Source: a virus. From it: a stretch of 64,000 nt of DNA. Under the pieces are notes generated by a model, which worked only from the letters and a program-made list of their open reading frames with translations, did no database searches and had not been told where the DNA came from. This document shows positions 1-64,000 of this stretch, piece by piece. A program made the position numbers and the translations under genes. The stretch covers positions 28,146 through 92,145 of IMG/VR virus record IMGVR_UViG_3300033150_001135. One strand, written 5' to 3'. Positions within the stretch are counted from its first letter, which is position 1; the number at the start of each line of letters is the position of its first letter.

Positions 1-639
1 GTGACAAGTATTGCTGGTAACGTACTAACGATGAAAGGAAACCACGTGTTGCGGTATACAGAAGGTACGTATGTTGAAGTTGGTGACGACGATAACAGTG
101 GGGCGGGGTTCAAAATTACTAGTATTAACTATACTACGAATAAGATTACCTTAGATGGTAATCCTAGTCCCGGAGGGGGAACCCCTGCTACTGTTACTCC
201 TTGGTGGCCATCTTCTGGTTCAGAGGTTGGAACACCTGGACATGGAAAACTTGGGTTGGTTACTGTTGATGGTTCGAACGCTATTATTATGGAAGCTAGT
301 GTGGATGTTAATAACAATATTAAGTATTACGAAGAGGAAAAGAATAATCAGTGGACAGCAGAACGTTTTGCTCGACCTACGAAACGAGGAATAGAAGGTT
401 CCTTACGGTTAAAGTTCTTGGATGAAGGTAATTCGTATTTCTATAGAGCTGACTACCAAATTTCCGATGCTTTGATCATTCCTGTGGGGAATGTGTCTGG
501 GTATATTATGGAACTTCAGATTCCTTATGCGGAGTATAGAACTCCTTCCATTTCTGGTGGCGAGGAGTTTGAGCAGGAGATTCCTTTTGTGGCAGTAGCT
601 GGTTCGGGAAACGATGAGTTTAAAATCGTTTTCAAGTAA
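1..639 (+). CDS. Major tail (tube) protein, 5'-truncated by the window
   Basis: Open from the first base to the TAA at 637-639; the GTG at base 1 need not be the true start, so the N-terminus is probably missing. The remaining 212 residues are beta-rich, with a Gly/Pro/Thr-rich loop near residues 55-75, and show no enzymatic motif. It is assigned by position: in siphophages the tail tube gene lies immediately upstream of the two tail chaperones and the tape measure gene, the order seen here. A strong terminator follows, as is usual after an abundantly expressed tube protein. Confidence 0.65.
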   Translation: MTSIAGNVLTMKGNHVLRYTEGTYVEVGDDDNSGAGFKITSINYTTNKITLDGNPSPGGGTPATVTPWWPSSGSEVGTPGHGKLGLVTVDGSNAIIMEASVDVNNNIKYYEEEKNNQWTAERFARPTKRGIEGSLRLKFLDEGNSYFYRADYQISDALIIPVGNVSGYIMELQIPYAEYRTPSISGGEEFEQEIPFVAVAGSGNDEFKIVFK

Positions 640-691
640 TAGTTACTAAGTTTGAGGAGTTAAGAAGAGAATTTGTGAAAAATAAAAGACT

Positions 692-730
692 AAGGGGTGG
701 GATTAGTAGTATTCCACCCCTTATCTTTTA
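692..730 (+). terminator. Rho-independent terminator after the tail tube gene
   Basis: AAGGGGTGG (692-700) and CCACCCCTT (714-722) form a perfect 9-bp stem with a 13-nt loop, followed by a T-rich stretch (ATCTTTT). It sits in the gap between the tail tube and chaperone genes, where partial termination would reduce downstream expression. Confidence 0.8.
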
Positions 731-763
731 AATTATAAAAAATTTATGGAGGTAGTAAAGAAA

Positions 764-1246
764 ATGTCTAATGAAAAGGTAATGACTAGTCAGGAACTTG
801 CTAGTTTAATTAGAAAAGCTGGTGAGAAGGAACGAGTAAACGAGTTTGAGTTTCCAGAGATTTCAGGGTTTAGGGTTAAACTTGCTTATGCGAGTAAAAT
901 GCTTATGTCTCAAATACGGGAAGTGGCAAGGGTTGTTAGGAAGAATTTTAGAACAGGACGTATAATTGAAGACTTTGATGAGGAAAAACTTAGAGATGCC
1001 TACGCAAACTATATTGTTAAGGGTTGGAAAGGTCTTACAGTAGACCGGTTAAGAGAATGTATACCTGGTATAAAGATTACGGGTAAGAGAGGAAGTGAAG
1101 AAATACCCTATTCTGTTGAAGTGGCAACAGCTCTAATGGATGTTTCTGCCGAGTTTGAGAATTGGATTGTTGAAGTAGCAGGAGATGTACACAACTATAA
1201 AGATGTTGCTATTAAGAAAAAGGAACAGCAAGAAAATTTAGACTAG
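764..1246 (+). CDS. Tail assembly chaperone (lambda G-like)
   Basis: About 160 residues, acidic and helical, with no membrane segment. An in-frame ATG lies at 746, but a GGAGGT site at 748-753 is placed correctly for ATG 764. The position between tail tube and tape measure, together with the next reading frame and the site at 1216-1222, matches the G/GT chaperone pair, which coats the tape measure protein during tail assembly. It ends at TAG 1244-1246, overlapping the GTG of the next frame by one base. Confidence 0.75.
   Translation: MSNEKVMTSQELASLIRKAGEKERVNEFEFPEISGFRVKLAYASKMLMSQIREVARVVRKNFRTGRIIEDFDEEKLRDAYANYIVKGWKGLTVDRLRECIPGIKITGKRGSEEIPYSVEVATALMDVSAEFENWIVEVAGDVHNYKDVAIKKKEQQENLD
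1216..1222 (+). promoter_or_regulatory. Putative programmed -1 frameshift site (G AAA AAG)
   Basis: In the chaperone frame the codons read AAG-AAA-AAG-GAA. The -1 frame has its last stop (TAA 1213-1215) immediately before this heptamer and is then open to 1704. Slippage here would give a fusion of about 310 residues. The heptamer resembles A-AAA-AAG slippery sites but has G first. Confidence 0.65.
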
Positions 1247-1704
1247 TGGCGTGGTGGTGGGTACATGATGTAGAAAAAAAGTATGAGGATTGTAAAAAGT
1301 TAGCTTCTCAATCCTCATTCGAGAAAGGGTCGAGAGTACGAGTAAAGAGTATAGAGGATTGTGAAAAAATACTAGAAGAGTCTCAACCTACAGATGAAAA
1401 CTATCCTATTGTTATCCTCTACAATGAAATGCCTAGAAAATTTAATCCAGTATCCGGTATTAGAGAAATCTCTGTTGAGGATATTAGATTTGTATTTAAG
1501 TTGTATAATGTACCTGAGGAACTATATTATGACTACTACCACCGGTTGCTTTACTTTCATGACCAGGTAGTTAAGTATGGGGTAGAGCTTGAGAAGAAGA
1601 AAGCGAAGAAGAGAAAAGAAGACAATGAATGGAGAGAAAATGTCAGAAAGAATCGTTTTTCTCTACCACCAAAAAGGAGTATTCATAGGAGATCATACAA
1701 GTAA
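1246..1704 (+). CDS. Tail assembly chaperone, frameshift extension (lambda T-like)
   Basis: This frame is -1 relative to the preceding chaperone and open from 1216. The only nearby independent start is GTG 1246, which has no well-spaced ribosome binding site (the nearest AGGAA is about 20 nt upstream). It is therefore most likely made as a C-terminal extension of the G protein by frameshifting, as in lambda gpGT. The product is about 150 residues and charged, with a basic Lys/Arg-rich end. Its stop overlaps the tape measure ATG (TAATG at 1702-1706). Translational re-initiation at GTG 1246 is the alternative. Confidence 0.65.
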   Translation: MAWWWVHDVEKKYEDCKKLASQSSFEKGSRVRVKSIEDCEKILEESQPTDENYPIVILYNEMPRKFNPVSGIREISVEDIRFVFKLYNVPEELYYDYYHRLLYFHDQVVKYGVELEKKKAKKRKEDNEWRENVRKNRFSLPPKRSIHRRSYK

Positions 1705-4700
1705 TGCCTAGTAAAGACCTTGTACTAGTTCTTGAGTTCGACGATAAAGGTAGCGCAAAGGTAAAGAAAGTTATTAGTGTTACCAGAGACGAACTACGAA
1801 AACTTGAGAAACAATCAGACTCTACGGGTAAGTCTACTCGTGAGATGGGAGACTACGTAGAGAAAACTACTAGTCGTTTTGAGAAGTTAGCTAAGAAGCT
1901 TACAACTGTTGGTGACGGAATGAAGAGGGTAGGTAAAACTTTATCTATGCGTGTTACGTTACCAATCATGGCTCTTGGTACTGCAGTGGTAAAGATGGGT
2001 GCCGATTTCGAGCAATCGATGATGAATGCAGCATCTATTTCTGGTGCAACTGGAGAAGAGTTAAAAATGATGACTGAGGTTGCACGTGATATGGGGGAAA
2101 AGACAGTTTTTTCTGCGAAGCAGGCGGCAGATGCATTCTACTATATGGCATCAGCAGGTTGGGGTGCTAACAAAATGGCAAAGGCGATTGAGCCTACCCT
2201 AAACCTTGCAGCTGCAACTCAAGGTGACTTAGCGTTTACTACTGAAACTGTTATTGCTGCTTTGAATCAGTTCCAACTAACTGAAAACGAGGTGGGAAGA
2301 GTAACAAATGTTTTTGCTTCAGCTATTGGTGGGTCACAAGCAACATTAGAGAAACTTGGTACTTCGATGACTTACGTTGGTCCGATTGCTCACAGTATGG
2401 GTATGGAGATCGAAGAGGTTTCAGCACTGCTGATGTCACTATATAATGCGGGTTACCAAGCCTCTACAGCTGGTACATCATTAAGAATGGGGTTTGCTAA
2501 ACTTATGAAAGGAACTGGTGAAACGGAGAAGGCTTTGAAAGGGTTAGGACTTTCTTTAGAGCAAATTGATCCACAAACTCATAAACTTGCAGATACTATT
2601 CGATTACTAGGGGAACGGGGTGCAACCACTAAAGACTTGATTGAGATTTTTGGAATAAGAGCCGGTCCTGCTTTTGCAGCACTTATCGCACAAGGCAGTG
2701 ATTCTATAAAACAATTCGAAGCTAGATTACGTAGTGCTGGTAATGCTGCAGGTGAAATGGCGGAGAGACAGATCAATACAGTAAGTGGAAGCTTTAAACT
2801 ATTAACTTCAGCGTTAACTGAAACAGCGTTATCTTTTAATGAGATTCTTGGACCAGCAGTAAAGAAGGTCCTTGATAATACCCTAATTCCCCTTATCAAG
2901 CAACTAAATGCGACTAGTAAAGAAACAAAACTAATGATTTCTGTTATTGCTGGACTGGTTGCTGGGGTAGGTCCTTTGCTGACTGTTTTTGGTACTCTTC
3001 TCACTTTTATTCCAAAAGCAATTTTTGGGTTTAAATTGCTAGGGGTTGCGATAAAGTCTTGCTTAGGTCCAGTTGGTTTAATTGTGGCATCACTTGGGTT
3101 TCTTATTGAAAGAGGGATCGTAGCACGAAAAACATTTCTTAATTTAACTGATGCAATAGAAGAGTATGAAGCGGTAACAAGTGAGAAGGTTGGTTGGTTA
3201 AAGAAAACGTGGACTAGTTTGAATGCAACAATTAATGAAATGACAACAGGCTACCATGATGCTAAAGTTGTTGCTGCCGCATATAGACGAGAAACTATAC
3301 AAGTTAGAAAAGAGCAGGCAGCCCTTGGTAAGAAAGTTATTGAGCAGGTTACCAGTACTGAACTATATACACAAACAATAGGAAAAGCGAAGGACGTTTT
3401 GAATATTTTTAGAGGTGTTCTTGGAATGCAGACTCTTGAAGAAAAGAAAGCTAAAGAGGTTGCATTGGAAATGGTAGCACAGTACCAGAGAAGAATTGAG
3501 GAAACGACTGATTTGATTGAAAAACAAGAGTTAATGGAAGCAACAATAAACAAGATTTCTAGCGCTTTAGAAACCAATAACTTGTTAACAGACGAACAAA
3601 GAGCTATACTTACAAACTATATGGAAGGTTTAAAAGCAACGATAGGTGCTGAAAAAGAGACTGAGAAAGTAGTAGAAGGACATGGACAGAAAATAAAGGA
3701 GTTGACTGAAAAGTATATGCAGATGTTACCTTCTTCACAGAACGTAACTATGTCATTACAAGCTATGCAATCGGCTTTGTCAGAAATTGAAGCCAAAGGT
3801 GGTGACACTTCTGTTGCTATGAGTATGATGGAAGACGGAATACGGTCTCTTTATGAGGAAGCACAAAAGGCTGAACAACTTTTTGATACTCCTATTCCTG
3901 AGGCTCTACAGAAGTTGTATGACAAACTTAAGAAAGTAACTGAAGAAGTAGTTCTTCTAAAAATGGAGTTGCCTGGTGCTACGGAACAAGGAAAACTATT
4001 AGCCAATACTGTTGCTTTGATGGGAGGATCTTTCGTAGGAGCACAGTCTGCTGCTGAGTTCTTTGGGATTAGTTTACGATCGAATGCGAACCAAGCGTTG
4101 AGTGAAGCTAAGTTGAATTTTGATGCATTAAGGCAGTCAGGAGAGTTTGCAAAGCTAACTATAGAGGAACAATCTGCTGTTGTAAAGAAGATGGCTGAGA
4201 TGTATAAGGCTGCTGGTAAGGAAGTTCCTTCTAGTTTACAGAGTATTATTGATAAGTTGAAGCAGACAGACAATACTGTAGTTAATTTCATTTCTAAGAA
4301 TGAGAAAAACTTTGCGACTCTTGCTACTGGTATCATTGGGCTTGGGGAATCAATAGGAGGAACTTGGGGAGGTATACTTTCGGAGTTAGGTGGTACTGTT
4401 AGTCAGTTTGTTTCCAACTTATCTAATAACTTAGAGGGTGGAATTGGTGCTGCTCTTGGCTCTATTTCTGGTATGTTAGGAAGCCTTGGAGGCATGATAG
4501 GTTCGGCTATCAGTGGTGCGTCAAAAGAAGGGCGAGAAACTTTTGCAAAGATGGGTGCAAGCCTTGGGCAGTCAATCGGAGGCATGTTTGGTCCTATCGG
4601 TAGTGCTGTCGGTTCAATAGCCGGGGGGTTGCTCGGAGGGCTTTTTAAGAAACCGAAAACAGAGGCAGAAAAATTTGCAGATTCGGTTGAAGGTGTTACA

Positions 4701-6410
4701 AAAAGTCTTGAGAGATATGGTGAGGTTTCCGAAGCTACAGCTAAAGTAATAGCAGAGGATATGAAGGATGGTATGAGCCAGGCTGCTGCTGAAGCAAAAC
4801 ATTTCGATGAAATCTTAGAAGATATAGAAATAACTGAAAGTAATTTAGATTCACTTTGGAGTGATGCGACGAATACGTTAGATGCAATAGCTTCTGGGGA
4901 ACTATCTGCGGCAGAGGGGGCGGAAACTCTTGGCAATTCGTTTAGTACTCTTCTTGAGAATGCTCAAGAGTTTGGCACAGAAGGGTCTGCTGCTATGGTC
5001 GATTTTATCAATCAGGTGAAAGCGTCTGGTCTCGAGGTTGCTGAAGTAACAGACTATATTAACGACCAGTTAGGTGTAATTGATTCCGGGACGATGAATG
5101 CGGCTCAAGGTCTTGAGGCTATGGCGGAAGGTGTGGGCAATAACCAGGAAGCATTAGCAAGACTAGAAACCCAAAGTCTTGCTGTATTTAACGCAATGAT
5201 TGAAAACGGAGCGACTTATGCTCAAGCTATGGAATCCATCGGGGGAACGTTGGATGCGATTATAGCGAAACACGAAGAAATGGGAACAGAAGCAGGAGCA
5301 GACATTCAAGAACTTATGAAGATACGTGAAGTGACTGAGTCTCATAAAGGTCTTTTTAATGCTATAGAAGGTAACCTCGCTGTAATGGATGCTTTAGCGA
5401 ATACTGGTTCACTAACTCAAGAAACATTTATGAACTCACAGAAAGAGGCAGTCAACTATTTCAATCAGTTGAAAAATGCAGGATTATCACAGAATCAATC
5501 TCTCGCTCAGATGGCTCCTACGTTAGAAAGAATAGCGTATCTTGCAAGAGAACACGGATTAGCAGTTGATGAAACAACTCAGAAACTGATCAATCAGGCA
5601 GAAGAGCAGGGACTGATTGATACGAAGGTGATGTCAATGCAGGATACTATGATGGCTGGGTTTGGAGAAATAATAAAAGCACTCGGAGGAGATGTCCCAG
5701 CTGCGTTTCAAGAAGCTATGGACGCTATGAATGAGATGACTAATGCTAGCGTACAGAACGCTACTACAATGACTTCGTATTATAATCAGTCAGCCGTAGA
5801 TATTAGTAGTAAGTTTGGGGAGGTAGCAGGAGAGATGAGTTCTGAGTTTGCTCGTTTGCGGGACGATACAAAGATAAAGTCAGAAGAAATGACTAACCAT
5901 TGGGAAGAGAGAATTCGGTCAGTTGGCGAGACACAGAGAGAGATAACAGGAAAGATGATAGAGAATGTTCAGTCACTATCTGAAAAGACTGGAAAACAAT
6001 TTGAAAAAATGGATAAGTCCGCAAGGGAGAAGTTTATGAGTATGACCGATGCTGCAAAGGGTTCGATGGAGCTAATGGCTAAGACATTTGGTACTGGTGC
6101 GGAGGCTATGAGTAAAGCTCTTGGCGGAATACAATTCCCAACACCTCCAGGTGGAGGAAAGGGAACTCCTGCAATCGCTGCTCAAGGTGGTTTGGACATG
6201 ATAGTCGATAGACCTGTACAGCCTATTCTTGCTCACCAAGGCGAACACGTTAAAATAACCCCCAAAAGTGAAGTTACAAAAGAGAAGCAGGGTACTAGAA
6301 ATATTTATATTAGTATGAATATTTATGCCCAAAAGCTTGATGATAGAACAATTTATGAGGCAAAGGAAAAACTATATCGCGCAATAAAGATGGAAGAACG
6401 GAGAACGTAA
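1704..6410 (+). CDS. Tail tape measure protein
   Basis: 1568 residues. It sets tail length and occupies the tail lumen. After a charged coiled-coil N-terminus, residues about 95-330 resemble the TP901-type tape measure core (for example FSAKQAADAFYYMASAG). Hydrophobic stretches occur near residues 405-470. A Gly/Ser-rich glycine-zipper-like segment spans about 875-985. The C-terminal half is mostly helical and Met/Gln/Glu-rich. There is no obvious peptidoglycan hydrolase domain. The start overlaps the chaperone stop (TAATG). Confidence 0.93.
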   Translation: MPSKDLVLVLEFDDKGSAKVKKVISVTRDELRKLEKQSDSTGKSTREMGDYVEKTTSRFEKLAKKLTTVGDGMKRVGKTLSMRVTLPIMALGTAVVKMGADFEQSMMNAASISGATGEELKMMTEVARDMGEKTVFSAKQAADAFYYMASAGWGANKMAKAIEPTLNLAAATQGDLAFTTETVIAALNQFQLTENEVGRVTNVFASAIGGSQATLEKLGTSMTYVGPIAHSMGMEIEEVSALLMSLYNAGYQASTAGTSLRMGFAKLMKGTGETEKALKGLGLSLEQIDPQTHKLADTIRLLGERGATTKDLIEIFGIRAGPAFAALIAQGSDSIKQFEARLRSAGNAAGEMAERQINTVSGSFKLLTSALTETALSFNEILGPAVKKVLDNTLIPLIKQLNATSKETKLMISVIAGLVAGVGPLLTVFGTLLTFIPKAIFGFKLLGVAIKSCLGPVGLIVASLGFLIERGIVARKTFLNLTDAIEEYEAVTSEKVGWLKKTWTSLNATINEMTTGYHDAKVVAAAYRRETIQVRKEQAALGKKVIEQVTSTELYTQTIGKAKDVLNIFRGVLGMQTLEEKKAKEVALEMVAQYQRRIEETTDLIEKQELMEATINKISSALETNNLLTDEQRAILTNYMEGLKATIGAEKETEKVVEGHGQKIKELTEKYMQMLPSSQNVTMSLQAMQSALSEIEAKGGDTSVAMSMMEDGIRSLYEEAQKAEQLFDTPIPEALQKLYDKLKKVTEEVVLLKMELPGATEQGKLLANTVALMGGSFVGAQSAAEFFGISLRSNANQALSEAKLNFDALRQSGEFAKLTIEEQSAVVKKMAEMYKAAGKEVPSSLQSIIDKLKQTDNTVVNFISKNEKNFATLATGIIGLGESIGGTWGGILSELGGTVSQFVSNLSNNLEGGIGAALGSISGMLGSLGGMIGSAISGASKEGRETFAKMGASLGQSIGGMFGPIGSAVGSIAGGLLGGLFKKPKTEAEKFADSVEGVTKSLERYGEVSEATAKVIAEDMKDGMSQAAAEAKHFDEILEDIEITESNLDSLWSDATNTLDAIASGELSAAEGAETLGNSFSTLLENAQEFGTEGSAAMVDFINQVKASGLEVAEVTDYINDQLGVIDSGTMNAAQGLEAMAEGVGNNQEALARLETQSLAVFNAMIENGATYAQAMESIGGTLDAIIAKHEEMGTEAGADIQELMKIREVTESHKGLFNAIEGNLAVMDALANTGSLTQETFMNSQKEAVNYFNQLKNAGLSQNQSLAQMAPTLERIAYLAREHGLAVDETTQKLINQAEEQGLIDTKVMSMQDTMMAGFGEIIKALGGDVPAAFQEAMDAMNEMTNASVQNATTMTSYYNQSAVDISSKFGEVAGEMSSEFARLRDDTKIKSEEMTNHWEERIRSVGETQREITGKMIENVQSLSEKTGKQFEKMDKSAREKFMSMTDAAKGSMELMAKTFGTGAEAMSKALGGIQFPTPPGGGKGTPAIAAQGGLDMIVDRPVQPILAHQGEHVKITPKSEVTKEKQGTRNIYISMNIYAQKLDDRTIYEAKEKLYRAIKMEERRT

Positions 6411-6411
6411 T

Positions 6412-6762
6412 ATGGCTTCTGTAAAACTTGGCGTTAAAGATAGTGAAACAACACTTGTTAAGGTTCAAGTTTCTCGTCCTACAGGTATTGTTAAAGGGTA
6501 CTCCCGAAGAGTTATGATTGATCATTCAAAAAGAGTTGGAATGTTTAATTCATATCGTACATGGACTTTAAATTTTCTACATCTAACTAAAGCAGAACTA
6601 GATGATATTATAACCGAAGTACAAAGAAAACAACAACTCCGTTTTCAGGATTCTTGGGAGTCAGATACGTGGTATGATGTAATTGTTACTTCCTTTTCTT
6701 ACGACTACGAGACGATTACAGCATCCCATTACGTTGCGACTTTAGAATTAGAGGAGGTGTAG
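6412..6762 (+). CDS. Tail protein downstream of tape measure
   Basis: 116 residues, beta-rich, with no recognised motif. It begins one base after the tape measure stop, and its own end carries the strong GAGGAGGTG site for the next gene. A distal-tail or tail-tip role is inferred from position only. Confidence 0.6.
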   Translation: MASVKLGVKDSETTLVKVQVSRPTGIVKGYSRRVMIDHSKRVGMFNSYRTWTLNFLHLTKAELDDIITEVQRKQQLRFQDSWESDTWYDVIVTSFSYDYETITASHYVATLELEEV

Positions 6763-6764
6763 TA

Positions 6765-8111
6765 ATGCAAAGCCTTCAAGGACTGTCTTCATCAGATTTT
6801 AAAGAAAAAGTTTCTCAACCTGTTTCCAAACTAGAAATCTACCATGACGAGGATAAAGAATGGAAAAACCTTTGTGCTTTAGGAGGCAAAAACTATCTTA
6901 TTTCTATAGATTACTCAAGTGGGCAAAAAGAACTGGGGTATAAACCTGTAGCCGCTTCTATTACAATTGAACTTGATGATACAGATGGGGACTTGAACCC
7001 TAAATGTGAAAGTGGATTATATACTGACTACTTAAAAGTTGGAAGAAAAATTCGTTTCTATACTGGACTTTATACTAATGATACTGAATATTTCTGGCAG
7101 CAGTTTATTGGAGTTATTGAGGAAATTACTGTAAACAGAAAGGAGGAAACTATAACTATTCGGGGTTCAGACTATACACAGCGTCTTATAGAGACAAAAC
7201 TTCTAGGTTCTGACAGTTACTGGGGGACCTCTACTACAAAATCCACGGTAGATGGTCAGACTGAATACGAGTTACCTGCTGACTGTAAAGGAGTTTACTT
7301 AGTTTACCTTGATGGCGAACCAATTTACGATCAAGATTACTGGACTTACGATTACTCGTCAAACAAATTATATTTCTTCCCATCGAAAGCTCCTGGGAAT
7401 GGGACAGATAATTTAGTCATTTACTACTTTATAACCCAGAATGTTGAGGATGTAGTTGCTGATATTCTAGTAACCGCAGGAATTCATGAAAAAGTTAGTA
7501 ATAGTAATTTTGAAAACTGGTCGGATGGTCCGGCTTCTAACCCTGACGATTGGGAAACTTGGAGTTCGGGTGACTCTCATAGTATAGCTCGTGAAGGAAC
7601 AATAACAAAGTATGGGTCATATTCCGCAAAACTAACAAGAGCAGGGGAAGACGCTAGTATATTCCAAGATATTCATGCAACCAAAGGGATAAGTTACTGG
7701 CAAGGAAAAATTATAACTTTGTCAGCTTGGGTCTATGCTACAGTTGCAAATCGGGTTAGATTACGAATTGGGGATGGGGTTGGGGTTGCTTATTCAAATT
7801 ACCATACTGGTGATTCAACATGGCAGTTACTTTCAGTTTCAGCAGAAATTGATTCTAGTGCTACAAGAGTTCGATGTGGTGGATGGATTAGTGGAGGAGA
7901 TACGTCTGGATATTTCGATGGACTTACTGTAGTTAAAGGAGATGTAAGCATTCCTTACTTGGATTATACGGTTACAGGAGTAACTATTGACAGAGTTCGT
8001 TTTAACTCAGGAGTTTCCGCCCTTTATGCAATTCAAAAACTTTGTGAAAGAGTTAACTATCAATTTTTTTTCAAATACGATGGAACGCCTTATTTTAAAG
8101 CAGTTCCATAG
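6765..8111 (+). CDS. Tail hub/tip protein, N-terminal part with carbohydrate-binding-like insert
   Basis: 448 residues. Residues 1-145 resemble the beta-rich N-terminus of siphophage tail hub proteins. Residues about 245-405 look like a CBM4/9-type jelly-roll domain (an aromatic-rich NxxFE-W start and repeated beta segments), suggesting glycan binding. The protein stops abruptly after a hub-like segment ending in YFKAVP. Text resembling the continuation (VFVFEKELTSNFQ...) appears inside the gene at 8515, from about 9277, and the C-terminal hub region appears at 10481. The hub therefore seems to be split. Confidence 0.6.
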   Translation: MQSLQGLSSSDFKEKVSQPVSKLEIYHDEDKEWKNLCALGGKNYLISIDYSSGQKELGYKPVAASITIELDDTDGDLNPKCESGLYTDYLKVGRKIRFYTGLYTNDTEYFWQQFIGVIEEITVNRKEETITIRGSDYTQRLIETKLLGSDSYWGTSTTKSTVDGQTEYELPADCKGVYLVYLDGEPIYDQDYWTYDYSSNKLYFFPSKAPGNGTDNLVIYYFITQNVEDVVADILVTAGIHEKVSNSNFENWSDGPASNPDDWETWSSGDSHSIAREGTITKYGSYSAKLTRAGEDASIFQDIHATKGISYWQGKIITLSAWVYATVANRVRLRIGDGVGVAYSNYHTGDSTWQLLSVSAEIDSSATRVRCGGWISGGDTSGYFDGLTVVKGDVSIPYLDYTVTGVTIDRVRFNSGVSALYAIQKLCERVNYQFFFKYDGTPYFKAVP

Positions 8112-8150
8112 GAACATATATATATAGGAATATATAAGAAGGAGATAAAA

Positions 8151-8504
8151 ATGGGTTATTCAACAGTCGGAAAAAACAAAATGCTTGATGAATTGGCAGC
8201 AGTTGCTGTTTATGTTTCACTTCATAACGATGCTCCTGGTGACAACGGAGCTAACGAGATTTCAGGTGGTTCTCCCGCATACGCAAGGAAAGCTATTACT
8301 TGGAACGCTGCTTCTGGTGGAGCTATTGATTCATCAAACCAACCGGAATTTGATGTACCAGCAGGGGAAACAGTTAAGTATGTAGGATTTTGGTCTGCAT
8401 TGACTGGAGGAATTTTCTACGGTTATGCGGATGTAGATGATGAAGTTTTTACTAACCAAGGAAAATACACTCTTGATGATGTCGACCTTGACTTGAATGG
8501 ATAA
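8151..8504 (+). CDS. Small tail-fibre-associated protein
   Basis: 117 residues with an excellent site (AAGAAGGAGAT) upstream. The pattern YVSLHNDAPGDNGANEISGG...YARKAITW...FDVPAGETVKYVGFWSA is typical of a small phage tail protein family often encoded beside fibre or adhesin genes. It lies in what appears to be an insertion between two parts of the hub gene. The exact function of the family is unknown to me. Confidence 0.65.
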   Translation: MGYSTVGKNKMLDELAAVAVYVSLHNDAPGDNGANEISGGSPAYARKAITWNAASGGAIDSSNQPEFDVPAGETVKYVGFWSALTGGIFYGYADVDDEVFTNQGKYTLDDVDLDLNG

Positions 8505-8514
8505 GTTTTAAAAA

Positions 8515-10341
8515 ATGGCTATATCATTCGACGCATCGAGCCACGACAAAGACAGTGACGTCTCATCGCTGACTTTTTCACACACAGTAGGTTCTGGAAG
8601 CAACAGAATTCTGGTCGTCGGAATCTATAATAAAAGCGGAGGTGACCTTGTTACTAGCGTAACGTTCAATGGAACCGCACTCACTAGGCTAGGGACAGCA
8701 AGCGGAGGGAGTCTTAACCAAGGATACTTATACTATCTTCTGAATCCGGACACAGGGACTCATAACATTGTCGTAACGCTTTCTGGTGAAACGACAGCAC
8801 TTCATGCGGCAGCGGCGTCGTTTTTTGGTGTTGATAGTTTAGATAACTTAGATACCGATAGCGGGACTAATGGGTATCGTTCTTTAAGTATTTCTGGTCT
8901 AGGAAGCGGCGATTGGTGTGTAGGGATTTGCGCTCATACGTCAGGGACAAGCTGTACGTTGGATGCTGGAGACGACAAAAGAGCCGAGGAATGGGGGGTC
9001 ACGGTCGCTACGGATGATGACGGAAGCCTTGGTTTTACTTTCACTGATAGTCAATCATCAGCGGTGGGTGGACGTTTAGTATCATTTATTGAAGAACATT
9101 CTGGTTCAGGAACAATATCTGGAACCGGTAGTCTTGTTGTATCTGGAATAAAAGAAGGAATTGGAACTGGTACAATATCTGGAACCGGTAGTCTTGTTGT
9201 ATCTGGAATAAAAGAAGGAATTGGAACTGGTACAATATCTGGAGGTGGTTCCTTGACCGGTAGCGGTATAGCTTGTATTCCTGTTTTTGTTTTTGAAAAG
9301 GAGCTTACAAGTAACTTTCAATACATAGAAAATATTGATGAAGTTCGAAACCATATTGTTGTAGAGGGCGAAAAGTATACAATTCTTGACGATATAGTTA
9401 GACTAGCAAGTGGTGAAGATATGATGGATGAAAGTATTGAAGACCGTCATCTTAAGCAAGTGGTGACTGAGTTACCTTACGAGGCTCAGGAGGTAGTAAC
9501 TCCATCTAGAGATGTTATAGTGCCTTTCTATCTTCCTAGTAGTTTGTTAACAGTTAACTACGTAGAAATGAATCTTTATTTCCCTGGTTTGCAGGATGGG
9601 GACTATCCGAAAAACAGTCCGAATATTTATTTGACACCGACGAATTGGATGATGCTGGTTAAGAAAAATGGAAGTTTTGTTGATCCTGGAAATGAAATTG
9701 ATTTTGAGGTTGGAACGGGAGCGAATGGGTCAGATTACTGGTGGTATCGGGGATTTTTAAGGTATCATTTGGCCTCATTATTTGGGTTTAAGGTTGATAA
9801 GGCGGAGTTACATTGGAGCCTCAGAAATAAGGCGTTTCGAGGTTCGGGGGCGAATGCTCAGCATTCTATTGATTTGGATTCTATCAATGATTTTGGGACA
9901 CCGAGCAGTTCTATGTGGGGTATGGCGACGGAGGTCGATCATGGAGTGATTCAGGAGTATACAGATAGTAATTATGGTTCGTATTTAAAAGCGGTGACAG
10001 AGAGAGTTTCTAGTTTAGTAGGTGAGTTGACGAGTTATGCTTGTTTTAGACTGAGAAGTGATAGTGAGCCTACGGATGTCAATAATGCGAATAATTATCG
10101 CTACCAGATTCCTTGGACACTTTATGTGGAACTTTCAGAAGATACATCGGAGAGTGTATCGGTGTATGCGGATAATGGTTCAGGGTTTGGTTCATGTTTA
10201 GGGTCCTATAATTCAGACCAAGAGGAGATTGATCTGACTTCTCAATTCTCGGGAAGTGGTAGAAAGAGGATTAAACTGACCTGCTCAAAAACGAGGCGGG
10301 TCGATGTATTGATTCGAGTGGGGTTAACAATAAGCCGATGA
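8515..10341 (+). CDS. Mosaic tail adhesin containing an internal hub fragment
   Basis: 608 residues in three blocks. Residues 1-200 form a beta-sandwich like those of phage adhesins. Residues about 200-250 are two perfect 20-residue Gly/Ser repeats. From about residue 255 the text changes to hub-like sequence (KELTSNFQYIENIDEVRN...). Residues about 340-608 form another beta-rich, Ser/Asp/Tyr-rich domain. The first block looks richer in G+C than its neighbours. There is no good ribosome binding site before ATG 8515, so coupling to the previous gene is likely. It ends in ATGA overlapping a small membrane protein gene. Confidence 0.55.
   Translation: MAISFDASSHDKDSDVSSLTFSHTVGSGSNRILVVGIYNKSGGDLVTSVTFNGTALTRLGTASGGSLNQGYLYYLLNPDTGTHNIVVTLSGETTALHAAAASFFGVDSLDNLDTDSGTNGYRSLSISGLGSGDWCVGICAHTSGTSCTLDAGDDKRAEEWGVTVATDDDGSLGFTFTDSQSSAVGGRLVSFIEEHSGSGTISGTGSLVVSGIKEGIGTGTISGTGSLVVSGIKEGIGTGTISGGGSLTGSGIACIPVFVFEKELTSNFQYIENIDEVRNHIVVEGEKYTILDDIVRLASGEDMMDESIEDRHLKQVVTELPYEAQEVVTPSRDVIVPFYLPSSLLTVNYVEMNLYFPGLQDGDYPKNSPNIYLTPTNWMMLVKKNGSFVDPGNEIDFEVGTGANGSDYWWYRGFLRYHLASLFGFKVDKAELHWSLRNKAFRGSGANAQHSIDLDSINDFGTPSSSMWGMATEVDHGVIQEYTDSNYGSYLKAVTERVSSLVGELTSYACFRLRSDSEPTDVNNANNYRYQIPWTLYVELSEDTSESVSVYADNGSGFGSCLGSYNSDQEEIDLTSQFSGSGRKRIKLTCSKTRRVDVLIRVGLTISR
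9121..9240 (+). repeat. Perfect 60-bp tandem duplication
   Basis: Bases 9121-9180 and 9181-9240 are identical, coding for two copies of a 20-residue Gly/Ser/Val repeat. The preceding 18 bases (9103-9120) are a partial third copy. The repeat lies at the junction between the adhesin-like domain and the hub-like segment. Confidence 0.95.
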
Positions 10342-10484
10342 ATATTATATTGTTTATTGTACTAGTAATACTTTCTTTAATTGTTTTAGTATTACTTTGG
10401 AGTCTTTGGAAAGTTGGATGGGATATAGTAGCTTATGTTTTGACGCAGTTTAAGAATGAGTTGAAGGGGGGGAAAAGGCAATGA
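10338..10484 (+). CDS. Small single-pass membrane protein
   Basis: 48 residues from ATG 10338, overlapping the previous stop (ATGA) and the next start (ATGA at 10481). Residues 2-22 form a strongly hydrophobic Ile/Leu/Val helix, followed by a Trp-rich interface and a basic C-terminus (KGGKRQ). It could be a small holin-like or accessory membrane protein. Both translational overlaps support it being real. Confidence 0.55.
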   Translation: MNIILFIVLVILSLIVLVLLWSLWKVGWDIVAYVLTQFKNELKGGKRQ

Positions 10485-10855
10485 CAGAAAACAATTTTGA
10501 AGAAGTTGAGAAAACAGTAAAAAAGAAGTATCAAGGAGAAGCTACTGCAACACAAGTTGAGATTGATGCTGTTGGTGGAGAGAAAACCTTGCTAATTAGT
10601 AATGTTCTTTTTCAAACAAATACTGTAGCACAAAGTATGGCTGACTTACTTCTTAATCGATTGAAGGAAAGAAAGGATTACTTTGAAGTATTTATCGAAT
10701 TTTGTCCTGTACCAATTGAAATAGGAGATATTGTTCGTATCCAAGAGTATGTAAGGCATGATAGATTAATTTGGCATATTTGTCGAGTTCGACAAATAAG
10801 GTTATCTATAACATCTAGTAATCAATCAATGAGTTTGGTTGTAGAGGAGGTTTGA
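10481..10855 (+). CDS. Tail hub C-terminal region, separate polypeptide
   Basis: 124 residues. The order of elements (ISNVLFQTNTVAQSMADLLL followed by a basic helix, then PVPIEIGDIVRI and a beta-rich end) is typical of the C-terminal portion of tail hub/tip proteins. Here it has its own start behind a G-rich site (AAGGGGGG). It looks like the third piece of the hub whose N-terminal part is at 6765-8111. Confidence 0.5.
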   Translation: MTENNFEEVEKTVKKKYQGEATATQVEIDAVGGEKTLLISNVLFQTNTVAQSMADLLLNRLKERKDYFEVFIEFCPVPIEIGDIVRIQEYVRHDRLIWHICRVRQIRLSITSSNQSMSLVVEEV

Positions 10856-10927
10856 ATGTATTTAAGTTTTCGTAAAAGGTGGAAAAGGAGTAGGAAGGGG
10901 GTAAAGAATATTTTTTATGGGTTTTAG
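10856..10927 (+). CDS. Very short basic peptide (doubtful)
   Basis: A 23-codon frame starting directly after the previous stop, with GAGGAGGT upstream. The product is rich in Arg and Lys. The good site is its only support, and it may be a spacer. Confidence 0.2.
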   Translation: MYLSFRKRWKRSRKGVKNIFYGF

Positions 10928-10949
10928 TTTGGATAGGAGGTTAAGTAAA

Positions 10950-12167
10950 ATGATATTTCTAATAAGTATTTGTATTATTGTTCTTGTAGGAGTAGTAGGC
11001 TACTTCTATTGGCGTAGCCACACGTATACGCCTGAACCCCAACCCATTCCACCTGATCCTTTAGAACCTTCTGAGCCTGAAACTAAAACGGTTGTAAAGG
11101 AACTTCAACCACAAGAGATCAAGAAGAAGATAGGACGTCCTTTCTATCTAGCGAATCTATTTGTTCCAGAATTGTTATGGTCTAGTCGAATTTCTTCTAA
11201 ACAGAGAAAAGAATTACTAGATACTTATGTTACGAAAGAAGCGGGTAACTCTATGAGGGTGTTTCTATTCAGTCAGTGCTGGGGGTGGAAGTATTGTAAG
11301 TGGAATCTTGAGCCGTTTAGAAGGGACGATAATGGTAAGTATATTATGCCTCAACCTTACCAAGCTTCTTCTACTATAGGTAACTTTATAAACGTTGACT
11401 GGGAAAGTAAAGTTATAGAGGTTATAAATGATATTACTGAGAGAAAAATAACAGTTATTATTTCGTTGTGGGATAATTGTGGATTTCATCGTAGAAGTAA
11501 CTCTGCTTGGGGACGGCATTTCCTGAATCCTAGTAACAGTTATATTTCCTTAAGTAGTAAAAATTATGCTTACTACTTGTACGCCGACCAACAACAAGTT
11601 GACCAAGAAATGAAGAACACTGGTAAGGTTGTTGAGGCAATGACCGAGTACATGCTTCGGCAAATTTGGAACTCTTTGAATGAGGAGCAAAAGAAGTATG
11701 TTACTATTGAGTTATGTAATGAAGGACAAGCAGGACAATCGTGGCACGATCGAATGTATAATGTTATTAGGGAAGCATTAGGGGGAGTTGCTCTATCCAA
11801 ATATAGACTTTTTACATCTACTGCTAAACGAATACGTGACAAGTTTACTCCTGTTATACACCAAGTGGGAACGGTAGATAGGTACACCAATAAAGTACCT
11901 AGTTATGTATGTGGGATTTCTACTGATGGATATAGAAAGTATGATGAAAGTGGTAATAGGATACCGATAGATACAACAGTTGCTAGGAAGATACTGACGA
12001 AAACCTTCGATGATGGGCATATTTTGTTTGAAGACTTGCATGGGCATTGTCAGGATCACGTAAGACTTCCCAAAGCTGGGCAGTTTTGGTATGATTTTTC
12101 GGCAATAAGGTGGGATTCTATGCAAGTGGTAGCTGATCGGTTACGGGAGAAGATAGAAACTCAGTAA
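10950..12167 (+). CDS. Membrane-anchored glycoside-hydrolase-like protein
   Basis: 405 residues. ATG 10950 is chosen because AGGAGGT lies at 10935-10941. An N-terminal membrane anchor (about residues 2-22) is followed by a Pro/Glu-rich linker and a soluble domain. Alternating strands and helices, the segment TIELCNEGQAGQSWHDRM near a typical acid/base Glu position, and abundant Trp/Tyr suggest a TIM-barrel glycosidase such as a GH5-like enzyme. It lies after the tail genes and may act on the envelope or on capsular polysaccharide. The family assignment is tentative. Confidence 0.5.
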   Translation: MIFLISICIIVLVGVVGYFYWRSHTYTPEPQPIPPDPLEPSEPETKTVVKELQPQEIKKKIGRPFYLANLFVPELLWSSRISSKQRKELLDTYVTKEAGNSMRVFLFSQCWGWKYCKWNLEPFRRDDNGKYIMPQPYQASSTIGNFINVDWESKVIEVINDITERKITVIISLWDNCGFHRRSNSAWGRHFLNPSNSYISLSSKNYAYYLYADQQQVDQEMKNTGKVVEAMTEYMLRQIWNSLNEEQKKYVTIELCNEGQAGQSWHDRMYNVIREALGGVALSKYRLFTSTAKRIRDKFTPVIHQVGTVDRYTNKVPSYVCGISTDGYRKYDESGNRIPIDTTVARKILTKTFDDGHILFEDLHGHCQDHVRLPKAGQFWYDFSAIRWDSMQVVADRLREKIETQ

Positions 12168-12195
12168 CTGGAATACATTAAGGAGACGTGACAAT

Positions 12196-12612
12196 ATGAA
12201 GGACAAAATTAATGGTTATAATTCTAAGAGTAGAGAGTGGGAGGGGAAAGTTAATGAGTTCAGAGGCTATATGTGTGAGAAAGTAGAGGATCTTGATCAC
12301 AAGATTGAAAAGAATGATGAAAGGATTCATAAGATTCTACAACAACAAAGCTCTGACATAAAAGATATAAAGAACTGCTTAATAAATCTAAAAACAGAGT
12401 TTCTTAAGCGCCCTGCTGAGTGCCCTTTAAATAACCGTATTGAAAAATTAGATGAAAAGATTACAGAAACTAACGAAAGAGTCGATCCTATAGAAGTCTA
12501 CGTTATAGAGAAGAAGGGACTAAGAAGGGCAAAGGAAGTTTTACTAAGTTTTGTTAGTAGCATTATTGGTGGTATCGTTACGTTGGTCTCTTATCTTTTT
12601 ATTAGACAGTAA
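12196..12612 (+). CDS. Coiled-coil protein with C-terminal membrane segment
   Basis: 138 residues. A long charged helical region (about 1-105) ends in a hydrophobic segment (about 115-136) with a short basic tail. This layout resembles XhlA/holin-associated proteins and suits a lysis or membrane-tethering role at the end of the late operon. AAGGAGA lies upstream. Confidence 0.5.
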   Translation: MKDKINGYNSKSREWEGKVNEFRGYMCEKVEDLDHKIEKNDERIHKILQQQSSDIKDIKNCLINLKTEFLKRPAECPLNNRIEKLDEKITETNERVDPIEVYVIEKKGLRRAKEVLLSFVSSIIGGIVTLVSYLFIRQ

Positions 12613-12643
12613 CGAGGAAAAGAATTGAAGAGGGATGAGAAGA

Positions 12644-12931
12644 ATGAGTGATGAGATATCGTTGGCTAGTGTAGAGGAAGCTATACTAGATCAAGTTAAG
12701 TTTGTGGATATAGTGCTAGAAGAGGCACGAAAACGTGACAAGATTCTTAAAAAGAAACTAGGTATGAGCTATGCTAAATACGTTGGCTTAGCAGCTCCTT
12801 TTGAGGAATTGATCTGCTCTACTAGAAAAGTGAAAGCAGAGTTTGACAGCTATCTTCGAATAGTTAGAGAACAAATTACAGTTACAGAGAGTAAACGACA
12901 AAAACGTAAGCGAAGAAGTAAGAAGTACTAG
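12644..12931 (+). CDS. Hypothetical charged protein
   Basis: About 95 residues. ATG 12644 is preferred over ATG 12635 because GAGGG at 12630-12634 is too close to the latter. Mostly helical, with a strongly basic C-terminus (KRQKRKRRSKKY) that could bind nucleic acid. It is the last gene before the AT-rich control region. Confidence 0.55.
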   Translation: MSDEISLASVEEAILDQVKFVDIVLEEARKRDKILKKKLGMSYAKYVGLAAPFEELICSTRKVKAEFDSYLRIVREQITVTESKRQKRKRRSKKY

Positions 12932-12967
12932 AAGCAAAACAAGACCTACCTTATTTTGATCTTATAC

Positions 12968-12996
12968 TTGATTTTTCTAACAAAGTTCCTTATAAT
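12968..12996 (+). promoter_or_regulatory. Sigma70-type promoter, copy 1 of a conserved element
   Basis: TTGATT (12968-12973) and TATAAT (12991-12996) are separated by 17 bp. The whole 29 bp is identical, apart from one C/T difference in the spacer, to elements at 29102 and 39746. Confidence 0.8.
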
Positions 12997-13215
12997 ATAA
13001 AGGAATATGAGAATAGAATTAGTAGTTCTGATAACAACATCAATGTATTCTATTTTTCATAACTTTAACTCTTTTATTATTAATGGTTTACAAAATGAGT
13101 TCGAATTTTTTATAGGAACTTGGAATTTTTTAAAAAATTTTAAAAATTTTTTTCCTTCTAACTCTTTTATTATTAATAATTTACAAAAAACTTGTAAAAA
13201 AATTCAAAAAAAGTC
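12997..13215 (+). other. AT-rich control region with direct repeats
   Basis: Between two promoters. Contains two imperfect 30-bp direct repeats (13066-13095 and 13159-13188, both including AACTCTTTTATTATTAAT) separated by a run of A and T tracts around 13124-13155. A 70-codon frame beginning at 13007 is present but has low-complexity coding content and no ribosome binding site. A regulatory or replication-origin role is possible. Confidence 0.5.
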
Positions 13216-13244
13216 TTGATTTTTGTAAAAAAGTATCCTATTAT
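13216..13244 (+). promoter_or_regulatory. Sigma70-type promoter for the accessory operon
   Basis: TTGATT (13216-13221), a 17-bp spacer, then TATTAT (13239-13244). It shares the TTGATTTTT start with the conserved promoter at 12968. It precedes the first small accessory gene by about 35 nt. Confidence 0.65.
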
Positions 13245-13280
13245 ATTATTGAAATGATCAAAATAGGGAGGAAAGAAACA

Positions 13281-13505
13281 ATGAGAATACGAACTAAGTT
13301 ACGGCGACTTGAGCCAGAGGCAGCGGTAAACTATCTTTGGACAGAGATTGACCCAGAGACGATCCCGTTGGAAGATGTAAAGTCTCTGGCACTGATTGTA
13401 AGAAACCGTAGGCGAGATCCTTTAGGATTCTTGGGATTAGAGATCGCATGGTGGTTGCGAGCCAACCAGTCTTTAATCAGGAAAAGAATAAAAAAGGAAT
13501 TATAA
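13281..13505 (+). CDS. Small hypothetical protein, first gene of accessory operon
   Basis: 74 residues, basic, with an Arg-rich start and end. ATG 13281 follows GGGAGGAAAGAAACA, the stereotyped leader found before many genes of this cluster. An in-frame ATG at 13254 has no site. No recognised domain. Confidence 0.65.
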   Translation: MRIRTKLRRLEPEAAVNYLWTEIDPETIPLEDVKSLALIVRNRRRDPLGFLGLEIAWWLRANQSLIRKRIKKEL

Positions 13506-13516
13506 AGGAGGAAAGA

Positions 13517-13726
13517 ATGACAAAAACAAAACAAATCGTAAGTTACGAACTTCTCAAAGAAATCAGTGACCGAACGTATCAGAGACGAAGAGAAGCCGAA
13601 AGAGAATGTAGACGAAGAGAGAGGTTAAGGAAGGAAGCACAAGGAGTAGACAAAAGAAAACTTAGGAATATTTATAAGGATATTGAAAGGAAAGGGATAT
13701 CAAGGAGCTCGAACCAGATGAAATAG
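13517..13726 (+). CDS. Hypothetical protein, possibly 5' half of a frameshifted gene
   Basis: 69 residues from ATG 13517 (AAAGGAGGAAAGA upstream), very rich in Arg, Lys and Glu. The -1 frame opens at 13687, immediately after a TGA, and runs into the next gene in protein-like sequence, so this may be the N-terminal part of one longer protein of about 240 residues. Confidence 0.55.
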   Translation: MTKTKQIVSYELLKEISDRTYQRRREAERECRRRERLRKEAQGVDKRKLRNIYKDIERKGISRSSNQMK

Positions 13727-13773
13727 TAGACTTTGGTGCAGGTTCTTACCAGGATGAATGTGCTTGTGTTAGA

Positions 13774-14238
13774 GTGGAAAGAACTTGGCTTGACGAGAAC
13801 AAGAATACTCCATTATTTCTTGTTGACGATGAAGATCCTATGACATCAGTACCTAGAATTGTAGCCCACGTCTATCGTACAATCATTGATGACGTACTAC
13901 AGTATGGTTATACTCCAGAGTTTTTCCAAAAGAGAGAAAGAGAGATGAGGGATAACAAAGACAGAGAATGGCTTATGGTTACCGACCGTTTCCATCTAAC
14001 GGTGGAAATGATTGGAGGTAAACCTTGTTATGATATCCGAGAACACAGTAGTACATCAGATGATCTCGATGGACGTAAAATTGGTGAGATCAAACAAGGC
14101 TACCGAGGAGCAGACGTATTATTTACTAAACGGATAATGTTCAATTCCTCGGAATTGAAAGAGATCGTAAAACTAATTGATAAAGCACGGATTCATTTTA
14201 GAAGTTGGCTAAATAGAAAATCAAACAAAAATGACTGA
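13774..14238 (+). CDS. Hypothetical protein (frame open from 13687)
   Basis: GTG 13774 is the first conventional start, but it has no ribosome binding site. The 29 codons upstream in the same frame (from 13687; containing IVDFGAGSYQDECACVRVE) read as genuine protein. The gene is therefore probably entered from the 13517 frame by a -1 shift, or is broken. The mixed alpha/beta product has no recognised domain. Confidence 0.55.
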   Translation: MERTWLDENKNTPLFLVDDEDPMTSVPRIVAHVYRTIIDDVLQYGYTPEFFQKREREMRDNKDREWLMVTDRFHLTVEMIGGKPCYDIREHSSTSDDLDGRKIGEIKQGYRGADVLFTKRIMFNSSELKEIVKLIDKARIHFRSWLNRKSNKND

Positions 14239-14251
14239 AAGAAGGAGAGAG

Positions 14252-14470
14252 ATGAGGGATAACCAATTCAATACATCTACAGAGCTTCAACGCCTAAAAA
14301 AAATCATTCGGAGGAGACGATTCGATCTAGTTGAGAGAATCACAAACGAGATCGGAGCCATAGTTGATGAGTTGATGGAAAGGGAAGGAGTTGAATACGG
14401 TGCAAATTATCCACACTTTGTGGATGAGGGAATTGAAGAAATATGTCAAATTTTAAAAGAGGAATTATAA
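14252..14470 (+). CDS. Small hypothetical protein
   Basis: 73 residues. AAGGAGA lies just before ATG 14252; an in-frame ATG at 14231 overlaps the previous stop but lacks a site. Basic N-terminal helix, acidic C-terminus. No recognised domain. Confidence 0.6.
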   Translation: MRDNQFNTSTELQRLKKIIRRRRFDLVERITNEIGAIVDELMEREGVEYGANYPHFVDEGIEEICQILKEEL

Positions 14471-14482
14471 AGGAGGAAAGAA

Positions 14483-14671
14483 ATGAAAGAAACGAAAACC
14501 AGGTGTTCTGGGATAAATGTAGGTATTTACAGGATTGATTTTAAAGTTGACGACGAGGGGAATAATTATTTTGATTTCTTGTTGGAGCAACTAGCGATTC
14601 CAGTGGAACAACAAAAAAACATTGAAGAAATAGAATTAACGGTCACTAAGTATGAGGTATATCATAACTAA
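14483..14671 (+). CDS. Small hypothetical protein
   Basis: 62 residues behind the stereotyped AAAGGAGGAAAGAA leader. Acidic, beta/alpha composition, two early cysteine-free strands after one Cys. Not recognised. Confidence 0.6.
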   Translation: MKETKTRCSGINVGIYRIDFKVDDEGNNYFDFLLEQLAIPVEQQKNIEEIELTVTKYEVYHN

Positions 14672-14687
14672 TGAAACTAAAAGCAAA

Positions 14688-14713
14688 GACCAGAGGAACT
14701 GATTCTTCTGGTC
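14688..14713 (+). promoter_or_regulatory. mRNA hairpin in leader of the next gene
   Basis: GACCAGAGGAA and TTCTTCTGGTC form an 11-bp stem (one G-U pair) around a CTGA tetraloop. No T-run follows, so it is not a terminator. It lies 35 nt before ATG 14749. Confidence 0.55.
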
Positions 14714-14748
14714 TTATGGTAAGTAACAAAACAAGGAGGAAAGAAACA

Positions 14749-15057
14749 ATGACAGAAAAGTACTACTATTACCAAACTTTACCTTTGGAGGAGAAGATTC
14801 GGCTTCTTGACGAAGCTCAGTCGATCCTTCACGAGGAAAAGGAGTCGATTGAGGAATCGCTTCATGGCATAGAGGTGACACTTAGAGACCTCGATCGTAT
14901 GTATGGCACTTCAATGCTCACGAGAGCCGAGAGTTACTGGCTCTCTCACATCAAGGAGGCTCTGGGCAACGGGTCGTCTTCAATATGTTCGCTTGACGAC
15001 ACACTCAAAGAAGTTCGTAAGCTTCATTCCAGTGAAATGTCGAAAGTGAGGTGGTAA
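14749..15057 (+). CDS. Small hypothetical coiled-coil protein
   Basis: 102 residues. ATG 14749 is chosen for the CAAGGAGGAAAGAAA leader at 14732-14746; an upstream in-frame ATG (14671) lacks a site. Highly helical and Glu-rich. Codon choice is richer in C and G than its neighbours, suggesting a different source. Not recognised. Confidence 0.6.
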   Translation: MTEKYYYYQTLPLEEKIRLLDEAQSILHEEKESIEESLHGIEVTLRDLDRMYGTSMLTRAESYWLSHIKEALGNGSSSICSLDDTLKEVRKLHSSEMSKVRW

Positions 15058-15059
15058 GG

Positions 15060-15308
15060 ATGCGAAGTAGTAAGAAAGAAGAAATCATTGAGTTTGTAAA
15101 TTCACCCAGAGGAAACTACATTATCAGTCAGGCACTCTGTATCGCTGTGGATAAACTAAGATCAAAACCAGCGAAGGAACGTGAGGAATCAAACATCATG
15201 GACATGGAGTACTTGATCGAACATGCATTTCCTATATACAGGGATGTTACTGGTTGGAAGGAAGCGATGGATGAACTCTTATTGAAGGAGAGGAAACGAA
15301 GTGACTGA
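15060..15308 (+). CDS. Small hypothetical protein
   Basis: 82 residues from ATG 15060, with GAGGTGG at 15048-15053. Helical, with a basic C-terminus overlapping the next gene. Not recognised. Confidence 0.6.
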   Translation: MRSSKKEEIIEFVNSPRGNYIISQALCIAVDKLRSKPAKEREESNIMDMEYLIEHAFPIYRDVTGWKEAMDELLLKERKRSD

Positions 15309-15531
15309 GAGAAAGTGTCCAGTTTGTGACAAGGAAAATATGACCTATCCAGAATGTGATTGGAGTACGGGATTCATTTTCTGTGACGGTTGTATGAGGA
15401 AAGCTGAAAAAATTTACCTTAACAAAGTAAAAGGAATGGATGAATCCGATAACTTTGTATGCTGGCTACGCAGTATAGCCGAAGCTAGAGAAGCAACTAT
15501 GGCTATAAAAAAAGGAGGAAAGAAAGAATGA
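15301..15531 (+). CDS. Small zinc-ribbon protein
   Basis: 76 residues from GTG 15301 behind AAGGAGAGGAAA. CPVC (residues 6-9) and CDGC (about 29-32) form a two-knuckle zinc site. The last codons contain the AAAAGGAGGAAAG leader for the next gene. Function unknown. Confidence 0.65.
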   Translation: MTERKCPVCDKENMTYPECDWSTGFIFCDGCMRKAEKIYLNKVKGMDESDNFVCWLRSIAEAREATMAIKKGGKKE

Positions 15532-15701
15532 AAAAATTAACTGAAATGGATAAGCAAGAAATTATGAGTTATGTGGCTAGGTGCCGGAAACGGCAAGAGA
15601 AGTTCCAACCTGGTAGCAGAAACCATCAGAAAGAATCTAAAAGAATTAGAAATGCAGCAAAGCAAATGAAAAAACTTCAAAGGCAAGAGGCAGAAATATG
15701 A
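15528..15701 (+). CDS. Small basic protein
   Basis: 57 residues between two ATGA overlaps (start 15528 with the previous stop, end with the next start at 15698). The AAGGAGGAAAGAAAG leader precedes it. Lys/Arg/Gln-rich helix, possibly nucleic-acid binding. Confidence 0.6.
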   Translation: MKKLTEMDKQEIMSYVARCRKRQEKFQPGSRNHQKESKRIRNAAKQMKKLQRQEAEI

Positions 15702-16000
15702 AATCTAACCAGGAACTTAGAAAGGAGTGGGGAAAGTTAGTAAGGGAAACTTTACGTGATCCTTGTGAATCTGAGATCAGAAAGAAACTTGAGTCGATCA
15801 ATTTTAGTTACGAGAAAGTAGTTATGAATGAGAAGGGGCGGTACACAGTGAGACATTATCCTAATCTCCTTAAACGTTTCTATCAACTAGCAGGTATGGA
15901 ACCAGAAACGATTAGTCGACAAAGACAGAAAATGTTTCTACATGAATACAAACTAGCTACAGCAGAGGAAAAGAAACGATTCAGAAGCAAATTCAAATGA
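15698..16000 (+). CDS. Hypothetical basic protein
   Basis: 100 residues, helical and basic throughout, starting in an ATGA overlap. No recognised domain. Confidence 0.55.
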   Translation: MKSNQELRKEWGKLVRETLRDPCESEIRKKLESINFSYEKVVMNEKGRYTVRHYPNLLKRFYQLAGMEPETISRQRQKMFLHEYKLATAEEKKRFRSKFK

Positions 16001-16020
16001 CAATACTAAATGGTGAGTCA

Positions 16021-16083
16021 AGAGGAAATGAAGCAAGCATCATTTCCTCTGTAAACCACAATGAAGAGGGTGACAAGTCCCTC
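16021..16083 (+). promoter_or_regulatory. Two leader hairpins before the GHKL gene
   Basis: AGAGGAAATGA (16021-16031) pairs perfectly with TCATTTCCTCT (16040-16050), an 11-bp stem with an 8-nt loop. GAGGG (16066-16070) pairs with CCCTC (16079-16083), ending just before the AAAGGAGGAAAG ribosome binding site. No U-run follows either stem. They may control translation of the next gene. Confidence 0.55.
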
Positions 16084-16104
16084 ACAAAGGAGGAAAGTAA
16101 AACA

Positions 16105-17511
16105 ATGAAAAAGAATTGGTTTGAAGTTTCCAGAGAAGGGCTTAAGGAACTTCAAGCAGGAAAACCTAAGGATTTTGTAGTACGTGAGTTAGTTCAAAAT
16201 GCTTGGGACGAGGAGACCACGAATTGCTATCTTAGAATTACACGACTTGGAAACGGAGTCACTGAAATCACAGTAGAAGACGACAGTCCAGAAGGATTTA
16301 GAGACATTACTCATGCCTTTACCTTGTTCGCTCCCACTTACAAAAGATCAGATCCAGAGAAACGAGGTAGATTTAACATTGGGGAAAAGCAAGTGTTGGC
16401 TATCTGTGATGAAGCTGTTGTTTCTACTACAAAAGGAACAATAGTATTCTCATCAGAAGGAAGAGAGCAGAAACCGTTGAAACGTAAGGCAGGTAGTACT
16501 ATTCAAGTAAAGTTGCGAATGAACAAAGAAGAATACGAACAAATGCTAAACTCTACTCTTCTATATCTGCCTCCGAAAGGAGTGAATTTCCAAGTGAACG
16601 ATCGTCGTATTCTATACAGAGAGCCATACAAAGTGCTTGATGCTTTGTTACTTACAGATATCCAAAAAGAGCAAAGAGTGATCAGAGACTACAGAAAAAC
16701 TAAGGTACATCTTCATAAGGTTGAGGATGGTATTGCTTATCTTTACGAATTAGGTCTTCCTGTTTGTAAAATTGATTGTCCCTATCACGTGGATGTTCAG
16801 CAAAAAGTACCCATGTCAGTAGACCGAAACAAAATATCCAGAGGCTACTTACAAAAGTTGCTCACTTACGTCCTTAACGAAGTTTACGATGATGTTGATT
16901 CTAGTAGTACTTCGGAGCTTTGGATTAGAGAAGCATTGAGTAGTAAAATAATTAAAGAGGATGCCGTTCGCTCTATCATTAAGAAACGTTATGGAAGTAA
17001 GGTTGTTGTAGCAACACCAGGAGATCGAAGATCAGTTGATGCTGCATTATCCCACGGATACCGAGTATTATATGGTAACGAATTGTCCAGTCCTGAGTGG
17101 GAAAACATTCGTAAAGCAAATGCTATCAAGTCTGCTAGTACAATGTTTCCTTCCGATCCTACTGATAATGCTGTTGCGGTAGAGAGGGACGAGAACATGG
17201 TTAAAGTTAAGGAACTTGTTAAAAGGATTGCTCGTCGGTGCTTAGGGGTAGATGTAAAAGTTAGTTTTATGAGTTGGGACAGTAAAGTTTACGCACAATA
17301 CGGGCATCGAACCATTACGTTTAATGTCAAACAGTTAGGTAGACAATTCTTTAACCCTCCTCTTAGCGCTAGGATTATTGATCTAGTAGTTCATGAATTG
17401 GCACATGAGAAAGGATACCACACAGAAACCAGCTACCAAGATTGTATTACTAGAATGGCAGGCGAGTTGGTAATGGTTGCTTTAAAAGAACCAGAGTTTT
17501 TTAAGAGGTAA
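16105..17511 (+). CDS. GHKL-type ATPase with HExxH metallopeptidase-like C-terminus
   Basis: 468 residues from ATG 16105 behind AAAGGAGGAAAG. The N-terminal half carries Bergerat-fold signatures: ELVQNAWDEE (about 28-37, N box), DDSPEGF (about 59-65), and GRFNIGEKQ (about 88-96). Near the C-terminus VVHELAHEKGYH (about 428-439) is an HExxH zinc-protease signature with a further downstream Glu. T4 rIIA also contains a GHKL-type ATPase domain, so a role in host takeover or defence against other phages is conceivable. The substrate is unknown. An upstream in-frame ATG (15997) lies before the leader hairpins and is not favoured. Confidence 0.75.
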   Translation: MKKNWFEVSREGLKELQAGKPKDFVVRELVQNAWDEETTNCYLRITRLGNGVTEITVEDDSPEGFRDITHAFTLFAPTYKRSDPEKRGRFNIGEKQVLAICDEAVVSTTKGTIVFSSEGREQKPLKRKAGSTIQVKLRMNKEEYEQMLNSTLLYLPPKGVNFQVNDRRILYREPYKVLDALLLTDIQKEQRVIRDYRKTKVHLHKVEDGIAYLYELGLPVCKIDCPYHVDVQQKVPMSVDRNKISRGYLQKLLTYVLNEVYDDVDSSSTSELWIREALSSKIIKEDAVRSIIKKRYGSKVVVATPGDRRSVDAALSHGYRVLYGNELSSPEWENIRKANAIKSASTMFPSDPTDNAVAVERDENMVKVKELVKRIARRCLGVDVKVSFMSWDSKVYAQYGHRTITFNVKQLGRQFFNPPLSARIIDLVVHELAHEKGYHTETSYQDCITRMAGELVMVALKEPEFFKR

Positions 17512-17543
17512 GAGAGAGAGAAAACTTAAAAAAGGAGAAAACA

Positions 17544-17720
17544 ATGACACCGATACCAAAAGAAACCTTAAAAGTAGAAAAAAGAACGTGGAAATATACA
17601 AATCAATCTTTTGCTGACTGGTTTATCTATGAAAACAAGGACGATCTAGCTTTAGTTAGTCAGGAAGGTAAGATTGAACGGGTACTGCGAGGTGCTAATA
17701 AACCGGAGGAAAGAAAGTGA
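17544..17720 (+). CDS. Small hypothetical protein
   Basis: 58 residues from ATG 17544, with AAAAAGGAGAAAAC upstream. Its C-terminal codons contain GGAGGAAAGAAA, the site for the next gene, whose GTG overlaps its stop. Not recognised. Confidence 0.6.
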   Translation: MTPIPKETLKVEKRTWKYTNQSFADWFIYENKDDLALVSQEGKIERVLRGANKPEERK

Positions 17721-17956
17721 GAAAGAGTATTACAGAAATTAGAAAAGGATTTCAAAAACATTTCGATACCAACAACATCTTTCCAAGTATTCTAAGTACT
17801 ACGGCTAATTACGACTTCGACATTATCGAGTTTGACAAATGGTTACACAGTAAAGGCTACACTGAAGAAAAGCATGGAAGTATGAAGGATTTTGTTAATC
17901 AACGTTACGGGAAAGAAGCCAGACGGTTTATTGAATCCTTACTAAAGAGTAACTAA
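17717..17956 (+). CDS. Small hypothetical protein
   Basis: 79 residues from GTG 17717, behind GGAGGAAAGAAA. Helical and basic; the C-terminal half (GYTEEKHGSMKDFVNQRYG) resembles small nucleic-acid-associated helical domains. Not assigned. Confidence 0.6.
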   Translation: MRKSITEIRKGFQKHFDTNNIFPSILSTTANYDFDIIEFDKWLHSKGYTEEKHGSMKDFVNQRYGKEARRFIESLLKSN

Positions 17957-17986
17957 GTAGTGGGAAACAAGAAGGAGGTACAAAGA

Positions 17987-18535
17987 ATGGAAGAACTTAA
18001 TTTAGAGATGCTATATAGAATATTCCAACCAACACCGAAACGACTTGACATTAATACAAATGGATATCGGACTTTACAAACTATTGGTGAGTGGTGGACA
18101 CAAGGGTTTTGGGCACTTAAGGATTCCTTTGTTCCAGAGTTTATTAGAAAACAAGCTAGTACTAGCGCTCCAGAAAAGGAAGAAGTTATGCAAGGAGTTT
18201 TAGCCAAATTTCATAACAGTAGAATCACCTACAAAATTGAGAATCATATATACGTTAGCGACAATCGTCAGGATGGTATTCCAATTATTAGACTCGTTCC
18301 TGAAGGAGTATATCTTCATGAGCCAAACAAGATTTCTGAGGAAGCCGTTTACTTGAACATATACTATTTGAATATGCTACTAAAGGCAATATTTCAACAT
18401 TCAAACTGTGAGAAAAACCATGAGAAACTTTTCTCATTGACTGGTAACGGTAAACTAAACCACATGTTTGTGTCACGAGTTACTACGGATGGCAAAGAAC
18501 TTGTTGGAGTCGTAATGCCCTACAACTTTGGGTAA
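17987..18535 (+). CDS. Hypothetical protein
   Basis: 182 residues from ATG 17987, behind AAGGAGGTACAAAG (the in-frame GTG at 17960 has no site). Mixed alpha/beta, Trp/Tyr-rich, soluble. Not recognised. Confidence 0.65.
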   Translation: MEELNLEMLYRIFQPTPKRLDINTNGYRTLQTIGEWWTQGFWALKDSFVPEFIRKQASTSAPEKEEVMQGVLAKFHNSRITYKIENHIYVSDNRQDGIPIIRLVPEGVYLHEPNKISEEAVYLNIYYLNMLLKAIFQHSNCEKNHEKLFSLTGNGKLNHMFVSRVTTDGKELVGVVMPYNFG

Positions 18536-18597
18536 GGAGACTAATTTTTAATGAAATCAACTCAAACTAATAAAACTTTAAGTAAGTTAGAAGCAGA

Positions 18598-18825
18598 ATG
18601 GTAGAAAAAATGCCTACTACTTATATGGTTAGTATCAAGTTTCTTTATGATACGAAGGAATATGAGGTAATTTTTTATTTTCTTTCATATATGTCGGGAG
18701 TTTCTAGGGGTGTGGGTTTTCCTTTTTCTTTCCTCCTTGATCGAAGAGTATCCTGCACCCCGCTTCCGACTACCAAGCTAAACAATATAATAAATAAGGA
18801 TAAGAATGCTACAAATTACAACTAG
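18598..18825 (+). CDS. Doubtful small ORF in a C/T-rich stretch
   Basis: 75 codons without a ribosome binding site, with unusual Phe/Ser content. Its region (18724-18738) contains TTTTTCTTTCCTCCT followed by TGATC, which is antisense to the stereotyped leaders of the 13-17 kb genes. It may be noncoding. GGGGTG and CACCCC flank the segment and could pair. A TATAAT lies at 18786-18791, just before the helicase gene, without a clear -35. Confidence 0.25.
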   Translation: MVEKMPTTYMVSIKFLYDTKEYEVIFYFLSYMSGVSRGVGFPFSFLLDRRVSCTPLPTTKLNNIINKDKNATNYN

Positions 18826-20191
18826 AAACGTATACTCGTTTCTAAACGATTATACAGAAGAGTTAGAAAAAATACTTACAGTTCCTTATCCTAACTACTG
18901 GTTTTCACCCCGGTATCGTCAAGGACTTTGGGATGGTAAGCATCACTTCCTAAAAATACCGTCGTGTAAGTTTCCTACGGGACTTTTGTTTATTGTTGAA
19001 AACTACTGTAAGAAAACCAGTACAAAGTATGAAGTAGTGGATCGTAGAATCGCTACTACTATAAGTAAGAAGGAATCAGTAGTACCAAACGATCTACTAG
19101 ATGGGATAACTTTACGACCTTACCAAGTAGAAGCAGTACAAGCAGCTTTACGAAGTGGTAGAGGTATTATAGAAGCTCCCACAGGGTCAGGGAAAACAGA
19201 AATTGCTATAGCTATTGTAAAAAAGATAGGAGCTAGAACTTTGTTTATGGTTAATTCAAAAGATTTGTTGTATCAGACAGCAGAGCGCTTTGAGAAACGG
19301 TTACCAGGTACTACGGTGGGCAGAATAGGAGAAGGACTACTTGAAATAGAACCAATAACTATAGCTACTGTACAAAGTCTGCTTTCAATTCTAAAACGAG
19401 TACCAAGGGAAGGAAAAGACTTGTTAAACTTCTATGAAGTAATGATACAGGATGAATGCCATCATTCAAGTTCCATGAATTTCTATAAACTTGCTATGTT
19501 TATGCATAATGCTTACTGGAGGTTTGGGTTTTCTGGTACTGCTCTTCGTAGAGATGTGTTATCGAATATGAAAGCTATGGCGATAACCGGTCCTGCTATC
19601 TACAACATAGAAACTTCTGATCTGATCAAGAAAGGATATCTTTCAGACATTCAGATTAAAGTATTAGAGAATTCTGAGATTGTTCATGAAGCTACATGGC
19701 AAAAGATATACGAGGCTGGTGTAGTAACCTCTACTACACGGAACGAACTAATAGTGCAACAGGTTGTAAAAGAATTTAAGAAAAAGAAGAAGGTGATAGT
19801 TCTAGTTCGTTACGTAGAGCATGGAAAAATTCTACAAAAGTTGTTGGAAGATCGTAGTACTCCTGCGTTATTTGTTTGGGGTACCCATGATGGAGGGTAT
19901 CGTACAGAGGTAAAGGATAAGTTTAATCGTAAAGGAAAGTTCGTACTTATTACTTCCGACATTTTCTCTGAAGGAGTAGATATTCCAGCTATAGATGTAC
20001 TTGTAATAGCTTCTGGCGGTAAGTCGGAATGGAAAACTATTCAAAAAGTGGGGAGAGGCTTGAGAAAGAAAGGAAAAAATGATATACTATTAGTATATGA
20101 TATTCAGGACAGTAGTAAGTATTTGAAAACTCATAGTAAAGAACGTTTAGAGATATATAAGAAAGAAGGTTGGATGGAAGACGAGCAATGA
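18806..20191 (+). CDS. SF2 DNA helicase, UvsW/T5 D10-like
   Basis: 461 residues. The N-terminal 100 residues resemble the UvsW N-terminal DNA-binding region. Motif I APTGSGKTE (about 123-131), motif II DECH (about 216-219), motif III SGTAL (about 240-244) and motif VI QKVGRGLRKKG (about 412-422) are all present. UvsW-type enzymes unwind branched DNA and R-loops and help switch replication to recombination-dependent mode. AAGGATAAG precedes ATG 18806. Confidence 0.9.
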   Translation: MLQITTRNVYSFLNDYTEELEKILTVPYPNYWFSPRYRQGLWDGKHHFLKIPSCKFPTGLLFIVENYCKKTSTKYEVVDRRIATTISKKESVVPNDLLDGITLRPYQVEAVQAALRSGRGIIEAPTGSGKTEIAIAIVKKIGARTLFMVNSKDLLYQTAERFEKRLPGTTVGRIGEGLLEIEPITIATVQSLLSILKRVPREGKDLLNFYEVMIQDECHHSSSMNFYKLAMFMHNAYWRFGFSGTALRRDVLSNMKAMAITGPAIYNIETSDLIKKGYLSDIQIKVLENSEIVHEATWQKIYEAGVVTSTTRNELIVQQVVKEFKKKKKVIVLVRYVEHGKILQKLLEDRSTPALFVWGTHDGGYRTEVKDKFNRKGKFVLITSDIFSEGVDIPAIDVLVIASGGKSEWKTIQKVGRGLRKKGKNDILLVYDIQDSSKYLKTHSKERLEIYKKEGWMEDEQ

Positions 20192-20379
20192 GATGGCGTA
20201 GGTTAAGAGAGAAATATAACGAAGGTAAGCAAGATCATTTCTCCGATCCTTACGATTATATTCGGTATCTAAGGAGTATAGGGCAGAGGAGTGAAGCTAG
20301 AGAAGTAGAAAAAATACTAAATAGAAAAGCAAAAGAGGCAAACGACGATGAAGAAGCAACCAAAAATACAAGTATTTAG
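20188..20379 (+). CDS. Small hypothetical protein
   Basis: 63 residues in ATGA overlap with the helicase gene. Basic and helical, with a DPYDYIRYLRSIGQ segment. Probably coupled to helicase translation. Not recognised. Confidence 0.5.
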   Translation: MRWRRLREKYNEGKQDHFSDPYDYIRYLRSIGQRSEAREVEKILNRKAKEANDDEEATKNTSI

Positions 20380-20539
20380 TTTACCTCAGTTTAAGTATCC
20401 TTTTGTAGTTATCGAATTGAGAAATAGGACTTACTGCGGTTTCTATTTTGAGCCCGAGATTCACCTATGGGAAAGTATAGAGACTAACGTGATGGGGAGG
20501 AAGCTGAAGTTTCATGGGAGGGAAAACAACTATGACTAA
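20348..20539 (+). CDS. Small hypothetical protein
   Basis: 63 residues overlapping the previous gene by 32 nt in another frame. Beta-rich (FVVIELRNRTYCGFYFEP). Its end carries the GGGAGGG site for the next gene. Not recognised. Confidence 0.5.
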   Translation: MKKQPKIQVFSLPQFKYPFVVIELRNRTYCGFYFEPEIHLWESIETNVMGRKLKFHGRENNYD

Positions 20540-20903
20540 ACAAATTAAACTCAAGCCCTGTCCATTTTGTGGCAGTAGTAAGCAGAAATTATTTAATTTT
20601 TTCTTGGAGCCACAAATCGAGCCGATTCAAATTCGTTGTGAATATTGTGGAACTCTTGGCCCGGAAGCACATTCAAGCCAGGGTGCTAAAGAGGCGTGGA
20701 ATGAAAGGGTAAAGAGAAAAAGGATGAGTAAACAAAGAAGCAAAGAGGAAATAGTAGGCGATTTTTTACAAAGAACTTCCTATAGAACAAACACTGCCGA
20801 TATGGCATGGATTTTACGATGGGGTTTTGAATCCTTCCTAGAAGTCTTTTGTGATATTCGGGACAACCTCAAGGGGCAATCCAACGAAGGAGATAAAGAA
20901 TGA
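20532..20903 (+). CDS. Lar-like zinc-ribbon protein, copy 1
   Basis: 123 residues from ATG 20532 (GGGAGGG at 20516-20522). Residues 1-55 carry KPCPFCGS, then CEYCGT, then EAWNER, the pattern of the Lar restriction-alleviation family. In E. coli, the Rac-prophage Lar protein modulates the EcoKI type I system; most phage members are untested. The C-terminal 65 residues are an extra helical domain. A shorter paralogue lies at 21362. Confidence 0.75.
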   Translation: MTKQIKLKPCPFCGSSKQKLFNFFLEPQIEPIQIRCEYCGTLGPEAHSSQGAKEAWNERVKRKRMSKQRSKEEIVGDFLQRTSYRTNTADMAWILRWGFESFLEVFCDIRDNLKGQSNEGDKE

Positions 20904-21076
20904 GATTAAAGTTTGAAAATATGTGGAAAGGAAGTTCATTGAAAGCTGGCGGGGTTTTCCCTATTGATATTATTGAGGTTTATTTTGATATTAATCCAGG
21001 TTGTAAATATTTCCGTTTAGTCATTTTAAATTTCGTTTTTTCAGTACAGTTTAGGGGAGGAGATATGATAAAATGA
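20900..21076 (+). CDS. Small hypothetical protein
   Basis: 58 residues between ATGA overlaps on both sides, with AAGGAGATAAAG before ATG 20900. Hydrophobic beta-rich C-terminal half. Not recognised. Confidence 0.5.
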   Translation: MRLKFENMWKGSSLKAGGVFPIDIIEVYFDINPGCKYFRLVILNFVFSVQFRGGDMIK

Positions 21077-21276
21077 CCATAAAGAACCTTTCAAAAAGAA
21101 AATGTCCTTACTGTGGTAAGGAGTTTGAGCCTAAAGTTTTTTGGCAAAAGTTTTGTTGTCCCGAACACCAAAAAGCTTATTGGAATGACATGAGAAAAGG
21201 GAATCGTGCCCTAAGGCAAAAAATAATTGAACTAGATAAAGAAATAGAAGAACTAAAACAAAAAATAAGCAATTAG
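21073..21276 (+). CDS. Small zinc-finger/coiled-coil protein
   Basis: 67 residues. CPYCGKEF (about 10-17) and FCCPEHQKAYW (about 26-36) form a treble-clef-like zinc site, followed by a Leu/Glu/Lys coiled coil. GGGGAGGAG lies upstream. Possibly DNA-binding; function unknown. Confidence 0.65.
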   Translation: MTIKNLSKRKCPYCGKEFEPKVFWQKFCCPEHQKAYWNDMRKGNRALRQKIIELDKEIEELKQKISN

Positions 21277-21361
21277 TAAGTAGAGCAATTAGCCGGAATG
21301 CTTATCATCCCAAAGGAAAAACTTTGACGAAATGGTCTAAAAGATATTGGGAGGGAAAACT

Positions 21362-21544
21362 ATGACTAAACAAACCAGCTTCAAACCTTGCCCATTTTGT
21401 GGGAGTGAGAAAGCGATTTACATGAATAATGTAAGTGAAGGAGTTTATTGGGTTTTTTGCTTTAGATGTAATGCAACAGGACCACCGAAGGATACCGAAG
21501 CAAAAGCATTCGAAGCATGGAATGAAAGGACAGAGAAGGAGTAA
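21362..21544 (+). CDS. Lar-like zinc-ribbon protein, copy 2
   Basis: 60 residues from ATG 21362, with the same GGGAGGGAAAAC leader and MTKQ start as copy 1. KPCPFCGS, CFRCNATGP and AFEAWNER match the Lar family at usual length. The shared leader points to gene duplication. Confidence 0.75.
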   Translation: MTKQTSFKPCPFCGSEKAIYMNNVSEGVYWVFCFRCNATGPPKDTEAKAFEAWNERTEKE

Positions 21545-21548
21545 TCCA

Positions 21549-21956
21549 ATGAAAAATAAATCAGAAGAGATTGTTTTAGAGGACCTTACTTGTGGATATA
21601 AGCGAATAGCAAAAAAGTTAATCATCCCATCTACAGAAGAAGCGGAAGAAATCATCTATATCAGAAGTTTTTACAAGAACTTAGATGGCGAGTGGATTGA
21701 AAAGAACGATTCTCCAACATCCCTTGAATTTTCTGATATCATCAAAATTTACGAAGCCTGGGGGAAGAAAAAAGAAGTCACGGAAAATGATGTGTGGATA
21801 TTACTTTTTGGACTTCGTGCAATAGAAGATAAGATAGTTACAGAAGAAAACATAACGAAATTTCAAACCAATTTTATCACTAACTGGCTTTCTAAACTAG
21901 GTATAGAGGTAAAGTCAGAAGGAGAGGCAAATGAAAATAACAAAGGCATGGATTAA
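21549..21956 (+). CDS. Hypothetical protein
   Basis: 135 residues. ATG 21549 follows AAGGAGTAATCCA, a junction motif that recurs between the genes of this cluster. Helical and acidic. Not recognised. Confidence 0.6.
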   Translation: MKNKSEEIVLEDLTCGYKRIAKKLIIPSTEEAEEIIYIRSFYKNLDGEWIEKNDSPTSLEFSDIIKIYEAWGKKKEVTENDVWILLFGLRAIEDKIVTEENITKFQTNFITNWLSKLGIEVKSEGEANENNKGMD

Positions 21957-22437
21957 AAAATGGAAGCCTTGTGACGAAGCTATAGAGTGGATCGAAGAGC
22001 AAGATACGAAAGATGTGTTTGAGTTAATTAGAAAGCTCAGACATTCAAACGTATCGAACAAGTATGACTGGTTGTTTTGGGCTATACCAAGATTGATAAA
22101 GACAAAGAAGGATAAAATCAGATTTGCCTTATATTGTATTGAGTTTGTTACGTTACCTATAGTTGAGGAAGAATGTCTTTATGGCAAATGTCATCAAGAA
22201 GCAACGAGAGATGTTAAAGATGCTGCTATTCGATATGCCGTTTGGTCTATTGTTGAGATGACTGAGGCTATTCATTGGGCAACTACTAAAAAAAATAAAA
22301 TTAGGACTACTAAAGCTGTCACTAAGGTTGTTGCTATAGCCACTAAGGCTGTTACTAAGGCTGGTAAGTATGTTGATGAAAAAAGAGATGCGATAGTAGA
22401 TTATGGGGTTAAGTTATTAAAGGAGCAATCTAACTAA
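21931..22437 (+). CDS. Hypothetical protein of a common phage/bacterial helical family
   Basis: 168 residues. The start MKITKAWIKKWKPCDEAIEWI resembles a frequent phage N-terminal motif (K-x-W-x5-C-x3-x-WF/I). The C-terminal region has repeated Thr/Lys/Ala/Val stretches (TKAVTKVVAIATKAVTKAG) that may be an amphipathic helix. Function unknown. Confidence 0.6.
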   Translation: MKITKAWIKKWKPCDEAIEWIEEQDTKDVFELIRKLRHSNVSNKYDWLFWAIPRLIKTKKDKIRFALYCIEFVTLPIVEEECLYGKCHQEATRDVKDAAIRYAVWSIVEMTEAIHWATTKKNKIRTTKAVTKVVAIATKAVTKAGKYVDEKRDAIVDYGVKLLKEQSN

Positions 22438-22449
22438 GAGAGATAAGAA

Positions 22450-22779
22450 ATGAATATGTATCCAACGAAAGAACAATTAGAGAAGATACACGAGATTGAC
22501 AAACTAAAACTTCCGATAAAGGAAAAAGTCCCTAAAATGCTTTCTCATCTCAAATCTATATGGTACTATAATAATTTTTTCATTGACAACGGAAAAGATG
22601 GCTTTGAACTCCATACTGGTGGCTGGTCTGGTAACGAGGATATTATATCAGAACTAAGAAAAACAGCGTTTTGGATTTTTTTCTGGCAGAAGACAGAAAG
22701 GGGAGGGCATTATTACTTTGACTATCAAATGGTGAGAATGGATGAAAAGGAACAATCCAATGAAGGGGGTAGGAGATGA
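22450..22779 (+). CDS. Hypothetical protein
   Basis: 109 residues, Trp/Phe/Tyr-rich centre (FWIFFWQKTERGGHYYFDY) that I associate with small uncharacterised phage proteins. Ends in KEQSNEGG, coding part of the recurrent junction motif. Confidence 0.6.
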   Translation: MNMYPTKEQLEKIHEIDKLKLPIKEKVPKMLSHLKSIWYYNNFFIDNGKDGFELHTGGWSGNEDIISELRKTAFWIFFWQKTERGGHYYFDYQMVRMDEKEQSNEGGRR

Positions 22780-23036
22780 GAGAAAATTTAAACCCAATGT
22801 CTAAGGGGCAAGCTATACTACTAAGCAAGTCAAAATTCTACGAAGATTGGATAGATGGGGATATTGTGGCATTTCAATTATTCACAAGCAAACTTTGTAT
22901 GCCGTTTGGAATACTTCATAAAGCAACGGAAACGGTTTTGAACCGCCCTATATGGATTCATGAGTTTGGGTCTAGGGGACATTTACAAGAAGAATTTATT
23001 ATAAAACTCAAATCTAAAAAAGGAGCAATCCAATAA
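22776..23036 (+). CDS. Hypothetical protein
   Basis: 86 residues in ATGA overlap with the previous gene. Mixed composition, no motif recognised. Its end contains AAAGGAGCAATCCAA. Confidence 0.55.
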   Translation: MRENLNPMSKGQAILLSKSKFYEDWIDGDIVAFQLFTSKLCMPFGILHKATETVLNRPIWIHEFGSRGHLQEEFIIKLKSKKGAIQ

Positions 23037-23048
23037 AGGAGGTAAAAA

Positions 23049-23297
23049 ATGAGTAGTTATACATATTATCCAGAGGACAGGATTCCTTTTACAAAGAATT
23101 CGCCTAGATGTCCTAAGTGCGGTGGAAAAACACAACGAACATACCAGATTGGTGGGGGAGTGTTTAGTCCTTATCGTGATTCTGATTGGTCAGGGGTTGA
23201 GTTTCTAAACGTATATTGCCAAGACTGCACCTACAGATTTCCGCAGTATGTTAAAACTCCCAAGAAGGAGCAATCCAACCAAAGGAAGAGTAAATGA
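23049..23297 (+). CDS. Zinc-ribbon protein
   Basis: 82 residues. CPKCGG (about 21-26) and CQDC (about 58-61) form a zinc ribbon with an aromatic insert. AAAGGAGGTAAAAA precedes ATG 23049. It ends in KKEQSN, the junction motif. Function unknown. Confidence 0.65.
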   Translation: MSSYTYYPEDRIPFTKNSPRCPKCGGKTQRTYQIGGGVFSPYRDSDWSGVEFLNVYCQDCTYRFPQYVKTPKKEQSNQRKSK

Positions 23298-23503
23298 AAA
23301 AGAAAATGGAACCCGCTGAAGTATGGGTTTATTGTCCCTACTGCGGTACTAAGAGCTGGTTTGTACTTTCATTGTCTGATACTATGGAACCTGTGTGTCA
23401 AAAATGTGGGAGAGAACTGAAGCCTCTTCAGTTACTTAAAGAAGTTATAGGAAAAAGAGGTAGTAAGAACTTAAATTATAATAGGATAGGAGGTAAGAAA
23501 TGA
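23294..23503 (+). CDS. Zinc-ribbon protein
   Basis: 69 residues in ATGA overlap. CPYCGT (about 14-19) and CQKCGREL (about 35-42) form a zinc ribbon. Basic C-terminus. It is one of five zinc-knuckle genes within 3 kb. Confidence 0.65.
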   Translation: MKKKMEPAEVWVYCPYCGTKSWFVLSLSDTMEPVCQKCGRELKPLQLLKEVIGKRGSKNLNYNRIGGKK

Positions 23504-23706
23504 TAGTTATAACAAGAAACAAAGTGTTTGTTTGGGTATCAACTGTGGGATTTGTTTGTTTCATACTAGGTTTTTTTCTGGGACTTTATGTGCAACAGAA
23601 TTATTGTAAATTCCAAATGGAGAGGAGTATGGAAAAAAGTCAAGAACTAGCTACCTCTTACCATGTACCAGAATCAAGCCCAGATATAGAGAGATTATCA
23701 AGATAG
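23500..23706 (+). CDS. Small single-pass membrane protein
   Basis: 68 residues. Residues about 10-29 form a hydrophobic Phe/Val/Gly helix, followed by a polar tail. AGGAGG precedes ATG 23500, which overlaps the previous stop. Function unknown. Confidence 0.55.
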   Translation: MIVITRNKVFVWVSTVGFVCFILGFFLGLYVQQNYCKFQMERSMEKSQELATSYHVPESSPDIERLSR

Positions 23707-23794
23707 ATAGAGAGCAATGGAAAAGATACAAAAAAAAGTAAGGGTAGAGGTAAGTAACCTATATTAACCGTATATGTAAGGAGGATACAAAGTT

Positions 23795-24034
23795 ATGGAA
23801 CAAAAGTTAAAAGAAAAAATCGATGAGTGGGCAAACAAAGAACCTCGTTCATTAGTTGAACTTATGCCCGACTATCTAGTGGAAACGATACGAAGAACTC
23901 CTGACCTCTTCGCAGCTTCTCGTAATCAGTCAGTAGAAAGATTTCTACGAGACATAGGATTCGATGAACCTGCGGTACGGGAAATACTGAGACAAAGGAG
24001 AAGGGAGAAAAAGTGTTATGACACAAGTATGTAG
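23795..24034 (+). CDS. Small hypothetical protein
   Basis: 79 residues behind AAGGAGGATAC. Helical and charged, with a basic Arg-rich C-terminus. The 88 nt upstream hold no gene I can support. Confidence 0.6.
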   Translation: MEQKLKEKIDEWANKEPRSLVELMPDYLVETIRRTPDLFAASRNQSVERFLRDIGFDEPAVREILRQRRREKKCYDTSM

Positions 24035-24036
24035 AA

Positions 24037-24106
24037 GGGTATATAAGATTACTGGTTAGTATCGAGTTCACTCGTGAGACCACGAGAGAACGAGTGCTTT
24101 ATACCC
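24037..24106 (+). ncRNA. Candidate structured RNA element
   Basis: GGGTATA (24037-24043) pairs with TATACCC (24100-24106), extendable with AAG/CTT. Inside, CTCGTG-AGAC-CACGAG (24071-24086) forms a perfect hairpin that competes with CACTCG (24069-24074) pairing CGAGTG (24091-24096). It starts right after the previous stop codon and lacks tRNA hallmarks. Function unknown. Confidence 0.5.
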
Positions 24107-24127
24107 CAAAAACAACTATTCAACCAT

Positions 24128-24144
24128 TACGAAGGAGTTTCGTA
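24128..24144 (+). promoter_or_regulatory. Ribosome-binding-site hairpin
   Basis: TACGAA (24128-24133) pairs with TTCGTA (24139-24144). The GGAG of the ribosome binding site is the loop, and the start codon begins on the last stem base. Such a fold could act as a translational switch. Confidence 0.55.
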
Positions 24145-24410
24145 TGAAGAGTTCACTCAAAGACTTCATCAGTAAATACCAAGAAAAAGAAGTTTCCGAA
24201 ATACTAAACTCTTGTCTTGGCGGAAGTAACGATCTAGTAAAAGAACTTCTAGAAGTGCGAGAAATTAAGGAAGCTATCTACAACATATGGGTAGATGGGG
24301 TAGTAGGTGGTATTTACTATACGATTGCACGGTCTACCGACCTAGATATACTGGAGGAGAAGACCGGAACATTTGTGGAGGAAGTAAATGCTTATAACAC
24401 GAAAACATAA
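24144..24410 (+). CDS. Small hypothetical protein
   Basis: 88 residues, acidic and helical. Its ribosome binding site lies in a hairpin loop. The end overlaps the cupin gene by 23 nt. Not recognised. Confidence 0.6.
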   Translation: MKSSLKDFISKYQEKEVSEILNSCLGGSNDLVKELLEVREIKEAIYNIWVDGVVGGIYYTIARSTDLDILEEKTGTFVEEVNAYNTKT

Positions 24411-24765
24411 GGAAGTTCGGAAACCTTGGGGTAAAGAAATATGGTTTGCTAATGGTCCTTACTACTTGGGAAAACTGCTGATCATAGAACCAGAGCAGAA
24501 AAGTAGTTACCATTACCATAAGAATAAGGATGAAACATTCTACGTACAAGAGGGAATACTACAACTAGTAACAGATAACAACAAAATATCTATTGTTGGT
24601 AAGGGGTATTCAGTTCACATGCCTGCGGGAACTAAACATAGTTTACAAGCATTAACGCGTCGAGTAATACTACTTGAGGTTTCTACTTATCATCCTAATG
24701 ATTCAATACGAGTCAGAGACTACTATGGACGAGAGACTACGATAAGTGATGAAGAAGAAAGGTAG
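24388..24765 (+). CDS. Cupin-domain protein
   Basis: 125 residues forming one cupin barrel: KPWGKEIWF start, SSYHYHKNKDETFYVQEG (about 35-52, metal-binding His/His/Glu) and HMPAGTKHSLQAL (about 73-85, third His). Small cupins of this kind resemble the C-terminal domain of mannose-6-phosphate isomerase/GDP-mannose enzymes. A link to the sugar-type genes at 31.9-33.6 kb is possible but unproven. Confidence 0.8.
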   Translation: MLITRKHKEVRKPWGKEIWFANGPYYLGKLLIIEPEQKSSYHYHKNKDETFYVQEGILQLVTDNNKISIVGKGYSVHMPAGTKHSLQALTRRVILLEVSTYHPNDSIRVRDYYGRETTISDEEER

Positions 24766-24771
24766 AAGCTA

Positions 24772-25650
24772 ATGTTTAAAGAAGAGAAAATCAAAAAGTT
24801 AGAAGACTACTGTATTTTGGAAGGTTATAGAGGCAGTATAGCTCACGGGACTTACGATCCTGATTCAGATTTTGACGACAAAGATGTTATGGGAGTTTTT
24901 ATTCCACCACGTGATGTCGTATTTGGTATCAAGCACATGGGAACCGTAAGTGCTATGTGGAGTGAAAAAATTTCGCAGAAAAAAACAATACTGTGGGATT
25001 ACGTTTACTATACTTTGCCTAAGTACTTGTCGTTACTGGTTAAGCAAAACCCAAACGTTATTATGTTGTTGTGGCTGTCCGAAAAGCATTACATCAAAAG
25101 AACGCCTCTGGGCAACAAATTAATTGAAAATCGAGAAAAACTCCTATCAAAAGACTGTTACCATTCTTTTTGTGGTTATGCTTATGGTCAGCTGCACAGA
25201 ATGACCCACCATTCATCTACAGGCAGAATGGGTAGTAAAAGAAAAGCTCTTGTTAAGAAATTTGGATATGATGTAAAGAATGCTAGCCATCTTATTCGGC
25301 TTCTTAAGATGGGACTTGAAACGTTAGCCACAGGTGAAATGATTGTAGAACGACCTGATAATAATATGCTTCTAGAAATCAAACGAGGGGAATGGAGTTT
25401 AGATAGAGTAGTAAAGAAATCGGACGAGTTGTTTAAGAGACTAGACGAGGCTCTACTAGTTTCAAAACTTGAAAATCACGTAGACCGTGATTTCGTAAAC
25501 AGGTTGTGTATGGAAATAATGACTGAGTTTTACCACGTTGGAAAGTATAATAAATTAGAAGACCTTACAAATAAGAAAGTATTCTTTACTCCAGATACTC
25601 TAGAGTTTACTAGAAGAGAGATGCTAAAACTTAGGAAGAGAGGTAAGTAG
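24772..25650 (+). CDS. Predicted nucleotidyltransferase
   Basis: 292 residues. GSIAHGT (about 21-27) followed by DSDFDDKDVMGV matches the GS-x(n)-DxD core of DNA polymerase beta superfamily nucleotidyltransferases, of the kind common in phages and related to YcgL-type proteins. Helical C-terminal half. The substrate is unknown; tRNA or nucleotide substrates are possible. Confidence 0.75.
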   Translation: MFKEEKIKKLEDYCILEGYRGSIAHGTYDPDSDFDDKDVMGVFIPPRDVVFGIKHMGTVSAMWSEKISQKKTILWDYVYYTLPKYLSLLVKQNPNVIMLLWLSEKHYIKRTPLGNKLIENREKLLSKDCYHSFCGYAYGQLHRMTHHSSTGRMGSKRKALVKKFGYDVKNASHLIRLLKMGLETLATGEMIVERPDNNMLLEIKRGEWSLDRVVKKSDELFKRLDEALLVSKLENHVDRDFVNRLCMEIMTEFYHVGKYNKLEDLTNKKVFFTPDTLEFTRREMLKLRKRGK

Positions 25651-25653
25651 AGA

Positions 25654-25815
25654 ATGATTATCTACGTTTGCAACTGTGGTTCAAAACTTGTAGTTGAGGA
25701 GAATACTGAAAAAAGTAGACGTAACAAGGTTCGATGGAAGAGGAAACATAGTAAAGGATCGCATCGTTGGGTTAGACGAACGGTTCGAGAAAAACAAAGC
25801 AGAGGAGAAAAGTAG
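25654..25815 (+). CDS. Small basic Cys-pair protein
   Basis: 53 residues from ATG 25654 with GGTAAG upstream. CNC near residues 6-8, then a highly basic Arg/Lys tail. Its last codons (AGAGGAGAAAAG) are the site for the next gene. Not recognised. Confidence 0.45.
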   Translation: MIIYVCNCGSKLVVEENTEKSRRNKVRWKRKHSKGSHRWVRRTVREKQSRGEK

Positions 25816-25816
25816 A

Positions 25817-25999
25817 ATGACAAAACCTATATATACTCAACTTTGGTTTCGTAAAAACCTTGAAAGTAGAATAGAATACCGTAAGTATTTGTATGGATTT
25901 TTCCCACTATGTCGTAAATGTAAGCATTCCTGTAAAGTAGTACAAGAACCGGAGGTTAAGTTTATATGTACCAGGTTCGAATCTATGGAGAAGAAATGA
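25817..25999 (+). CDS. Small Cys-rich protein
   Basis: 60 residues from ATG 25817, behind AGAGGAGAAAAG; a longer frame from 25694 lacks a site. CRKCKHSC and a later Cys suggest a metal site. ATGA overlap with the next gene. Confidence 0.5.
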   Translation: MTKPIYTQLWFRKNLESRIEYRKYLYGFFPLCRKCKHSCKVVQEPEVKFICTRFESMEKK

Positions 26000-26283
26000 A
26001 CATTACAATTAATAAGTCATCAGTTACTGAGAACCGAGTTTTGAAGAAGTTAAGAAACGTTCATACAGCAGCATTACCAGTTTTAATTTCTTTGTTTGTT
26101 CACTCGGAGAATGGTAGATTAGTTACTATAAAAATTGATCAACTTTGTTTCGAGACTGGATATTCTTGGGGAGCGGTATGTGATGCGTTGAAGTGTTTAC
26201 AAGATGCTGAAGTAGTGGAAGGTGCACGATTCGAAAAAGAGGGTGGCAAAACCTACTTGCTAAAAGATATTAATAAGTTATAG
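25996..26283 (+). CDS. Winged-helix DNA-binding protein
   Basis: 95 residues from ATG 25996 in ATGA overlap. The segment ITIKIDQLCFETGYSW-like (helix-turn-helix, about residues 45-65) and a following beta hairpin (AEVVEGARFEKEGGKTYLL) fit a winged helix of the kind used by phage transcription or replication-initiation proteins. The nearby palindromes at 26571-26727 are candidate targets. Confidence 0.6.
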   Translation: MNITINKSSVTENRVLKKLRNVHTAALPVLISLFVHSENGRLVTIKIDQLCFETGYSWGAVCDALKCLQDAEVVEGARFEKEGGKTYLLKDINKL

Positions 26284-26300
26284 AGAAGGAGTAGAAAACG

Positions 26301-26564
26301 ATGCATTTAACGAAAGATCAAGAAAAAAGAAGGAAGCAAATGTACTTAGACTTAGAGGAGGATAGAAAGTGGTTTGAGGCAAAAGTTAGTAATGAAATTA
26401 TACAAAAAATGGGACGAGTTTCTTTGTATAAGAAAGCAATAGCAGAAATTAAGAAAGTTATGAGTAAGGAATGGATGGAAGAAAATTTTTCAGAACTTGT
26501 AGAATTTACGAAGAAACGACCGTATATGGAACAGTTAACTAGTATACAAAGAAGGAAGAAATAA
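26301..26564 (+). CDS. Small hypothetical helical protein
   Basis: 87 residues, Lys/Glu-rich and helical. AAGGAGTAG precedes ATG 26301. The end contains a site-like GAAGGAAG and abuts the palindrome region. Confidence 0.55.
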   Translation: MHLTKDQEKRRKQMYLDLEEDRKWFEAKVSNEIIQKMGRVSLYKKAIAEIKKVMSKEWMEENFSELVEFTKKRPYMEQLTSIQRRKK

Positions 26565-26570
26565 TGGGTG

Positions 26571-26727
26571 ATAGAATATATATTTTATATTCTATACTCT
26601 GGAAAAATATAGAATATAAGTTCTATATTCTATCTTCTTCACTTGTCAGAGGCGAAAATGAAAAATAGAATATACATGCTATATTCTATGCTTTGGAAAA
26701 ATATAGAATATAAGTTCTATATTCTAT
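26571..26727 (+). repeat. Four 25-bp palindromes with constant stems and variable loops
   Basis: ATAGAATATA-N5-TATATTCTAT occurs at 26571-26595, 26609-26633, 26665-26689 and 26703-26727, with loops TATTT, AGTTC, CATGC and AGTTC. The copies come in pairs spaced 38 bp start to start; the pair is a 94-bp duplication. Stems are perfect in all four although they fall in different reading frames. Confidence 0.85.
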
Positions 26728-27008
26728 CTGTAGCTAGAAATTTTCGTTTTCACCCCCCCGTTTTAACCTCTTATAATATATATAATAAACGATACAATGA
26801 ACGTTTACCACTCGTGGTAAACGTTTTATACGTTACTAACTATTCCTCCTATCCTCTTATATACACATTTAGAATATCTAAAGATATTCTTCTTTTAGTA
26901 TATAAGAGGAGCGAAGTGAACTTTCGTCACTTCGCATATCTACTACCACCACTTAAAAAAGAGCTTCTTAGAAAAGGGAAACAAGACGATGGACATACAA
27001 CTAAGTAA
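26658..27008 (+). CDS. Doubtful ORF across the palindrome region
   Basis: 116 codons. Its first 24 residues nearly duplicate those of a 34-codon frame at 26564-26668 (both contain LWKNIEYKFYILS), as a consequence of the 94-bp duplication. Weak AGAGG site. The frame covers several hairpins and overlaps the next gene. It may be translated, or the duplication may serve a DNA/RNA function. Confidence 0.25.
   Translation: MKNRIYMLYSMLWKNIEYKFYILSVARNFRFHPPVLTSYNIYNKRYNERLPLVVNVLYVTNYSSYPLIYTFRISKDILLLVYKRSEVNFRHFAYLLPPLKKELLRKGKQDDGHTTK
26800..26825 (+). terminator. Strong hairpin, terminator-like
   Basis: AACGTTTACCA and TGGTAAACGTT form a perfect 11-bp stem around a CTCG loop, followed by TTAT. 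It could terminate transcription ahead of the helicase operon, although the T-run is short. Confidence 0.5.
26853..26935 (+). ncRNA. Nested and tandem hairpins upstream of the helicase operon
   Basis: CCTCTTATATAC (26853-26864) pairs perfectly with GTATATAAGAGG (26898-26909), enclosing AGAATATC-TAAA-GATATTCT (26871-26890). One base on, GCGAAGTGA (26911-26919) pairs with TCACTTCGC (26927-26935). The cluster ends 53 nt before ATG 26989, suggesting a structured 5' leader. Confidence 0.5.
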
Positions 27009-27741
27009 AGAACAAATAGAAACATTCGAAACAATTCGTGACCTCTTATGGTTCTACTCACGAGAGTACTTTAGAGCGGAACCTTTACTTCCTTCGTTAC
27101 CAAAGCAGGAACGGTTGAACGTATACTGTAAGAAACGTAGAAGAAAGAAACTGAGTAAAGTTTCTAAGATGGAACGAGACAAGTTGAGGAAGTTTACTCG
27201 TATACTTGCTTTAGTAGAGGAACTCGACGTACCTCTTCGAACTTTTATCCATGTACAAGTTAGAGCTCTTGCAACTATTCAACCTACCACACTTCCACGG
27301 TTAGGTAATCTTTCCTCCGAGTTGTCGAAGAGTAGGTTCCACCAGTTCTCTACAGAGAAGGAACGTTCCATCGGAGCAGACGGGAAAAGAAAACAACTTG
27401 AATCTAAAGAACCGGAAGTTAAGTATCTTATCGCGGCATCGGTAAAATTACTTCTACGTCGTCTCTGCTTGATTATGGAAGAACAAGGACAAGTTCCCCC
27501 TCTTCACGTAGTTATAGAGGAGTTACGACTTCTTCTTTCATCACGAAGAATTTCGAAACTTTACTTGCTAGTTTCACCAGTAGTAGAACATGATCTTGAG
27601 TTACGAAAGGAACGAATAAAACTAAGTGAACGAGTAAGTAAGAAAACTATAGAAGAGATAGAAAGTGCAACTAAGTCGTTAGAGTTAGAAAACGAGTTAA
27701 ACGATACTAAAGTGAAGGAGTTACTACAATATGTCATCTAA
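26989..27741 (+). CDS. Hypothetical protein preceding the replicative helicase
   Basis: 250 residues, helical, very rich in Arg, Lys, Leu and Glu, with no nucleotide-binding motif. Overlaps the helicase gene by 11 nt. By position it could be a helicase loader or replication accessory factor, but nothing in the sequence proves this. Confidence 0.6.
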   Translation: MDIQLSKEQIETFETIRDLLWFYSREYFRAEPLLPSLPKQERLNVYCKKRRRKKLSKVSKMERDKLRKFTRILALVEELDVPLRTFIHVQVRALATIQPTTLPRLGNLSSELSKSRFHQFSTEKERSIGADGKRKQLESKEPEVKYLIAASVKLLLRRLCLIMEEQGQVPPLHVVIEELRLLLSSRRISKLYLLVSPVVEHDLELRKERIKLSERVSKKTIEEIESATKSLELENELNDTKVKELLQYVI

Positions 27742-29092
27742 TCAACAACAAGATAGAAAATCTTACGGGTTCACGGAGTCAATACAAAAAAGAATAGTAG
27801 CGATGTTGCTACATGAATCCGACTCTGTTGTGGAAAACATTGAAATTATACGACCAGAATACTTTGACTATAAGGTCTTGTCCGACTTTGTTCGTATCAT
27901 TGAACAGTTTTATACGTCATATAGTAGAGCACCAAACTACGATGAATTTATAGAAGAAGTAAGTAGGTATCTTTCCTCAGAATCCGAGTTACCAAAGGAG
28001 CAGTATTGGAAAACGATTGAAGAGTTGGTTGAAATAGGGGAAGAAGGTGAGTTTGAATATGTAAGAGATCAAGTAGTAAACTTTGCTCGTTACCAAGCGG
28101 TTAAACGTGCAATGGTTGAATCAGTTGACGAGTTACGAACTTCTCGTAACTACACAAGTATTGTTGAAAAGATACGAATCGCTACAATGGTAGGGGAAGA
28201 GTTGGAAAGTTTAGGGACTTTTTATATTCAGAATTTGGAGGAACGTCTCCGACATCGGGAGGAACGAGGAGATCGGGCGGAACGAGCTATTCCAACTGGT
28301 CTTAGTCAACTTGACTATAGGTTGGGGGGAGGAGTAGCCCCACCGGAACTAGCCATTCTTCTAGCTCCTATGAAAAGAGGAAAAACTATAACGGTAGCTA
28401 ACTTTGGTTTTAGTGCCGTTTTAGACGGGAAGAATGTTCTTCATTATCCGTTAGAGGGGAGTCAAGAGAGTATGGAGGAAATATACGACTCCTTGGTATC
28501 AGGTATTGAGCGTGAGAATCTAAAGGGACGAAGCGAAGAGATTCGAGAACATTTGTATTCCAAAATAAAAGGACGAGGGGCGGGAGACCTGGTAATAAAA
28601 CATTTCCCTCCAAACTACTTGTCACCAGCGCGGATGGAGAAACATATACAACTTCTTAAGTTTAGACATCACTTCATCCCTGACTTAGTTATTATCGATT
28701 ACTTGGGGCTTATGATATCGTCACAAAGAAAGGCTGATATTTCAGATAGATACCAGTATTTGGGTCTTATAACTAAGGAGTTGTTGTCTTTAGCACATAA
28801 GTATCATTTTGCTATCTGGCTTCTTCACCAGGGAACTAGAAAATCGAAGACTAAGAATCTGGTGGATATTACGGATGCAGCTGATTCCATAGAGCCAATG
28901 CGGGATGCCGACCTTATTGTTTCCATTAATCAAAGTGACGTGGAGGCTAAGAAAGAGGGGGTGCAAGGTATGGAATTCTTCATAGCGGGTGGTCGTATGG
29001 TTAGAGATCGGGGTAGTAATATAGTAGTGTCCATCGACAAAGCAAAATGTCAAGTATTCGAGGCTATAGGAGAAGAATATGAGAAGAAATAA
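27731..29092 (+). CDS. Replicative DNA helicase, DnaB-like
   Basis: 453 residues. The N-terminal helical region (about 1-160) fits the DnaB N-terminal/linker domain. The C-terminal RecA fold follows with PTGLSQLDYRLGGG, Walker A APMKRGKT (about 212-219), Walker B LVIIDYLGL (about 319-327), and a later HQGTR-like arginine region. It drives strand unwinding at the phage fork, with the primase at 60253. AAGGAG lies before ATG 27731. Confidence 0.88.
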   Translation: MSSNQQQDRKSYGFTESIQKRIVAMLLHESDSVVENIEIIRPEYFDYKVLSDFVRIIEQFYTSYSRAPNYDEFIEEVSRYLSSESELPKEQYWKTIEELVEIGEEGEFEYVRDQVVNFARYQAVKRAMVESVDELRTSRNYTSIVEKIRIATMVGEELESLGTFYIQNLEERLRHREERGDRAERAIPTGLSQLDYRLGGGVAPPELAILLAPMKRGKTITVANFGFSAVLDGKNVLHYPLEGSQESMEEIYDSLVSGIERENLKGRSEEIREHLYSKIKGRGAGDLVIKHFPPNYLSPARMEKHIQLLKFRHHFIPDLVIIDYLGLMISSQRKADISDRYQYLGLITKELLSLAHKYHFAIWLLHQGTRKSKTKNLVDITDAADSIEPMRDADLIVSINQSDVEAKKEGVQGMEFFIAGGRMVRDRGSNIVVSIDKAKCQVFEAIGEEYEKK

Positions 29093-29101
29093 AAAAAATG
29101 C

Positions 29102-29130
29102 TTGATTTTTCTAACAAAGTTCTTTATAAT
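29102..29130 (+). promoter_or_regulatory. Sigma70-type promoter, copy 2 of the conserved element
   Basis: TTGATT (29102-29107), 17-bp spacer, TATAAT (29125-29130). It stands 40 nt before the transglycosylase gene and probably drives the modification operon. Confidence 0.8.
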
Positions 29131-29170
29131 AAAGAGACAAACAAAATAGAAGAAAAGGAGACCTAGTAAT

Positions 29171-29884
29171 ATGAAAGGGATTAAAACATTGTTTTTCATT
29201 ATCTTTTGTATGTTGTTGTCGATACTAGTTTCTGTGTTTTATACTAGATCAGAACTAGTTGTATTGAAGAGAGGGTTAGCAGATACTAATTCTAAGATTG
29301 AAACGGTTGGAATAGTATCGAAGCAACTTTTGCTGTACCAGAAGATTGAAGATGTTTGGTTTGAGAAGGGTAGTAAGTACATGAACTATGACGAGCTTCG
29401 AGAACTCGCACGTCAGACATATCGTTACCATCAAAAGTATGGTTCTGAAGGAGAGTTTCCTATAGGACTTGACTACTGGAAAATATTCGCTATAATAGAA
29501 GTGGAAAGTAATTTTAATCCGATGGCGGAAAGTTATGCAGGTGCGATTGGTTTAATGCAAGTTATGCCGCTAACAGCAACAGGAGTGTTAGAGAGGGAGT
29601 TTGATTTGAGAGGATTAACTAGACGACAAGTTTTAGAGAAACTTAAGAATCCTGTGATGAATTTTCGAATAGGGGTGGCACGACTAATAGAATTACAAAG
29701 ACGATACATAGCATTCGGGTCAGCAGGAAAAGATGACTGGAAGCTTGCTTTGAGTAGTTATAACTGGGGAACTAGGGCTGTTTCCTCCTTAATGGAAGCT
29801 TACGAGAAAGAAACCCCTAAAGCATCATTACGGTATGCTATTTTGGTTGAGCAACGGATGAAAAGATACAAAGAGGAGAAGTAA
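29171..29884 (+). CDS. Membrane-anchored lytic transglycosylase (SLT fold)
   Basis: 237 residues. An N-terminal hydrophobic anchor (about 5-25), then an SLT domain with catalytic Glu in EVESNFNP (about 111-118), AGAIGLMQVMP (about 123-133) and SSYNWG (about 197-202). It cleaves peptidoglycan. It is the first gene after promoter 2 and far from the tail genes, so it may be an endolysin, or an enzyme acting early on the wall. Confidence 0.85.
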   Translation: MKGIKTLFFIIFCMLLSILVSVFYTRSELVVLKRGLADTNSKIETVGIVSKQLLLYQKIEDVWFEKGSKYMNYDELRELARQTYRYHQKYGSEGEFPIGLDYWKIFAIIEVESNFNPMAESYAGAIGLMQVMPLTATGVLEREFDLRGLTRRQVLEKLKNPVMNFRIGVARLIELQRRYIAFGSAGKDDWKLALSSYNWGTRAVSSLMEAYEKETPKASLRYAILVEQRMKRYKEEK

Positions 29885-30906
29885 TGGAAGATAAAGTGAC
29901 AAAAGTAGTTACTTGGGATTGGGAAGTAGTTACTTGGGACGAAATTAGAAAGAAAATAAGTAAGTGGGTGGAAACTGTACTAAACGACTCACTAAATGAC
30001 CCAAAACATTACTTACCAGATGTTGTATTAGGAGTAGATAGAGGAGGGGTTCCCCCAGCAATAATACTATACAACGAACTTTGTTATTCTAACGTAGGAG
30101 ATAGTATTGAATATAGGACTGTAAGTCCTTTTGTAACGGATGTTATGGAAGAGTTTTCTGGTAGACGAGTTATCTTGGTCGATGATATTAGTGATACAGG
30201 AGCTACGATAGATTTTTTGAAAAAGGATGCAAAGAAACATAATGTTGATCTACTTCACGTGTTTACTTTAGTGAAGAGAAAGGAAGGAGATAGAGCTACT
30301 TGGTATGTATTTCCTTGGGAAACTGCGAAAGATACTATAGGGGGACGAGAACAAGCAGCTGTTGCTATTCTACGTAGTATAGGTGAAGATCCATTGCGTG
30401 AAGGACTTTCTAAAACTCCCTACCGTGTAGCTAAAATGTATGATGAACTTTGTATGGGGTATGGTCAGGATCCAAAAGAGGTTCTTAGTACAACATTTAA
30501 CGCTAACTCCTACGATGAAATGATTATTTCAAAAGATATTCGATTCTTTTCTTTATGTGAGCATCATATTCTACCATTCTATGGAAAAGTCCATTTCGGA
30601 TACATACCAGACAAGAGAATAGTAGGGGTATCTAAAATAGCACGTCTGGTGGATGTGTTTGCTCGTCGTTTACAAATACAAGAACGTATGACAATGCAAA
30701 TAGGGCAAACTTTTGAAAAAACTATTAAACCAAAAGGAGTAGGGGTAATTGTGGAAGGAGTACATTTGTGTGAAATGATGCGAGGTGTTCGAAAGGAAAA
30801 TGCTCCTATGATTACTAGTTACTTAGGAGGTACTTTTAGAGATAATGAAACGAGAAGTGAGTTTTTGAGACTAGTAAAATTTGGTTGGCAAGGAGGGGAA
30901 ATATAA
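29884..30906 (+). CDS. folE: Phosphoribosyltransferase-GTP cyclohydrolase I fusion
   Basis: 340 residues. Residues 1-150 form a type I phosphoribosyltransferase with the PRPP loop VILVDDISDTGATI (about 97-110) and VDRGGVPPA. Residues about 160-340 are GTP cyclohydrolase I with the zinc motif CEHHILPFYGK and HLCEMMRGVRK. FolE converts GTP to dihydroneopterin triphosphate, the first step to 7-deazaguanines. The PRTase may salvage a purine towards GTP, or act on a deazapurine base. Starts in a TAATG overlap with the transglycosylase gene. Confidence 0.9.
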   Translation: MEDKVTKVVTWDWEVVTWDEIRKKISKWVETVLNDSLNDPKHYLPDVVLGVDRGGVPPAIILYNELCYSNVGDSIEYRTVSPFVTDVMEEFSGRRVILVDDISDTGATIDFLKKDAKKHNVDLLHVFTLVKRKEGDRATWYVFPWETAKDTIGGREQAAVAILRSIGEDPLREGLSKTPYRVAKMYDELCMGYGQDPKEVLSTTFNANSYDEMIISKDIRFFSLCEHHILPFYGKVHFGYIPDKRIVGVSKIARLVDVFARRLQIQERMTMQIGQTFEKTIKPKGVGVIVEGVHLCEMMRGVRKENAPMITSYLGGTFRDNETRSEFLRLVKFGWQGGEI

Positions 30907-31943
30907 TGATGGAACCACTTTCTTGTATTTATTTAACAAGAGCTTGTCCTATGAGATGTAAGTATTGTAGGATTCGGGACGCAATTAACATAGGTAAGCA
31001 ACTAAGTTTACCTCAGTGGTTAGATGCGTTTCAGATATTGAAGGATTTAGGAGTGGTATTTCATTTAGTTTTAGGAAATGAAGTGTTGATGCTAGGTAAG
31101 GACTTTGTGGAACTTGTTAAGTTTTGGGAGAAGAATAGTATCAGATATGCCGTATATACCACATTCCCGCCAAAGTTGTGGGAAAAATATAAAGAACTAC
31201 TAGTTGATGCTGGATTGAGAAATATTAGTTGCGGATTTGACTACTACCCGTTTTCTTCTAGTCATGACCGTTCTAAGGAGTTGGGGGATATAGCAACAAA
31301 GTCAATACGAGGATTTGAAGGAGTGAAGTGGGCAAGGAAGCATGGAATTTTAGATACTCAGCTTACTACTACTCTTTCCCCTATAAACTATAACATTGTA
31401 CCTTCTATGATAGAACTAGTGAATAAGTATGGTATATGGGCAGCATTTAATATAATTCATTACGATAGAGATGGTGAGTTTGATTTCTTCCCTCCTAAAG
31501 AGGAAATTCTAGAACTTTTACCAACTTCCTCTAGGGATCGTCGTAATCTTAGACGTATGGCGGATGTGGTTAAGGAGATGATAGTTTCTGGAAAGCATAG
31601 AATTCAAAATCCTCCTGCCTTTTTTGATGCGTTTAAGGAGTATGGAATAAGTTTGGATTGGCATTGTTCTTTGGATTCTTTTATGTATACGGTGGATGCA
31701 GACGGACGAATGCGAGCATGTGGCTATAGGAGGGGTAAACGGTCTCCTCAGTACTCAGTTTTCGACTTGCCGAAGCATTTAGATTCTTTTCTTGAGGACA
31801 ATAGAAAAGATCGGAAGGAGTGCCCAGGGTGCTTTTGGAGCTACTGGTATATGGCGGAATACTACGAGAAGAAGACCGAGTTTAGAAAAGAATTTTTTAC
31901 TGATCATGCTTCAGAATTTTATATAGAAGGAGATAAGAAATGA
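30906..31943 (+). CDS. Radical SAM protein with C-terminal Cys cluster
   Basis: 345 residues from ATG 30906 (TAATG overlap; AAGGAGGGG upstream). CPMRCKYC (about 15-22) is the CxxxCxxC 4Fe-4S site for SAM cleavage. Cysteines near 272 and 306-309 (CGYRR, CPGC) suggest a SPASM-like auxiliary cluster. Embedded in the deazaguanine operon, it may tailor the modified base or a sugar. The substrate is unknown. Confidence 0.8.
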   Translation: MMEPLSCIYLTRACPMRCKYCRIRDAINIGKQLSLPQWLDAFQILKDLGVVFHLVLGNEVLMLGKDFVELVKFWEKNSIRYAVYTTFPPKLWEKYKELLVDAGLRNISCGFDYYPFSSSHDRSKELGDIATKSIRGFEGVKWARKHGILDTQLTTTLSPINYNIVPSMIELVNKYGIWAAFNIIHYDRDGEFDFFPPKEEILELLPTSSRDRRNLRRMADVVKEMIVSGKHRIQNPPAFFDAFKEYGISLDWHCSLDSFMYTVDADGRMRACGYRRGKRSPQYSVFDLPKHLDSFLEDNRKDRKECPGCFWSYWYMAEYYEKKTEFRKEFFTDHASEFYIEGDKK

Positions 31944-32653
31944 AATATATAGTAATTACAGGGGCAAGTAAAGGAATAGGACATAAGTTATTAAGTGATC
32001 TTGTAGCAACTTTACCAGAGAGCGACTATAGAATCATACATATAAGTCGTACCCCTTCTAAGTTGCTATCTTCCTCTACTTGTACTTGGATAGAAGCAGA
32101 CTTAAGTACTGAAGAAGGGCTTCTAGACTGTCAGTTTCGTTTAACACGACAGATCGAAGAAGAAGAATTAGTTGTTTTAGTAAACAATGCGGGAGCTATG
32201 CCTTTGGGGCAAAGTTTTACAGAAACTACGTTTAAACGGTATAACGAGGTTATGGATTTGAATCTAAAAGCGGTGTTCTTTATGTGTAAGTTTTGTATAC
32301 CACTGATGTTGGACGGAGGGAGAATTGTTAACGTATCCTCTACTTCAGGAGTGAGAGCGGAGGAGGATGAGCATATAGTTCCTTACGGGGTAGCGAAAGC
32401 AGGAGTAATAATGCTAACTAAGTATCTTGCTCGTCTCTATCCTAGACTTTGCATTAATTCTGTGTCACCAGGATTTGTGGCTCCTACGGAGTTGGTACCA
32501 GGGGAAACCCCTAAATCCTTAATTGAAAGTATACCAAAGCAGCGGGAAGCAACAACGGGAGAAATATCCTCTATTATTCAGTATCTTTGTTTTGGTGACT
32601 CCGACTATATAACTGGCCAAAATTTTGTAATAGATGGAGGTAGTTCATTGTGA
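31940..32653 (+). CDS. Short-chain dehydrogenase/reductase
   Basis: 237 residues: TGASKGIG (about 7-14) for NAD(P) binding, NNAG, catalytic Ser in VSSTSG, YGVAK (Tyr/Lys), and SPGFVAP. This is a complete classical SDR, ATGA-coupled to the radical SAM gene and to the kinase gene after it. The substrate is unknown. Confidence 0.88.
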   Translation: MKYIVITGASKGIGHKLLSDLVATLPESDYRIIHISRTPSKLLSSSTCTWIEADLSTEEGLLDCQFRLTRQIEEEELVVLVNNAGAMPLGQSFTETTFKRYNEVMDLNLKAVFFMCKFCIPLMLDGGRIVNVSSTSGVRAEEDEHIVPYGVAKAGVIMLTKYLARLYPRLCINSVSPGFVAPTELVPGETPKSLIESIPKQREATTGEISSIIQYLCFGDSDYITGQNFVIDGGSSL

Positions 32654-33621
32654 GACGTAGTACAGATAAGAAAATTTTCGTTATAGGGGACGTAATGTTG
32701 GATCGTTATATCTACGGAACTACCACTCGTTTGTCTCCTGAGGCACCAGTTCCTGTAGTAGATATAAGCAGAGAGTCCCACTCGCTAGGGGGAGCAGGTA
32801 ACGTATACCAGAACTTAAAAGCACTTGGGGCACGAGTTGCTCTTTTCGGAGTTGTTGGGGCGGATTTACAAGGGAAGTTAGTTAAGGATTTAGTAGTGGG
32901 AGAACCGGTAGGTCTTCAGATTTCTCGTAGTAAACCCACGACTACAAAGACTCGTATCGTAGCGCGTCAACAACAACTTATTCGTTTGGATAGAGAAGAT
33001 AGAAGTGAAATAGAGTGGGAAGCAAGAGAAGCTATTAAAAGTTACGTAATAAGTAACTGTAAAGATGTAGATGGTATTGTTTTTTCAGACTATAACAAAG
33101 GGGTTGTTACAGATGCTTTAGTTACTCCTATTTTGGAACTTGCTAAGAAACGAGATATTCCAGTATTTGTAGATACTAAGAGAAAGGATGTATCCCTTTT
33201 CAATCCTATTACTTTTATTACCCCAAACCACGTGGAACTGGGGAGAGTTACTTTTTGGGACGAACGTCCATGTGAGACAGAAGAGGAAATAAGAAGAGGG
33301 GTAGAACGGTTGTTTAAAGCGATCGATACTAAGTATGTGATTGTAAAAAGAGGGGAGAATGGGACAATGTCCTTTGAGAAGAGAAAAGATAAAGTAGTGA
33401 GTTTCAGAGCTCTCGTACAGACTAGGAAAGTATACGATGTAACAGGAGCTGGGGATACTGTGTTAGCGGTGGTGGTACTAACTTATCTTATGGGATATTC
33501 TATAGAGGAGATAACAAAATTCGCTAACAAGGCGGGTGGTATGGTAGTAGAAAAAATGGGTACTGCCCAGGTAAAGAAGGAAGAACTATTTAACTTAGAA
33601 AAAGAAAAGGAGAGTAAATGA
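32650..33621 (+). CDS. PfkB-family sugar kinase, HldE kinase-domain-like
   Basis: 323 residues from GTG 32650. GDVMLDRY start, SPEAPVPVV, LGGAGNVYQNLKALGA, and DVTGAGDT (anion hole and catalytic Asp) closely follow the heptose-7-phosphate kinase domain of HldE/RfaE. The C-terminal adenylyltransferase domain is absent. The role in a phage modification operon is unknown. Confidence 0.85.
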   Translation: MRRSTDKKIFVIGDVMLDRYIYGTTTRLSPEAPVPVVDISRESHSLGGAGNVYQNLKALGARVALFGVVGADLQGKLVKDLVVGEPVGLQISRSKPTTTKTRIVARQQQLIRLDREDRSEIEWEAREAIKSYVISNCKDVDGIVFSDYNKGVVTDALVTPILELAKKRDIPVFVDTKRKDVSLFNPITFITPNHVELGRVTFWDERPCETEEEIRRGVERLFKAIDTKYVIVKRGENGTMSFEKRKDKVVSFRALVQTRKVYDVTGAGDTVLAVVVLTYLMGYSIEEITKFANKAGGMVVEKMGTAQVKKEELFNLEKEKESK

Positions 33622-33622
33622 A

Positions 33623-34435
33623 ATGAGAGTATTAGCAGTAACATCAGGTGGTATGGATTCTATGGCAATGGGGGTAAAAGCTAAGCATGATGGACATGAA
33701 GTAGTTTTATTTCATGGCGATCTTGGGCAGAAGGCTGAACTACCTGAAAGGCGCGCAGTAAGAGTTTGTGGGGAAATATTAGGAGTGTCTACATACTTTG
33801 TTGATTTGTCGTGGGTTGGTAAGCTAAAAGGTAGTGTACTGACTGATCCAGCATTGGAGGTACCAAAAGGAATCGAATCACTTCGTGAAAGTAACCTTAT
33901 CACAAAAGACTATAGAAAGAAACAACATAAAGGGAAAGGTCTTTGGACTCCTGCTAGAAATGTCATTCTATTGGCGTCGGCTTCGGTATACGCAGAGAGA
34001 TATGGGTTTGATATGCTTACTTTGGGTGCTAACCAAAGTGAAACGGCTTATCCAGACAATAGACTTGAGTTCTTGAAACGGTTTGAATACATGTTAGAAT
34101 ATGGTACTTTAAGAGACATTGAAGTTTCTGCACCATTGTATGAAATGGACAAAGTTGACTTGGTAGAATGGGAATGGAAGAACGGCTATTCTAAAATACT
34201 TGCTCATACGTGGAGTTGTGACTTAGGAGAAGTGTATCAATGCGGAGAATGTGGATGTTGTATGAACCGGAGGTTGGCTTTCTACATAGCAAAACAAAGA
34301 GTGCCTGGAATAGAGGACAATCAGAGGTATGAGAATGAGAACTACTTTAGAGAGGTCTATCTACCAGCGATTCGGAAACCTGGTGCTATGAAAGGAATGT
34401 GGTTTGAAAAATATAGTGAACTTATTCTAAAGTAG
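33623..34435 (+). CDS. queC: QueC-like 7-cyano-7-deazaguanine synthase, copy 1
   Basis: 270 residues. The PP-loop SGGMDS (about 8-13) binds ATP; TPARNVILL and GANQSETAYPD follow the QueC pattern; SCDLGEVYQCGECGCC (about 198-213) is the zinc site. QueC turns carboxy-deazaguanine into preQ0 through the amide intermediate ADG. A second, more divergent copy follows within 20 nt. Confidence 0.85.
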   Translation: MRVLAVTSGGMDSMAMGVKAKHDGHEVVLFHGDLGQKAELPERRAVRVCGEILGVSTYFVDLSWVGKLKGSVLTDPALEVPKGIESLRESNLITKDYRKKQHKGKGLWTPARNVILLASASVYAERYGFDMLTLGANQSETAYPDNRLEFLKRFEYMLEYGTLRDIEVSAPLYEMDKVDLVEWEWKNGYSKILAHTWSCDLGEVYQCGECGCCMNRRLAFYIAKQRVPGIEDNQRYENENYFREVYLPAIRKPGAMKGMWFEKYSELILK

Positions 34436-34454
34436 TGAGGGGAGGCGCTTAGTT

Positions 34455-35156
34455 ATGAGGAGAAAAAAAGATGTATTGATGTGGTCAGGTGGATTAGATT
34501 CGACGATTGCATACTTCTACTTGGGAAAGCCTCGTACTGTGTTTGTAGATTTGGGACATCGTTATGCTAACATAGAACGACTTACCACAGCTACGTTGGC
34601 TAAAGAGTTGGATATGGATTACGTTGTTGATACGAGATTGTTTCTAGGTGATATGGAGAAGGAAGATGCTGAGATACCAATGCGAAATATGTTTCTAGCT
34701 ATGGTGGGTGCTTTGTATGGAGACAATGTTTATATGGTTTTTCAGAAAGGGGAACAGAGTTTACCTGATCGTAGTATAAGGTTTGTTAAAGGAGCATCTC
34801 GTCTTCTATCGTACTTGAATAGTAGAACAGTGGAAGTTTGTAATGTTTTTCCACATCTTACTAAGGCACAAATGATTAGTTGGTATCGTAGTAAGGGATA
34901 TTCTGTAGATATACTATACGAAACTGTTAGTTGTTTTTCTGAGGATGAGTCAGAAATACCATGCGGACGGTGTAAAGCATGCTTTAGAAGATGGATAGCA
35001 TTCGAATGCAATCATTTACCAGTAGGATTCAATAACGATATAACAAAGTGGGATGGAATTCAAGAGTATGTGAAGAAAATGAAGGCAGGGGAATACGATC
35101 AACAACGAGTTAAAGAGACAAAAATAGTATTGGAGCGATATGGATTATGGAAGTAA
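34455..35156 (+). CDS. QueC-like PP-loop protein, copy 2
   Basis: 233 residues. PP-loop SGGLDST (about 11-17), IPMRNMFLAM, QSLPDRS in the QueC substrate region, and zinc cysteines in SC..., CGRCKAC (about 160-180). It is clearly of the QueC family but divergent from its neighbour. The two may form a complex, catalyse the two half-reactions, or use different substrates. Confidence 0.75.
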   Translation: MRRKKDVLMWSGGLDSTIAYFYLGKPRTVFVDLGHRYANIERLTTATLAKELDMDYVVDTRLFLGDMEKEDAEIPMRNMFLAMVGALYGDNVYMVFQKGEQSLPDRSIRFVKGASRLLSYLNSRTVEVCNVFPHLTKAQMISWYRSKGYSVDILYETVSCFSEDESEIPCGRCKACFRRWIAFECNHLPVGFNNDITKWDGIQEYVKKMKAGEYDQQRVKETKIVLERYGLWK

Positions 35157-36244
35157 AATGGGAATTTAGAAAGTTTTGTAGAATATTTGAAATAGTGAAC
35201 AAGTTTTCTTCTCCTAATGATATTTTTCCTCCTAGTAATTATATTTTTGTAGATGCAAAGTTAGGAGGGGTTGCTGTGATATCCTTAGTTGGTGGTGTTC
35301 TATACTACGGGGGGGTGGATACTGCATTGGAAAATGGAGTTTTTCCTATTTCTGTCTTTAGTAAAGTTAGTTCTTTTGTTTCGAAACATGAAAATTTAGT
35401 GGTTAAGAAATTGGAGGATGGTCGTTGGAAATTGACTATAGGACGACTTCGAGTTTACATGCCTTCTATACAAGAAGTTGAATGTGGGTTACCAAGTATA
35501 GAAAATGATGCTATTGTAGCGTTTTCTAACGATGTATTTAATACCATGGGGCGTATGTTATTTTCTGTATCAAAAGATATGAATCGTGTAAATCTTTACG
35601 GTATATGGTATTCACATAAAGATGGTAGACTTTACTGCTCTGATAACTACCGTATCGTGCGAACTGTTCAAGACCACTTGCTAGACAACGTTTCAAACGA
35701 TGTATTTTTTCCTAGAAGATTTCTTGAGCGTACATTTAGTTTAGATGTTTCTCCAGAAGGATTTTCAAGTGGAAACGTTCTTACTTTCTATTATAGTGGA
35801 AAGGAGGAATTTATTTGTTATACTAAGCTCCCCGAACCTAAGATGCCTCCATTCTTAGAAGTGTTTGAAAAATTAGAAGGAGGGAAGCGTATAGCTACTA
35901 TACTTCTAGATACTAGTAAAAGTACATTACTGGATTTTAGTACACTTTTACGTGAGCAAAGTGAGTGGGGTAGATTGAAGGTTTGGATAGAAGGTCAAGA
36001 ACTACTTATAGAAAACTTAGCAAATACTAGTGATGGATCTGACAAAAGTGGGTCAACTTTTAAGCTATCTATTCCAGTTGTGAAATTAGAAAGTGATGAA
36101 AAAAGTATTTCTTTTGTAACTACTACAAGGTTTTTCTTAGAGGCGTTACTCCGTTTCAATTCTTTTGATATTGTTTCTGATAAATGGTTATACTTTAGTA
36201 ACGAAGAGATTGAACACATTGTTTACCTAGTGAAAGGAAAGTAA
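35147..36244 (+). CDS. Divergent DNA sliding clamp (DnaN-like)
   Basis: 365 residues, the length of bacterial beta clamps. The central segment FSVSKDMNRVNLYGIWY...GRLYCSDNYRIVRT matches domain 2 of DnaN (a V-x-x-D-x-x-R...L-x-G core followed by A/S-T/D-D-x-x-R). Overall strand-rich in three blocks. Located two genes before the DNA polymerase. Identity is by pattern and position. Confidence 0.65.
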   Translation: MEVKWEFRKFCRIFEIVNKFSSPNDIFPPSNYIFVDAKLGGVAVISLVGGVLYYGGVDTALENGVFPISVFSKVSSFVSKHENLVVKKLEDGRWKLTIGRLRVYMPSIQEVECGLPSIENDAIVAFSNDVFNTMGRMLFSVSKDMNRVNLYGIWYSHKDGRLYCSDNYRIVRTVQDHLLDNVSNDVFFPRRFLERTFSLDVSPEGFSSGNVLTFYYSGKEEFICYTKLPEPKMPPFLEVFEKLEGGKRIATILLDTSKSTLLDFSTLLREQSEWGRLKVWIEGQELLIENLANTSDGSDKSGSTFKLSIPVVKLESDEKSISFVTTTRFFLEALLRFNSFDIVSDKWLYFSNEEIEHIVYLVKGK

Positions 36245-36246
36245 GT

Positions 36247-37215
36247 ATGGATACTACGACTAAATTTAAGTTGTATTTTGTTATACATCCTGTTCCTACT
36301 TTTAGAATGCAGGAGTTTTTTGAAAAAGGATTATGGAACCGGTTACTTTGTAGTTTTGCTTACAAAGAAAATATATACCAGTTTCTAGAGGCAGTGGATG
36401 ATCCTCACAAAGTGGAGATATTACTTGATAGTGGGGCTTTTACAACAATGACACAAGGTAAAGAAGTAGACATTGATGCATACGTTGACTTTTTGTGGGA
36501 AATGAAGGAGAAGAACTTTAAGTCGTTGTATGCTATTTGTCTTGACACTATTCCTACGGAGTTGGAAACGACACACTTGAATAAGTGTGCAAGAGAGACA
36601 TTTGAAACTTACCAGTATATACGAAGTAAAGGAATAGATTTTGTGGTTCCAGTTTACCATACAGGTGAACCTCTTAGCTGGTTGGATAAGATAGTTGAAG
36701 AGGGGTGTGACTATATTACTGTTGGTGGGGTAGCGAGACGATCGACACGTTCACATAAGAGAGATGCATTTCGTAGAGTTTTCATAAAACTTAGTCGTTT
36801 AGGGTATACTGGTAGAATGCATGGGTTAGGGGTTTACGCATCGGAGTTTTTGAAGGATTTTCCATGGTATTCGGTTGATGCAGCTACAGCTTCTTTGGGT
36901 TCGGGATTCGGAAGTGTTTATGTGTTTGACCCAGAGGTTGAAGAGGTAAAAGCGTACAATGTTTCGGGACTAAAGGCTGGTAGTTCCTCAAATAAAGTAC
37001 GAACGGAGATTGAGAAGAAAGTTTTGGTTAAGTATTTGAATAATGTTGGGTTGGATATAGAAAGTTGGGATGATTTGTCGGAGTATTATGTCCGGTTGGA
37101 GGCATCCTACAGATCATGGAGAGCTTTTGAAAAATTTCTAGCTTCTAGTACTCATTTGAAGAGAAATAGGTTTATGAGTGATGGATACCAAGGTAGTTTA
37201 GACGATGAATTTTGA
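36247..37215 (+). CDS. dpdA: DpdA-like tRNA-guanine transglycosylase homologue (DNA modification)
   Basis: 322 residues. LDSGAFTTM (about 60-68, nucleophile/substrate Asp region) and TVGGVARRSTR (about 158-168, GG-V motif), GLGVYA, then a DAATASLG segment, as in TGT-fold DpdA proteins. The tRNA-binding C-terminal domains of true TGT are missing. Known phage DpdA enzymes exchange guanine in DNA for preQ0 or derivatives. AAAGGAAAG precedes the ATG; the gene overlaps the polymerase gene. Confidence 0.85.
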   Translation: MDTTTKFKLYFVIHPVPTFRMQEFFEKGLWNRLLCSFAYKENIYQFLEAVDDPHKVEILLDSGAFTTMTQGKEVDIDAYVDFLWEMKEKNFKSLYAICLDTIPTELETTHLNKCARETFETYQYIRSKGIDFVVPVYHTGEPLSWLDKIVEEGCDYITVGGVARRSTRSHKRDAFRRVFIKLSRLGYTGRMHGLGVYASEFLKDFPWYSVDAATASLGSGFGSVYVFDPEVEEVKAYNVSGLKAGSSSNKVRTEIEKKVLVKYLNNVGLDIESWDDLSEYYVRLEASYRSWRAFEKFLASSTHLKRNRFMSDGYQGSLDDEF

Positions 37216-39718
37216 CGAAGAACAACAAACAGTAGTTTTTAAACAGGAGGAACTGTTGACTCCTAGAGAGATCAAAAAGTATTTTGGTGTTGGGGTTAGG
37301 GGGCATGGTAAACAACGTTTGTATTCTTTGGATGAAGTGGAGGAGTTGATTAAGAACGGGACTTTTAAGAAATTGGATTCTAAAGCTCCTACAAATCCTT
37401 GTGATACGTGTCCTTTTAAGGGAAAGAAACCTGTTCCAAGTAGTGGTGACTTTAGAAAAGCGAAAGTAGTTTTTGTGGGGGAAGCTCCAGGAAGAAACGA
37501 GGAAAGAGAAGGGATACCGTTTATAGGACAAGCAGGAAGAGTATTAAAGAGAACAATGTCGGAGTTGGGGATTAAAGAAAGTGATGTTGTTTTTACAAAT
37601 ATATGTCGTTGTCGTCCACCCGGTAACCAGCCGCCTCCTGAAAAAGTAGTAAGTAGTTGTAAAAAGTATCTGTTAAAAGAGTTAGAAGAGTTTAAGGGAC
37701 TTATAGTTTTATTGGGTAGTACTGCTTTACAAGCTTTGCTGGGTAAATTCGGAGTATTGAAAATACGGGGGTATGGGTTCTTTAAAGAAGATAGAGACTA
37801 TCTGGTTACCTACCATCCGGCGTATGTATTACGTAACCAAGGAACTGAAGTTGAGAAAAACTTTACTGAGGATCTTAGGAAGGTAAAACAATGGATGGAT
37901 GGTCCTAAAAGTATACTATATGAAACAATAGATACTCCTGAACGATTCGATACGTTTTTGGATAGGATTAGTAGGGTTACTAAGTTTTCTTTTGATCTTG
38001 AAACAACTTCATTGTCTCCATTTGATGAAGATTCAAGAGTATTGTCTATTTCTTTTTCTTGGGGGGAAGGGAAGGAGAAGAACTGGTTTCTACCGTTGGA
38101 ACATAGTTCTAGTCCCTTCTTAGGAGAAACTAGTAAACTAATGAAGAAGCTTCAACCAGTATTCGAAGACAAGGAGAAAAAGATAGTAACTCAGAATGGT
38201 AAGTTTGATGTGAAGTGGCTTAGAAAAAAGTATGGAATTATAGTCAAACGTTTGTGGTTTGACACTATGTTGGCACACTATCTTATAGAAGGTAAGTATG
38301 CTCCTAGAAGTTTGAAGAGTATGGTTTGGAGTTATGATACTGGTTATGGAGGTTATGCAATTTCTACTGATAACCTAGATAAGTTACCGTTAAAAGAAGT
38401 GGGACGATATAATGTTATGGATTCTTTTCTCACTTATCTAATAGCGAGGAAGCAGAAAGATAAGTTACTAGAAGCACAATACTACTTGTTAACACGAATT
38501 CTATCTCCTATTCAGCAAGTTCTAGCTGAGATGGAACTAAGTGGAATTAAATTGGATTGGAATACTCTTGTTTCAAGAGTAGAGCAGACACAAGAAGAGT
38601 TGAAGGATTTAGAGACACGTATGCATGGTTACAAAGAAATAGAGGAGTTGGAAGAGAGAAATAGTAGTCTTGTAAATTTTAATTCATCGAAACAGTTGGT
38701 AGAAGTATTTGGAGCTATCGGTATCTACCCTGCTAAGAGAACGAAGAAAACTGGTTCCGTTTCCACTGATAATGAAGCATTGAAAGAAATTGAAGGGAAA
38801 CATCCTGTGGTAGGTGACCTTCTGGAATATAGAAAAGTTGGTAAAATTCTTTCAACATACTTAGCGCCGTATTATGAGAATTCTAAGGATAGGGTAGTAC
38901 ATGCAAACTATCTACTAGATAGGACTGCTACGGGGCGTTTGTCATGTGAGAATCCTAACCTGCAAAACGTACCTGTTGATGTGAGGAAAGTGTTTACGTG
39001 TAAGAATGACTTTCTATTGGAAGCTGACTATTCACAACTAGAGTTACGTGTGCTTACTTGTTATACGAAGGATGAAAAGTTTGTGGAAGCTTTTAGTAGC
39101 GGCGCTGATATCCATGAAGCAACTCGTTTCAGCATGTTTGGAGAGGAGACTGATCGAAGAAAAAAGAAGGAACAAAGGGTGAAAGCAAAAGGAGTAAATT
39201 TTGGGGTAGTATACGGTATTTCGGAATTTAGTTTAGCAAAAGAATTGAAATGCAGCCACAGGGAGGCTAGGAAATTTATTGATAAGTTTTACGCTACTTA
39301 TGAAGGAGTTGCGAAGTGGGTACAAGATGTTAAAGATTTTGTTAAGAGTAACAAATACTACGAAACAGTGTTTGGGCGTAGAAGATACTTTAGATACTCA
39401 GTTCGTGATAGTATGGCGAGTAAGGAGGCAAAGTTAAGAGAGGCGGTTAACTTTCCTATTCAGTCTACTGCTAGAGACCTGGTTTTTGATGCAGAAGTTA
39501 GGATGTGGCGGGTGATGCGGGAACTTGGAATGAAATCAGAAATGATAGCCGATACGCATGACGCGGTTCTTTTTGATGTTGTGGATAAGGAGTTAGAGGT
39601 TCTAGTTGATATGGCAAAAACTATAATGGAGAATTTTGATCACTTCTCCTTCGTAAATGTACCTATTAAAATCGATCTTTCGTTAGGGAAGGTATGGGGG
39701 GAATTGGAGAAGTTGTAG
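37205..39718 (+). CDS. Family A DNA polymerase with N-terminal HTH and uracil-DNA glycosylase domains
   Basis: 837 residues, four modules. Residues about 15-55 are MerR-like (TPREIKKYFGV...YSLDEVEELI). Residues about 63-215 are a family 4 uracil-DNA glycosylase with CDTC, GEAPGRNE, TNICRCRPPGN and YHPAYVLRN, including the Fe-S cysteines. Residues about 260-420 are a 3'-5' exonuclease (FDLETTS, NGKFDVKWL). Residues about 440-837 are Pol A (DYSQLELR, KGVNFGVVYG, DTHDAVLFD). All catalytic motifs look intact. Confidence 0.9.
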   Translation: MNFDEEQQTVVFKQEELLTPREIKKYFGVGVRGHGKQRLYSLDEVEELIKNGTFKKLDSKAPTNPCDTCPFKGKKPVPSSGDFRKAKVVFVGEAPGRNEEREGIPFIGQAGRVLKRTMSELGIKESDVVFTNICRCRPPGNQPPPEKVVSSCKKYLLKELEEFKGLIVLLGSTALQALLGKFGVLKIRGYGFFKEDRDYLVTYHPAYVLRNQGTEVEKNFTEDLRKVKQWMDGPKSILYETIDTPERFDTFLDRISRVTKFSFDLETTSLSPFDEDSRVLSISFSWGEGKEKNWFLPLEHSSSPFLGETSKLMKKLQPVFEDKEKKIVTQNGKFDVKWLRKKYGIIVKRLWFDTMLAHYLIEGKYAPRSLKSMVWSYDTGYGGYAISTDNLDKLPLKEVGRYNVMDSFLTYLIARKQKDKLLEAQYYLLTRILSPIQQVLAEMELSGIKLDWNTLVSRVEQTQEELKDLETRMHGYKEIEELEERNSSLVNFNSSKQLVEVFGAIGIYPAKRTKKTGSVSTDNEALKEIEGKHPVVGDLLEYRKVGKILSTYLAPYYENSKDRVVHANYLLDRTATGRLSCENPNLQNVPVDVRKVFTCKNDFLLEADYSQLELRVLTCYTKDEKFVEAFSSGADIHEATRFSMFGEETDRRKKKEQRVKAKGVNFGVVYGISEFSLAKELKCSHREARKFIDKFYATYEGVAKWVQDVKDFVKSNKYYETVFGRRRYFRYSVRDSMASKEAKLREAVNFPIQSTARDLVFDAEVRMWRVMRELGMKSEMIADTHDAVLFDVVDKELEVLVDMAKTIMENFDHFSFVNVPIKIDLSLGKVWGELEKL

Positions 39719-39745
39719 TGACTGAGAAAAAAATTAAAAAAAGGC

Positions 39746-39774
39746 TTGATTTTTCTAACAAAGTTCTTTATAAT
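39746..39774 (+). promoter_or_regulatory. Sigma70-type promoter, copy 3, abutting repeat array 1
   Basis: TTGATT (39746-39751), 17 bp, TATAAT (39769-39774). The expected start of transcription is near 39781, which is the A of an ATG and six bases before the first 36-bp repeat unit. Any mRNA would be essentially leaderless. Confidence 0.8.
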
Positions 39775-39780
39775 AGAAGT

Positions 39781-40260
39781 ATGAGAGAGCGAGCCATAGT
39801 CACTGAGAAATCCATGAGTCAAGAGCGAGCCACGTTAGGAAAGAAACCCAGTCGAGAAGAGCGAGCCATGATCTCAAAGAAACCCAGGACGAATAAGCGA
39901 GCCACCTTTCCAAAGAAACCCAATGAAAAGGAGCGAGCCACGGTTCATGAGAAACCCACGATACTTGAGCGAGCCGTAATCGCTGAGAAATCCATGAATA
40001 GAGAGCGCTATCTAAAAACTAAAGACAGCATGAAAGAGAATTGGCAGTTCCTACAAAATAAGACATTGCGTATGCCTACTACTGCCCGCTGTCGAATAAA
40101 TGCTTGCAGAGGATGTTCCTACTTAGAAACTGATACTTTCTGCTTACATCCCGTAAGCATCATAAATTATGTGGTTAGTAGCCAGCATAAAACGGTTCCT
40201 ACTATATTAACCCACTTACACCACATACCGTTCGCTGGCATTTTAAAAGGAGAATCGTAA
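39781..40260 (+). CDS. 12-residue-repeat protein with C-terminal Cys cluster
   Basis: 159 codons. Residues 3-75 are six ERAxxxxEKPxxx-type repeats encoded by the 36-bp array. The C-terminal part has CRINACRGC and a later Cys, a possible zinc site. The first ATG coincides with the predicted transcript start, so translation would be leaderless; a later internal start for the Cys domain alone is possible. In array 2 the same register is interrupted by a stop. Confidence 0.45.
   Translation: MRERAIVTEKSMSQERATLGKKPSREERAMISKKPRTNKRATFPKKPNEKERATVHEKPTILERAVIAEKSMNRERYLKTKDSMKENWQFLQNKTLRMPTTARCRINACRGCSYLETDTFCLHPVSIINYVVSSQHKTVPTILTHLHHIPFAGILKGES
39787..40012 (+). repeat. Bipartite 36-bp repeat array 1
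   Basis: Units begin at 39787, 39823, 39859, 39895, 39931, 39967 and (partial) 40003, exactly 36 bp apart. Consensus: box A GAGCGAGCCA, 8 variable bases, box B GAGAAACCCA (A/G first, one C/T change), 8 variable bases. The variable bases differ in every unit. Confidence 0.9.
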
Positions 40261-40261
40261 C

Positions 40262-42352
40262 ATGGAAAACTATTATATTCCTGCATTACGGCTTTTTAGA
40301 AGTGTAGTTGTACCGGATATTGGAGGAAAAGTTAGTAAGGAGAAGTTTGAGGAAGTAGCAGAAAAGACTGTAAAACGAGGTTACATTTTTTCTCCTGAAG
40401 TTTTGGCTCACTACTACGATCATGTTGATAAGATCGTTGAAGCTGTGGAAACGTTGTATGGGATGTCAGCAGAGAAACTTAATGCATCCTTTCATAAGTC
40501 ATGGAAAAAAGTAAGAGATACAAATCTTGAGGACTTGATAGTACAACAGCTGGCACATTATCTTACTACTTATGGGAAAGAGAGTCCTGGTGCTTACGTG
40601 GAAGAGAAAGAATGGCAATGGAATGTAGAGAATTTAGCAGAAAAGATTGTTTCTTTAGATGATTTTGAGTCAGATAAGCTATTGGATAGAGACTACGTTT
40701 ACATTCCTAGTGAGGAACTTAAGATACCGGAATTAGGAGTGGGAGGTATCGTTAAGTTGGTTATTATTCGAGGACTTACGAAAGAAGTGATATGTGAGAA
40801 GTTGGTAACATTCCTCAGTACTGGTATAGCGTTAAAAGAACAAACTGTAAAAGATGTTCTAACTGTGGCGGAAATGGTTGGTTTTGAAGAAATTGAGAAA
40901 GTAAAGAATAAGGAAGTTCGATGTGCATTATCCTCAAAGTTAGAAATTGTACCCCGTGACCCAGTTGAGTTTCTTAGAGTAGCTTTGTATGTAGCTACCG
41001 GAAGTACTTTGATCATAAAAAGTAGTGACTTAATGGAACGGATAAGGAATACCGAGAAAGGAAAAGAAGTTCGAGCAATATTTGATAAGTATATATGGAA
41101 GTATGAATTATCATATCTTGCTAGTATCTTTTACCGGTTTAAACCATTGTTTCTTGCTTTCAGGTATATTGATAAGGATTTGAGGAGAACTATTAATATA
41201 ATCAGGCGACAAGCTCCAAAGTACCATAAACCAATGAAAGTGGATTATTTGAATACAATTACTGAGAAACTTCAACAGCAGAAACCTGTATGTAAAAAAG
41301 AAATGGAGGAAGCTTTAGAAAGAGTTAACATATTTAGAAAGATACGGCTAGCATACGCACTCAAGTTTCGAATGGCTGAGCCTGAGTCGGTATTGTATAG
41401 AATACGAAATGGTAGTGCTTGGGCAACTGGTTGTAAGGTTAGAGAAGGAACAAGTTACGAGTTGTATAAAACGTTTTCTGTGGTGAGGGATTCTATTGTA
41501 CACGATCTCCTAAAAGCAACTAAAGAAAAACGAATTTTTATACCAGACTATATTAACTATGCGTTACCAGCTACTGAGAAACAGTTTACCGGTAACTTAC
41601 CATCAGGAACTTTTATAGAAGTAAAAAGTGAAGACTTAATTGTAGGAGTACATTGGGAAAATGTTAAACGTGACAAAAAGATGACATCCGATGAAGTAGT
41701 AGCAGACGCTATTTGGGGGAGTGAGGGGGACAAGGATAGTAGGCGAATTGACTTAGATTTTTCTATCATTACTGCTGATCGTGGTAAGATAGGTTGGGAT
41801 GCAAGGTATAGTACTAAGGATCAGGATATTTTGTTTTCTGGTGACTTAACTGATGCAAAGAAACCAAAAGGAGCTACAGAGTTATTCTATATTCGAAGAC
41901 AACCAGCAAAAACAATGCTTTTTAACCTCAACTACTTCAACTATACTGCTGGGGTGGAAGTTCCATATAAGATTTTTGTAGCTAGTGAGAAAGTGGCAAT
42001 GTTAGGAGAAAACTATATGGTTAATCCAAACAATGTGATTTTGTCGGTTAGTTCTATGATTAACAAGAAGCAGCAGATCGTAGGTTTGCTTATACCAGGC
42101 GAAGAGATTTGTAGATTTTACTTTATAGAAACTAATATAGGAGTTTCTGTTACAGCGGTGGATTCAGAAATATCACAACATGCTAGACAATACTTGGTTG
42201 ACTACTATAAGAATACAATTGGACTACGGGAGTTGTTGGTAGATGCGGGAGCAGTATTGGTTGAGGATAAGGAGGATGCTGAGCTTGATCTGTCGCCAGA
42301 GGCTTTGGAAAAGGATACAATTATTAATCTAGTAAAAGGAGAGAATGGATGA
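40262..42352 (+). CDS. Large uncharacterised cytoplasmic protein
   Basis: 696 residues, soluble, mainly helical for 480 residues, then a beta-rich C-terminal region (RIDLDFSIITADRGKIGWD...). The N-terminus (FEEVAEKTVKRGYIFSPEVLAHY...LNASFHKSWKKVRD) resembles large proteins I have seen in other phages and Firmicutes that lack an assigned role. It is flanked on both sides by the 36-bp arrays and begins two bases after the preceding stop, behind AAAGGAGAA. Confidence 0.7.
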   Translation: MENYYIPALRLFRSVVVPDIGGKVSKEKFEEVAEKTVKRGYIFSPEVLAHYYDHVDKIVEAVETLYGMSAEKLNASFHKSWKKVRDTNLEDLIVQQLAHYLTTYGKESPGAYVEEKEWQWNVENLAEKIVSLDDFESDKLLDRDYVYIPSEELKIPELGVGGIVKLVIIRGLTKEVICEKLVTFLSTGIALKEQTVKDVLTVAEMVGFEEIEKVKNKEVRCALSSKLEIVPRDPVEFLRVALYVATGSTLIIKSSDLMERIRNTEKGKEVRAIFDKYIWKYELSYLASIFYRFKPLFLAFRYIDKDLRRTINIIRRQAPKYHKPMKVDYLNTITEKLQQQKPVCKKEMEEALERVNIFRKIRLAYALKFRMAEPESVLYRIRNGSAWATGCKVREGTSYELYKTFSVVRDSIVHDLLKATKEKRIFIPDYINYALPATEKQFTGNLPSGTFIEVKSEDLIVGVHWENVKRDKKMTSDEVVADAIWGSEGDKDSRRIDLDFSIITADRGKIGWDARYSTKDQDILFSGDLTDAKKPKGATELFYIRRQPAKTMLFNLNYFNYTAGVEVPYKIFVASEKVAMLGENYMVNPNNVILSVSSMINKKQQIVGLLIPGEEICRFYFIETNIGVSVTAVDSEISQHARQYLVDYYKNTIGLRELLVDAGAVLVEDKEDAELDLSPEALEKDTIINLVKGENG

Positions 42353-42612
42353 ATAAAGATCGGGGACTGACTAAAGGTGGACGAACTTATACTCTTATTT
42401 CTACTACAACGATGAATATGAAGCCTAATAGAAAGAGAAACCCACTGAGTATGAGCGAGCCAAAGCAAAGGAGAAATCCAGTAATACTAAGCGAGCCACT
42501 GCGCGGGAGAAACCCAAGCCAGATGAGCGAGCTACGTGACAAAAGAAACCCATTTATAACGAGTGCGCCACTTTCCCTAAGAAACCCAAGCCAGAGGAGC
42601 AGGTCATTATAG
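42349..42612 (+). CDS. Doubtful ORF reading through array 2
   Basis: 87 codons, ATGA-coupled to the large gene. From residue about 28 it reads the array in a register different from arrays 1 and 3, giving RNPxxxSEPxxx-like 12-residue repeats. In the register used by arrays 1 and 3, this array has a TGA at 42537-42539 and no start. Coding status is uncertain. Confidence 0.25.
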   Translation: MNKDRGLTKGGRTYTLISTTTMNMKPNRKRNPLSMSEPKQRRNPVILSEPLRGRNPSQMSELRDKRNPFITSAPLSLRNPSQRSRSL

Positions 42613-42686
42613 TTGAGAAACCCATGCAGGATGAGCGAGCCAACTTTTCGAAGAAACCCAAGTTGAGAGAGCGAGCCAAAGTATTA
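42435..42686 (+). repeat. Bipartite 36-bp repeat array 2
   Basis: Box A copies begin at 42453, 42489, 42525, 42561, 42597, 42633 and 42669, exactly 36 bp apart; a box B precedes the first at 42435. The 42561 and 42597 copies are degenerate. Between the array and the next gene lie two TAAAGAATTAA direct repeats (42720-42730 and 42744-42754). Confidence 0.88.
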
Positions 42687-42769
42687 AAGAGAGGAGGTAA
42701 AGTATAAGTAAAGTAATTATAAAGAATTAAGTAATTTAACTAGTAAAGAATTAAATATGGAGGGTTTAA

Positions 42770-43468
42770 ATGATTAACCAAACAAAAAGTATGAAAGCAG
42801 TCGAATTAATTTTCGACTGGAATTTGTGGCCAAGATGTGAAGCTGGAGACTTGGATTCAACTCACATGAAAAGGTTAAAAGAGGCTATGAAGACCGGTGT
42901 TAAAATGCCGCCAGTAATAGTGAATAAAAAAGATAACCGATTGGTTGATGGGTTTCACAGAACCAGAGCCGTCTTGGATTTATACGGAGAGCAAGCTGAA
43001 ATAGACGTTGAATTGAGGGACTATAAGTCAGATGCAGAAATGTTTATTGCTTCAGCTGAATACAATTCTAAGCATGGTATTCCTTTGTCACCAAAAGACA
43101 GAGCACATGTTATTATAAAGGCTAAAAAGTTTGGAATACCCGTTGAAAAAATAGCTTCTGCTATAGGTGTAACTGTAGAAGAATTGAAAGACTTTTTTAA
43201 GAAACGGACAGCGGAAACAAAGGAAGGTGAGTTTGTAGCGTTACCTTATGGGGCATCTCAACTAGCGGGGAGAAGGTTAAGTAGGAAACAAGAAGAATTT
43301 GTCAGGTCTTCAAACGGAACCCCACCTCTGGTTTATGCTCGAATACTTTTGAATGGATTGAACGCTAATGCTATAATTTTAGACAAGCAACATTTGGAAG
43401 TTTTCGAGCTTTTGTACAATAAGTTGGGTGAAATTTTAGCGGAGGTTGGAAATGGAAGACAAAATTAG
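42770..43468 (+). CDS. ParB-like nuclease-domain protein
   Basis: 232 residues. Residues about 10-85 are a ParB/Srx-type domain with VDGFHRTRAVL, followed by a helix-turn-helix-like region (IPVEKIASAIGVTVEELKDFF). Such phage proteins may regulate transcription or process DNA. GGAGGG precedes ATG 42770, downstream of array 2. Confidence 0.75.
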   Translation: MINQTKSMKAVELIFDWNLWPRCEAGDLDSTHMKRLKEAMKTGVKMPPVIVNKKDNRLVDGFHRTRAVLDLYGEQAEIDVELRDYKSDAEMFIASAEYNSKHGIPLSPKDRAHVIIKAKKFGIPVEKIASAIGVTVEELKDFFKKRTAETKEGEFVALPYGASQLAGRRLSRKQEEFVRSSNGTPPLVYARILLNGLNANAIILDKQHLEVFELLYNKLGEILAEVGNGRQN

Positions 43469-44231
43469 AAATTCTATAAAGATTCTAACTCGAACTTACT
43501 ACGATTACCAGAGGGAGCGGATTTCTTTAGACGGAAGGATGGGACAAAAAAAGGATGGGAGTCTTAAAAGTAAAGCACCTCCTAGAGACGATACAATTTT
43601 AGTGGAACTTTACAAACGTAGAAAAGAAGTTATTGGGATGGAACAAGCTATAGAAAAACAGATTAGTAAGGAAGTTCACGAGCATCCTTTATGGGAGGTG
43701 TTCCTGAAACATGTTAAAGGTTGTGGGGAAATGATGGCTGCGGTTTTAATATCAGAAATAGACATTCGTATTGCAACAACTGTTTCAAAACTTTGGCAGT
43801 TTGGGGGATTGAATCCAAGTTTGGTTTATGGTAAAAAGGTAAAGAATGGAAGAATTGTGGTAACAAGAGACAAGATACCAGGAGATCGTAAAACAAAAGG
43901 ATACCTTTGTCCATACAATCAGTTTCTAAAAGCTAAGTTACTTGGGGTGCTTGGTTCTGGGTTTTTAAAAAAGAACTCTGATTATAGGGTGTATTACGAC
44001 AATATGAGGAAGAGGTTGGAGGCTAAAGATTGGGGAAAGCCAAGTAAGAACCCTACGAAGAAAGACAATCCAAAAGCACTGCACCAGCATAACGCAGCAA
44101 ATCGTTATACGGTGAAGATGTTTTTGAAGGATTTGTATGTAGCTTGGAGAACGTTGGAGGGGTTAACTGTAAGAAAGACCTACCAGGAAGAGTATTTAGG
44201 ATACAGTCATGAAGAAGGTGAAGTGGTGTAA
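43452..44231 (+). CDS. Protein with IS110-transposase C-terminal-like HhH domain
   Basis: 259 residues; GGAGGT at 43441-43446 selects ATG 43452. The N-terminal 80 residues are charged helices without the DEDD/RuvC domain of IS110 transposases. The centre (HVKGCGEMMAAVLISEI...LWQFGGLNP) matches the helix-hairpin-helix C-terminal domain of the IS116/IS110/IS902 family. This looks like a domesticated DNA-binding derivative rather than an active transposon: no inverted repeats or partial copies are seen. Confidence 0.6.
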   Translation: MEDKIRNSIKILTRTYYDYQRERISLDGRMGQKKDGSLKSKAPPRDDTILVELYKRRKEVIGMEQAIEKQISKEVHEHPLWEVFLKHVKGCGEMMAAVLISEIDIRIATTVSKLWQFGGLNPSLVYGKKVKNGRIVVTRDKIPGDRKTKGYLCPYNQFLKAKLLGVLGSGFLKKNSDYRVYYDNMRKRLEAKDWGKPSKNPTKKDNPKALHQHNAANRYTVKMFLKDLYVAWRTLEGLTVRKTYQEEYLGYSHEEGEVV

Positions 44232-44270
44232 AGGTAGGGAGTGTGAGTTATACTGTAAAGGACTTATGTG

Positions 44271-44435
44271 ATGAAAGAACGAGCCATGGCAAGTAAGGAA
44301 CCCCAAAACTGGGAGCGAGCCATCATAGAAGAGAAATCCAGACTCAATAAGCGAGCCATCCTTCCCAAGAAACCCAATGAAAGGGAGCGAGCCAAAGTAA
44401 GTGAGAACCCCACAGATCAGGAGCGGGTCATATAA
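44271..44435 (+). CDS. Short ORF spanning array 3
   Basis: 54 codons giving the same ERAxxxxEKPxxx repeats as array 1 (for example NKRAILPKKPNERERA). The ATG at 44271 has no clear ribosome binding site. It may be translated, or the frame may be incidental to a nucleic-acid element. Confidence 0.3.
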   Translation: MKERAMASKEPQNWERAIIEEKSRLNKRAILPKKPNERERAKVSENPTDQERVI

Positions 44436-44448
44436 TTTGAGAAACTTA
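44277..44448 (+). repeat. Bipartite 36-bp repeat array 3
   Basis: Units begin at 44277, 44313, 44349, 44385 and 44421, exactly 36 bp apart, with the same two boxes; the first and last are degenerate. It immediately precedes the recombination operon. Confidence 0.88.
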
Positions 44449-44476
44449 CGTATGAGAGTTTTTAAAGGAAAATAAA

Positions 44477-44971
44477 ATGGATAAGAAAGAAGGAACGTTA
44501 GTAGTAAAATTAGGTGAAAAAGAGTACAAACTTGAGTATGGAAAAGAATTGGAGGTTGACGAAGCATTAATAAACGAGAATTTAAAGGAGCAAGCATCAC
44601 TGTATGCGTGGTATTCTGTGTTAGAGCAGGAGGCTGAAAAAGCATATCGTGATAGTAAACTGGAGTTAGACATTACAGAATCATCACTGGATGAGTATTT
44701 TAGAAATGAGCTTCAAAAAGGATCTGGAAAAGTTACAGAAACGTTAATTCAAAAGAAAATTGCTTTAAGTGATGAATACATTCAAAAACGAGCTCAAGTT
44801 AATGAAACAAGAGCATACTGGGGAAAACTAAAAGCAATACGGCAAGGATTTGAACATAGAAAAGATATGTTAATAGCGTTAGCATCAAATTTACGACAGC
44901 AGTATGATGGAGAAACATATCTGTATGAGAGTCAAAAAAGGAGAGAAATGAAAGAAAAGGAGAAAGAATGA
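44477..44971 (+). CDS. Hypothetical coiled-coil protein, recombination operon
   Basis: 164 residues. A beta-rich first 25 residues is followed by a long charged helical region. AAAGGAAAAT precedes the ATG. It is grouped with SSB and RecA-like genes, so a recombination accessory role is plausible but not shown. Confidence 0.6.
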   Translation: MDKKEGTLVVKLGEKEYKLEYGKELEVDEALINENLKEQASLYAWYSVLEQEAEKAYRDSKLELDITESSLDEYFRNELQKGSGKVTETLIQKKIALSDEYIQKRAQVNETRAYWGKLKAIRQGFEHRKDMLIALASNLRQQYDGETYLYESQKRREMKEKEKE

Positions 44972-45213
44972 AAATGAAAAAAATTGATGTAAGACTTACT
45001 AGTAGAAAGGAAAAAAGATACTGTATGAGTTGTGGTAGGGTAATTGAAGCAGAAACTTTTCTACTTTTAGAAGAAAAATCTGGAGCTATAGTGCAATACT
45101 TTAAGGAAGATAAACCTTTTGTATGTCCTAAATGTTACGAAGAGGAAAAAAGGAGTAAAAAAAAAATGAAACAAAAAGTTATAAAATTTAAACGAAAGGA
45201 GAATGTATTATGA
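44968..45213 (+). CDS. Small zinc-ribbon protein
   Basis: 81 residues in ATGA overlap, with AAGGAGAAAG upstream. CMSCGR (about 14-19) and CPKCYE (about 51-56) form a zinc ribbon; basic Lys-rich tail. ATGA-coupled to the SSB gene. Confidence 0.65.
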   Translation: MKMKKIDVRLTSRKEKRYCMSCGRVIEAETFLLLEEKSGAIVQYFKEDKPFVCPKCYEEEKRSKKKMKQKVIKFKRKENVL

Positions 45214-46175
45214 GTTTTCTAAAACCAGACACGGAGAAAGATCAAAAAGTATTGGATGAGGAATCTAGGAAGAGAGGTAATGGATTCAGTAACTATTGGA
45301 GACCAAAACCTGGAGAGAATCTTATAAGAATTCTACCAGCGAAAAGTAATGAGCAAGGAGCTACATACCACTTACGAGCGGCGAAGCACTTCATAAGACA
45401 TGCAGATCGAATAGAAATGGTAGTTTGTTCACGAGAAACATTTGGGAAACGATGCCCTATTTGTGAGAAGTATTTTGAGTTACGGAAGGAAAAGTCAAAA
45501 CAAGCGGATAAGTATCGTCCTGGTACTGTAGGAGTGTTTAACATTATTGATCGTATGGAGGAGGACCCAGAGGTACAGATTTACGAAGCACCTTATACAG
45601 TTTGGTATCGTATTATCCATACACAAGCTGGTCACGGAAGAATGTCTAATGTTGTGGATGTAATAGGAGAGAATTACAAAGTGGAGAAACCAGGTCGTGA
45701 TGTTTTGATAGAATTTGATCCGAAAGCGCCACCACAGCAAAAGTATCATGTCCTATTTGATGCGGAAGAGCCTCTTGGTACACCAGAGCAGATTAAGAAA
45801 TGGGAGAAGCAGATAACAGTTCTTACTCCTGAGAACTTGTATAGAGAGACTTCCTTCGAGGAAGCGGAGATAAAAGCATTTGGTTCCAGTGAAGAGCGGG
45901 AAGAATTACGGAAACTAAAACAAGAGCAGTATCAGAGGAACTACGATAAAGAAGAGGAAGAAGAGGATGAGGAAGAAGAAGACAGGGTAGAGGAAAAAGA
46001 GAAAGTGGAGGAAAAGGAACAGGAAAAGGAAAAGAAAGAGGAGGAGCCAAGAAAGGAGAAAAAGGAACCTGAAAAGAAAGAGGAGAAACCGAAGGAAGAG
46101 AAGAAGTCTTCTAGTAGTTTGTCTGCTGACATTCGTGAAAAGATTCGAAAGATTCGGGAGCAAAATAAGAAGTAG
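45210..46175 (+). CDS. Single-stranded DNA-binding protein, T4 gp32-like
   Basis: 321 residues. An OB-fold-like core has GENLIRILPA and a zinc knuckle HFIRH...VCSRETFGKRCPICE (about 55-90), as in gp32. From about residue 225, the tail is an extreme Glu/Lys-rich low-complexity region ending in a basic helix. gp32-type tails recruit replication and recombination partners, but this one is unusually long and mixed in charge. Confidence 0.82.
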   Translation: MSFLKPDTEKDQKVLDEESRKRGNGFSNYWRPKPGENLIRILPAKSNEQGATYHLRAAKHFIRHADRIEMVVCSRETFGKRCPICEKYFELRKEKSKQADKYRPGTVGVFNIIDRMEEDPEVQIYEAPYTVWYRIIHTQAGHGRMSNVVDVIGENYKVEKPGRDVLIEFDPKAPPQQKYHVLFDAEEPLGTPEQIKKWEKQITVLTPENLYRETSFEEAEIKAFGSSEEREELRKLKQEQYQRNYDKEEEEEDEEEEDRVEEKEKVEEKEQEKEKKEEEPRKEKKEPEKKEEKPKEEKKSSSSLSADIREKIRKIREQNKK

Positions 46176-46176
46176 T

Positions 46177-46299
46177 ATGGAAGAAGGCAAGAGGATGGTA
46201 AGCATGAAGACCAATCACTATAAGAATTATAACTTCTATAAGCGAACTATCCTCTTGCTCTTCACTGTGATGAAGTTGTATGGGGGTATATTTGGATAA
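46177..46299 (+). CDS. Possible leader peptide before uvsX
   Basis: 40 codons from ATG 46177, directly after the SSB stop and overlapping the RecA-like start. Basic N-terminal half, hydrophobic C-terminal half. It spans the long hairpin at 46187-46258. No clear ribosome binding site, so it is doubtful. Confidence 0.25.
   Translation: MEEGKRMVSMKTNHYKNYNFYKRTILLLFTVMKLYGGIFG
46187..46258 (+). promoter_or_regulatory. Long-range hairpin in the uvsX leader
   Basis: GCAAGAGGATGGT (46187-46199) pairs with ACTATCCTCTTGC (46246-46258) with one G-U pair, enclosing 46 nt. It is not followed by a U-run and lies 21 nt before the RecA-like start. Confidence 0.55.
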
Positions 46300-47245
46300 G
46301 ACTTTGAAAGAGAAACTTAGTATTATTGACTTGAGTAAACGAGCAAACGAGTTTGTAAAGTTCCGTGTGCCTACTGGAATCGTTGCATTTGATCGAGTTT
46401 TTGGAGGAGGTATTCCAGCAGGACGGTTGACAGAATTCTACGGAGACTATGCTACTGGTAAAAGTCGTATCTTATACCATGTCTTAGCTCAAACTATAAG
46501 AATGGATGGAATAGCAGTGTTACTGGATGTGGAGCGTTCCTTCTCTTCAGGGTTGGCGAAGTTAACTAACTTGGATGAGTCAAAACTTTGGTACCCTGAC
46601 CCTAATACTTTGAATACGTATGAAGAAATCTTTGATGTAATAGAGAAAACAATAGCACTGGTACGAGAAAAGTATCCAGGAAAATTTCTAGTAATAGGAT
46701 TGGATTCAGTGGCTGCCTCCACTATACAGGAAGATTTAGAAAAGAAGATTGGTAGACCTGAAGCGGCTATGCGGCGAGCAAAAGTTATTAGTGACGGACT
46801 TAGGAGAAATATGGGAAATGTGTATAAGAATAAGATCGGTCTAGTTTTCATAAACCAGATTCGAGATAATATAGGGGTCATGTATGGTCCTGATGTGACA
46901 ACTATAGGTGGCAGAGCACTTAAGTTTTATGCTTCACTCCGAGTTCACGTTAAAACTAGAAAACAGATTAGGGACGAAAGAGCTGGAGAAACGGTCGGGT
47001 ATGCTGGAAGTATTATTGTAGAGAAGTCACGGGTATCGAAACCTTTTCAACGTGTTGAATTTGAGATGCGGGTTGATCAGCCGATAGATAAGTATGCGGG
47101 GCTTCTGGATTATATGAGACGACATGGTGAAGTAGAACATGTAGGAGCTGGTTGGTATCAGTTTTCGGGGGATACGGAAAAATTTAGAGGGTCGGAATTT
47201 GTTGCTAAGTATAAAGAAAAGTTTGAAAAGGAGAAAACAAAATGA
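46280..47245 (+). CDS. RecA/UvsX-like recombinase
   Basis: 321 residues. TGIVAFDRVFGGGIPAG leads into Walker A GDYATGKS (about 55-62), Walker B LVIGLDSVAA (about 138-147) and an L2-like region (TTIGGRALKFYASLRVHV). It polymerises on ssDNA for strand exchange, with the gp32-like SSB and SbcCD encoded nearby. The start is uncertain because the site upstream is weak; a TTG at 46292 is an alternative. Confidence 0.87.
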   Translation: MGVYLDKTLKEKLSIIDLSKRANEFVKFRVPTGIVAFDRVFGGGIPAGRLTEFYGDYATGKSRILYHVLAQTIRMDGIAVLLDVERSFSSGLAKLTNLDESKLWYPDPNTLNTYEEIFDVIEKTIALVREKYPGKFLVIGLDSVAASTIQEDLEKKIGRPEAAMRRAKVISDGLRRNMGNVYKNKIGLVFINQIRDNIGVMYGPDVTTIGGRALKFYASLRVHVKTRKQIRDERAGETVGYAGSIIVEKSRVSKPFQRVEFEMRVDQPIDKYAGLLDYMRRHGEVEHVGAGWYQFSGDTEKFRGSEFVAKYKEKFEKEKTK

Positions 47246-47391
47246 CTTTTAAGGAAAAGAATTGGATGGGAGCAGGTATAATGGGGATGGGTACTTTGTT
47301 TGCTTTCTTGTTTCCAGGTTCTGGTAGATGGATATTGATGGTAATGACTATTCTAGTATTATTTAGTATGTTAATGGAGTCATCAGATTGA
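47242..47391 (+). CDS. Small membrane protein
   Basis: 49 residues between an ATGA overlap upstream (AAGGAGAAAAC before it) and the TTG start of the exonuclease gene. Two short hydrophobic stretches rich in Met, Leu and Phe. Function unknown. Confidence 0.5.
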   Translation: MTFKEKNWMGAGIMGMGTLFAFLFPGSGRWILMVMTILVLFSMLMESSD

Positions 47392-48284
47392 GAATAGTAA
47401 TAGACGGTAACAATTGGGCTCAAAGAGCTTTTGGACAGGCACCACTTTTCTATCGTGGTCAGAGAACTGAAGTGATTGCGATCTCATTGAATATGCTTCG
47501 TAAGTATCTAAAGATGTTTGATCCAGTCTCCTGCTATATAGTTTGGGATGCTGGAAGGGATGAGCGACGGACATCTATCTATCCTGAGTATAAGAGACGA
47601 AAGAAGGAACTTACAGAAATTGAGAAGAAAGAACGAGAAGCTTTCTATGAACAAGCCAACAAAATGCTTCGAGTTTTGAAGGAGTTTGGATTCATACAAT
47701 ACAAATGTAAGGGCAGAGAAGCTGATGATATTATAGCTACTTTAGTACTTAACAAACCTGTAGACCTAGTTATTTCGAATGATTGGGACTTTTGTCAGTT
47801 GTTTAGTTTAGTGAAAGGAATAAAACTATACTTTCCGATTCGTGATATTATAGAAACGAAAGAGAGTTGGGAGCAGTATTGGGGTTTTTCCGTTAACTAC
47901 TATACGTTGTATAGAGCTCTAACTGGTGATTCATCGGATAATATACCAGGGCTTAAAGGGATAGCGAGGGTTAAGGCACAGAGACTTATTAAGTTTTGGG
48001 ACGGGCAAGAGTTGGAAGAAAAATATAGGAAGTGGGCAGAGAAATTTACTATAGAGATTGACGAGGAACTGATTCAAAAATGGAAGAATCTTATTGAGTT
48101 TAAGGATATTGAAGAGAGTGAGTTGGAAGAAGGAAGAATAGATATAGAAAATCTTTCTACAGCACAACGTGAGGAACGGGTGATAGGGATTCTTAAAGAG
48201 TTTGGTTTGGAGAAAGCACTCTACGAGTTTCGATCTTTTATTGCTCCGTTTCGAATGTTTTGGATGAATAGAAAGGATGAATAG
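47388..48284 (+). CDS. 5'-3' exonuclease / flap endonuclease
   Basis: 298 residues from TTG 47388. VIDGNNWAQRA start, GREADDIIATL (about 108-118), SNDWDFCQLF and TGDSSDNIPGLKGI (about 178-191, H3TH region) are the FEN/T5 D15 signatures. It probably removes RNA primers and processes flaps, since the polymerase gene lacks its own 5' nuclease domain. Confidence 0.88.
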   Translation: MRIVIDGNNWAQRAFGQAPLFYRGQRTEVIAISLNMLRKYLKMFDPVSCYIVWDAGRDERRTSIYPEYKRRKKELTEIEKKEREAFYEQANKMLRVLKEFGFIQYKCKGREADDIIATLVLNKPVDLVISNDWDFCQLFSLVKGIKLYFPIRDIIETKESWEQYWGFSVNYYTLYRALTGDSSDNIPGLKGIARVKAQRLIKFWDGQELEEKYRKWAEKFTIEIDEELIQKWKNLIEFKDIEESELEEGRIDIENLSTAQREERVIGILKEFGLEKALYEFRSFIAPFRMFWMNRKDE

Positions 48285-48287
48285 AAA

Positions 48288-48473
48288 ATGAACAAAATTA
48301 TAAAAAGAGGTACTATTTACGAAACTGTAGTTTTTGCTTACGCTACATTGTTAACTTGGGCTCTTTTTGGTAATCCATTCAAAGCTGTTTTACTGACAGC
48401 TGCGATAACAATTACAAAGTATCCTTTGTATTGGGGGTTTCATTGGATTTATAGTAGGAGGGAAAAGGAGTAG
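48288..48473 (+). CDS. Small two-helix membrane protein (DUF2061-like)
   Basis: 61 residues: KRGTIYETVVFAYATLLTW then KAVLLTAAITITKYPLYW, a pattern like DUF2061 membrane proteins. Function unknown. Confidence 0.55.
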   Translation: MNKIIKRGTIYETVVFAYATLLTWALFGNPFKAVLLTAAITITKYPLYWGFHWIYSRREKE

Positions 48474-48480
48474 TAGGAAA

Positions 48481-48615
48481 ATGTTTAAAAAGTTGAGAAT
48501 GAGATATTACCAGAAAAAGCTTAGGAAGCTTATGAGAGAGACTCGTCCTAGTGAGAGTCTTCTTGAAAAGAATGTGTTGAAAAATAAGATAGACTGTTTA
48601 AGGAGGTTTTTATGA
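48481..48615 (+). CDS. Small basic protein
   Basis: 44 residues, Arg/Lys-rich helix, with GGAAAAGGAG upstream and an ATGA overlap with the next gene, whose AAGGAGG site lies in its last codons. Not recognised. Confidence 0.5.
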   Translation: MFKKLRMRYYQKKLRKLMRETRPSESLLEKNVLKNKIDCLRRFL

Positions 48616-48896
48616 ATGCTAACGATTGGGGTGTGGAGATATGTCATGCGGAAGGCGGTTATACTGTAAAGGATAATGAAGGAGTCCGGTATGCTATTTC
48701 TGGGGAAGATGCTGACATTGATCTGTTGTGGTTTTTGATAGATTTTTTCAATATGCGACCTTCCCGTTACAGTCGTGAACGTATCTACGTAGATAAGGAA
48801 GTTGGGGATAAGTATACTCTAAAAGCAGACGAGAAGAGAGTATACTATTCTGACCATCCTAAAGTGGTGAAGAAGGGAGCTGAGGAAGAAGAATGA
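48612..48896 (+). CDS. Hypothetical acidic protein
   Basis: 94 residues behind AAGGAGG. Acidic, mixed structure, no motif recognised. ATGA-coupled to the SbcD-like gene. Confidence 0.6.
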   Translation: MNANDWGVEICHAEGGYTVKDNEGVRYAISGEDADIDLLWFLIDFFNMRPSRYSRERIYVDKEVGDKYTLKADEKRVYYSDHPKVVKKGAEEEE

Positions 48897-49225
48897 AGTA
48901 TCTTATATTTTCTGATCTTCATAGTCATAACTATAGAGAGTTTACTACTATGGAGCGTGACGGGGTAAGTAGTAGATTACAAGATTGTTTAGATGTGGTT
49001 GAACAAGTAACTGAATACGCGGTAAGGAGGAAAGTAGACAAAGTTCTTTTTCTTGGTGATTTGTTCCATCTTAAGAATAATCAAGATTCTCAAGTTGTTC
49101 GGTTGACCATGGATCAATTGAATAAGTTGGCGAAAAGTTTTCCGGTAACTATGTTACCAGGAAACCATGACTATAGAAAGTGGTCGTCGGAACCGGCTCT
49201 TCTACTGATCGTATTAATGTTATAA
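48893..49225 (+). CDS. SbcD/Mre11-like nuclease, N-terminal part (frame break follows)
   Basis: Contains the first metallophosphoesterase motifs: FSDLHSH (about 5-11), LFLGDLFHLKNN (about 52-63) and LPGNHDY (about 88-94). After GNHDYRK the frame runs into an unrelated short tail and stops at 49223-49225. The remaining motifs are in the -1 frame from 49177. A functional nuclease requires frame restoration. Confidence 0.75.
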   Translation: MKYLIFSDLHSHNYREFTTMERDGVSSRLQDCLDVVEQVTEYAVRRKVDKVLFLGDLFHLKNNQDSQVVRLTMDQLNKLAKSFPVTMLPGNHDYRKWSSEPALLLIVLML

Positions 49226-49905
49226 CGGAACCGGCGAAAAAGAAGGAGGATAAGTTTTACTTCTATTGGTTACCTTACTCTAGGAAAGTAACAGTGTTGA
49301 AAGATTGGATTAAGGAGAAAGTAGATACAAGGAAAGAGGAGTCTGTATTGTTTGCTCATGCTGATATAGAAGGTATGTGGTATAATGAATGGGTTCGTTG
49401 TGAGATGGGACTTGACCCAGAGATTCTTGAGAAAAAGTTTCGTTATGCTTTTGTTGGGCACTTTCATAAGATGATACGGCATAAAGAAAATGTTATTTCT
49501 GTAGGAGCAACTCATCAACATAATTTTGGTGAACGGAACTATAAAGTGGGATGTTGGATTTGGGATTCTAGTAACGATAAGTTAGAGTTTATTGAGAACA
49601 CAAAATCTCCTCGGTTCTATGCTTTCGACCTATCTGAAGGAGAGAAAATACCTAGTGGATGTAGGAAAACTATAGATTTCTACCGAATACAAATACCAGT
49701 GGGAAGTAAGATACCAGATGAAGTTAAGGGCTTGAAGTGGAAGAGAGTTAGTTTTGTTGGAGCGAAGAATAGTAGTAGAAAGAAAGGCACTATTTCATTC
49801 AAGGATAAGAATAGTGATCTTTTAGGAAAGTATGTTAACGTAAAAGTAGTGGGGAAAGAGTACGAGAAGAAGAAGCTTCTTAAAATAGGAATGGAGTATT
49901 TATAA
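49180..49905 (+). CDS. SbcD/Mre11-like nuclease, C-terminal part in -1 frame
   Basis: Open from 49177, just after TAG 49174-49176. GTG 49180 has no ribosome binding site. It holds the remaining motifs: RINVITEP, FAHADIEG (about residue 60) and FVGHFHKM (about 88), and the C-terminal cap domain. Together with the preceding part it would make a protein of about 335 residues, partner to the SbcC-like ATPase next door. Confidence 0.75.
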   Translation: MVVGTGSSTDRINVITEPAKKKEDKFYFYWLPYSRKVTVLKDWIKEKVDTRKEESVLFAHADIEGMWYNEWVRCEMGLDPEILEKKFRYAFVGHFHKMIRHKENVISVGATHQHNFGERNYKVGCWIWDSSNDKLEFIENTKSPRFYAFDLSEGEKIPSGCRKTIDFYRIQIPVGSKIPDEVKGLKWKRVSFVGAKNSSRKKGTISFKDKNSDLLGKYVNVKVVGKEYEKKKLLKIGMEYL

Positions 49906-49926
49906 TGAGTATGAAGGAGGTTTTGA

Positions 49927-51810
49927 ATGGTACTAAATGGTATTGAACTTAGTAACTTTCTGAGTTACCGTGAACTACAGTATACTTTTCCTTTGACTGG
50001 TCTTTACTTTATTGGAGGAGATAATGGAGCGGGGAAGTCAACTATTATCGAAGCTGTTAGTTGGGTGTTATTTGGAAGGACTGTTCGTAATCTTAGTGCT
50101 GACGAAGTGGTGAATTGGAAAGTGGGAAAGGATTGTTATGTGTCTTTACAGTTTTTGGGGACCGATGGGCAGAAGTATTTGGTTTCGAGGTTTAGGAAGG
50201 ATTCAAGTAATGGTAATGCATTGTTTCTATTTCGGGGTGACAAGGATATAACTGACTCTTCTTCTAAGAAAACTCAGGAGTTACTAGACAGTGTTGTAGG
50301 AATGAATTGGCAAGTGTTTTCTACTGCAGTGGTGTTTGGAGAGAAGGCAGTGAGATTCGCGGAAGCACGGGATTCGGAAAAGAAAGAAATATTTGATGAG
50401 TTGTTGCTGTTGCATCGTTTTAAAGAGGCACAGAGAGAGGTAAAGAATGACTTGAAGAAAAAGGAAGAAGAGAAAGCCGCTTACGAAGCTGATAAGTCTA
50501 CTGGTGAGGCATTACTGTTAAACTTTGAATCTGATAGGAAGCGGTTAGAAGAGGAACAAACTGAACTTAGTAGAAGAAAGAAAAAGATTTCGGATCGTGT
50601 AGTGGAGTTGGAAAGTGAAATTAAGTCTGTGAATGAAGAAAAGAAGAAATATAGTGTGAAGTTGGAAGAAGCTAGAAAAGGTTGTGAAGAGATTGAGGAA
50701 GATAGGAAGAAAGTGCGAGCACAGTTGAATGAATATAAGGAGGCTAGAGATAGAGAAGTAGAATTATATAATAGTGAGGTTTCTAAAAGAAATGCAGAAG
50801 TATTAGCCTTACAAAGAGAGTTGGAAAAGGTACGTAGAATTTTGAATTCTGGTTTAAAGGAGGGGGATTGTTGTCCTACTTGTGGGCAGGAAGTGAAAGA
50901 CCTTAGTACTATTCAAGATTATTACGAGAAAGTACAAACTGGGTTAGAAGGCGATTTAGAGGGGTTGAATCACAAACTAAAAGAGGCAAGGGAAACTTTA
51001 GATGGAGTACAGGATAAATGGAATAAGACTATAGACGATCTTAACCAAGTTTTGTTGGAGGTAGATTCTACAGTAGAAGAGGTACGAGATCGTGGAAGAG
51101 AATACGAATATTCTATTAAAAATTGTGAGCATCGTATTGAGAAGGCTGAGTATGAAAAAAATAGTATAGAAGGGGATATAAAGAAAGAAGAAAATCGTCT
51201 TGGTAGTGAAATTAAAAAGAAAGAGGAACAGATAGGAACTATAAAGAAGAAACTAGTTGATCTGGATGGTAAGATAAGTCAGATTAACGAAGATACAAGG
51301 TATCTTAAATTCTGGGAGACAGGGTTTGGAAACCAGGGAGTTAAAAGTTTTCTTATTGACGAAGTAGTTCCTGTATTGAATAACAAAGCAAGTTACTATA
51401 TGGCTGCTCTTATGGATGAGGAACGTACTTTAGAATTTGATACAGAAACGAGATTAAAAAGTGGGGAAACTAGAGAAAAGTTTGATATTAGGTTACGTAA
51501 TGAAGAAGGGCAGGAGGTAACTTATGAAAGTTGTTCTGCTGGGGAGAAAAGAAGAATAGATACGGCTACTTTACTAGCGCTTCAGGATTTAGTGTTTCAT
51601 CGTACTGTTGGGGGAAGTAATATTGTATTTTTTGACGAATTGTTTGATTCCCTTGATCGGACAGGTATTGAACGTGTAGTAGGTATTTTGGAGGAAGAAG
51701 CGAAGGAGAAAGCTATTTTTGTTATTTCACATTTCTCTGAATTTGCCGACTACTTCGTTAATACAATTACAATTAAGAATGAGAATGGGGAATCGAAGAT
51801 GGAGGTTTGA
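49927..51810 (+). CDS. SbcC/Rad50-like ATPase (T4 gp46-like)
   Basis: 627 residues. Walker A GGDNGAGKST (about 31-40), two long coiled coils around the zinc hook CCPTCGQE (about 315-322), ABC signature SAGEKRR (about 537-543) and Walker B IVFFDELFDSLD (about 566-577). With the SbcD-like nuclease it would process DNA ends for recombination-dependent replication. AAGGAGG precedes the ATG. Confidence 0.9.
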   Translation: MVLNGIELSNFLSYRELQYTFPLTGLYFIGGDNGAGKSTIIEAVSWVLFGRTVRNLSADEVVNWKVGKDCYVSLQFLGTDGQKYLVSRFRKDSSNGNALFLFRGDKDITDSSSKKTQELLDSVVGMNWQVFSTAVVFGEKAVRFAEARDSEKKEIFDELLLLHRFKEAQREVKNDLKKKEEEKAAYEADKSTGEALLLNFESDRKRLEEEQTELSRRKKKISDRVVELESEIKSVNEEKKKYSVKLEEARKGCEEIEEDRKKVRAQLNEYKEARDREVELYNSEVSKRNAEVLALQRELEKVRRILNSGLKEGDCCPTCGQEVKDLSTIQDYYEKVQTGLEGDLEGLNHKLKEARETLDGVQDKWNKTIDDLNQVLLEVDSTVEEVRDRGREYEYSIKNCEHRIEKAEYEKNSIEGDIKKEENRLGSEIKKKEEQIGTIKKKLVDLDGKISQINEDTRYLKFWETGFGNQGVKSFLIDEVVPVLNNKASYYMAALMDEERTLEFDTETRLKSGETREKFDIRLRNEEGQEVTYESCSAGEKRRIDTATLLALQDLVFHRTVGGSNIVFFDELFDSLDRTGIERVVGILEEEAKEKAIFVISHFSEFADYFVNTITIKNENGESKMEV

Positions 51811-52401
51811 ATGAAACAAGGGCAACAAAAAGCTAAGGGACATGCATATGAAAGAAGGGTAGCGAAGATACTCACTGATGTTTACTACCCAGACGGTAGT
51901 GGGGTAATGAAGAAGACCCCTCTTTCTGGTGGTTGGAGGTTTCCCGGTGATATTATTCCCTTGAAATTTACAGGGAAAGGGGAAGAGGTGAAGATTGATC
52001 AAAGTTGGCCATTTATGGAGGAGTGTAAAGACTATAAAGATGTTAAGCATTTCTTTTCTGGACTTTACTCAAAGGATAGTCAGGTATTTGAATGGATGGA
52101 TACGGCGGAAAGGGACTCTGTATTGAAAGGAGGTAACAAGATACCTTTAGTAATATTCAAACTATATAGGCAGAAGGACGTTGTGATTCTTGACGGGTAT
52201 TCATTTCATAGATTAGAGGATATGTTCGGTGTTCCAAATTGTTGCTTCTTCTTTCTACGAAAAATTAAGCAGGGTCTTCTAGTAAGAAAGTTGGTATTTT
52301 TACTTCTTACAGACTTTATTGATTGGATAGATTTTGAGGTGTTTAAAGCTTCAGGTAATGTGAACTATATAAAAAGTTTAATAAAGAGGTCGGGAGACTA
52401 G
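51811..52401 (+). CDS. PD-(D/E)XK nuclease, possible Holliday junction resolvase
   Basis: 196 residues. KGHAYERRVAKIL (catalytic Glu in helix 1), FPGDI (Asp) and MEECKDYKD (E-x-K core) match the restriction-endonuclease fold seen in phage and archaeal resolvases. The first codon directly follows the SbcC stop, which suits a role in recombination intermediates. Other PD-(D/E)XK functions remain possible. Confidence 0.65.
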   Translation: MKQGQQKAKGHAYERRVAKILTDVYYPDGSGVMKKTPLSGGWRFPGDIIPLKFTGKGEEVKIDQSWPFMEECKDYKDVKHFFSGLYSKDSQVFEWMDTAERDSVLKGGNKIPLVIFKLYRQKDVVILDGYSFHRLEDMFGVPNCCFFFLRKIKQGLLVRKLVFLLLTDFIDWIDFEVFKASGNVNYIKSLIKRSGD

Positions 52402-52404
52402 GAA

Positions 52405-52698
52405 ATGTCTGAAGAAATACTTGATACTTTGAAAGATGCAATAAGTAAGTTTAGAACAGCTTCTTTTTTTGAGGAACCATACTGTATTGTTTGCAATAGA
52501 ATTACTTTTAATGCTATAAAAAAAGCATTACTAGCATTACCCGTTGAGAAGTTAGGGTGTAAGGAGGATGACTTTAAGTTAGTTAGTTTCGAAGGATTAA
52601 AGTTTAGAATATGGAATCTTGTTGCAAAGGATAAAGTTTACATTTTTTCTAAGGAAGCTGTAGATTGGTTGGATAGAGCTCCGGGGATAGTATTATGA
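52405..52698 (+). CDS. Hypothetical protein
   Basis: 97 residues, alpha/beta, no motif recognised. ATGA-coupled to the next gene. Confidence 0.55.
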   Translation: MSEEILDTLKDAISKFRTASFFEEPYCIVCNRITFNAIKKALLALPVEKLGCKEDDFKLVSFEGLKFRIWNLVAKDKVYIFSKEAVDWLDRAPGIVL

Positions 52699-52961
52699 GT
52701 AGATTATCTAGTAATTTGTTAGAGAAGGCAGAGCAAGTTTTTAGTTCTAAGGAAAGTATAGATACGAATGAAGGGCTTAGTCGTGGAGAGTTAAGAATCT
52801 TAGAACGTAGAAACATTGTAGAAAAGTTTCCATACTACGATGTGAGAAAGAAAAAGTTAGTGGGATGGAAACCTCCAATGCGTTACAAGTGGCGAGTAAA
52901 CAGACAACAGCTATCTTTGTTACTAGAAGTAAGGAGGAGTAATGAAAAGAAAAAATTTTAG
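52695..52961 (+). CDS. Small basic protein, possible helix-turn-helix
   Basis: 88 residues. SRGELRILERRNIVEKF resembles the recognition part of an HTH domain. Basic. Overlaps the next gene, whose AAGGAGG site is in its last codons. Confidence 0.5.
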   Translation: MSRLSSNLLEKAEQVFSSKESIDTNEGLSRGELRILERRNIVEKFPYYDVRKKKLVGWKPPMRYKWRVNRQQLSLLLEVRRSNEKKKF

Positions 52962-53352
52962 AGTACCTAGAACTACCGTAAAGATGAAAAATGATCAGTT
53001 TTTTGCCGCAGTGGATAGAATAATTTTTCGGTTACAAGTAGTTAAAGGAGCTAGAGAAGTATTACAAAAGAATAGAAGTTTGTCACCACAAGCCAACTTT
53101 GGTATTAGAACAGAGATAAATACTTTAGTTAATGTTCTTGCAGAAGACATGGGTATTTCTCGTTCCTACTTTATGAATAAGTCACGAGAATTTTTGGATA
53201 GTGAGGAGTTAAAAGAAGCTATTCATCAAGTAGTTGAGAGAATTACTCCAGGAGGAACAAAGTTGGTAAAACTATATGGGGAAGTAGATTACAAAGCGGT
53301 GACTAGCAATAAGGAAGTGAAGAATATATTTAAAGGAGGTTATAAGAAATGA
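52942..53352 (+). CDS. Hypothetical helical protein
   Basis: 136 residues, basic and helical; ISRSYFMNKSREFL may be part of an HTH. ATGA overlap with queD, and its end carries AAAGGAGG. Confidence 0.55.
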   Translation: MKRKNFRVPRTTVKMKNDQFFAAVDRIIFRLQVVKGAREVLQKNRSLSPQANFGIRTEINTLVNVLAEDMGISRSYFMNKSREFLDSEELKEAIHQVVERITPGGTKLVKLYGEVDYKAVTSNKEVKNIFKGGYKK

Positions 53353-53789
53353 CCCAACTAATATGTAAGTTTAAGTTCGATGCAGCACATCGTCTTAAGG
53401 ATTACAAAGGAAAATGTAACAACATTCACGGGCATACTTGGAAAGTGGCTATATGCGTATCTGGTAAGGTAGATGAGAATAGTGGAATGGTTATGGATTT
53501 TGCTGACATTAAAAGTACAATAGGAAAATGGATAGAGACTCACTTAGACCACTCGTTGATCTACAATGTGATTGATGAAAAAGTAAGTAAATGGGTGAGT
53601 AAGCTTAACTATAAGAGTTGTGGTATACTAGGGGAACCAACATGTGAAAACATAGCTAATATTATCTATAAGAAAGCTCTTGATCTTCTTAAGTCAGTTA
53701 ATCCTTCAGTATTTGTCCAGTACGTAAGGGTTTGGGAGTCCGAAACAACCTCAGTAGTATATGGAAAGTTGAAGGAGACAAAAAAATGA
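53349..53789 (+). CDS. queD: 6-carboxytetrahydropterin synthase
   Basis: 146 residues. FDAAHRL (first zinc His), CNNIHGHTWK (about 24-33; catalytic Cys and HGH zinc ligands), MVMDFADIK, LDHSLIYN, PTCENIA and WESETTSVVY are all present, as in QueD. It converts dihydroneopterin triphosphate to 6-carboxytetrahydropterin for deazaguanine synthesis. ATGA-coupled to queE. Confidence 0.93.
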   Translation: MTQLICKFKFDAAHRLKDYKGKCNNIHGHTWKVAICVSGKVDENSGMVMDFADIKSTIGKWIETHLDHSLIYNVIDEKVSKWVSKLNYKSCGILGEPTCENIANIIYKKALDLLKSVNPSVFVQYVRVWESETTSVVYGKLKETKK

Positions 53790-54415
53790 AAGTAATAGAA
53801 ATTTTTAGAAGCATTCAAGGGGAGGGATACCATACGGGTACTGCGGCAGTATTTGTTCGTTTTGCAGGCTGTAATTTGAGGTGCCCGTTTTGTGACTCGA
53901 AGTATACTTGGAAAGAAAATGTTGGATTTGGTGAGGTAAGTCCTGAAAAACTTGTAAATATAGTTAAGGATGTATCTGGTGAGGTTCGTTTTGTCGTTCT
54001 AACTGGGGGGGAACCAACAATTCAAAGTACTAGTGCTTTGTCGGATCTAGTATTTCGGCTAAAAGCCGAATCTTACTATGTGGCAATGGAAACTAATGGA
54101 ACTAAACTTATTGATCGTAGTTTAATTCCAGTGGACTGGCTTACAGTATCTCCTCATACAGCTATTTTTCACACACAAGGGGATGAATTAAAGTTGGTAT
54201 ATGAACCAGGGATTGATCTTAAGTTTTATGAACAGTTTGACTTTAAGTATTTCTACTTACAACCTATGGCTAAACCATCTAGTTTAGAGTGGAAAAAGAA
54301 TGTACTAGATAGAGGAATTATACAAGAAAACGTAGAGGAAGTTGCTAAGATAGTAAGTCGAGACCCTGTTTGGAAACTAAGTTTACAAACTCAAAAGTAT
54401 GTTGGTATATTGTAA
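53786..54415 (+). CDS. queE: 7-carboxy-7-deazaguanine synthase
   Basis: 209 residues from ATG 53786 (GAAGGAGAC upstream). FRSIQGEG (about 7-14), CNLRCPFCD (about 29-37, radical SAM cluster), TGGEPT and ETNGT match QueE. It contracts the pterin ring to carboxy-deazaguanine, the QueC substrate. The gene is 17 kb from the QueC pair. Confidence 0.93.
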   Translation: MKVIEIFRSIQGEGYHTGTAAVFVRFAGCNLRCPFCDSKYTWKENVGFGEVSPEKLVNIVKDVSGEVRFVVLTGGEPTIQSTSALSDLVFRLKAESYYVAMETNGTKLIDRSLIPVDWLTVSPHTAIFHTQGDELKLVYEPGIDLKFYEQFDFKYFYLQPMAKPSSLEWKKNVLDRGIIQENVEEVAKIVSRDPVWKLSLQTQKYVGIL

Positions 54416-54433
54416 GGGAGTGGGTGAGTTAAG

Positions 54434-54685
54434 ATGCCGTATGTCGTGCAAGAAGTAAGACCAGAGTTAGATAAAATAGTTAGACTAATGCAGGAAAAAG
54501 GAGTACAAGCAGATGGTGACTTGAATTATATTTTGTTTGCTTTTTGTAAAAGAATTATAGAACCTAGTTACAATAATTATAAGAACTATTGTGGGGAATT
54601 AAGGCAATGTGCTACAGAGATTGAACGTAGGATTCTAGCACCCTACGAAGACGAAAAGATAAAGGAGAATGGTGATGTCGATTAA
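54434..54685 (+). CDS. Conserved phage protein (DUF6899-like)
   Basis: 83 residues. The start PYVVQEVRPELDKIV, the GDLNYILF segment and the end IERRILAPYEDEKIKENGDV match a small family common in phages, which I believe is DUF6899. Function unknown. Confidence 0.65.
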   Translation: MPYVVQEVRPELDKIVRLMQEKGVQADGDLNYILFAFCKRIIEPSYNNYKNYCGELRQCATEIERRILAPYEDEKIKENGDVD

Positions 54686-55088
54686 ACGAGTTTACGTTGC
54701 AGGATTACTGACCCCAAGAAATGTCTGGTCTCGTAACTCAGCAATTGACTATATTTTTAATCTTAAAATAATGATACGAACGGGAGTAGAAGTATTTTTA
54801 GCTGGTTTTGTACCTTTTATTCCAGCACTTGATTTTCTTATATTCTTGTTACTACGAGATGAGGAACGTATAACAGAACCAATGATCAAACGTTATAGTA
54901 AAGATTGGTTAGAGGTTTGTGATGCGGTGCTACTATGTAAGGGGTGGAGAAAGTCAGTAGGTACTAAGAAGGAGATAGAATTAGCAGAGAAGTTAGGTAT
55001 CCCTGTGTTTGAAAGTATTGGTAGGTTAGTGGAAGCTAGTAATACTGAGGAGAGTATAATGTGGAAGAATGATTATAGTAAGGAGTAG
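54675..55088 (+). CDS. Nucleoside 2-deoxyribosyltransferase-like protein (DUF4406-like)
   Basis: 137 residues from ATG 54675 (AAAGGAGAATGG upstream). RVYVAGLLTPRN start, then WLEVCDAVLLCKGWRKSVGTKKEIELAEKLGIPVF, which is the DUF4406/NDT pattern for nucleotide-base exchange or hydrolysis. An internal hydrophobic stretch near residues 35-60 is unusual. It may handle modified nucleosides. Confidence 0.7.
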   Translation: MSIKRVYVAGLLTPRNVWSRNSAIDYIFNLKIMIRTGVEVFLAGFVPFIPALDFLIFLLLRDEERITEPMIKRYSKDWLEVCDAVLLCKGWRKSVGTKKEIELAEKLGIPVFESIGRLVEASNTEESIMWKNDYSKE

Positions 55089-55090
55089 AA

Positions 55091-55465
55091 ATGAAAGAGT
55101 TGGAAAGAACAGTTGCGGTTGACCTAGATGGGACTATTCTTGAATTCGACTGGACAAAGTTTCGAGAAAGTGGATACCATGATTTTGGAAAACCGAGACC
55201 TGGGGTAGTGAAAGCATTACAGAAACTACGTAAGTTAGGGTATAAAATAGTAATACATTCTTGTCGTTTTACCCCAGGTATTTACGAAGGCTCAAGTGAT
55301 ACAGTTGAAGAGGTTGTTGGTAGTACAAAGAAGTTTCTTAAGGAGTATGGAATTATTTATGACGAGTTTTGGACTGAGAAAGGAAAACCGGTAGCAGACT
55401 TCTACATAGATGACCATGCTATTAGGTTTACTACTTGGGACGAAGTAATGTTATACTTTGAATAA
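55091..55465 (+). CDS. HAD-superfamily phosphatase
   Basis: 124 residues. VAVDLDGTIL (about 8-17) is HAD motif I; IVIHSCRF motif II; DFYIDDHAIRF motif IV. Similar small HAD proteins are common in phages. Probably a nucleotide or polynucleotide phosphatase; the substrate is unknown. Confidence 0.8.
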   Translation: MKELERTVAVDLDGTILEFDWTKFRESGYHDFGKPRPGVVKALQKLRKLGYKIVIHSCRFTPGIYEGSSDTVEEVVGSTKKFLKEYGIIYDEFWTEKGKPVADFYIDDHAIRFTTWDEVMLYFE

Positions 55466-55481
55466 GAGGAAGTAAAGAATA

Positions 55482-55832
55482 ATGAATACATCAGTTAGAC
55501 AGAAGAAAGCGTATTGGTTACGGTTTGTACAAAGCTGTGAGTTTCAGTGGAAGGAGGGGGGTAAACGATATGCTTTATCGGGAGATAAAGAGTTTACTGA
55601 TCTGATTACTGAGGCACTAGATGGTGGGACAAGTCACGATAAGGCAAATTGGATTATGGGAAACATAATAAAGTATGTAGGTGAAATAGTAAATGCTAAA
55701 AGAATGGGAGGGGTACCTCAGGAAGTTAATTATTTTAAGATAGCTGTTTATAGTTTTATCGCTTGGCTGAAGCAAATGGATGCGGGATTTCTGAGGCAGG
55801 ATCCGGGGGAAAAAGTTAGTATAGAAGACTAG
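55482..55832 (+). CDS. Hypothetical protein
   Basis: 116 residues. Helical, with TSHDKANWIMGNIIKYVGEI, a segment like phage DUF3310-type proteins. Not assigned with certainty. Confidence 0.55.
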   Translation: MNTSVRQKKAYWLRFVQSCEFQWKEGGKRYALSGDKEFTDLITEALDGGTSHDKANWIMGNIIKYVGEIVNAKRMGGVPQEVNYFKIAVYSFIAWLKQMDAGFLRQDPGEKVSIED

Positions 55833-55848
55833 AAAGGAGGATGTAGTT

Positions 55849-56085
55849 ATGACAAGTAATAGTAATGTAACAACAAACGGTAACGAAAGAAAAAGATGGG
55901 GCAGACGTCTTGGTGTAACTATTGCTTGGGGTATTTTGTTGGTTACTACTTACTATATTGTATTGTTTACAGGGAATGATCTTGTTTGGTTTACCGAGTT
56001 TGCGAAATTTATGACTCTTGGTCACGGATTTTTAGTTGGAGGATTAACTGTTACGGATGTTGCTTTAAAAGGGGTGAAACGATGA
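55849..56085 (+). CDS. Small membrane protein, holin-like
   Basis: 78 residues: basic N-terminus, then hydrophobic helices at about 20-41 and 52-70. AAAGGAGG precedes the ATG. ATGA-coupled to the next membrane protein. It could be a holin. Confidence 0.5.
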   Translation: MTSNSNVTTNGNERKRWGRRLGVTIAWGILLVTTYYIVLFTGNDLVWFTEFAKFMTLGHGFLVGGLTVTDVALKGVKR

Positions 56086-56801
56086 CAAAACTTAAAAATT
56101 TCCTTATTAGTTTTCTGTTGCTAATATTTATAGTTACAGCGGTATTCTATTGTTTAGAAAGTGCGAGAAGTAAGAGGATTGATGCGCTCTATGAAAAATT
56201 GGAGAATGATTACTCAGAATTGAAGGAAGATTACAAGTTGTTTAAAACGTTGTCTAAGAGAGAATTGAACCAGATCAAGGATAGTTACGAGAAGGAAAGA
56301 GAGAAGTATAAGAAAGAAATAGCTGATTTGGAGGAGGAGAATAGGAATATAACAAAACAATTAGAAGAAGAGAAGAAGAAAATTCGTGAAGCTGAACCTA
56401 ACTATATTGTAGTAGAAATAGGAAAACGTATCGGGGAAGAAGAGGTAGCATTTCATTTAGATGGATTCTTTTCTCTTACTAGACGTGGGGCAAATAGTAC
56501 TCTTTTTAAGTTTGTTGAGGGGGAAGCTTACGAAAAGAAATACCAGAATCAGTTGAAGCTTACGAGTAGTAAGGAGAAACAGATCGAATCTTTTGGGAAA
56601 GAAATTAGGAAGTACCAAAATGTTATAGTTAACAAAGATGCTAAGATAAGAAAGGCAGACGAGGTTATTGCTAAATGTGAGGAGACTAAAGTAGCTTTGA
56701 AACGTAAACTTAAGATGGAGGTATGGAAGCGTTGGGGTGAAGGAGCGGTAGGAGGTGGCTTGTTTACTTTGGTTGTTTTGAAGTTGTTAGGTTTTATATA
56801 A
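56082..56801 (+). CDS. Coiled-coil protein with membrane segments at both ends
   Basis: 239 residues from ATG 56082. Hydrophobic anchor at about 7-25, long charged coiled coil (about 30-105), a beta-rich middle, a second coil, and a hydrophobic C-terminus (about 222-239). The arrangement suits an envelope-spanning or lysis role beside the holin-like gene. No family recognised. Confidence 0.6.
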   Translation: MTKLKNFLISFLLLIFIVTAVFYCLESARSKRIDALYEKLENDYSELKEDYKLFKTLSKRELNQIKDSYEKEREKYKKEIADLEEENRNITKQLEEEKKKIREAEPNYIVVEIGKRIGEEEVAFHLDGFFSLTRRGANSTLFKFVEGEAYEKKYQNQLKLTSSKEKQIESFGKEIRKYQNVIVNKDAKIRKADEVIAKCEETKVALKRKLKMEVWKRWGEGAVGGGLFTLVVLKLLGFI

Positions 56802-56830
56802 GAAAGAAATTTTTAAGGAGGTAGAGTGTT

Positions 56831-57001
56831 ATGGGAAACACGTATGACATGACAAAGATATTTGTTTTAGCTGTGGTATTGCTGATGTTTTCGGGGCTGA
56901 TTGGATACCTGACCTGGAATTTTGTTGGTGTGATATTGTTTTTTGGTGGAGTAGGTTATGGTATTTATGGAATGATTAGGAAAGGATGGTTTAGGAAATA
57001 A
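56831..57001 (+). CDS. Small two-helix membrane protein
   Basis: 56 residues from ATG 56831 behind AAGGAGG. Hydrophobic helices at about 10-28 and 31-47, basic C-terminus. Its stop codon TAA (56999-57001) is the first part of the adjacent RNA stem. Confidence 0.6.
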   Translation: MGNTYDMTKIFVLAVVLLMFSGLIGYLTWNFVGVILFFGGVGYGIYGMIRKGWFRK

Positions 57002-57119
57002 GATAGGTGATAGTACCGTTACGGAAGACGGGAAAACGACCCTATCTTAGAAACCGTCAAGTTGGCAAGCTGGAAGGTGACTTGCTTATAAGAAGGTGTT
57101 CCGTGGCAAGACACCTTCT
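56999..57119 (+). ncRNA. Candidate structured RNA with pseudoknot and loop-loop pairing
   Basis: Stem 1: TAAGATAGG (56999-57007) with CCTATCTTA (57041-57049), 9 bp. Stem 2: GCAAG (57065-57069) with CTTGC (57081-57085). Stem 3: AGAAGGTGT (57091-57099) with ACACCTTCT (57111-57119), 9 bp. ACGGA in loop 1 (57021-57025) complements TCCGT in loop 3 (57100-57104). GACGG in loop 1 (57027-57031) complements CCGTC (57054-57058). Lies in a gap of about 170 bases without a gene. Confidence 0.6.
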
Positions 57120-57170
57120 GGTAACACTTAAAGAAAGAGGATGAAAGGAGAGTAAGGAGTAAGCACTTCG

Positions 57171-57461
57171 ATGGATAAGAAATGTAGAATAAAGAAATTA
57201 GAAAAAACTTGTGAGGCATGTCCAGCACAGTGGGAAGGAACGTTAGAGGATGGTCGAACAATTTACATAAGATACCGTTGGAGCACCCTTGAAGTACGGG
57301 TAAGTAAAACTAAAACTAACGATATAATGGAAGCAGTTAGAGGAGTTACTATATTTAGCGAACATATTGGTGGTGAAGAAGCTTTAGATGGCTCTTTAGA
57401 ACTAAAACAATTAAAGCAGATTACTAGGAAAGTAATTGATTGGAAGAAAAGTGTGGGATAA
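57171..57461 (+). CDS. Hypothetical protein
   Basis: 96 residues. KTCEACPAQWEG then RYRWSTLEVRV, a compact Cys-containing beta domain of unknown role seen in small phage proteins. Downstream of the RNA element; GGAGAGTAAGGAG lies upstream. Confidence 0.6.
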   Translation: MDKKCRIKKLEKTCEACPAQWEGTLEDGRTIYIRYRWSTLEVRVSKTKTNDIMEAVRGVTIFSEHIGGEEALDGSLELKQLKQITRKVIDWKKSVG

Positions 57462-57478
57462 GAAGCAGGAATAGTATT

Positions 57479-57730
57479 ATGTTATACTTAAAATTTGTTG
57501 TAGAAGAGGCTAGTAGTAAAGAACAGAGTGGACGTATAGATGTTTGGGGGTTACATAAGTATCATCCTGTGGACTATATTTATTTTCATACAACTAAGAT
57601 AAGAGAATTTTCTGAGTTACGACAAGTATGGGATTATAGTTACGTAACAGAGAAAAAGTTGAGAAAGCTTAAGAAGATCATAGAAAAGAAATATCGGAAA
57701 GAGGGAGAATGTTATAATGGAAAGTCGTGA
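57479..57730 (+). CDS. Hypothetical protein
   Basis: 83 residues from ATG 57479 (weak AGGA site). Basic C-terminal helix overlapping the reductase gene. Not recognised. Confidence 0.5.
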   Translation: MLYLKFVVEEASSKEQSGRIDVWGLHKYHPVDYIYFHTTKIREFSELRQVWDYSYVTEKKLRKLKKIIEKKYRKEGECYNGKS

Positions 57731-59369
57731 AGAAGTTGCTAGAAGGAGGTATTATGAAAATCCATCTAGTAGTTGGAAAAAGTTATCTAACCGGGTAGCA
57801 AAAGGGATAGCAGTTAGTGAGAATAGTAAGCAGGAAGAATGGAGGATGTGGTTTTATGATATAATTAGTACGTATAAATTTGTTCCTGGAGGTAGAATAC
57901 TGCGCAATGCTGGGGTGGGAACTAGTAGAAACTTACTTAACTGTTTTGTATTACCCATCGATGATAACATTGAGTCAATAGGGCAGTGTATGAAGGACGC
58001 TCTCATAACTTGGAGTGGGGGAGGTGGGGTAGGTATTAATTTTTCTAATCTTCGTCCCAAAGGTTCCGTGATAAAAGGGAAGGGAGGGGAATCATCAGGA
58101 CTTGTATCATTTATGACGGCTTTAAATTCTGTTGCTAATACTATAAGAGTGGGTGGACAAAGAAGAGCTGCTACCATAGCTATCGTAGATGTTAGTCACC
58201 CAGAAATTGAAGAGTTTATTGATGCTAAATTGAAACATGGTAGGTTGAATTGTTTTAATATTTCGGTTGGTATCAGTAATGAGTTTCTAGAGGCGGTAGA
58301 AAGGGATGCAGACTGGGACTTGATTTTTAGAAAGAAAACTTACAAAACTGTCAAGGCGAGAAAGTTATGGAATAGGATACTTAGTAATATGGTACAGTGT
58401 GCGGAACCTGGTCTTGTAAATATGAGTAAACTAACTAAAACAAATAGTTTTTACTTTGCTCCAGTTTTAGGAACCAATCCTTGCGGGGAACTTCCATTGA
58501 GTGCTTATGGTTCATGTTGTTTAGGTTCTCTCGTTTTGCCGAAGTTTGTGCAAGGTCAACAGACTCAGTGGAAAGAACTGGAAAGAGTTATAAGTATAGC
58601 TGTTAGATTCTTAGATAACGTAATAGATGTTACCACTTTTCCTACAAGTAGTATGAAAACAGTAGCAGAGGATGGGAGAAGAATAGGTCTTGGGGTTATG
58701 GGACTGGCTGACTATTTATTTAAGAAAGAGATTAGATACGGTTCTGAGGAATGCTTACTTGAGTTGGAACGGTTGTTTAAGTTTATCCGAAATACCGCAT
58801 ACCGTTCTAGTGTTGAAATTGCTAAGGAAAAAGGTCCTTTCCCAAAGTTTAGTGTGGTTGACTATGGAAAAGCAAGTTTTGTGAGAAAGTTACCAGCACA
58901 GTTAAGAAGGGAGATTAAGAAGTATGGTATAAGGAACGTAGCTCTTATGACGTGTGCTCCCACGGGTACTACTAGTTTAGTAGCGGGGGTATCTAGTGGT
59001 ATAGAACCCTTATTTTCTAAAGCATACAGGAGAAGAGACCAAATAAGTGATAGAATTTATATACATCCTCTTTACGAAGAGATTCTTAGTAGTGGAAGTA
59101 AGGTGCCGGATTGGTTTGTAGACTCGTATGATTTGAAGCCAGAAGAACATTTCGAGGTTCAAGCGGTAATACAAAGTTACGTTGATGGGGCTATTTCGAA
59201 GACTATAAATTGTCCTAAAGGAACTACTGCTAAGAAGCTATCGGAGTGGTTGTTGGAGTATGCTTACGAGTTAAAAGGTATAACAGTTTACGTTGATCAA
59301 AGTCGTAAGGAACAAGTTCTATACCCGATGACAAGGAAAGAAGCTGAGGAGGTATTTAGAAAGAAATGA
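57717..59369 (+). CDS. nrdJ: Ribonucleotide reductase, class II (cobalamin-dependent) type
   Basis: 550 residues. VPGGRILRNAG, LLNCFVLP (first active-site Cys), GGGGVGINFSNLRPKG, TNPCGELPL (the NPCGE radical/active-site motif), and CAPTGTTSLVAGVSSGIEPLF are typical of NrdJ. No small R2 subunit is seen nearby. It reduces ribonucleotides for phage DNA synthesis independently of oxygen but needs host B12. The short C-terminus lacks the usual double-Cys tail. Confidence 0.85.
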   Translation: MESREEVARRRYYENPSSSWKKLSNRVAKGIAVSENSKQEEWRMWFYDIISTYKFVPGGRILRNAGVGTSRNLLNCFVLPIDDNIESIGQCMKDALITWSGGGGVGINFSNLRPKGSVIKGKGGESSGLVSFMTALNSVANTIRVGGQRRAATIAIVDVSHPEIEEFIDAKLKHGRLNCFNISVGISNEFLEAVERDADWDLIFRKKTYKTVKARKLWNRILSNMVQCAEPGLVNMSKLTKTNSFYFAPVLGTNPCGELPLSAYGSCCLGSLVLPKFVQGQQTQWKELERVISIAVRFLDNVIDVTTFPTSSMKTVAEDGRRIGLGVMGLADYLFKKEIRYGSEECLLELERLFKFIRNTAYRSSVEIAKEKGPFPKFSVVDYGKASFVRKLPAQLRREIKKYGIRNVALMTCAPTGTTSLVAGVSSGIEPLFSKAYRRRDQISDRIYIHPLYEEILSSGSKVPDWFVDSYDLKPEEHFEVQAVIQSYVDGAISKTINCPKGTTAKKLSEWLLEYAYELKGITVYVDQSRKEQVLYPMTRKEAEEVFRKK

Positions 59370-60256
59370 TCGGGTTAGTTGATGTAGATTCTAAAATACC
59401 TAATTTAGCATTAATGAAACTGTCTGCATATTTTAAGAATTTAAAGTATAAAGTGAAATTAGTAGGACCAGTATTTGCTGACCAGTGTGACGAAGTATTT
59501 GCTTCTAAGGTATTTGATTATACGGAACTTCCTGCTTTACCTGAAAATACAGTTGTGGGAGGTCCTGGCTACTCTTTAGATACTAGGTTGGATGATAGTA
59601 TTGAAATGATGTATCCGGATTATTTTTTGTATGGTTGCAATTATGCAATAGGGTATACGTCAAGAGGATGTAATAGAAACTGTCCTTTTTGTGTAGTACC
59701 AAGAAAGGAAGGAAAGTTTCATCCTGTTTGTGACATATATCAGTTTTGGAATGGTCAAGATCGAATTAGGCTTCTTGATAACTCACTTAATACAGACGAG
59801 GAACATTTTGAGAGGATTCTAAACCAGTTAATTGAGCATAGAATTCGAGTAGATTTTACCCAAGGATTAGATGTTAGATATTTGACAGATAAGCAGGCTT
59901 TCTTGTTAAGCCGAGTTAAGTTATGGAAGAGAATTCATTTTGCGTGGGACTTAATGCCTACTGAAAAAGCAGTACGGAAGGGGGTTGAAATATTGGGGAA
60001 ATACCATTTGAAAAGTAAATCTACATTCTATGTTTTGGTAGGGTTTAATACGACGCAAGAGGAGGATTTATATCGAGTAGAAACTTTGAAAAATTTAGGG
60101 GTTGACCCTTTCGTAATGCCGTATAACAAGTTTGACCAGTATCAAAAAGATTTTGCAAGGTGGTGTAATAGGAAGAACCTTCTCTATAGTGTTAAGTGGG
60201 AAGAATATACAAAAGGATATAAGAAAGTTAAATATAAGAGAGGAATATTTTTTTGA
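59366..60256 (+). CDS. Radical SAM protein, second type
   Basis: 296 residues, ATGA-coupled to the reductase. CNRNCPFC (about 101-108) is the cluster motif; the N-terminal 90 residues have the pattern of a degenerate B12-binding-like domain. Similar phage proteins are usually unassigned. Its position next to a class II reductase, itself a radical enzyme, is suggestive only. Confidence 0.78.
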   Translation: MIGLVDVDSKIPNLALMKLSAYFKNLKYKVKLVGPVFADQCDEVFASKVFDYTELPALPENTVVGGPGYSLDTRLDDSIEMMYPDYFLYGCNYAIGYTSRGCNRNCPFCVVPRKEGKFHPVCDIYQFWNGQDRIRLLDNSLNTDEEHFERILNQLIEHRIRVDFTQGLDVRYLTDKQAFLLSRVKLWKRIHFAWDLMPTEKAVRKGVEILGKYHLKSKSTFYVLVGFNTTQEEDLYRVETLKNLGVDPFVMPYNKFDQYQKDFARWCNRKNLLYSVKWEEYTKGYKKVKYKRGIFF

Positions 60257-61239
60257 CAATGAAGATAGAAGATATTTTTCCGGATGGCAAGTGGGCAAGT
60301 AGTGGAAAGGAGTATATAGTTAAGTGCCCGTTTTGTGGTGACCCTCCTCGTTCCCACAACCATTGTTATGTTAATGTAACTGAGGGTATGTTTTACTGTC
60401 ACTACTGTGGTGAAGGGGGACGTATAGAGAAGTTGTTGCGTAAAGTTGGTAAGAGTATTAAGAAAGTAGAGAAAAAAAAGAAAGAGCCTCAAAAAGTTGC
60501 TTTGGTGGATTTTGAATCATTTCTAAAAGTTACAGGTACTAAAACTACTTTGGATAGATTGGCTTCTACTTACCTACGTAGTAGGGGGGTAAATGATACT
60601 GATGTTGAGTATTACAATATTAGGTACTCCACCACTGGTCGGTTCTATGGCAGAGTAATTATACCAGTATACGAGAATAAAAAAATAGTTTGCTTTGTGG
60701 CACGAGCATTTCTACCATTCGTTAAACCTAAGTATCTGTTTCCCAGGAAGGGGGAAACAATTCTAACTGCTAACCAAGTGTTATTTCATTACGATGAAGC
60801 AGTGAAGAATAAAGGAGGGTCTTACTTGCTAGTTGAAGGAGTACTTGATGCAATTCTAGCTTCTAAGAAGCTGAGTTCAAGGATGGGGGTTATTCCTATT
60901 GCTCTACTAAGTAGTTACTTGGGGGAAAGTCAGGAGTATAAACTAGCACGGTTAGGACAGTCTTCCACAGATACTCAGTTCTATGTTATGTTAGACTCGG
61001 ATGCTAATGACAAAGCATGGAAACTAGCAAAGAGACTATCGAAGTGGGGATACCAGATCAAAGTATGTGATCTGAGTAAAGTAGGCAGTGGTAAGCAAGA
61101 TCCGGCATCAGTAACTGTTGAAGGACTAATTAAGTCAATGAATGAAGCGATACAGTTTAGTGATGAAACTAAAATAGAAGTTGAACTTGGAGTGGAGAAA
61201 GAAAATGTACAATCCAGAAGAAATACGTCGTTTAGCTAA
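60253..61239 (+). CDS. DNA primase (zinc finger plus Toprim)
   Basis: 328 residues; TTG 60253 is spaced 8 nt from AGAGGAA, ATG 60259 is the alternative. CPFCGDPP (about 25-32) and CHYCGEGG (about 49-56) are the DnaG-type zinc finger. Toprim motifs LLVEGVLDAI (about 192-201), MLDSDAND (about 246-253) and QDPASV follow. It makes primers for the helicase at 27731. Confidence 0.88.
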   Translation: MTMKIEDIFPDGKWASSGKEYIVKCPFCGDPPRSHNHCYVNVTEGMFYCHYCGEGGRIEKLLRKVGKSIKKVEKKKKEPQKVALVDFESFLKVTGTKTTLDRLASTYLRSRGVNDTDVEYYNIRYSTTGRFYGRVIIPVYENKKIVCFVARAFLPFVKPKYLFPRKGETILTANQVLFHYDEAVKNKGGSYLLVEGVLDAILASKKLSSRMGVIPIALLSSYLGESQEYKLARLGQSSTDTQFYVMLDSDANDKAWKLAKRLSKWGYQIKVCDLSKVGSGKQDPASVTVEGLIKSMNEAIQFSDETKIEVELGVEKENVQSRRNTSFS

Positions 61240-61642
61240 AGAATACGTAAGAACAGGTGACACAAGAATATTTGAAAAACTTTTAACTGAACAGTTAAGT
61301 GATATTATAGATATTCAGTTAGCTAAAAAGTATAAAGGGTTAAGAGAATATTGGGGGGATATAAGGCAAGATATCCTTTTACAGTTTTGGAAATGGGCAG
61401 TGGAAGGAACTGCTAAAGGAGTTAATCTTAGGGAATCATTGAAGAAGGCATCAACTAAAGATTTCTATAACTTTTTCTATTTGAGAATAAGTACGTTTCT
61501 GTACTATCGTGTAGCAGAGTTAGAAAAAGAATATGAAAGTTTGAAAACAAACGTAACCTTTTTTGATGACTTACCAATGCAGTGGAAAACTAAGTTTGGT
61601 ATTGAATTAGAAGACAAGGATTGGGAGTTTTATGGAAAGTAG
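61205..61642 (+). CDS. Sigma-factor-like regulator
   Basis: 145 residues from ATG 61205 (GGAGAAAG upstream). GLREYWGDIRQDILLQFWKW and FLYYRVAELEKEYESL fit region 2 of small sigma-like factors; region 4 is not evident. It could direct late transcription with the next gene. Confidence 0.5.
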   Translation: MYNPEEIRRLAKEYVRTGDTRIFEKLLTEQLSDIIDIQLAKKYKGLREYWGDIRQDILLQFWKWAVEGTAKGVNLRESLKKASTKDFYNFFYLRISTFLYYRVAELEKEYESLKTNVTFFDDLPMQWKTKFGIELEDKDWEFYGK

Positions 61643-62213
61643 AAGGTTAGATAAGGTTACTGTGGAAAATTTTGCAAAAACCCATCCTGGTTCTATAGTA
61701 ACTGACTTGCTTATGCATTTCGATGTTGATGTAGTAACTAATTTGATTAGTTTGTATTCAGGTAGACAGATATACATTCCTACGGCTAAAACAGTATGGG
61801 TGGGACATAGGAACGAAATTATAAAGGAGGAACTGAATAAAAGTAATACAAGAGAAGTAAGGATGCAATTAGCGATACGGTTTGGATTGACAACTAAAGA
61901 TATTAGTGATATCTATACTGTGGTAAGGAATAAGAAAGTAGTTGTAAAAAGTAGAACAGTAAAACATATAGTGGATATTATTTTCAGAAAACATGAAAGG
62001 TGGTATCGTAAGGAGGTTTGGAAACTAGTTAAAAGTAGTGAGAATGTCCATTTTCAAGATCCTGAGACGTTGTATATACTTAAAGAATTACGAGGAAACG
62101 TAATGGATCGTTGTATACGAGACATAAGTACGCATTTGTCCCTTGTAGGTAATGAAAGAAAGAAGAAGGATGCGGTTACTATTTTGTATAAGAAAATACA
62201 GGAAATGTGGTAG
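61632..62213 (+). CDS. Mor-like transcription activator
   Basis: 193 residues. The middle (LYSGRQIYIPTAKTV...REVRMQLAIRFGLTTKDISDIY) matches the Mor/C activator family: a GG/R-x-x-YIP strand then an HTH. Extra N- and C-terminal extensions. Mor-type proteins activate middle or late phage promoters. Confidence 0.65.
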   Translation: MESRRLDKVTVENFAKTHPGSIVTDLLMHFDVDVVTNLISLYSGRQIYIPTAKTVWVGHRNEIIKEELNKSNTREVRMQLAIRFGLTTKDISDIYTVVRNKKVVVKSRTVKHIVDIIFRKHERWYRKEVWKLVKSSENVHFQDPETLYILKELRGNVMDRCIRDISTHLSLVGNERKKKDAVTILYKKIQEMW

Positions 62214-62294
62214 TTTTATGTTGTATAAAAAAATAAAAATAAATTTTAGTTATTATATTTATAATGATTATAAATGTATAGTGGAAAGTAGTAA

Positions 62295-62537
62295 GTGAAG
62301 AAAGATTGGTTAAAAGAAATTGATAGAACGCGAGAACTTTTGAAACAAAAAGCGCGGGAGCAATGGTCACTACCAGAGAAACGGAAGATTAAACAAAGAG
62401 GAGAGCAGGAAGTGGATTTTTTTCGTATTTGGTATCCGCTTTGTGTATTAGAAAGAATGGAACGGTACTGGAGTAAGTATAGGTGGATGCCTCCGAGTTG
62501 GCAGCGTATACTGAAGGATTTAGCAAGAAAATGGTAA
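62295..62537 (+). CDS. Small protein upstream of terminase
   Basis: 80 residues from GTG 62295, basic and Trp-rich; overlaps the terminase ATG. It may correspond to a terminase small subunit by position, without motif support. The 81 nt before it are very AT-rich and contain a TATAAT-like sequence near 62259. Confidence 0.5.
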   Translation: MKKDWLKEIDRTRELLKQKAREQWSLPEKRKIKQRGEQEVDFFRIWYPLCVLERMERYWSKYRWMPPSWQRILKDLARKW

Positions 62538-64000
62538 GTAGTAAGAAGAGAGATATTATTGAAGTTTTTGAAGACCAGAGCGATCTTGGTCGTTATATGG
62601 GAAGGAACCAGGAGAGTTGGAAGAATTGGAAAATATGTTTGAAAGCTCTCTATGGTATACCATTAAGTAAAGAAGAGGTAGATACTTACTATAAGTATAC
62701 TGGTAGATCGGTTCCCCCTACCTCTAGTGGTTTTTCTGAGTTTTTTGCTGTTATAGGAAGACGAGGAGGGAAAAGTAGGATAGCAGCTTTTATAGCAACT
62801 TATGAAGCCGTTTACGGAGATTGGAAAAAGTACTTAGCACCAGGGCAGGATGCTCACGTTCTTTGTTTAGCTACAGATACAAGACAAGCACGATTAGTTT
62901 TTAAGTATATAGCTGCATTTCTACAAACTAAGCAGTCTTTGATCGTAAAGAAGTCGGAGGAAGAAATACAGTTAGATAACTCAGTTAACATTATAGTCAA
63001 AGCGGCTACATCGAGAGGAATACGTGGTTATACTACTGCAGTGGTAATATTGGATGAGTTAGCATTCTTCCGACCAGATACTGGATTTGCTAATCCGGAC
63101 AAAGATATTGTTGAGGCTCTTGTTCCTACCATGCTTAAAGGAGCAAAATTGATTGGTATTTCTTCGCCTCACCGTAAAGGAGGATACTTTTTCAATATCT
63201 ACCAAAGTAACTGGGGTAACGATGCATCTAGAGTACTCGTTTGGCAGGCACCTACTGACGATATGAATCCTACGATAGGAGAAGCACAGCAAGGACGACT
63301 GGCAAGACTAAATATTGATACAGCTTCTGTTGAGTATGGAGCTCAGTTTAGAGAAGATATTCAGCAGTTTATTCCTGGTTATGTGTTGGATGCAGCTATT
63401 GATGAGAATATAGTTTCAAGACCGTATAATGAAAGAAATAGATATTATGCATTTTGTGACCCTACTGGAGGGACAGGGGAAGATAGCTTTACGTTAGCAA
63501 TTGCACATATGGATAACGAAGAGAGTAAGATATTGTTGGATGTGGTAGAGGAGGAGAAACCTCCTATTGATTTGAAGGAAACAACAGCAAAGTTTGCATC
63601 TATTCTTAAGGAGTATGGTATATGGGAAGTAACAGGTGACAAGTATGCAGGCGACTGGCCGGCATCTGAGTTTCGGGTACATAACGTAATGTATAAACCA
63701 GCACCTAAGGAGAAAAGTAGAATTTATTCTGAGTTTGAGGGGATAATAAACTTAGGGAAAGTTCGGTTACTAGCTCAACCGGTAATAAAGAACCAGTTTA
63801 TGTCACTTGAACGGCGAACAGCAGGTAAGCAGGATAAGATAGACCACATGCGAGGGGCTCACGATGATGTGGCTAACTCTGTTGCTGGTGTAGTACATAA
63901 AATTTACTGCAAAATGTATCGTCGTCTTCATGGTGACGATGACGATTATGCTCGTATTCCTCATACAGTAGGGGCGGTGTCGGGTATCTATACCGCACCA
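62531..64000 (+). CDS. terL: Terminase large subunit, 3' end outside the window
   Basis: 490 codons to the window edge without a stop. Walker A in VIGRRGGKS (about 73-81), Walker B VVILDELAFF (about 170-179), nuclease acidic residues in FCDPTGGTGEDS (about 309-320), GDKYAGDW and GAHDDVANSVAG (about 444-455). It is the ATPase/nuclease motor that packages DNA. The start overlaps the previous gene. Nearly complete. Confidence 0.93.
   Translation, partial: MVSSKKRDIIEVFEDQSDLGRYMGRNQESWKNWKICLKALYGIPLSKEEVDTYYKYTGRSVPPTSSGFSEFFAVIGRRGGKSRIAAFIATYEAVYGDWKKYLAPGQDAHVLCLATDTRQARLVFKYIAAFLQTKQSLIVKKSEEEIQLDNSVNIIVKAATSRGIRGYTTAVVILDELAFFRPDTGFANPDKDIVEALVPTMLKGAKLIGISSPHRKGGYFFNIYQSNWGNDASRVLVWQAPTDDMNPTIGEAQQGRLARLNIDTASVEYGAQFREDIQQFIPGYVLDAAIDENIVSRPYNERNRYYAFCDPTGGTGEDSFTLAIAHMDNEESKILLDVVEEEKPPIDLKETTAKFASILKEYGIWEVTGDKYAGDWPASEFRVHNVMYKPAPKEKSRIYSEFEGIINLGKVRLLAQPVIKNQFMSLERRTAGKQDKIDHMRGAHDDVANSVAGVVHKIYCKMYRRLHGDDDDYARIPHTVGAVSGIYTAP

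Follow-up and report, generated by a model that had tools for sequence, protein, structure and literature searches.

The window, i.e., the whole stretch of 64,000 nucleotides analysed here, runs from position 28146 to the end (92145) of a virus record of 92,145 bp. The record is that of a tailed phage, which encodes a tape measure protein and a DnaB-like helicase. The locus of interest is part of its replication/recombination region: a DNA polymerase is encoded upstream, and a single-strand binding protein, a UvsX-like recombinase, an exonuclease and an SbcC-like protein are encoded downstream. We annotated the following features, using the TIGR-Tas nomenclature introduced below.

39746..39774, + strand: promoter-like site TTGATT-17-TATAAT, a consensus match only, 12 bp upstream of array 1
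39787..40007, + strand: predicted TIGR array 1, 6 units (spanning 39787-40002) with edge GAGCGAGCCA and loop GAGAAACCCA
42423..42678, + strand: predicted TIGR array 2, a leading half-unit, 6 full units and a trailing edge
42770..43468, + strand: tasParB, encoding a 232-aa ParB-like protein; the gene overlaps the start of tasA
43452..44231, + strand: tasA, encoding a Tas protein of 259 aa with a Nop domain only; start codon ATG at 43452, alternative start TTG at 43446
44277..44456, + strand: predicted TIGR array 3, 5 units, of which the first and the last are degenerate

All three arrays keep an exact 36-bp period. Each unit is composed of a 10-bp edge (RAGCGAGCCA), an 8-nt spacer A, a 10-bp loop (RAGAAACCCA) and an 8-nt spacer B, where the first base of both boxes is A or G (R) and the spacers A and B are mutually unrelated in sequence. 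A scan of the window for GAGCGAGCCA-N8-GAGAAACCCA with up to 3 mismatches yields 15 matches, all on the + strand and within 39787-44412, while none is found in 100 shuffles. This bears out the three arrays, their positions and their period as reported in the first-pass annotation. The repeats of its 19 units hold as well but their number does not, since we count 17 full units (6, 6 and 5 for arrays 1, 2 and 3) plus partial ones, which the figure of 19 seems to include. Truncated edges are found at the end of array 1 (3'-truncated, GAGCG) and at the start of array 2, where a half-unit from about 42423 (5'-truncated edge plus loop) precedes the full units at 42453-42668 and the trailing edge at 42669. 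No further array was found in the whole 92,145-bp record.

The arrays sit between the main called genes and have the same orientation as the adjacent operon; the only gene call that overlaps array 1 is a doubtful 188-aa ORF. Each array is located upstream of a gene, as had been noted before, but the informative one (tasA, between arrays 2 and 3) had not been singled out. The number of promoter-like sites in the region is no higher than in shuffles, such that only the position of the site at 39746..39774 is suggestive. A simple scan for + strand terminators near the arrays gave none. The arrays have no match in Rfam, a literature search by the box sequences returned unrelated papers only, and comparing the translated repeat with named phages (tblastn) gave a single non-significant match.

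This anatomy is that of TIGR (Tandem Interspaced Guide RNA)-Tas, an RNA-guided DNA-binding system described in 2025 (PMC12045711). According to the text of that paper, TIGR arrays are defined by a pair of alternating repeats, each about 10 nt long, by 8-9-nt spacers, a period of 36 nt and truncated edges at the ends, typically with a truncated edge followed by a rho-independent terminator at the array end. The A-rich repeat is the loop, both repeats end in CCA (box C), and a drift of box D is tolerated if edge and loop change together. The arrays of this phage show two alternating repeats and spacers within the ranges known for TIGR-Tas (8-12 nt; 8-9 nt, up to 12) and a Nop-domain Tas gene next to the array. 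Box C (CCA) and box D are matched between edge and loop: across 1194 units from this and related loci (among the matches listed), both repeats start with RAG and end with CCA. Box D is AG in edge and loop alike, i.e., it has changed together in both, as the drift rule allows.

The protein evidence points the same way. TasA matches the NCBIfam model NF052498 (TIGR_Tas_endo) with E=2.1e-41 and 142 bits (cut-off 100 bits), and so do all 48 aligned members; the IS110 transposase domain is matched only weakly. When a profile of 48 relatives is compared with PDB, TasH ranks first (E=6.8e-52), followed by TasR (E=6.4e-46) and then IS621. Likewise, the AlphaFold model of TasA (pLDDT 93.9, pTM 0.88) matches the structures of TasR (9mty) and TasH (9vzx/9w03/21kl); the query TM-scores lie between 0.63 and 0.72. 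NF052498 spans residues 10-233 of 259, and residues 2-30 form one helix in the model. The span of the match leaves no room for a nuclease domain, that is, the protein is a Nop domain without HNH or RuvC and, lacking an N-terminal nuclease domain, is named TasA by the published naming. We thus regard the repeats as almost certainly being dual-repeat guide-RNA arrays of a TIGR-TasA system. The first-pass annotation had called the repeat unrecognised, which no longer holds given the 2025 publication and the existing NCBIfam model. It was right in that the arrays are not CRISPR, as they combine two alternating short repeats with 8-nt spacers in place of a single 25-36-nt repeat with spacers of similar size. 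Its suggestion of a processed RNA would fit the identity as a guide-RNA array.

The gene upstream of tasA, correctly described as ParB-like before, encodes TasParB, the known partner. The protein matches the ParB-like family PHROG 1033 (E=1.8e-14), and its AlphaFold model (pLDDT 92.1) resembles the N-terminal domains of Noc/ParB proteins (best E=6.5e-7). Across TasParB relatives, G61, H63 and R64 of its DGxHR motif vary hardly or not at all. The overlap of tasParB and tasA recurs with 4-8 nt in 8 of the 11 measured relatives, while both genes are 210-269 bp apart in the other 3. A tasParB-tasA operon with dual-repeat arrays of 10-nt repeats located upstream, between or downstream of the genes is depicted in Faure et al. 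2025 (PMC12045711, fig. S14). Here, too, the ParB-like gene is operonic with tasA and arrays lie around both, and the locus therefore belongs to this published arrangement.

Some observations concern other parts of the window. The 696-aa protein encoded between arrays 1 and 2 (40262-42352) has a weak, sub-threshold NCBIfam match only and no match in Pfam or PHROG. Positions 29884-37215 encode a GTP cyclohydrolase I, a radical SAM protein, two QueC-like proteins and a queuine tRNA-ribosyltransferase-like protein; the gene content of this cluster suggests 7-deazaguanine (preQ0-type) synthesis and, probably, DNA modification. Finally, a perfect 60-bp tandem repeat (2.2 copies, 9112-9243) is found inside a minor tail protein gene.

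The search for the two boxes in other viral DNA, as proposed along with the first-pass annotation, found the identical box pair in viral contigs, where it occurs in at least 118 stretches. Genome assemblies contain the pair in 12 stretches; Dehalococcoidia or Dehalococcoidales account for half of these, and other, mostly uncultured lineages for the remainder. These 12 stretches may be integrated or mis-binned viruses. Among the matches listed, a Tas protein is encoded within the piece fetched for 73 of 112 locus clusters, and 14 of 112 encode TasParB. For loci with Tas, 1044 of the 1045 units listed are on the tas strand, as is expected for a transcribed guide array.

We also compared the spacers between loci. 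Among the matches listed, divergent clusters have 31 exact A-loop-B pairs in common (17 distinct guides), or 86 pairs if up to 2 mismatches are allowed, where not all pairs are independent because several clusters are related. Randomly re-paired spacers, used as control, give 0 exact pairs, and allowing up to 2 mismatches raises the count to about 2. Only a single exact pair is common to divergent clusters when the register is shifted (B-edge-A), and it lies within a stretch that shares two consecutive units. Within genomes, 22 unit pairs with at most 3 mismatches are observed among the matches listed vs. 3.4 expected when B spacers are permuted; this phage itself has one weak paralogous pair, between arrays 1 and 3 (4 mismatches in 16). 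We thus conclude that what moves between phages and duplicates within genomes is the whole edge-A-loop-B unit. In the published systems (PMC12045711), it is this unit that yields the 36-nt tigRNA upon processing; searching the text of that paper, supplement apart, gave no observation of shared or duplicated spacers. The spacers of this phage are shared with none of the other fetched loci outside its own strain.

In the stretches compared around the arrays, a near-identical IMG/VR contig (L086/L093) does not differ from the window. L086 (IMGVR_UViG_3300033156_000769) differs from the window by a 28-base insertion/deletion around 49196, near the start of the 49180-49905 ORF. Large guide sets are found in L132, a Candidatus Colwellbacteria contig with 37 guides, as well as in L016, L018, L034, L047, L088, L101 and L125; among the latter seven, divergent viruses share guides in changed order. 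All eight are good material on how TIGR arrays grow.

Two other readings of the repeats had been offered before. If the arrays encoded a family of repeat peptides, i.e., 12-residue ERAxxxEKPxxx repeats, a reading frame should stay open through the repeats. This is the case for array 1 in one frame, across the 188-aa ORF, for which no family match was found. Arrays 2 and 3, however, contain stops in all three + frames. For the 1194 units from this and related loci (among the matches listed), we count 570/482/813 stop codons per frame compared to 621/528/844 expected for random spacers of the same composition. Stops are thus near random in every frame, which excludes a repeat peptide as the common explanation, and we give it practically no credence. 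The 188-aa ORF (39694-40260) is cysteine-rich in its post-array part (CRINACRGCSYLETDTFC) and may be a genuine small gene with its start near 40031, or else a product of chance.

The arrays could also be bound by protein at the DNA level, e.g., as iterons, operators or parS-like sites for the ParB-like protein, with the 8-mers as mere spacing. The adjacent ParB-like gene and the perfectly regular spacing would agree with such sites. On the other hand, 1044 of 1045 units share one orientation relative to tas, and the 8-nt spacers are inherited as fixed pairs, which is needless for inert spacing. Furthermore, most loci with the boxes encode Tas, while TasParB is limited to the 14 of 112 clusters (among the matches listed). 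We therefore consider a DNA-level binding array very improbable. Strand linkage and unit inheritance instead agree with transcription and processing to a Tas-bound 36-nt tigRNA, as would be the case for TIGR guide-RNA arrays.

Given this identity, we searched for sites the guides could address. From the 8-nt 3' overhang of the published geometry, we derived the predicted target: on one strand, spacer A is followed, after a gap of 0-2, by spacer B in reverse complement. In the own 92-kb record outside the arrays (four orientations, gaps 0-2), the best matches in the correct orientation have 2 mismatches in 16. Near-matches are about twofold more frequent than in the re-paired control but about equally high in wrong orientations, i.e., the surplus probably reflects base composition. 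In 1.2 Mb of related loci, the orientation of A and reverse-complemented B is not in excess over the spacer-pairing controls. Seven target scans of IMG/VR, six with guides of this phage and one with a guide that several phages have in common, gave many matches, the numbers of which differ strongly between guides. Many of them fall in families of the same prophage or of a recurring related virus, and no contig among the stretches fetched is matched exactly by two guides of this phage. As a result, no target can be named, and the natural target of the whole family is stated as unknown in PMC12045711.

These searches also bear on a variant of the TIGR identification, namely that the guides act on the phage's own genome, be it for self-regulation or as an RNA-programmed centromere for TasParB. 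A TasA without nuclease that is co-translated with a ParB-like protein would suit such a role. Yet no own site has fewer than 2 mismatches in 16 in the correct orientation, the counts stay within the range of the wrong-orientation control, and self-matches are not enriched across related loci. The absence of a well-matched own site argues against simple self-regulation, and we deem own-genome targeting unlikely, even if it is still conceivable through partial matches.

Our model of the TIGR-TasA system builds on the repeat anatomy and the non-coding character of the arrays, the identity of TasA and TasParB, their conserved operon, the strand linkage and the unit of inheritance, all obtained here. 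The arrays would be transcribed on the + strand within the phage's replication/recombination region, and cleavage of the transcript at the edge repeats would give about 17 tigRNAs, each 36 nt long and with 8-nt spacers A and B. A TasA dimer is predicted to hold the tigRNA via the paired AG...CCA (box D/box C) ends of edge and loop. The complex would then bind double-stranded DNA, with A and B pairing to different strands across 16 bp that are contiguous or almost so. The published family is our source for transcription, for the trimming to 36 nt, for binding by a dimer of the Nop protein and for the pairing of the two spacers to opposite strands.

Because TasA has no nuclease, it presumably binds and probably bends the DNA instead of cutting it; we consider RNA-guided, non-cleaving DNA binding by TasA likely. 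The co-translated TasParB would be the most likely effector, which may load or clamp at the guide-chosen sites and there block, silence or possibly partition the bound DNA; whether it acts at the guided site at all is an even call. The targets would be foreign rather than own DNA. A more tentative extension, possible yet doubtful, is that TasA-tigRNA constitutes an RNA-programmed loading site, i.e., the guides choose where the ParB-like clamp TasParB is deposited and from where it spreads. If so, phages would possess a centromere or silencing complex that can be programmed and used against other elements or the host, and its guides would pass between phages as whole edge-A-loop-B cassettes.

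The arrangement of TIGR-TasA with TasParB is already known. The locus is a compact example of it within a virus record of 92 kb, and its interest is in the open biology of the family and not in this copy. In the discussion of PMC12045711, the natural role, the targets and the array growth of TIGR-Tas are listed as open questions. Added here are the distribution of the boxes, the linkage to the tas strand, the sharing of whole units between phages and their duplication within genomes. The spread and duplication of whole dual-spacer units bear on how TIGR arrays grow, and inheritance as edge-A-loop-B is an independent evolutionary sign of what the functional unit is.

Compared to known systems, the locus resembles CRISPR-Cas in that an array holds variable guides between repeats; it differs in its two alternating short repeats and the split 8+8-nt guide, and no Cas protein was recognised among the proteins scanned. 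The likeness to the IS110/IS621 bridge-RNA transposases is distant and concerns the Nop-like region (profile E=0.0014; fold TM about 0.55), while this TasA is without their DEDD catalytic domain and repeated guide units replace the one bridge RNA. Closer are TIGR-TasR and TasH (9mty; 9vzx, 9w03, 21kl), which have the Nop fold, the guide architecture and the CCA box C of both repeats in common with our system. Here, the RuvC or HNH nuclease domain is absent, box D is AG where TasR arrays have UG, and spacers are 8 nt long as in the published SpTasH array, compared to 9 nt for TasR. Closest is the TIGR-TasA/tasParB operon (PMC12045711, fig. S14), which is alike in its Nop-only Tas protein, the ParB-like operon gene and the dual-repeat arrays with 10-nt repeats. 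Leaving the repeat sequences aside, nothing decisive differs from the operon in that figure, and what sets our locus apart is its three separate arrays, one of them beyond the gene of the 696-aa protein.
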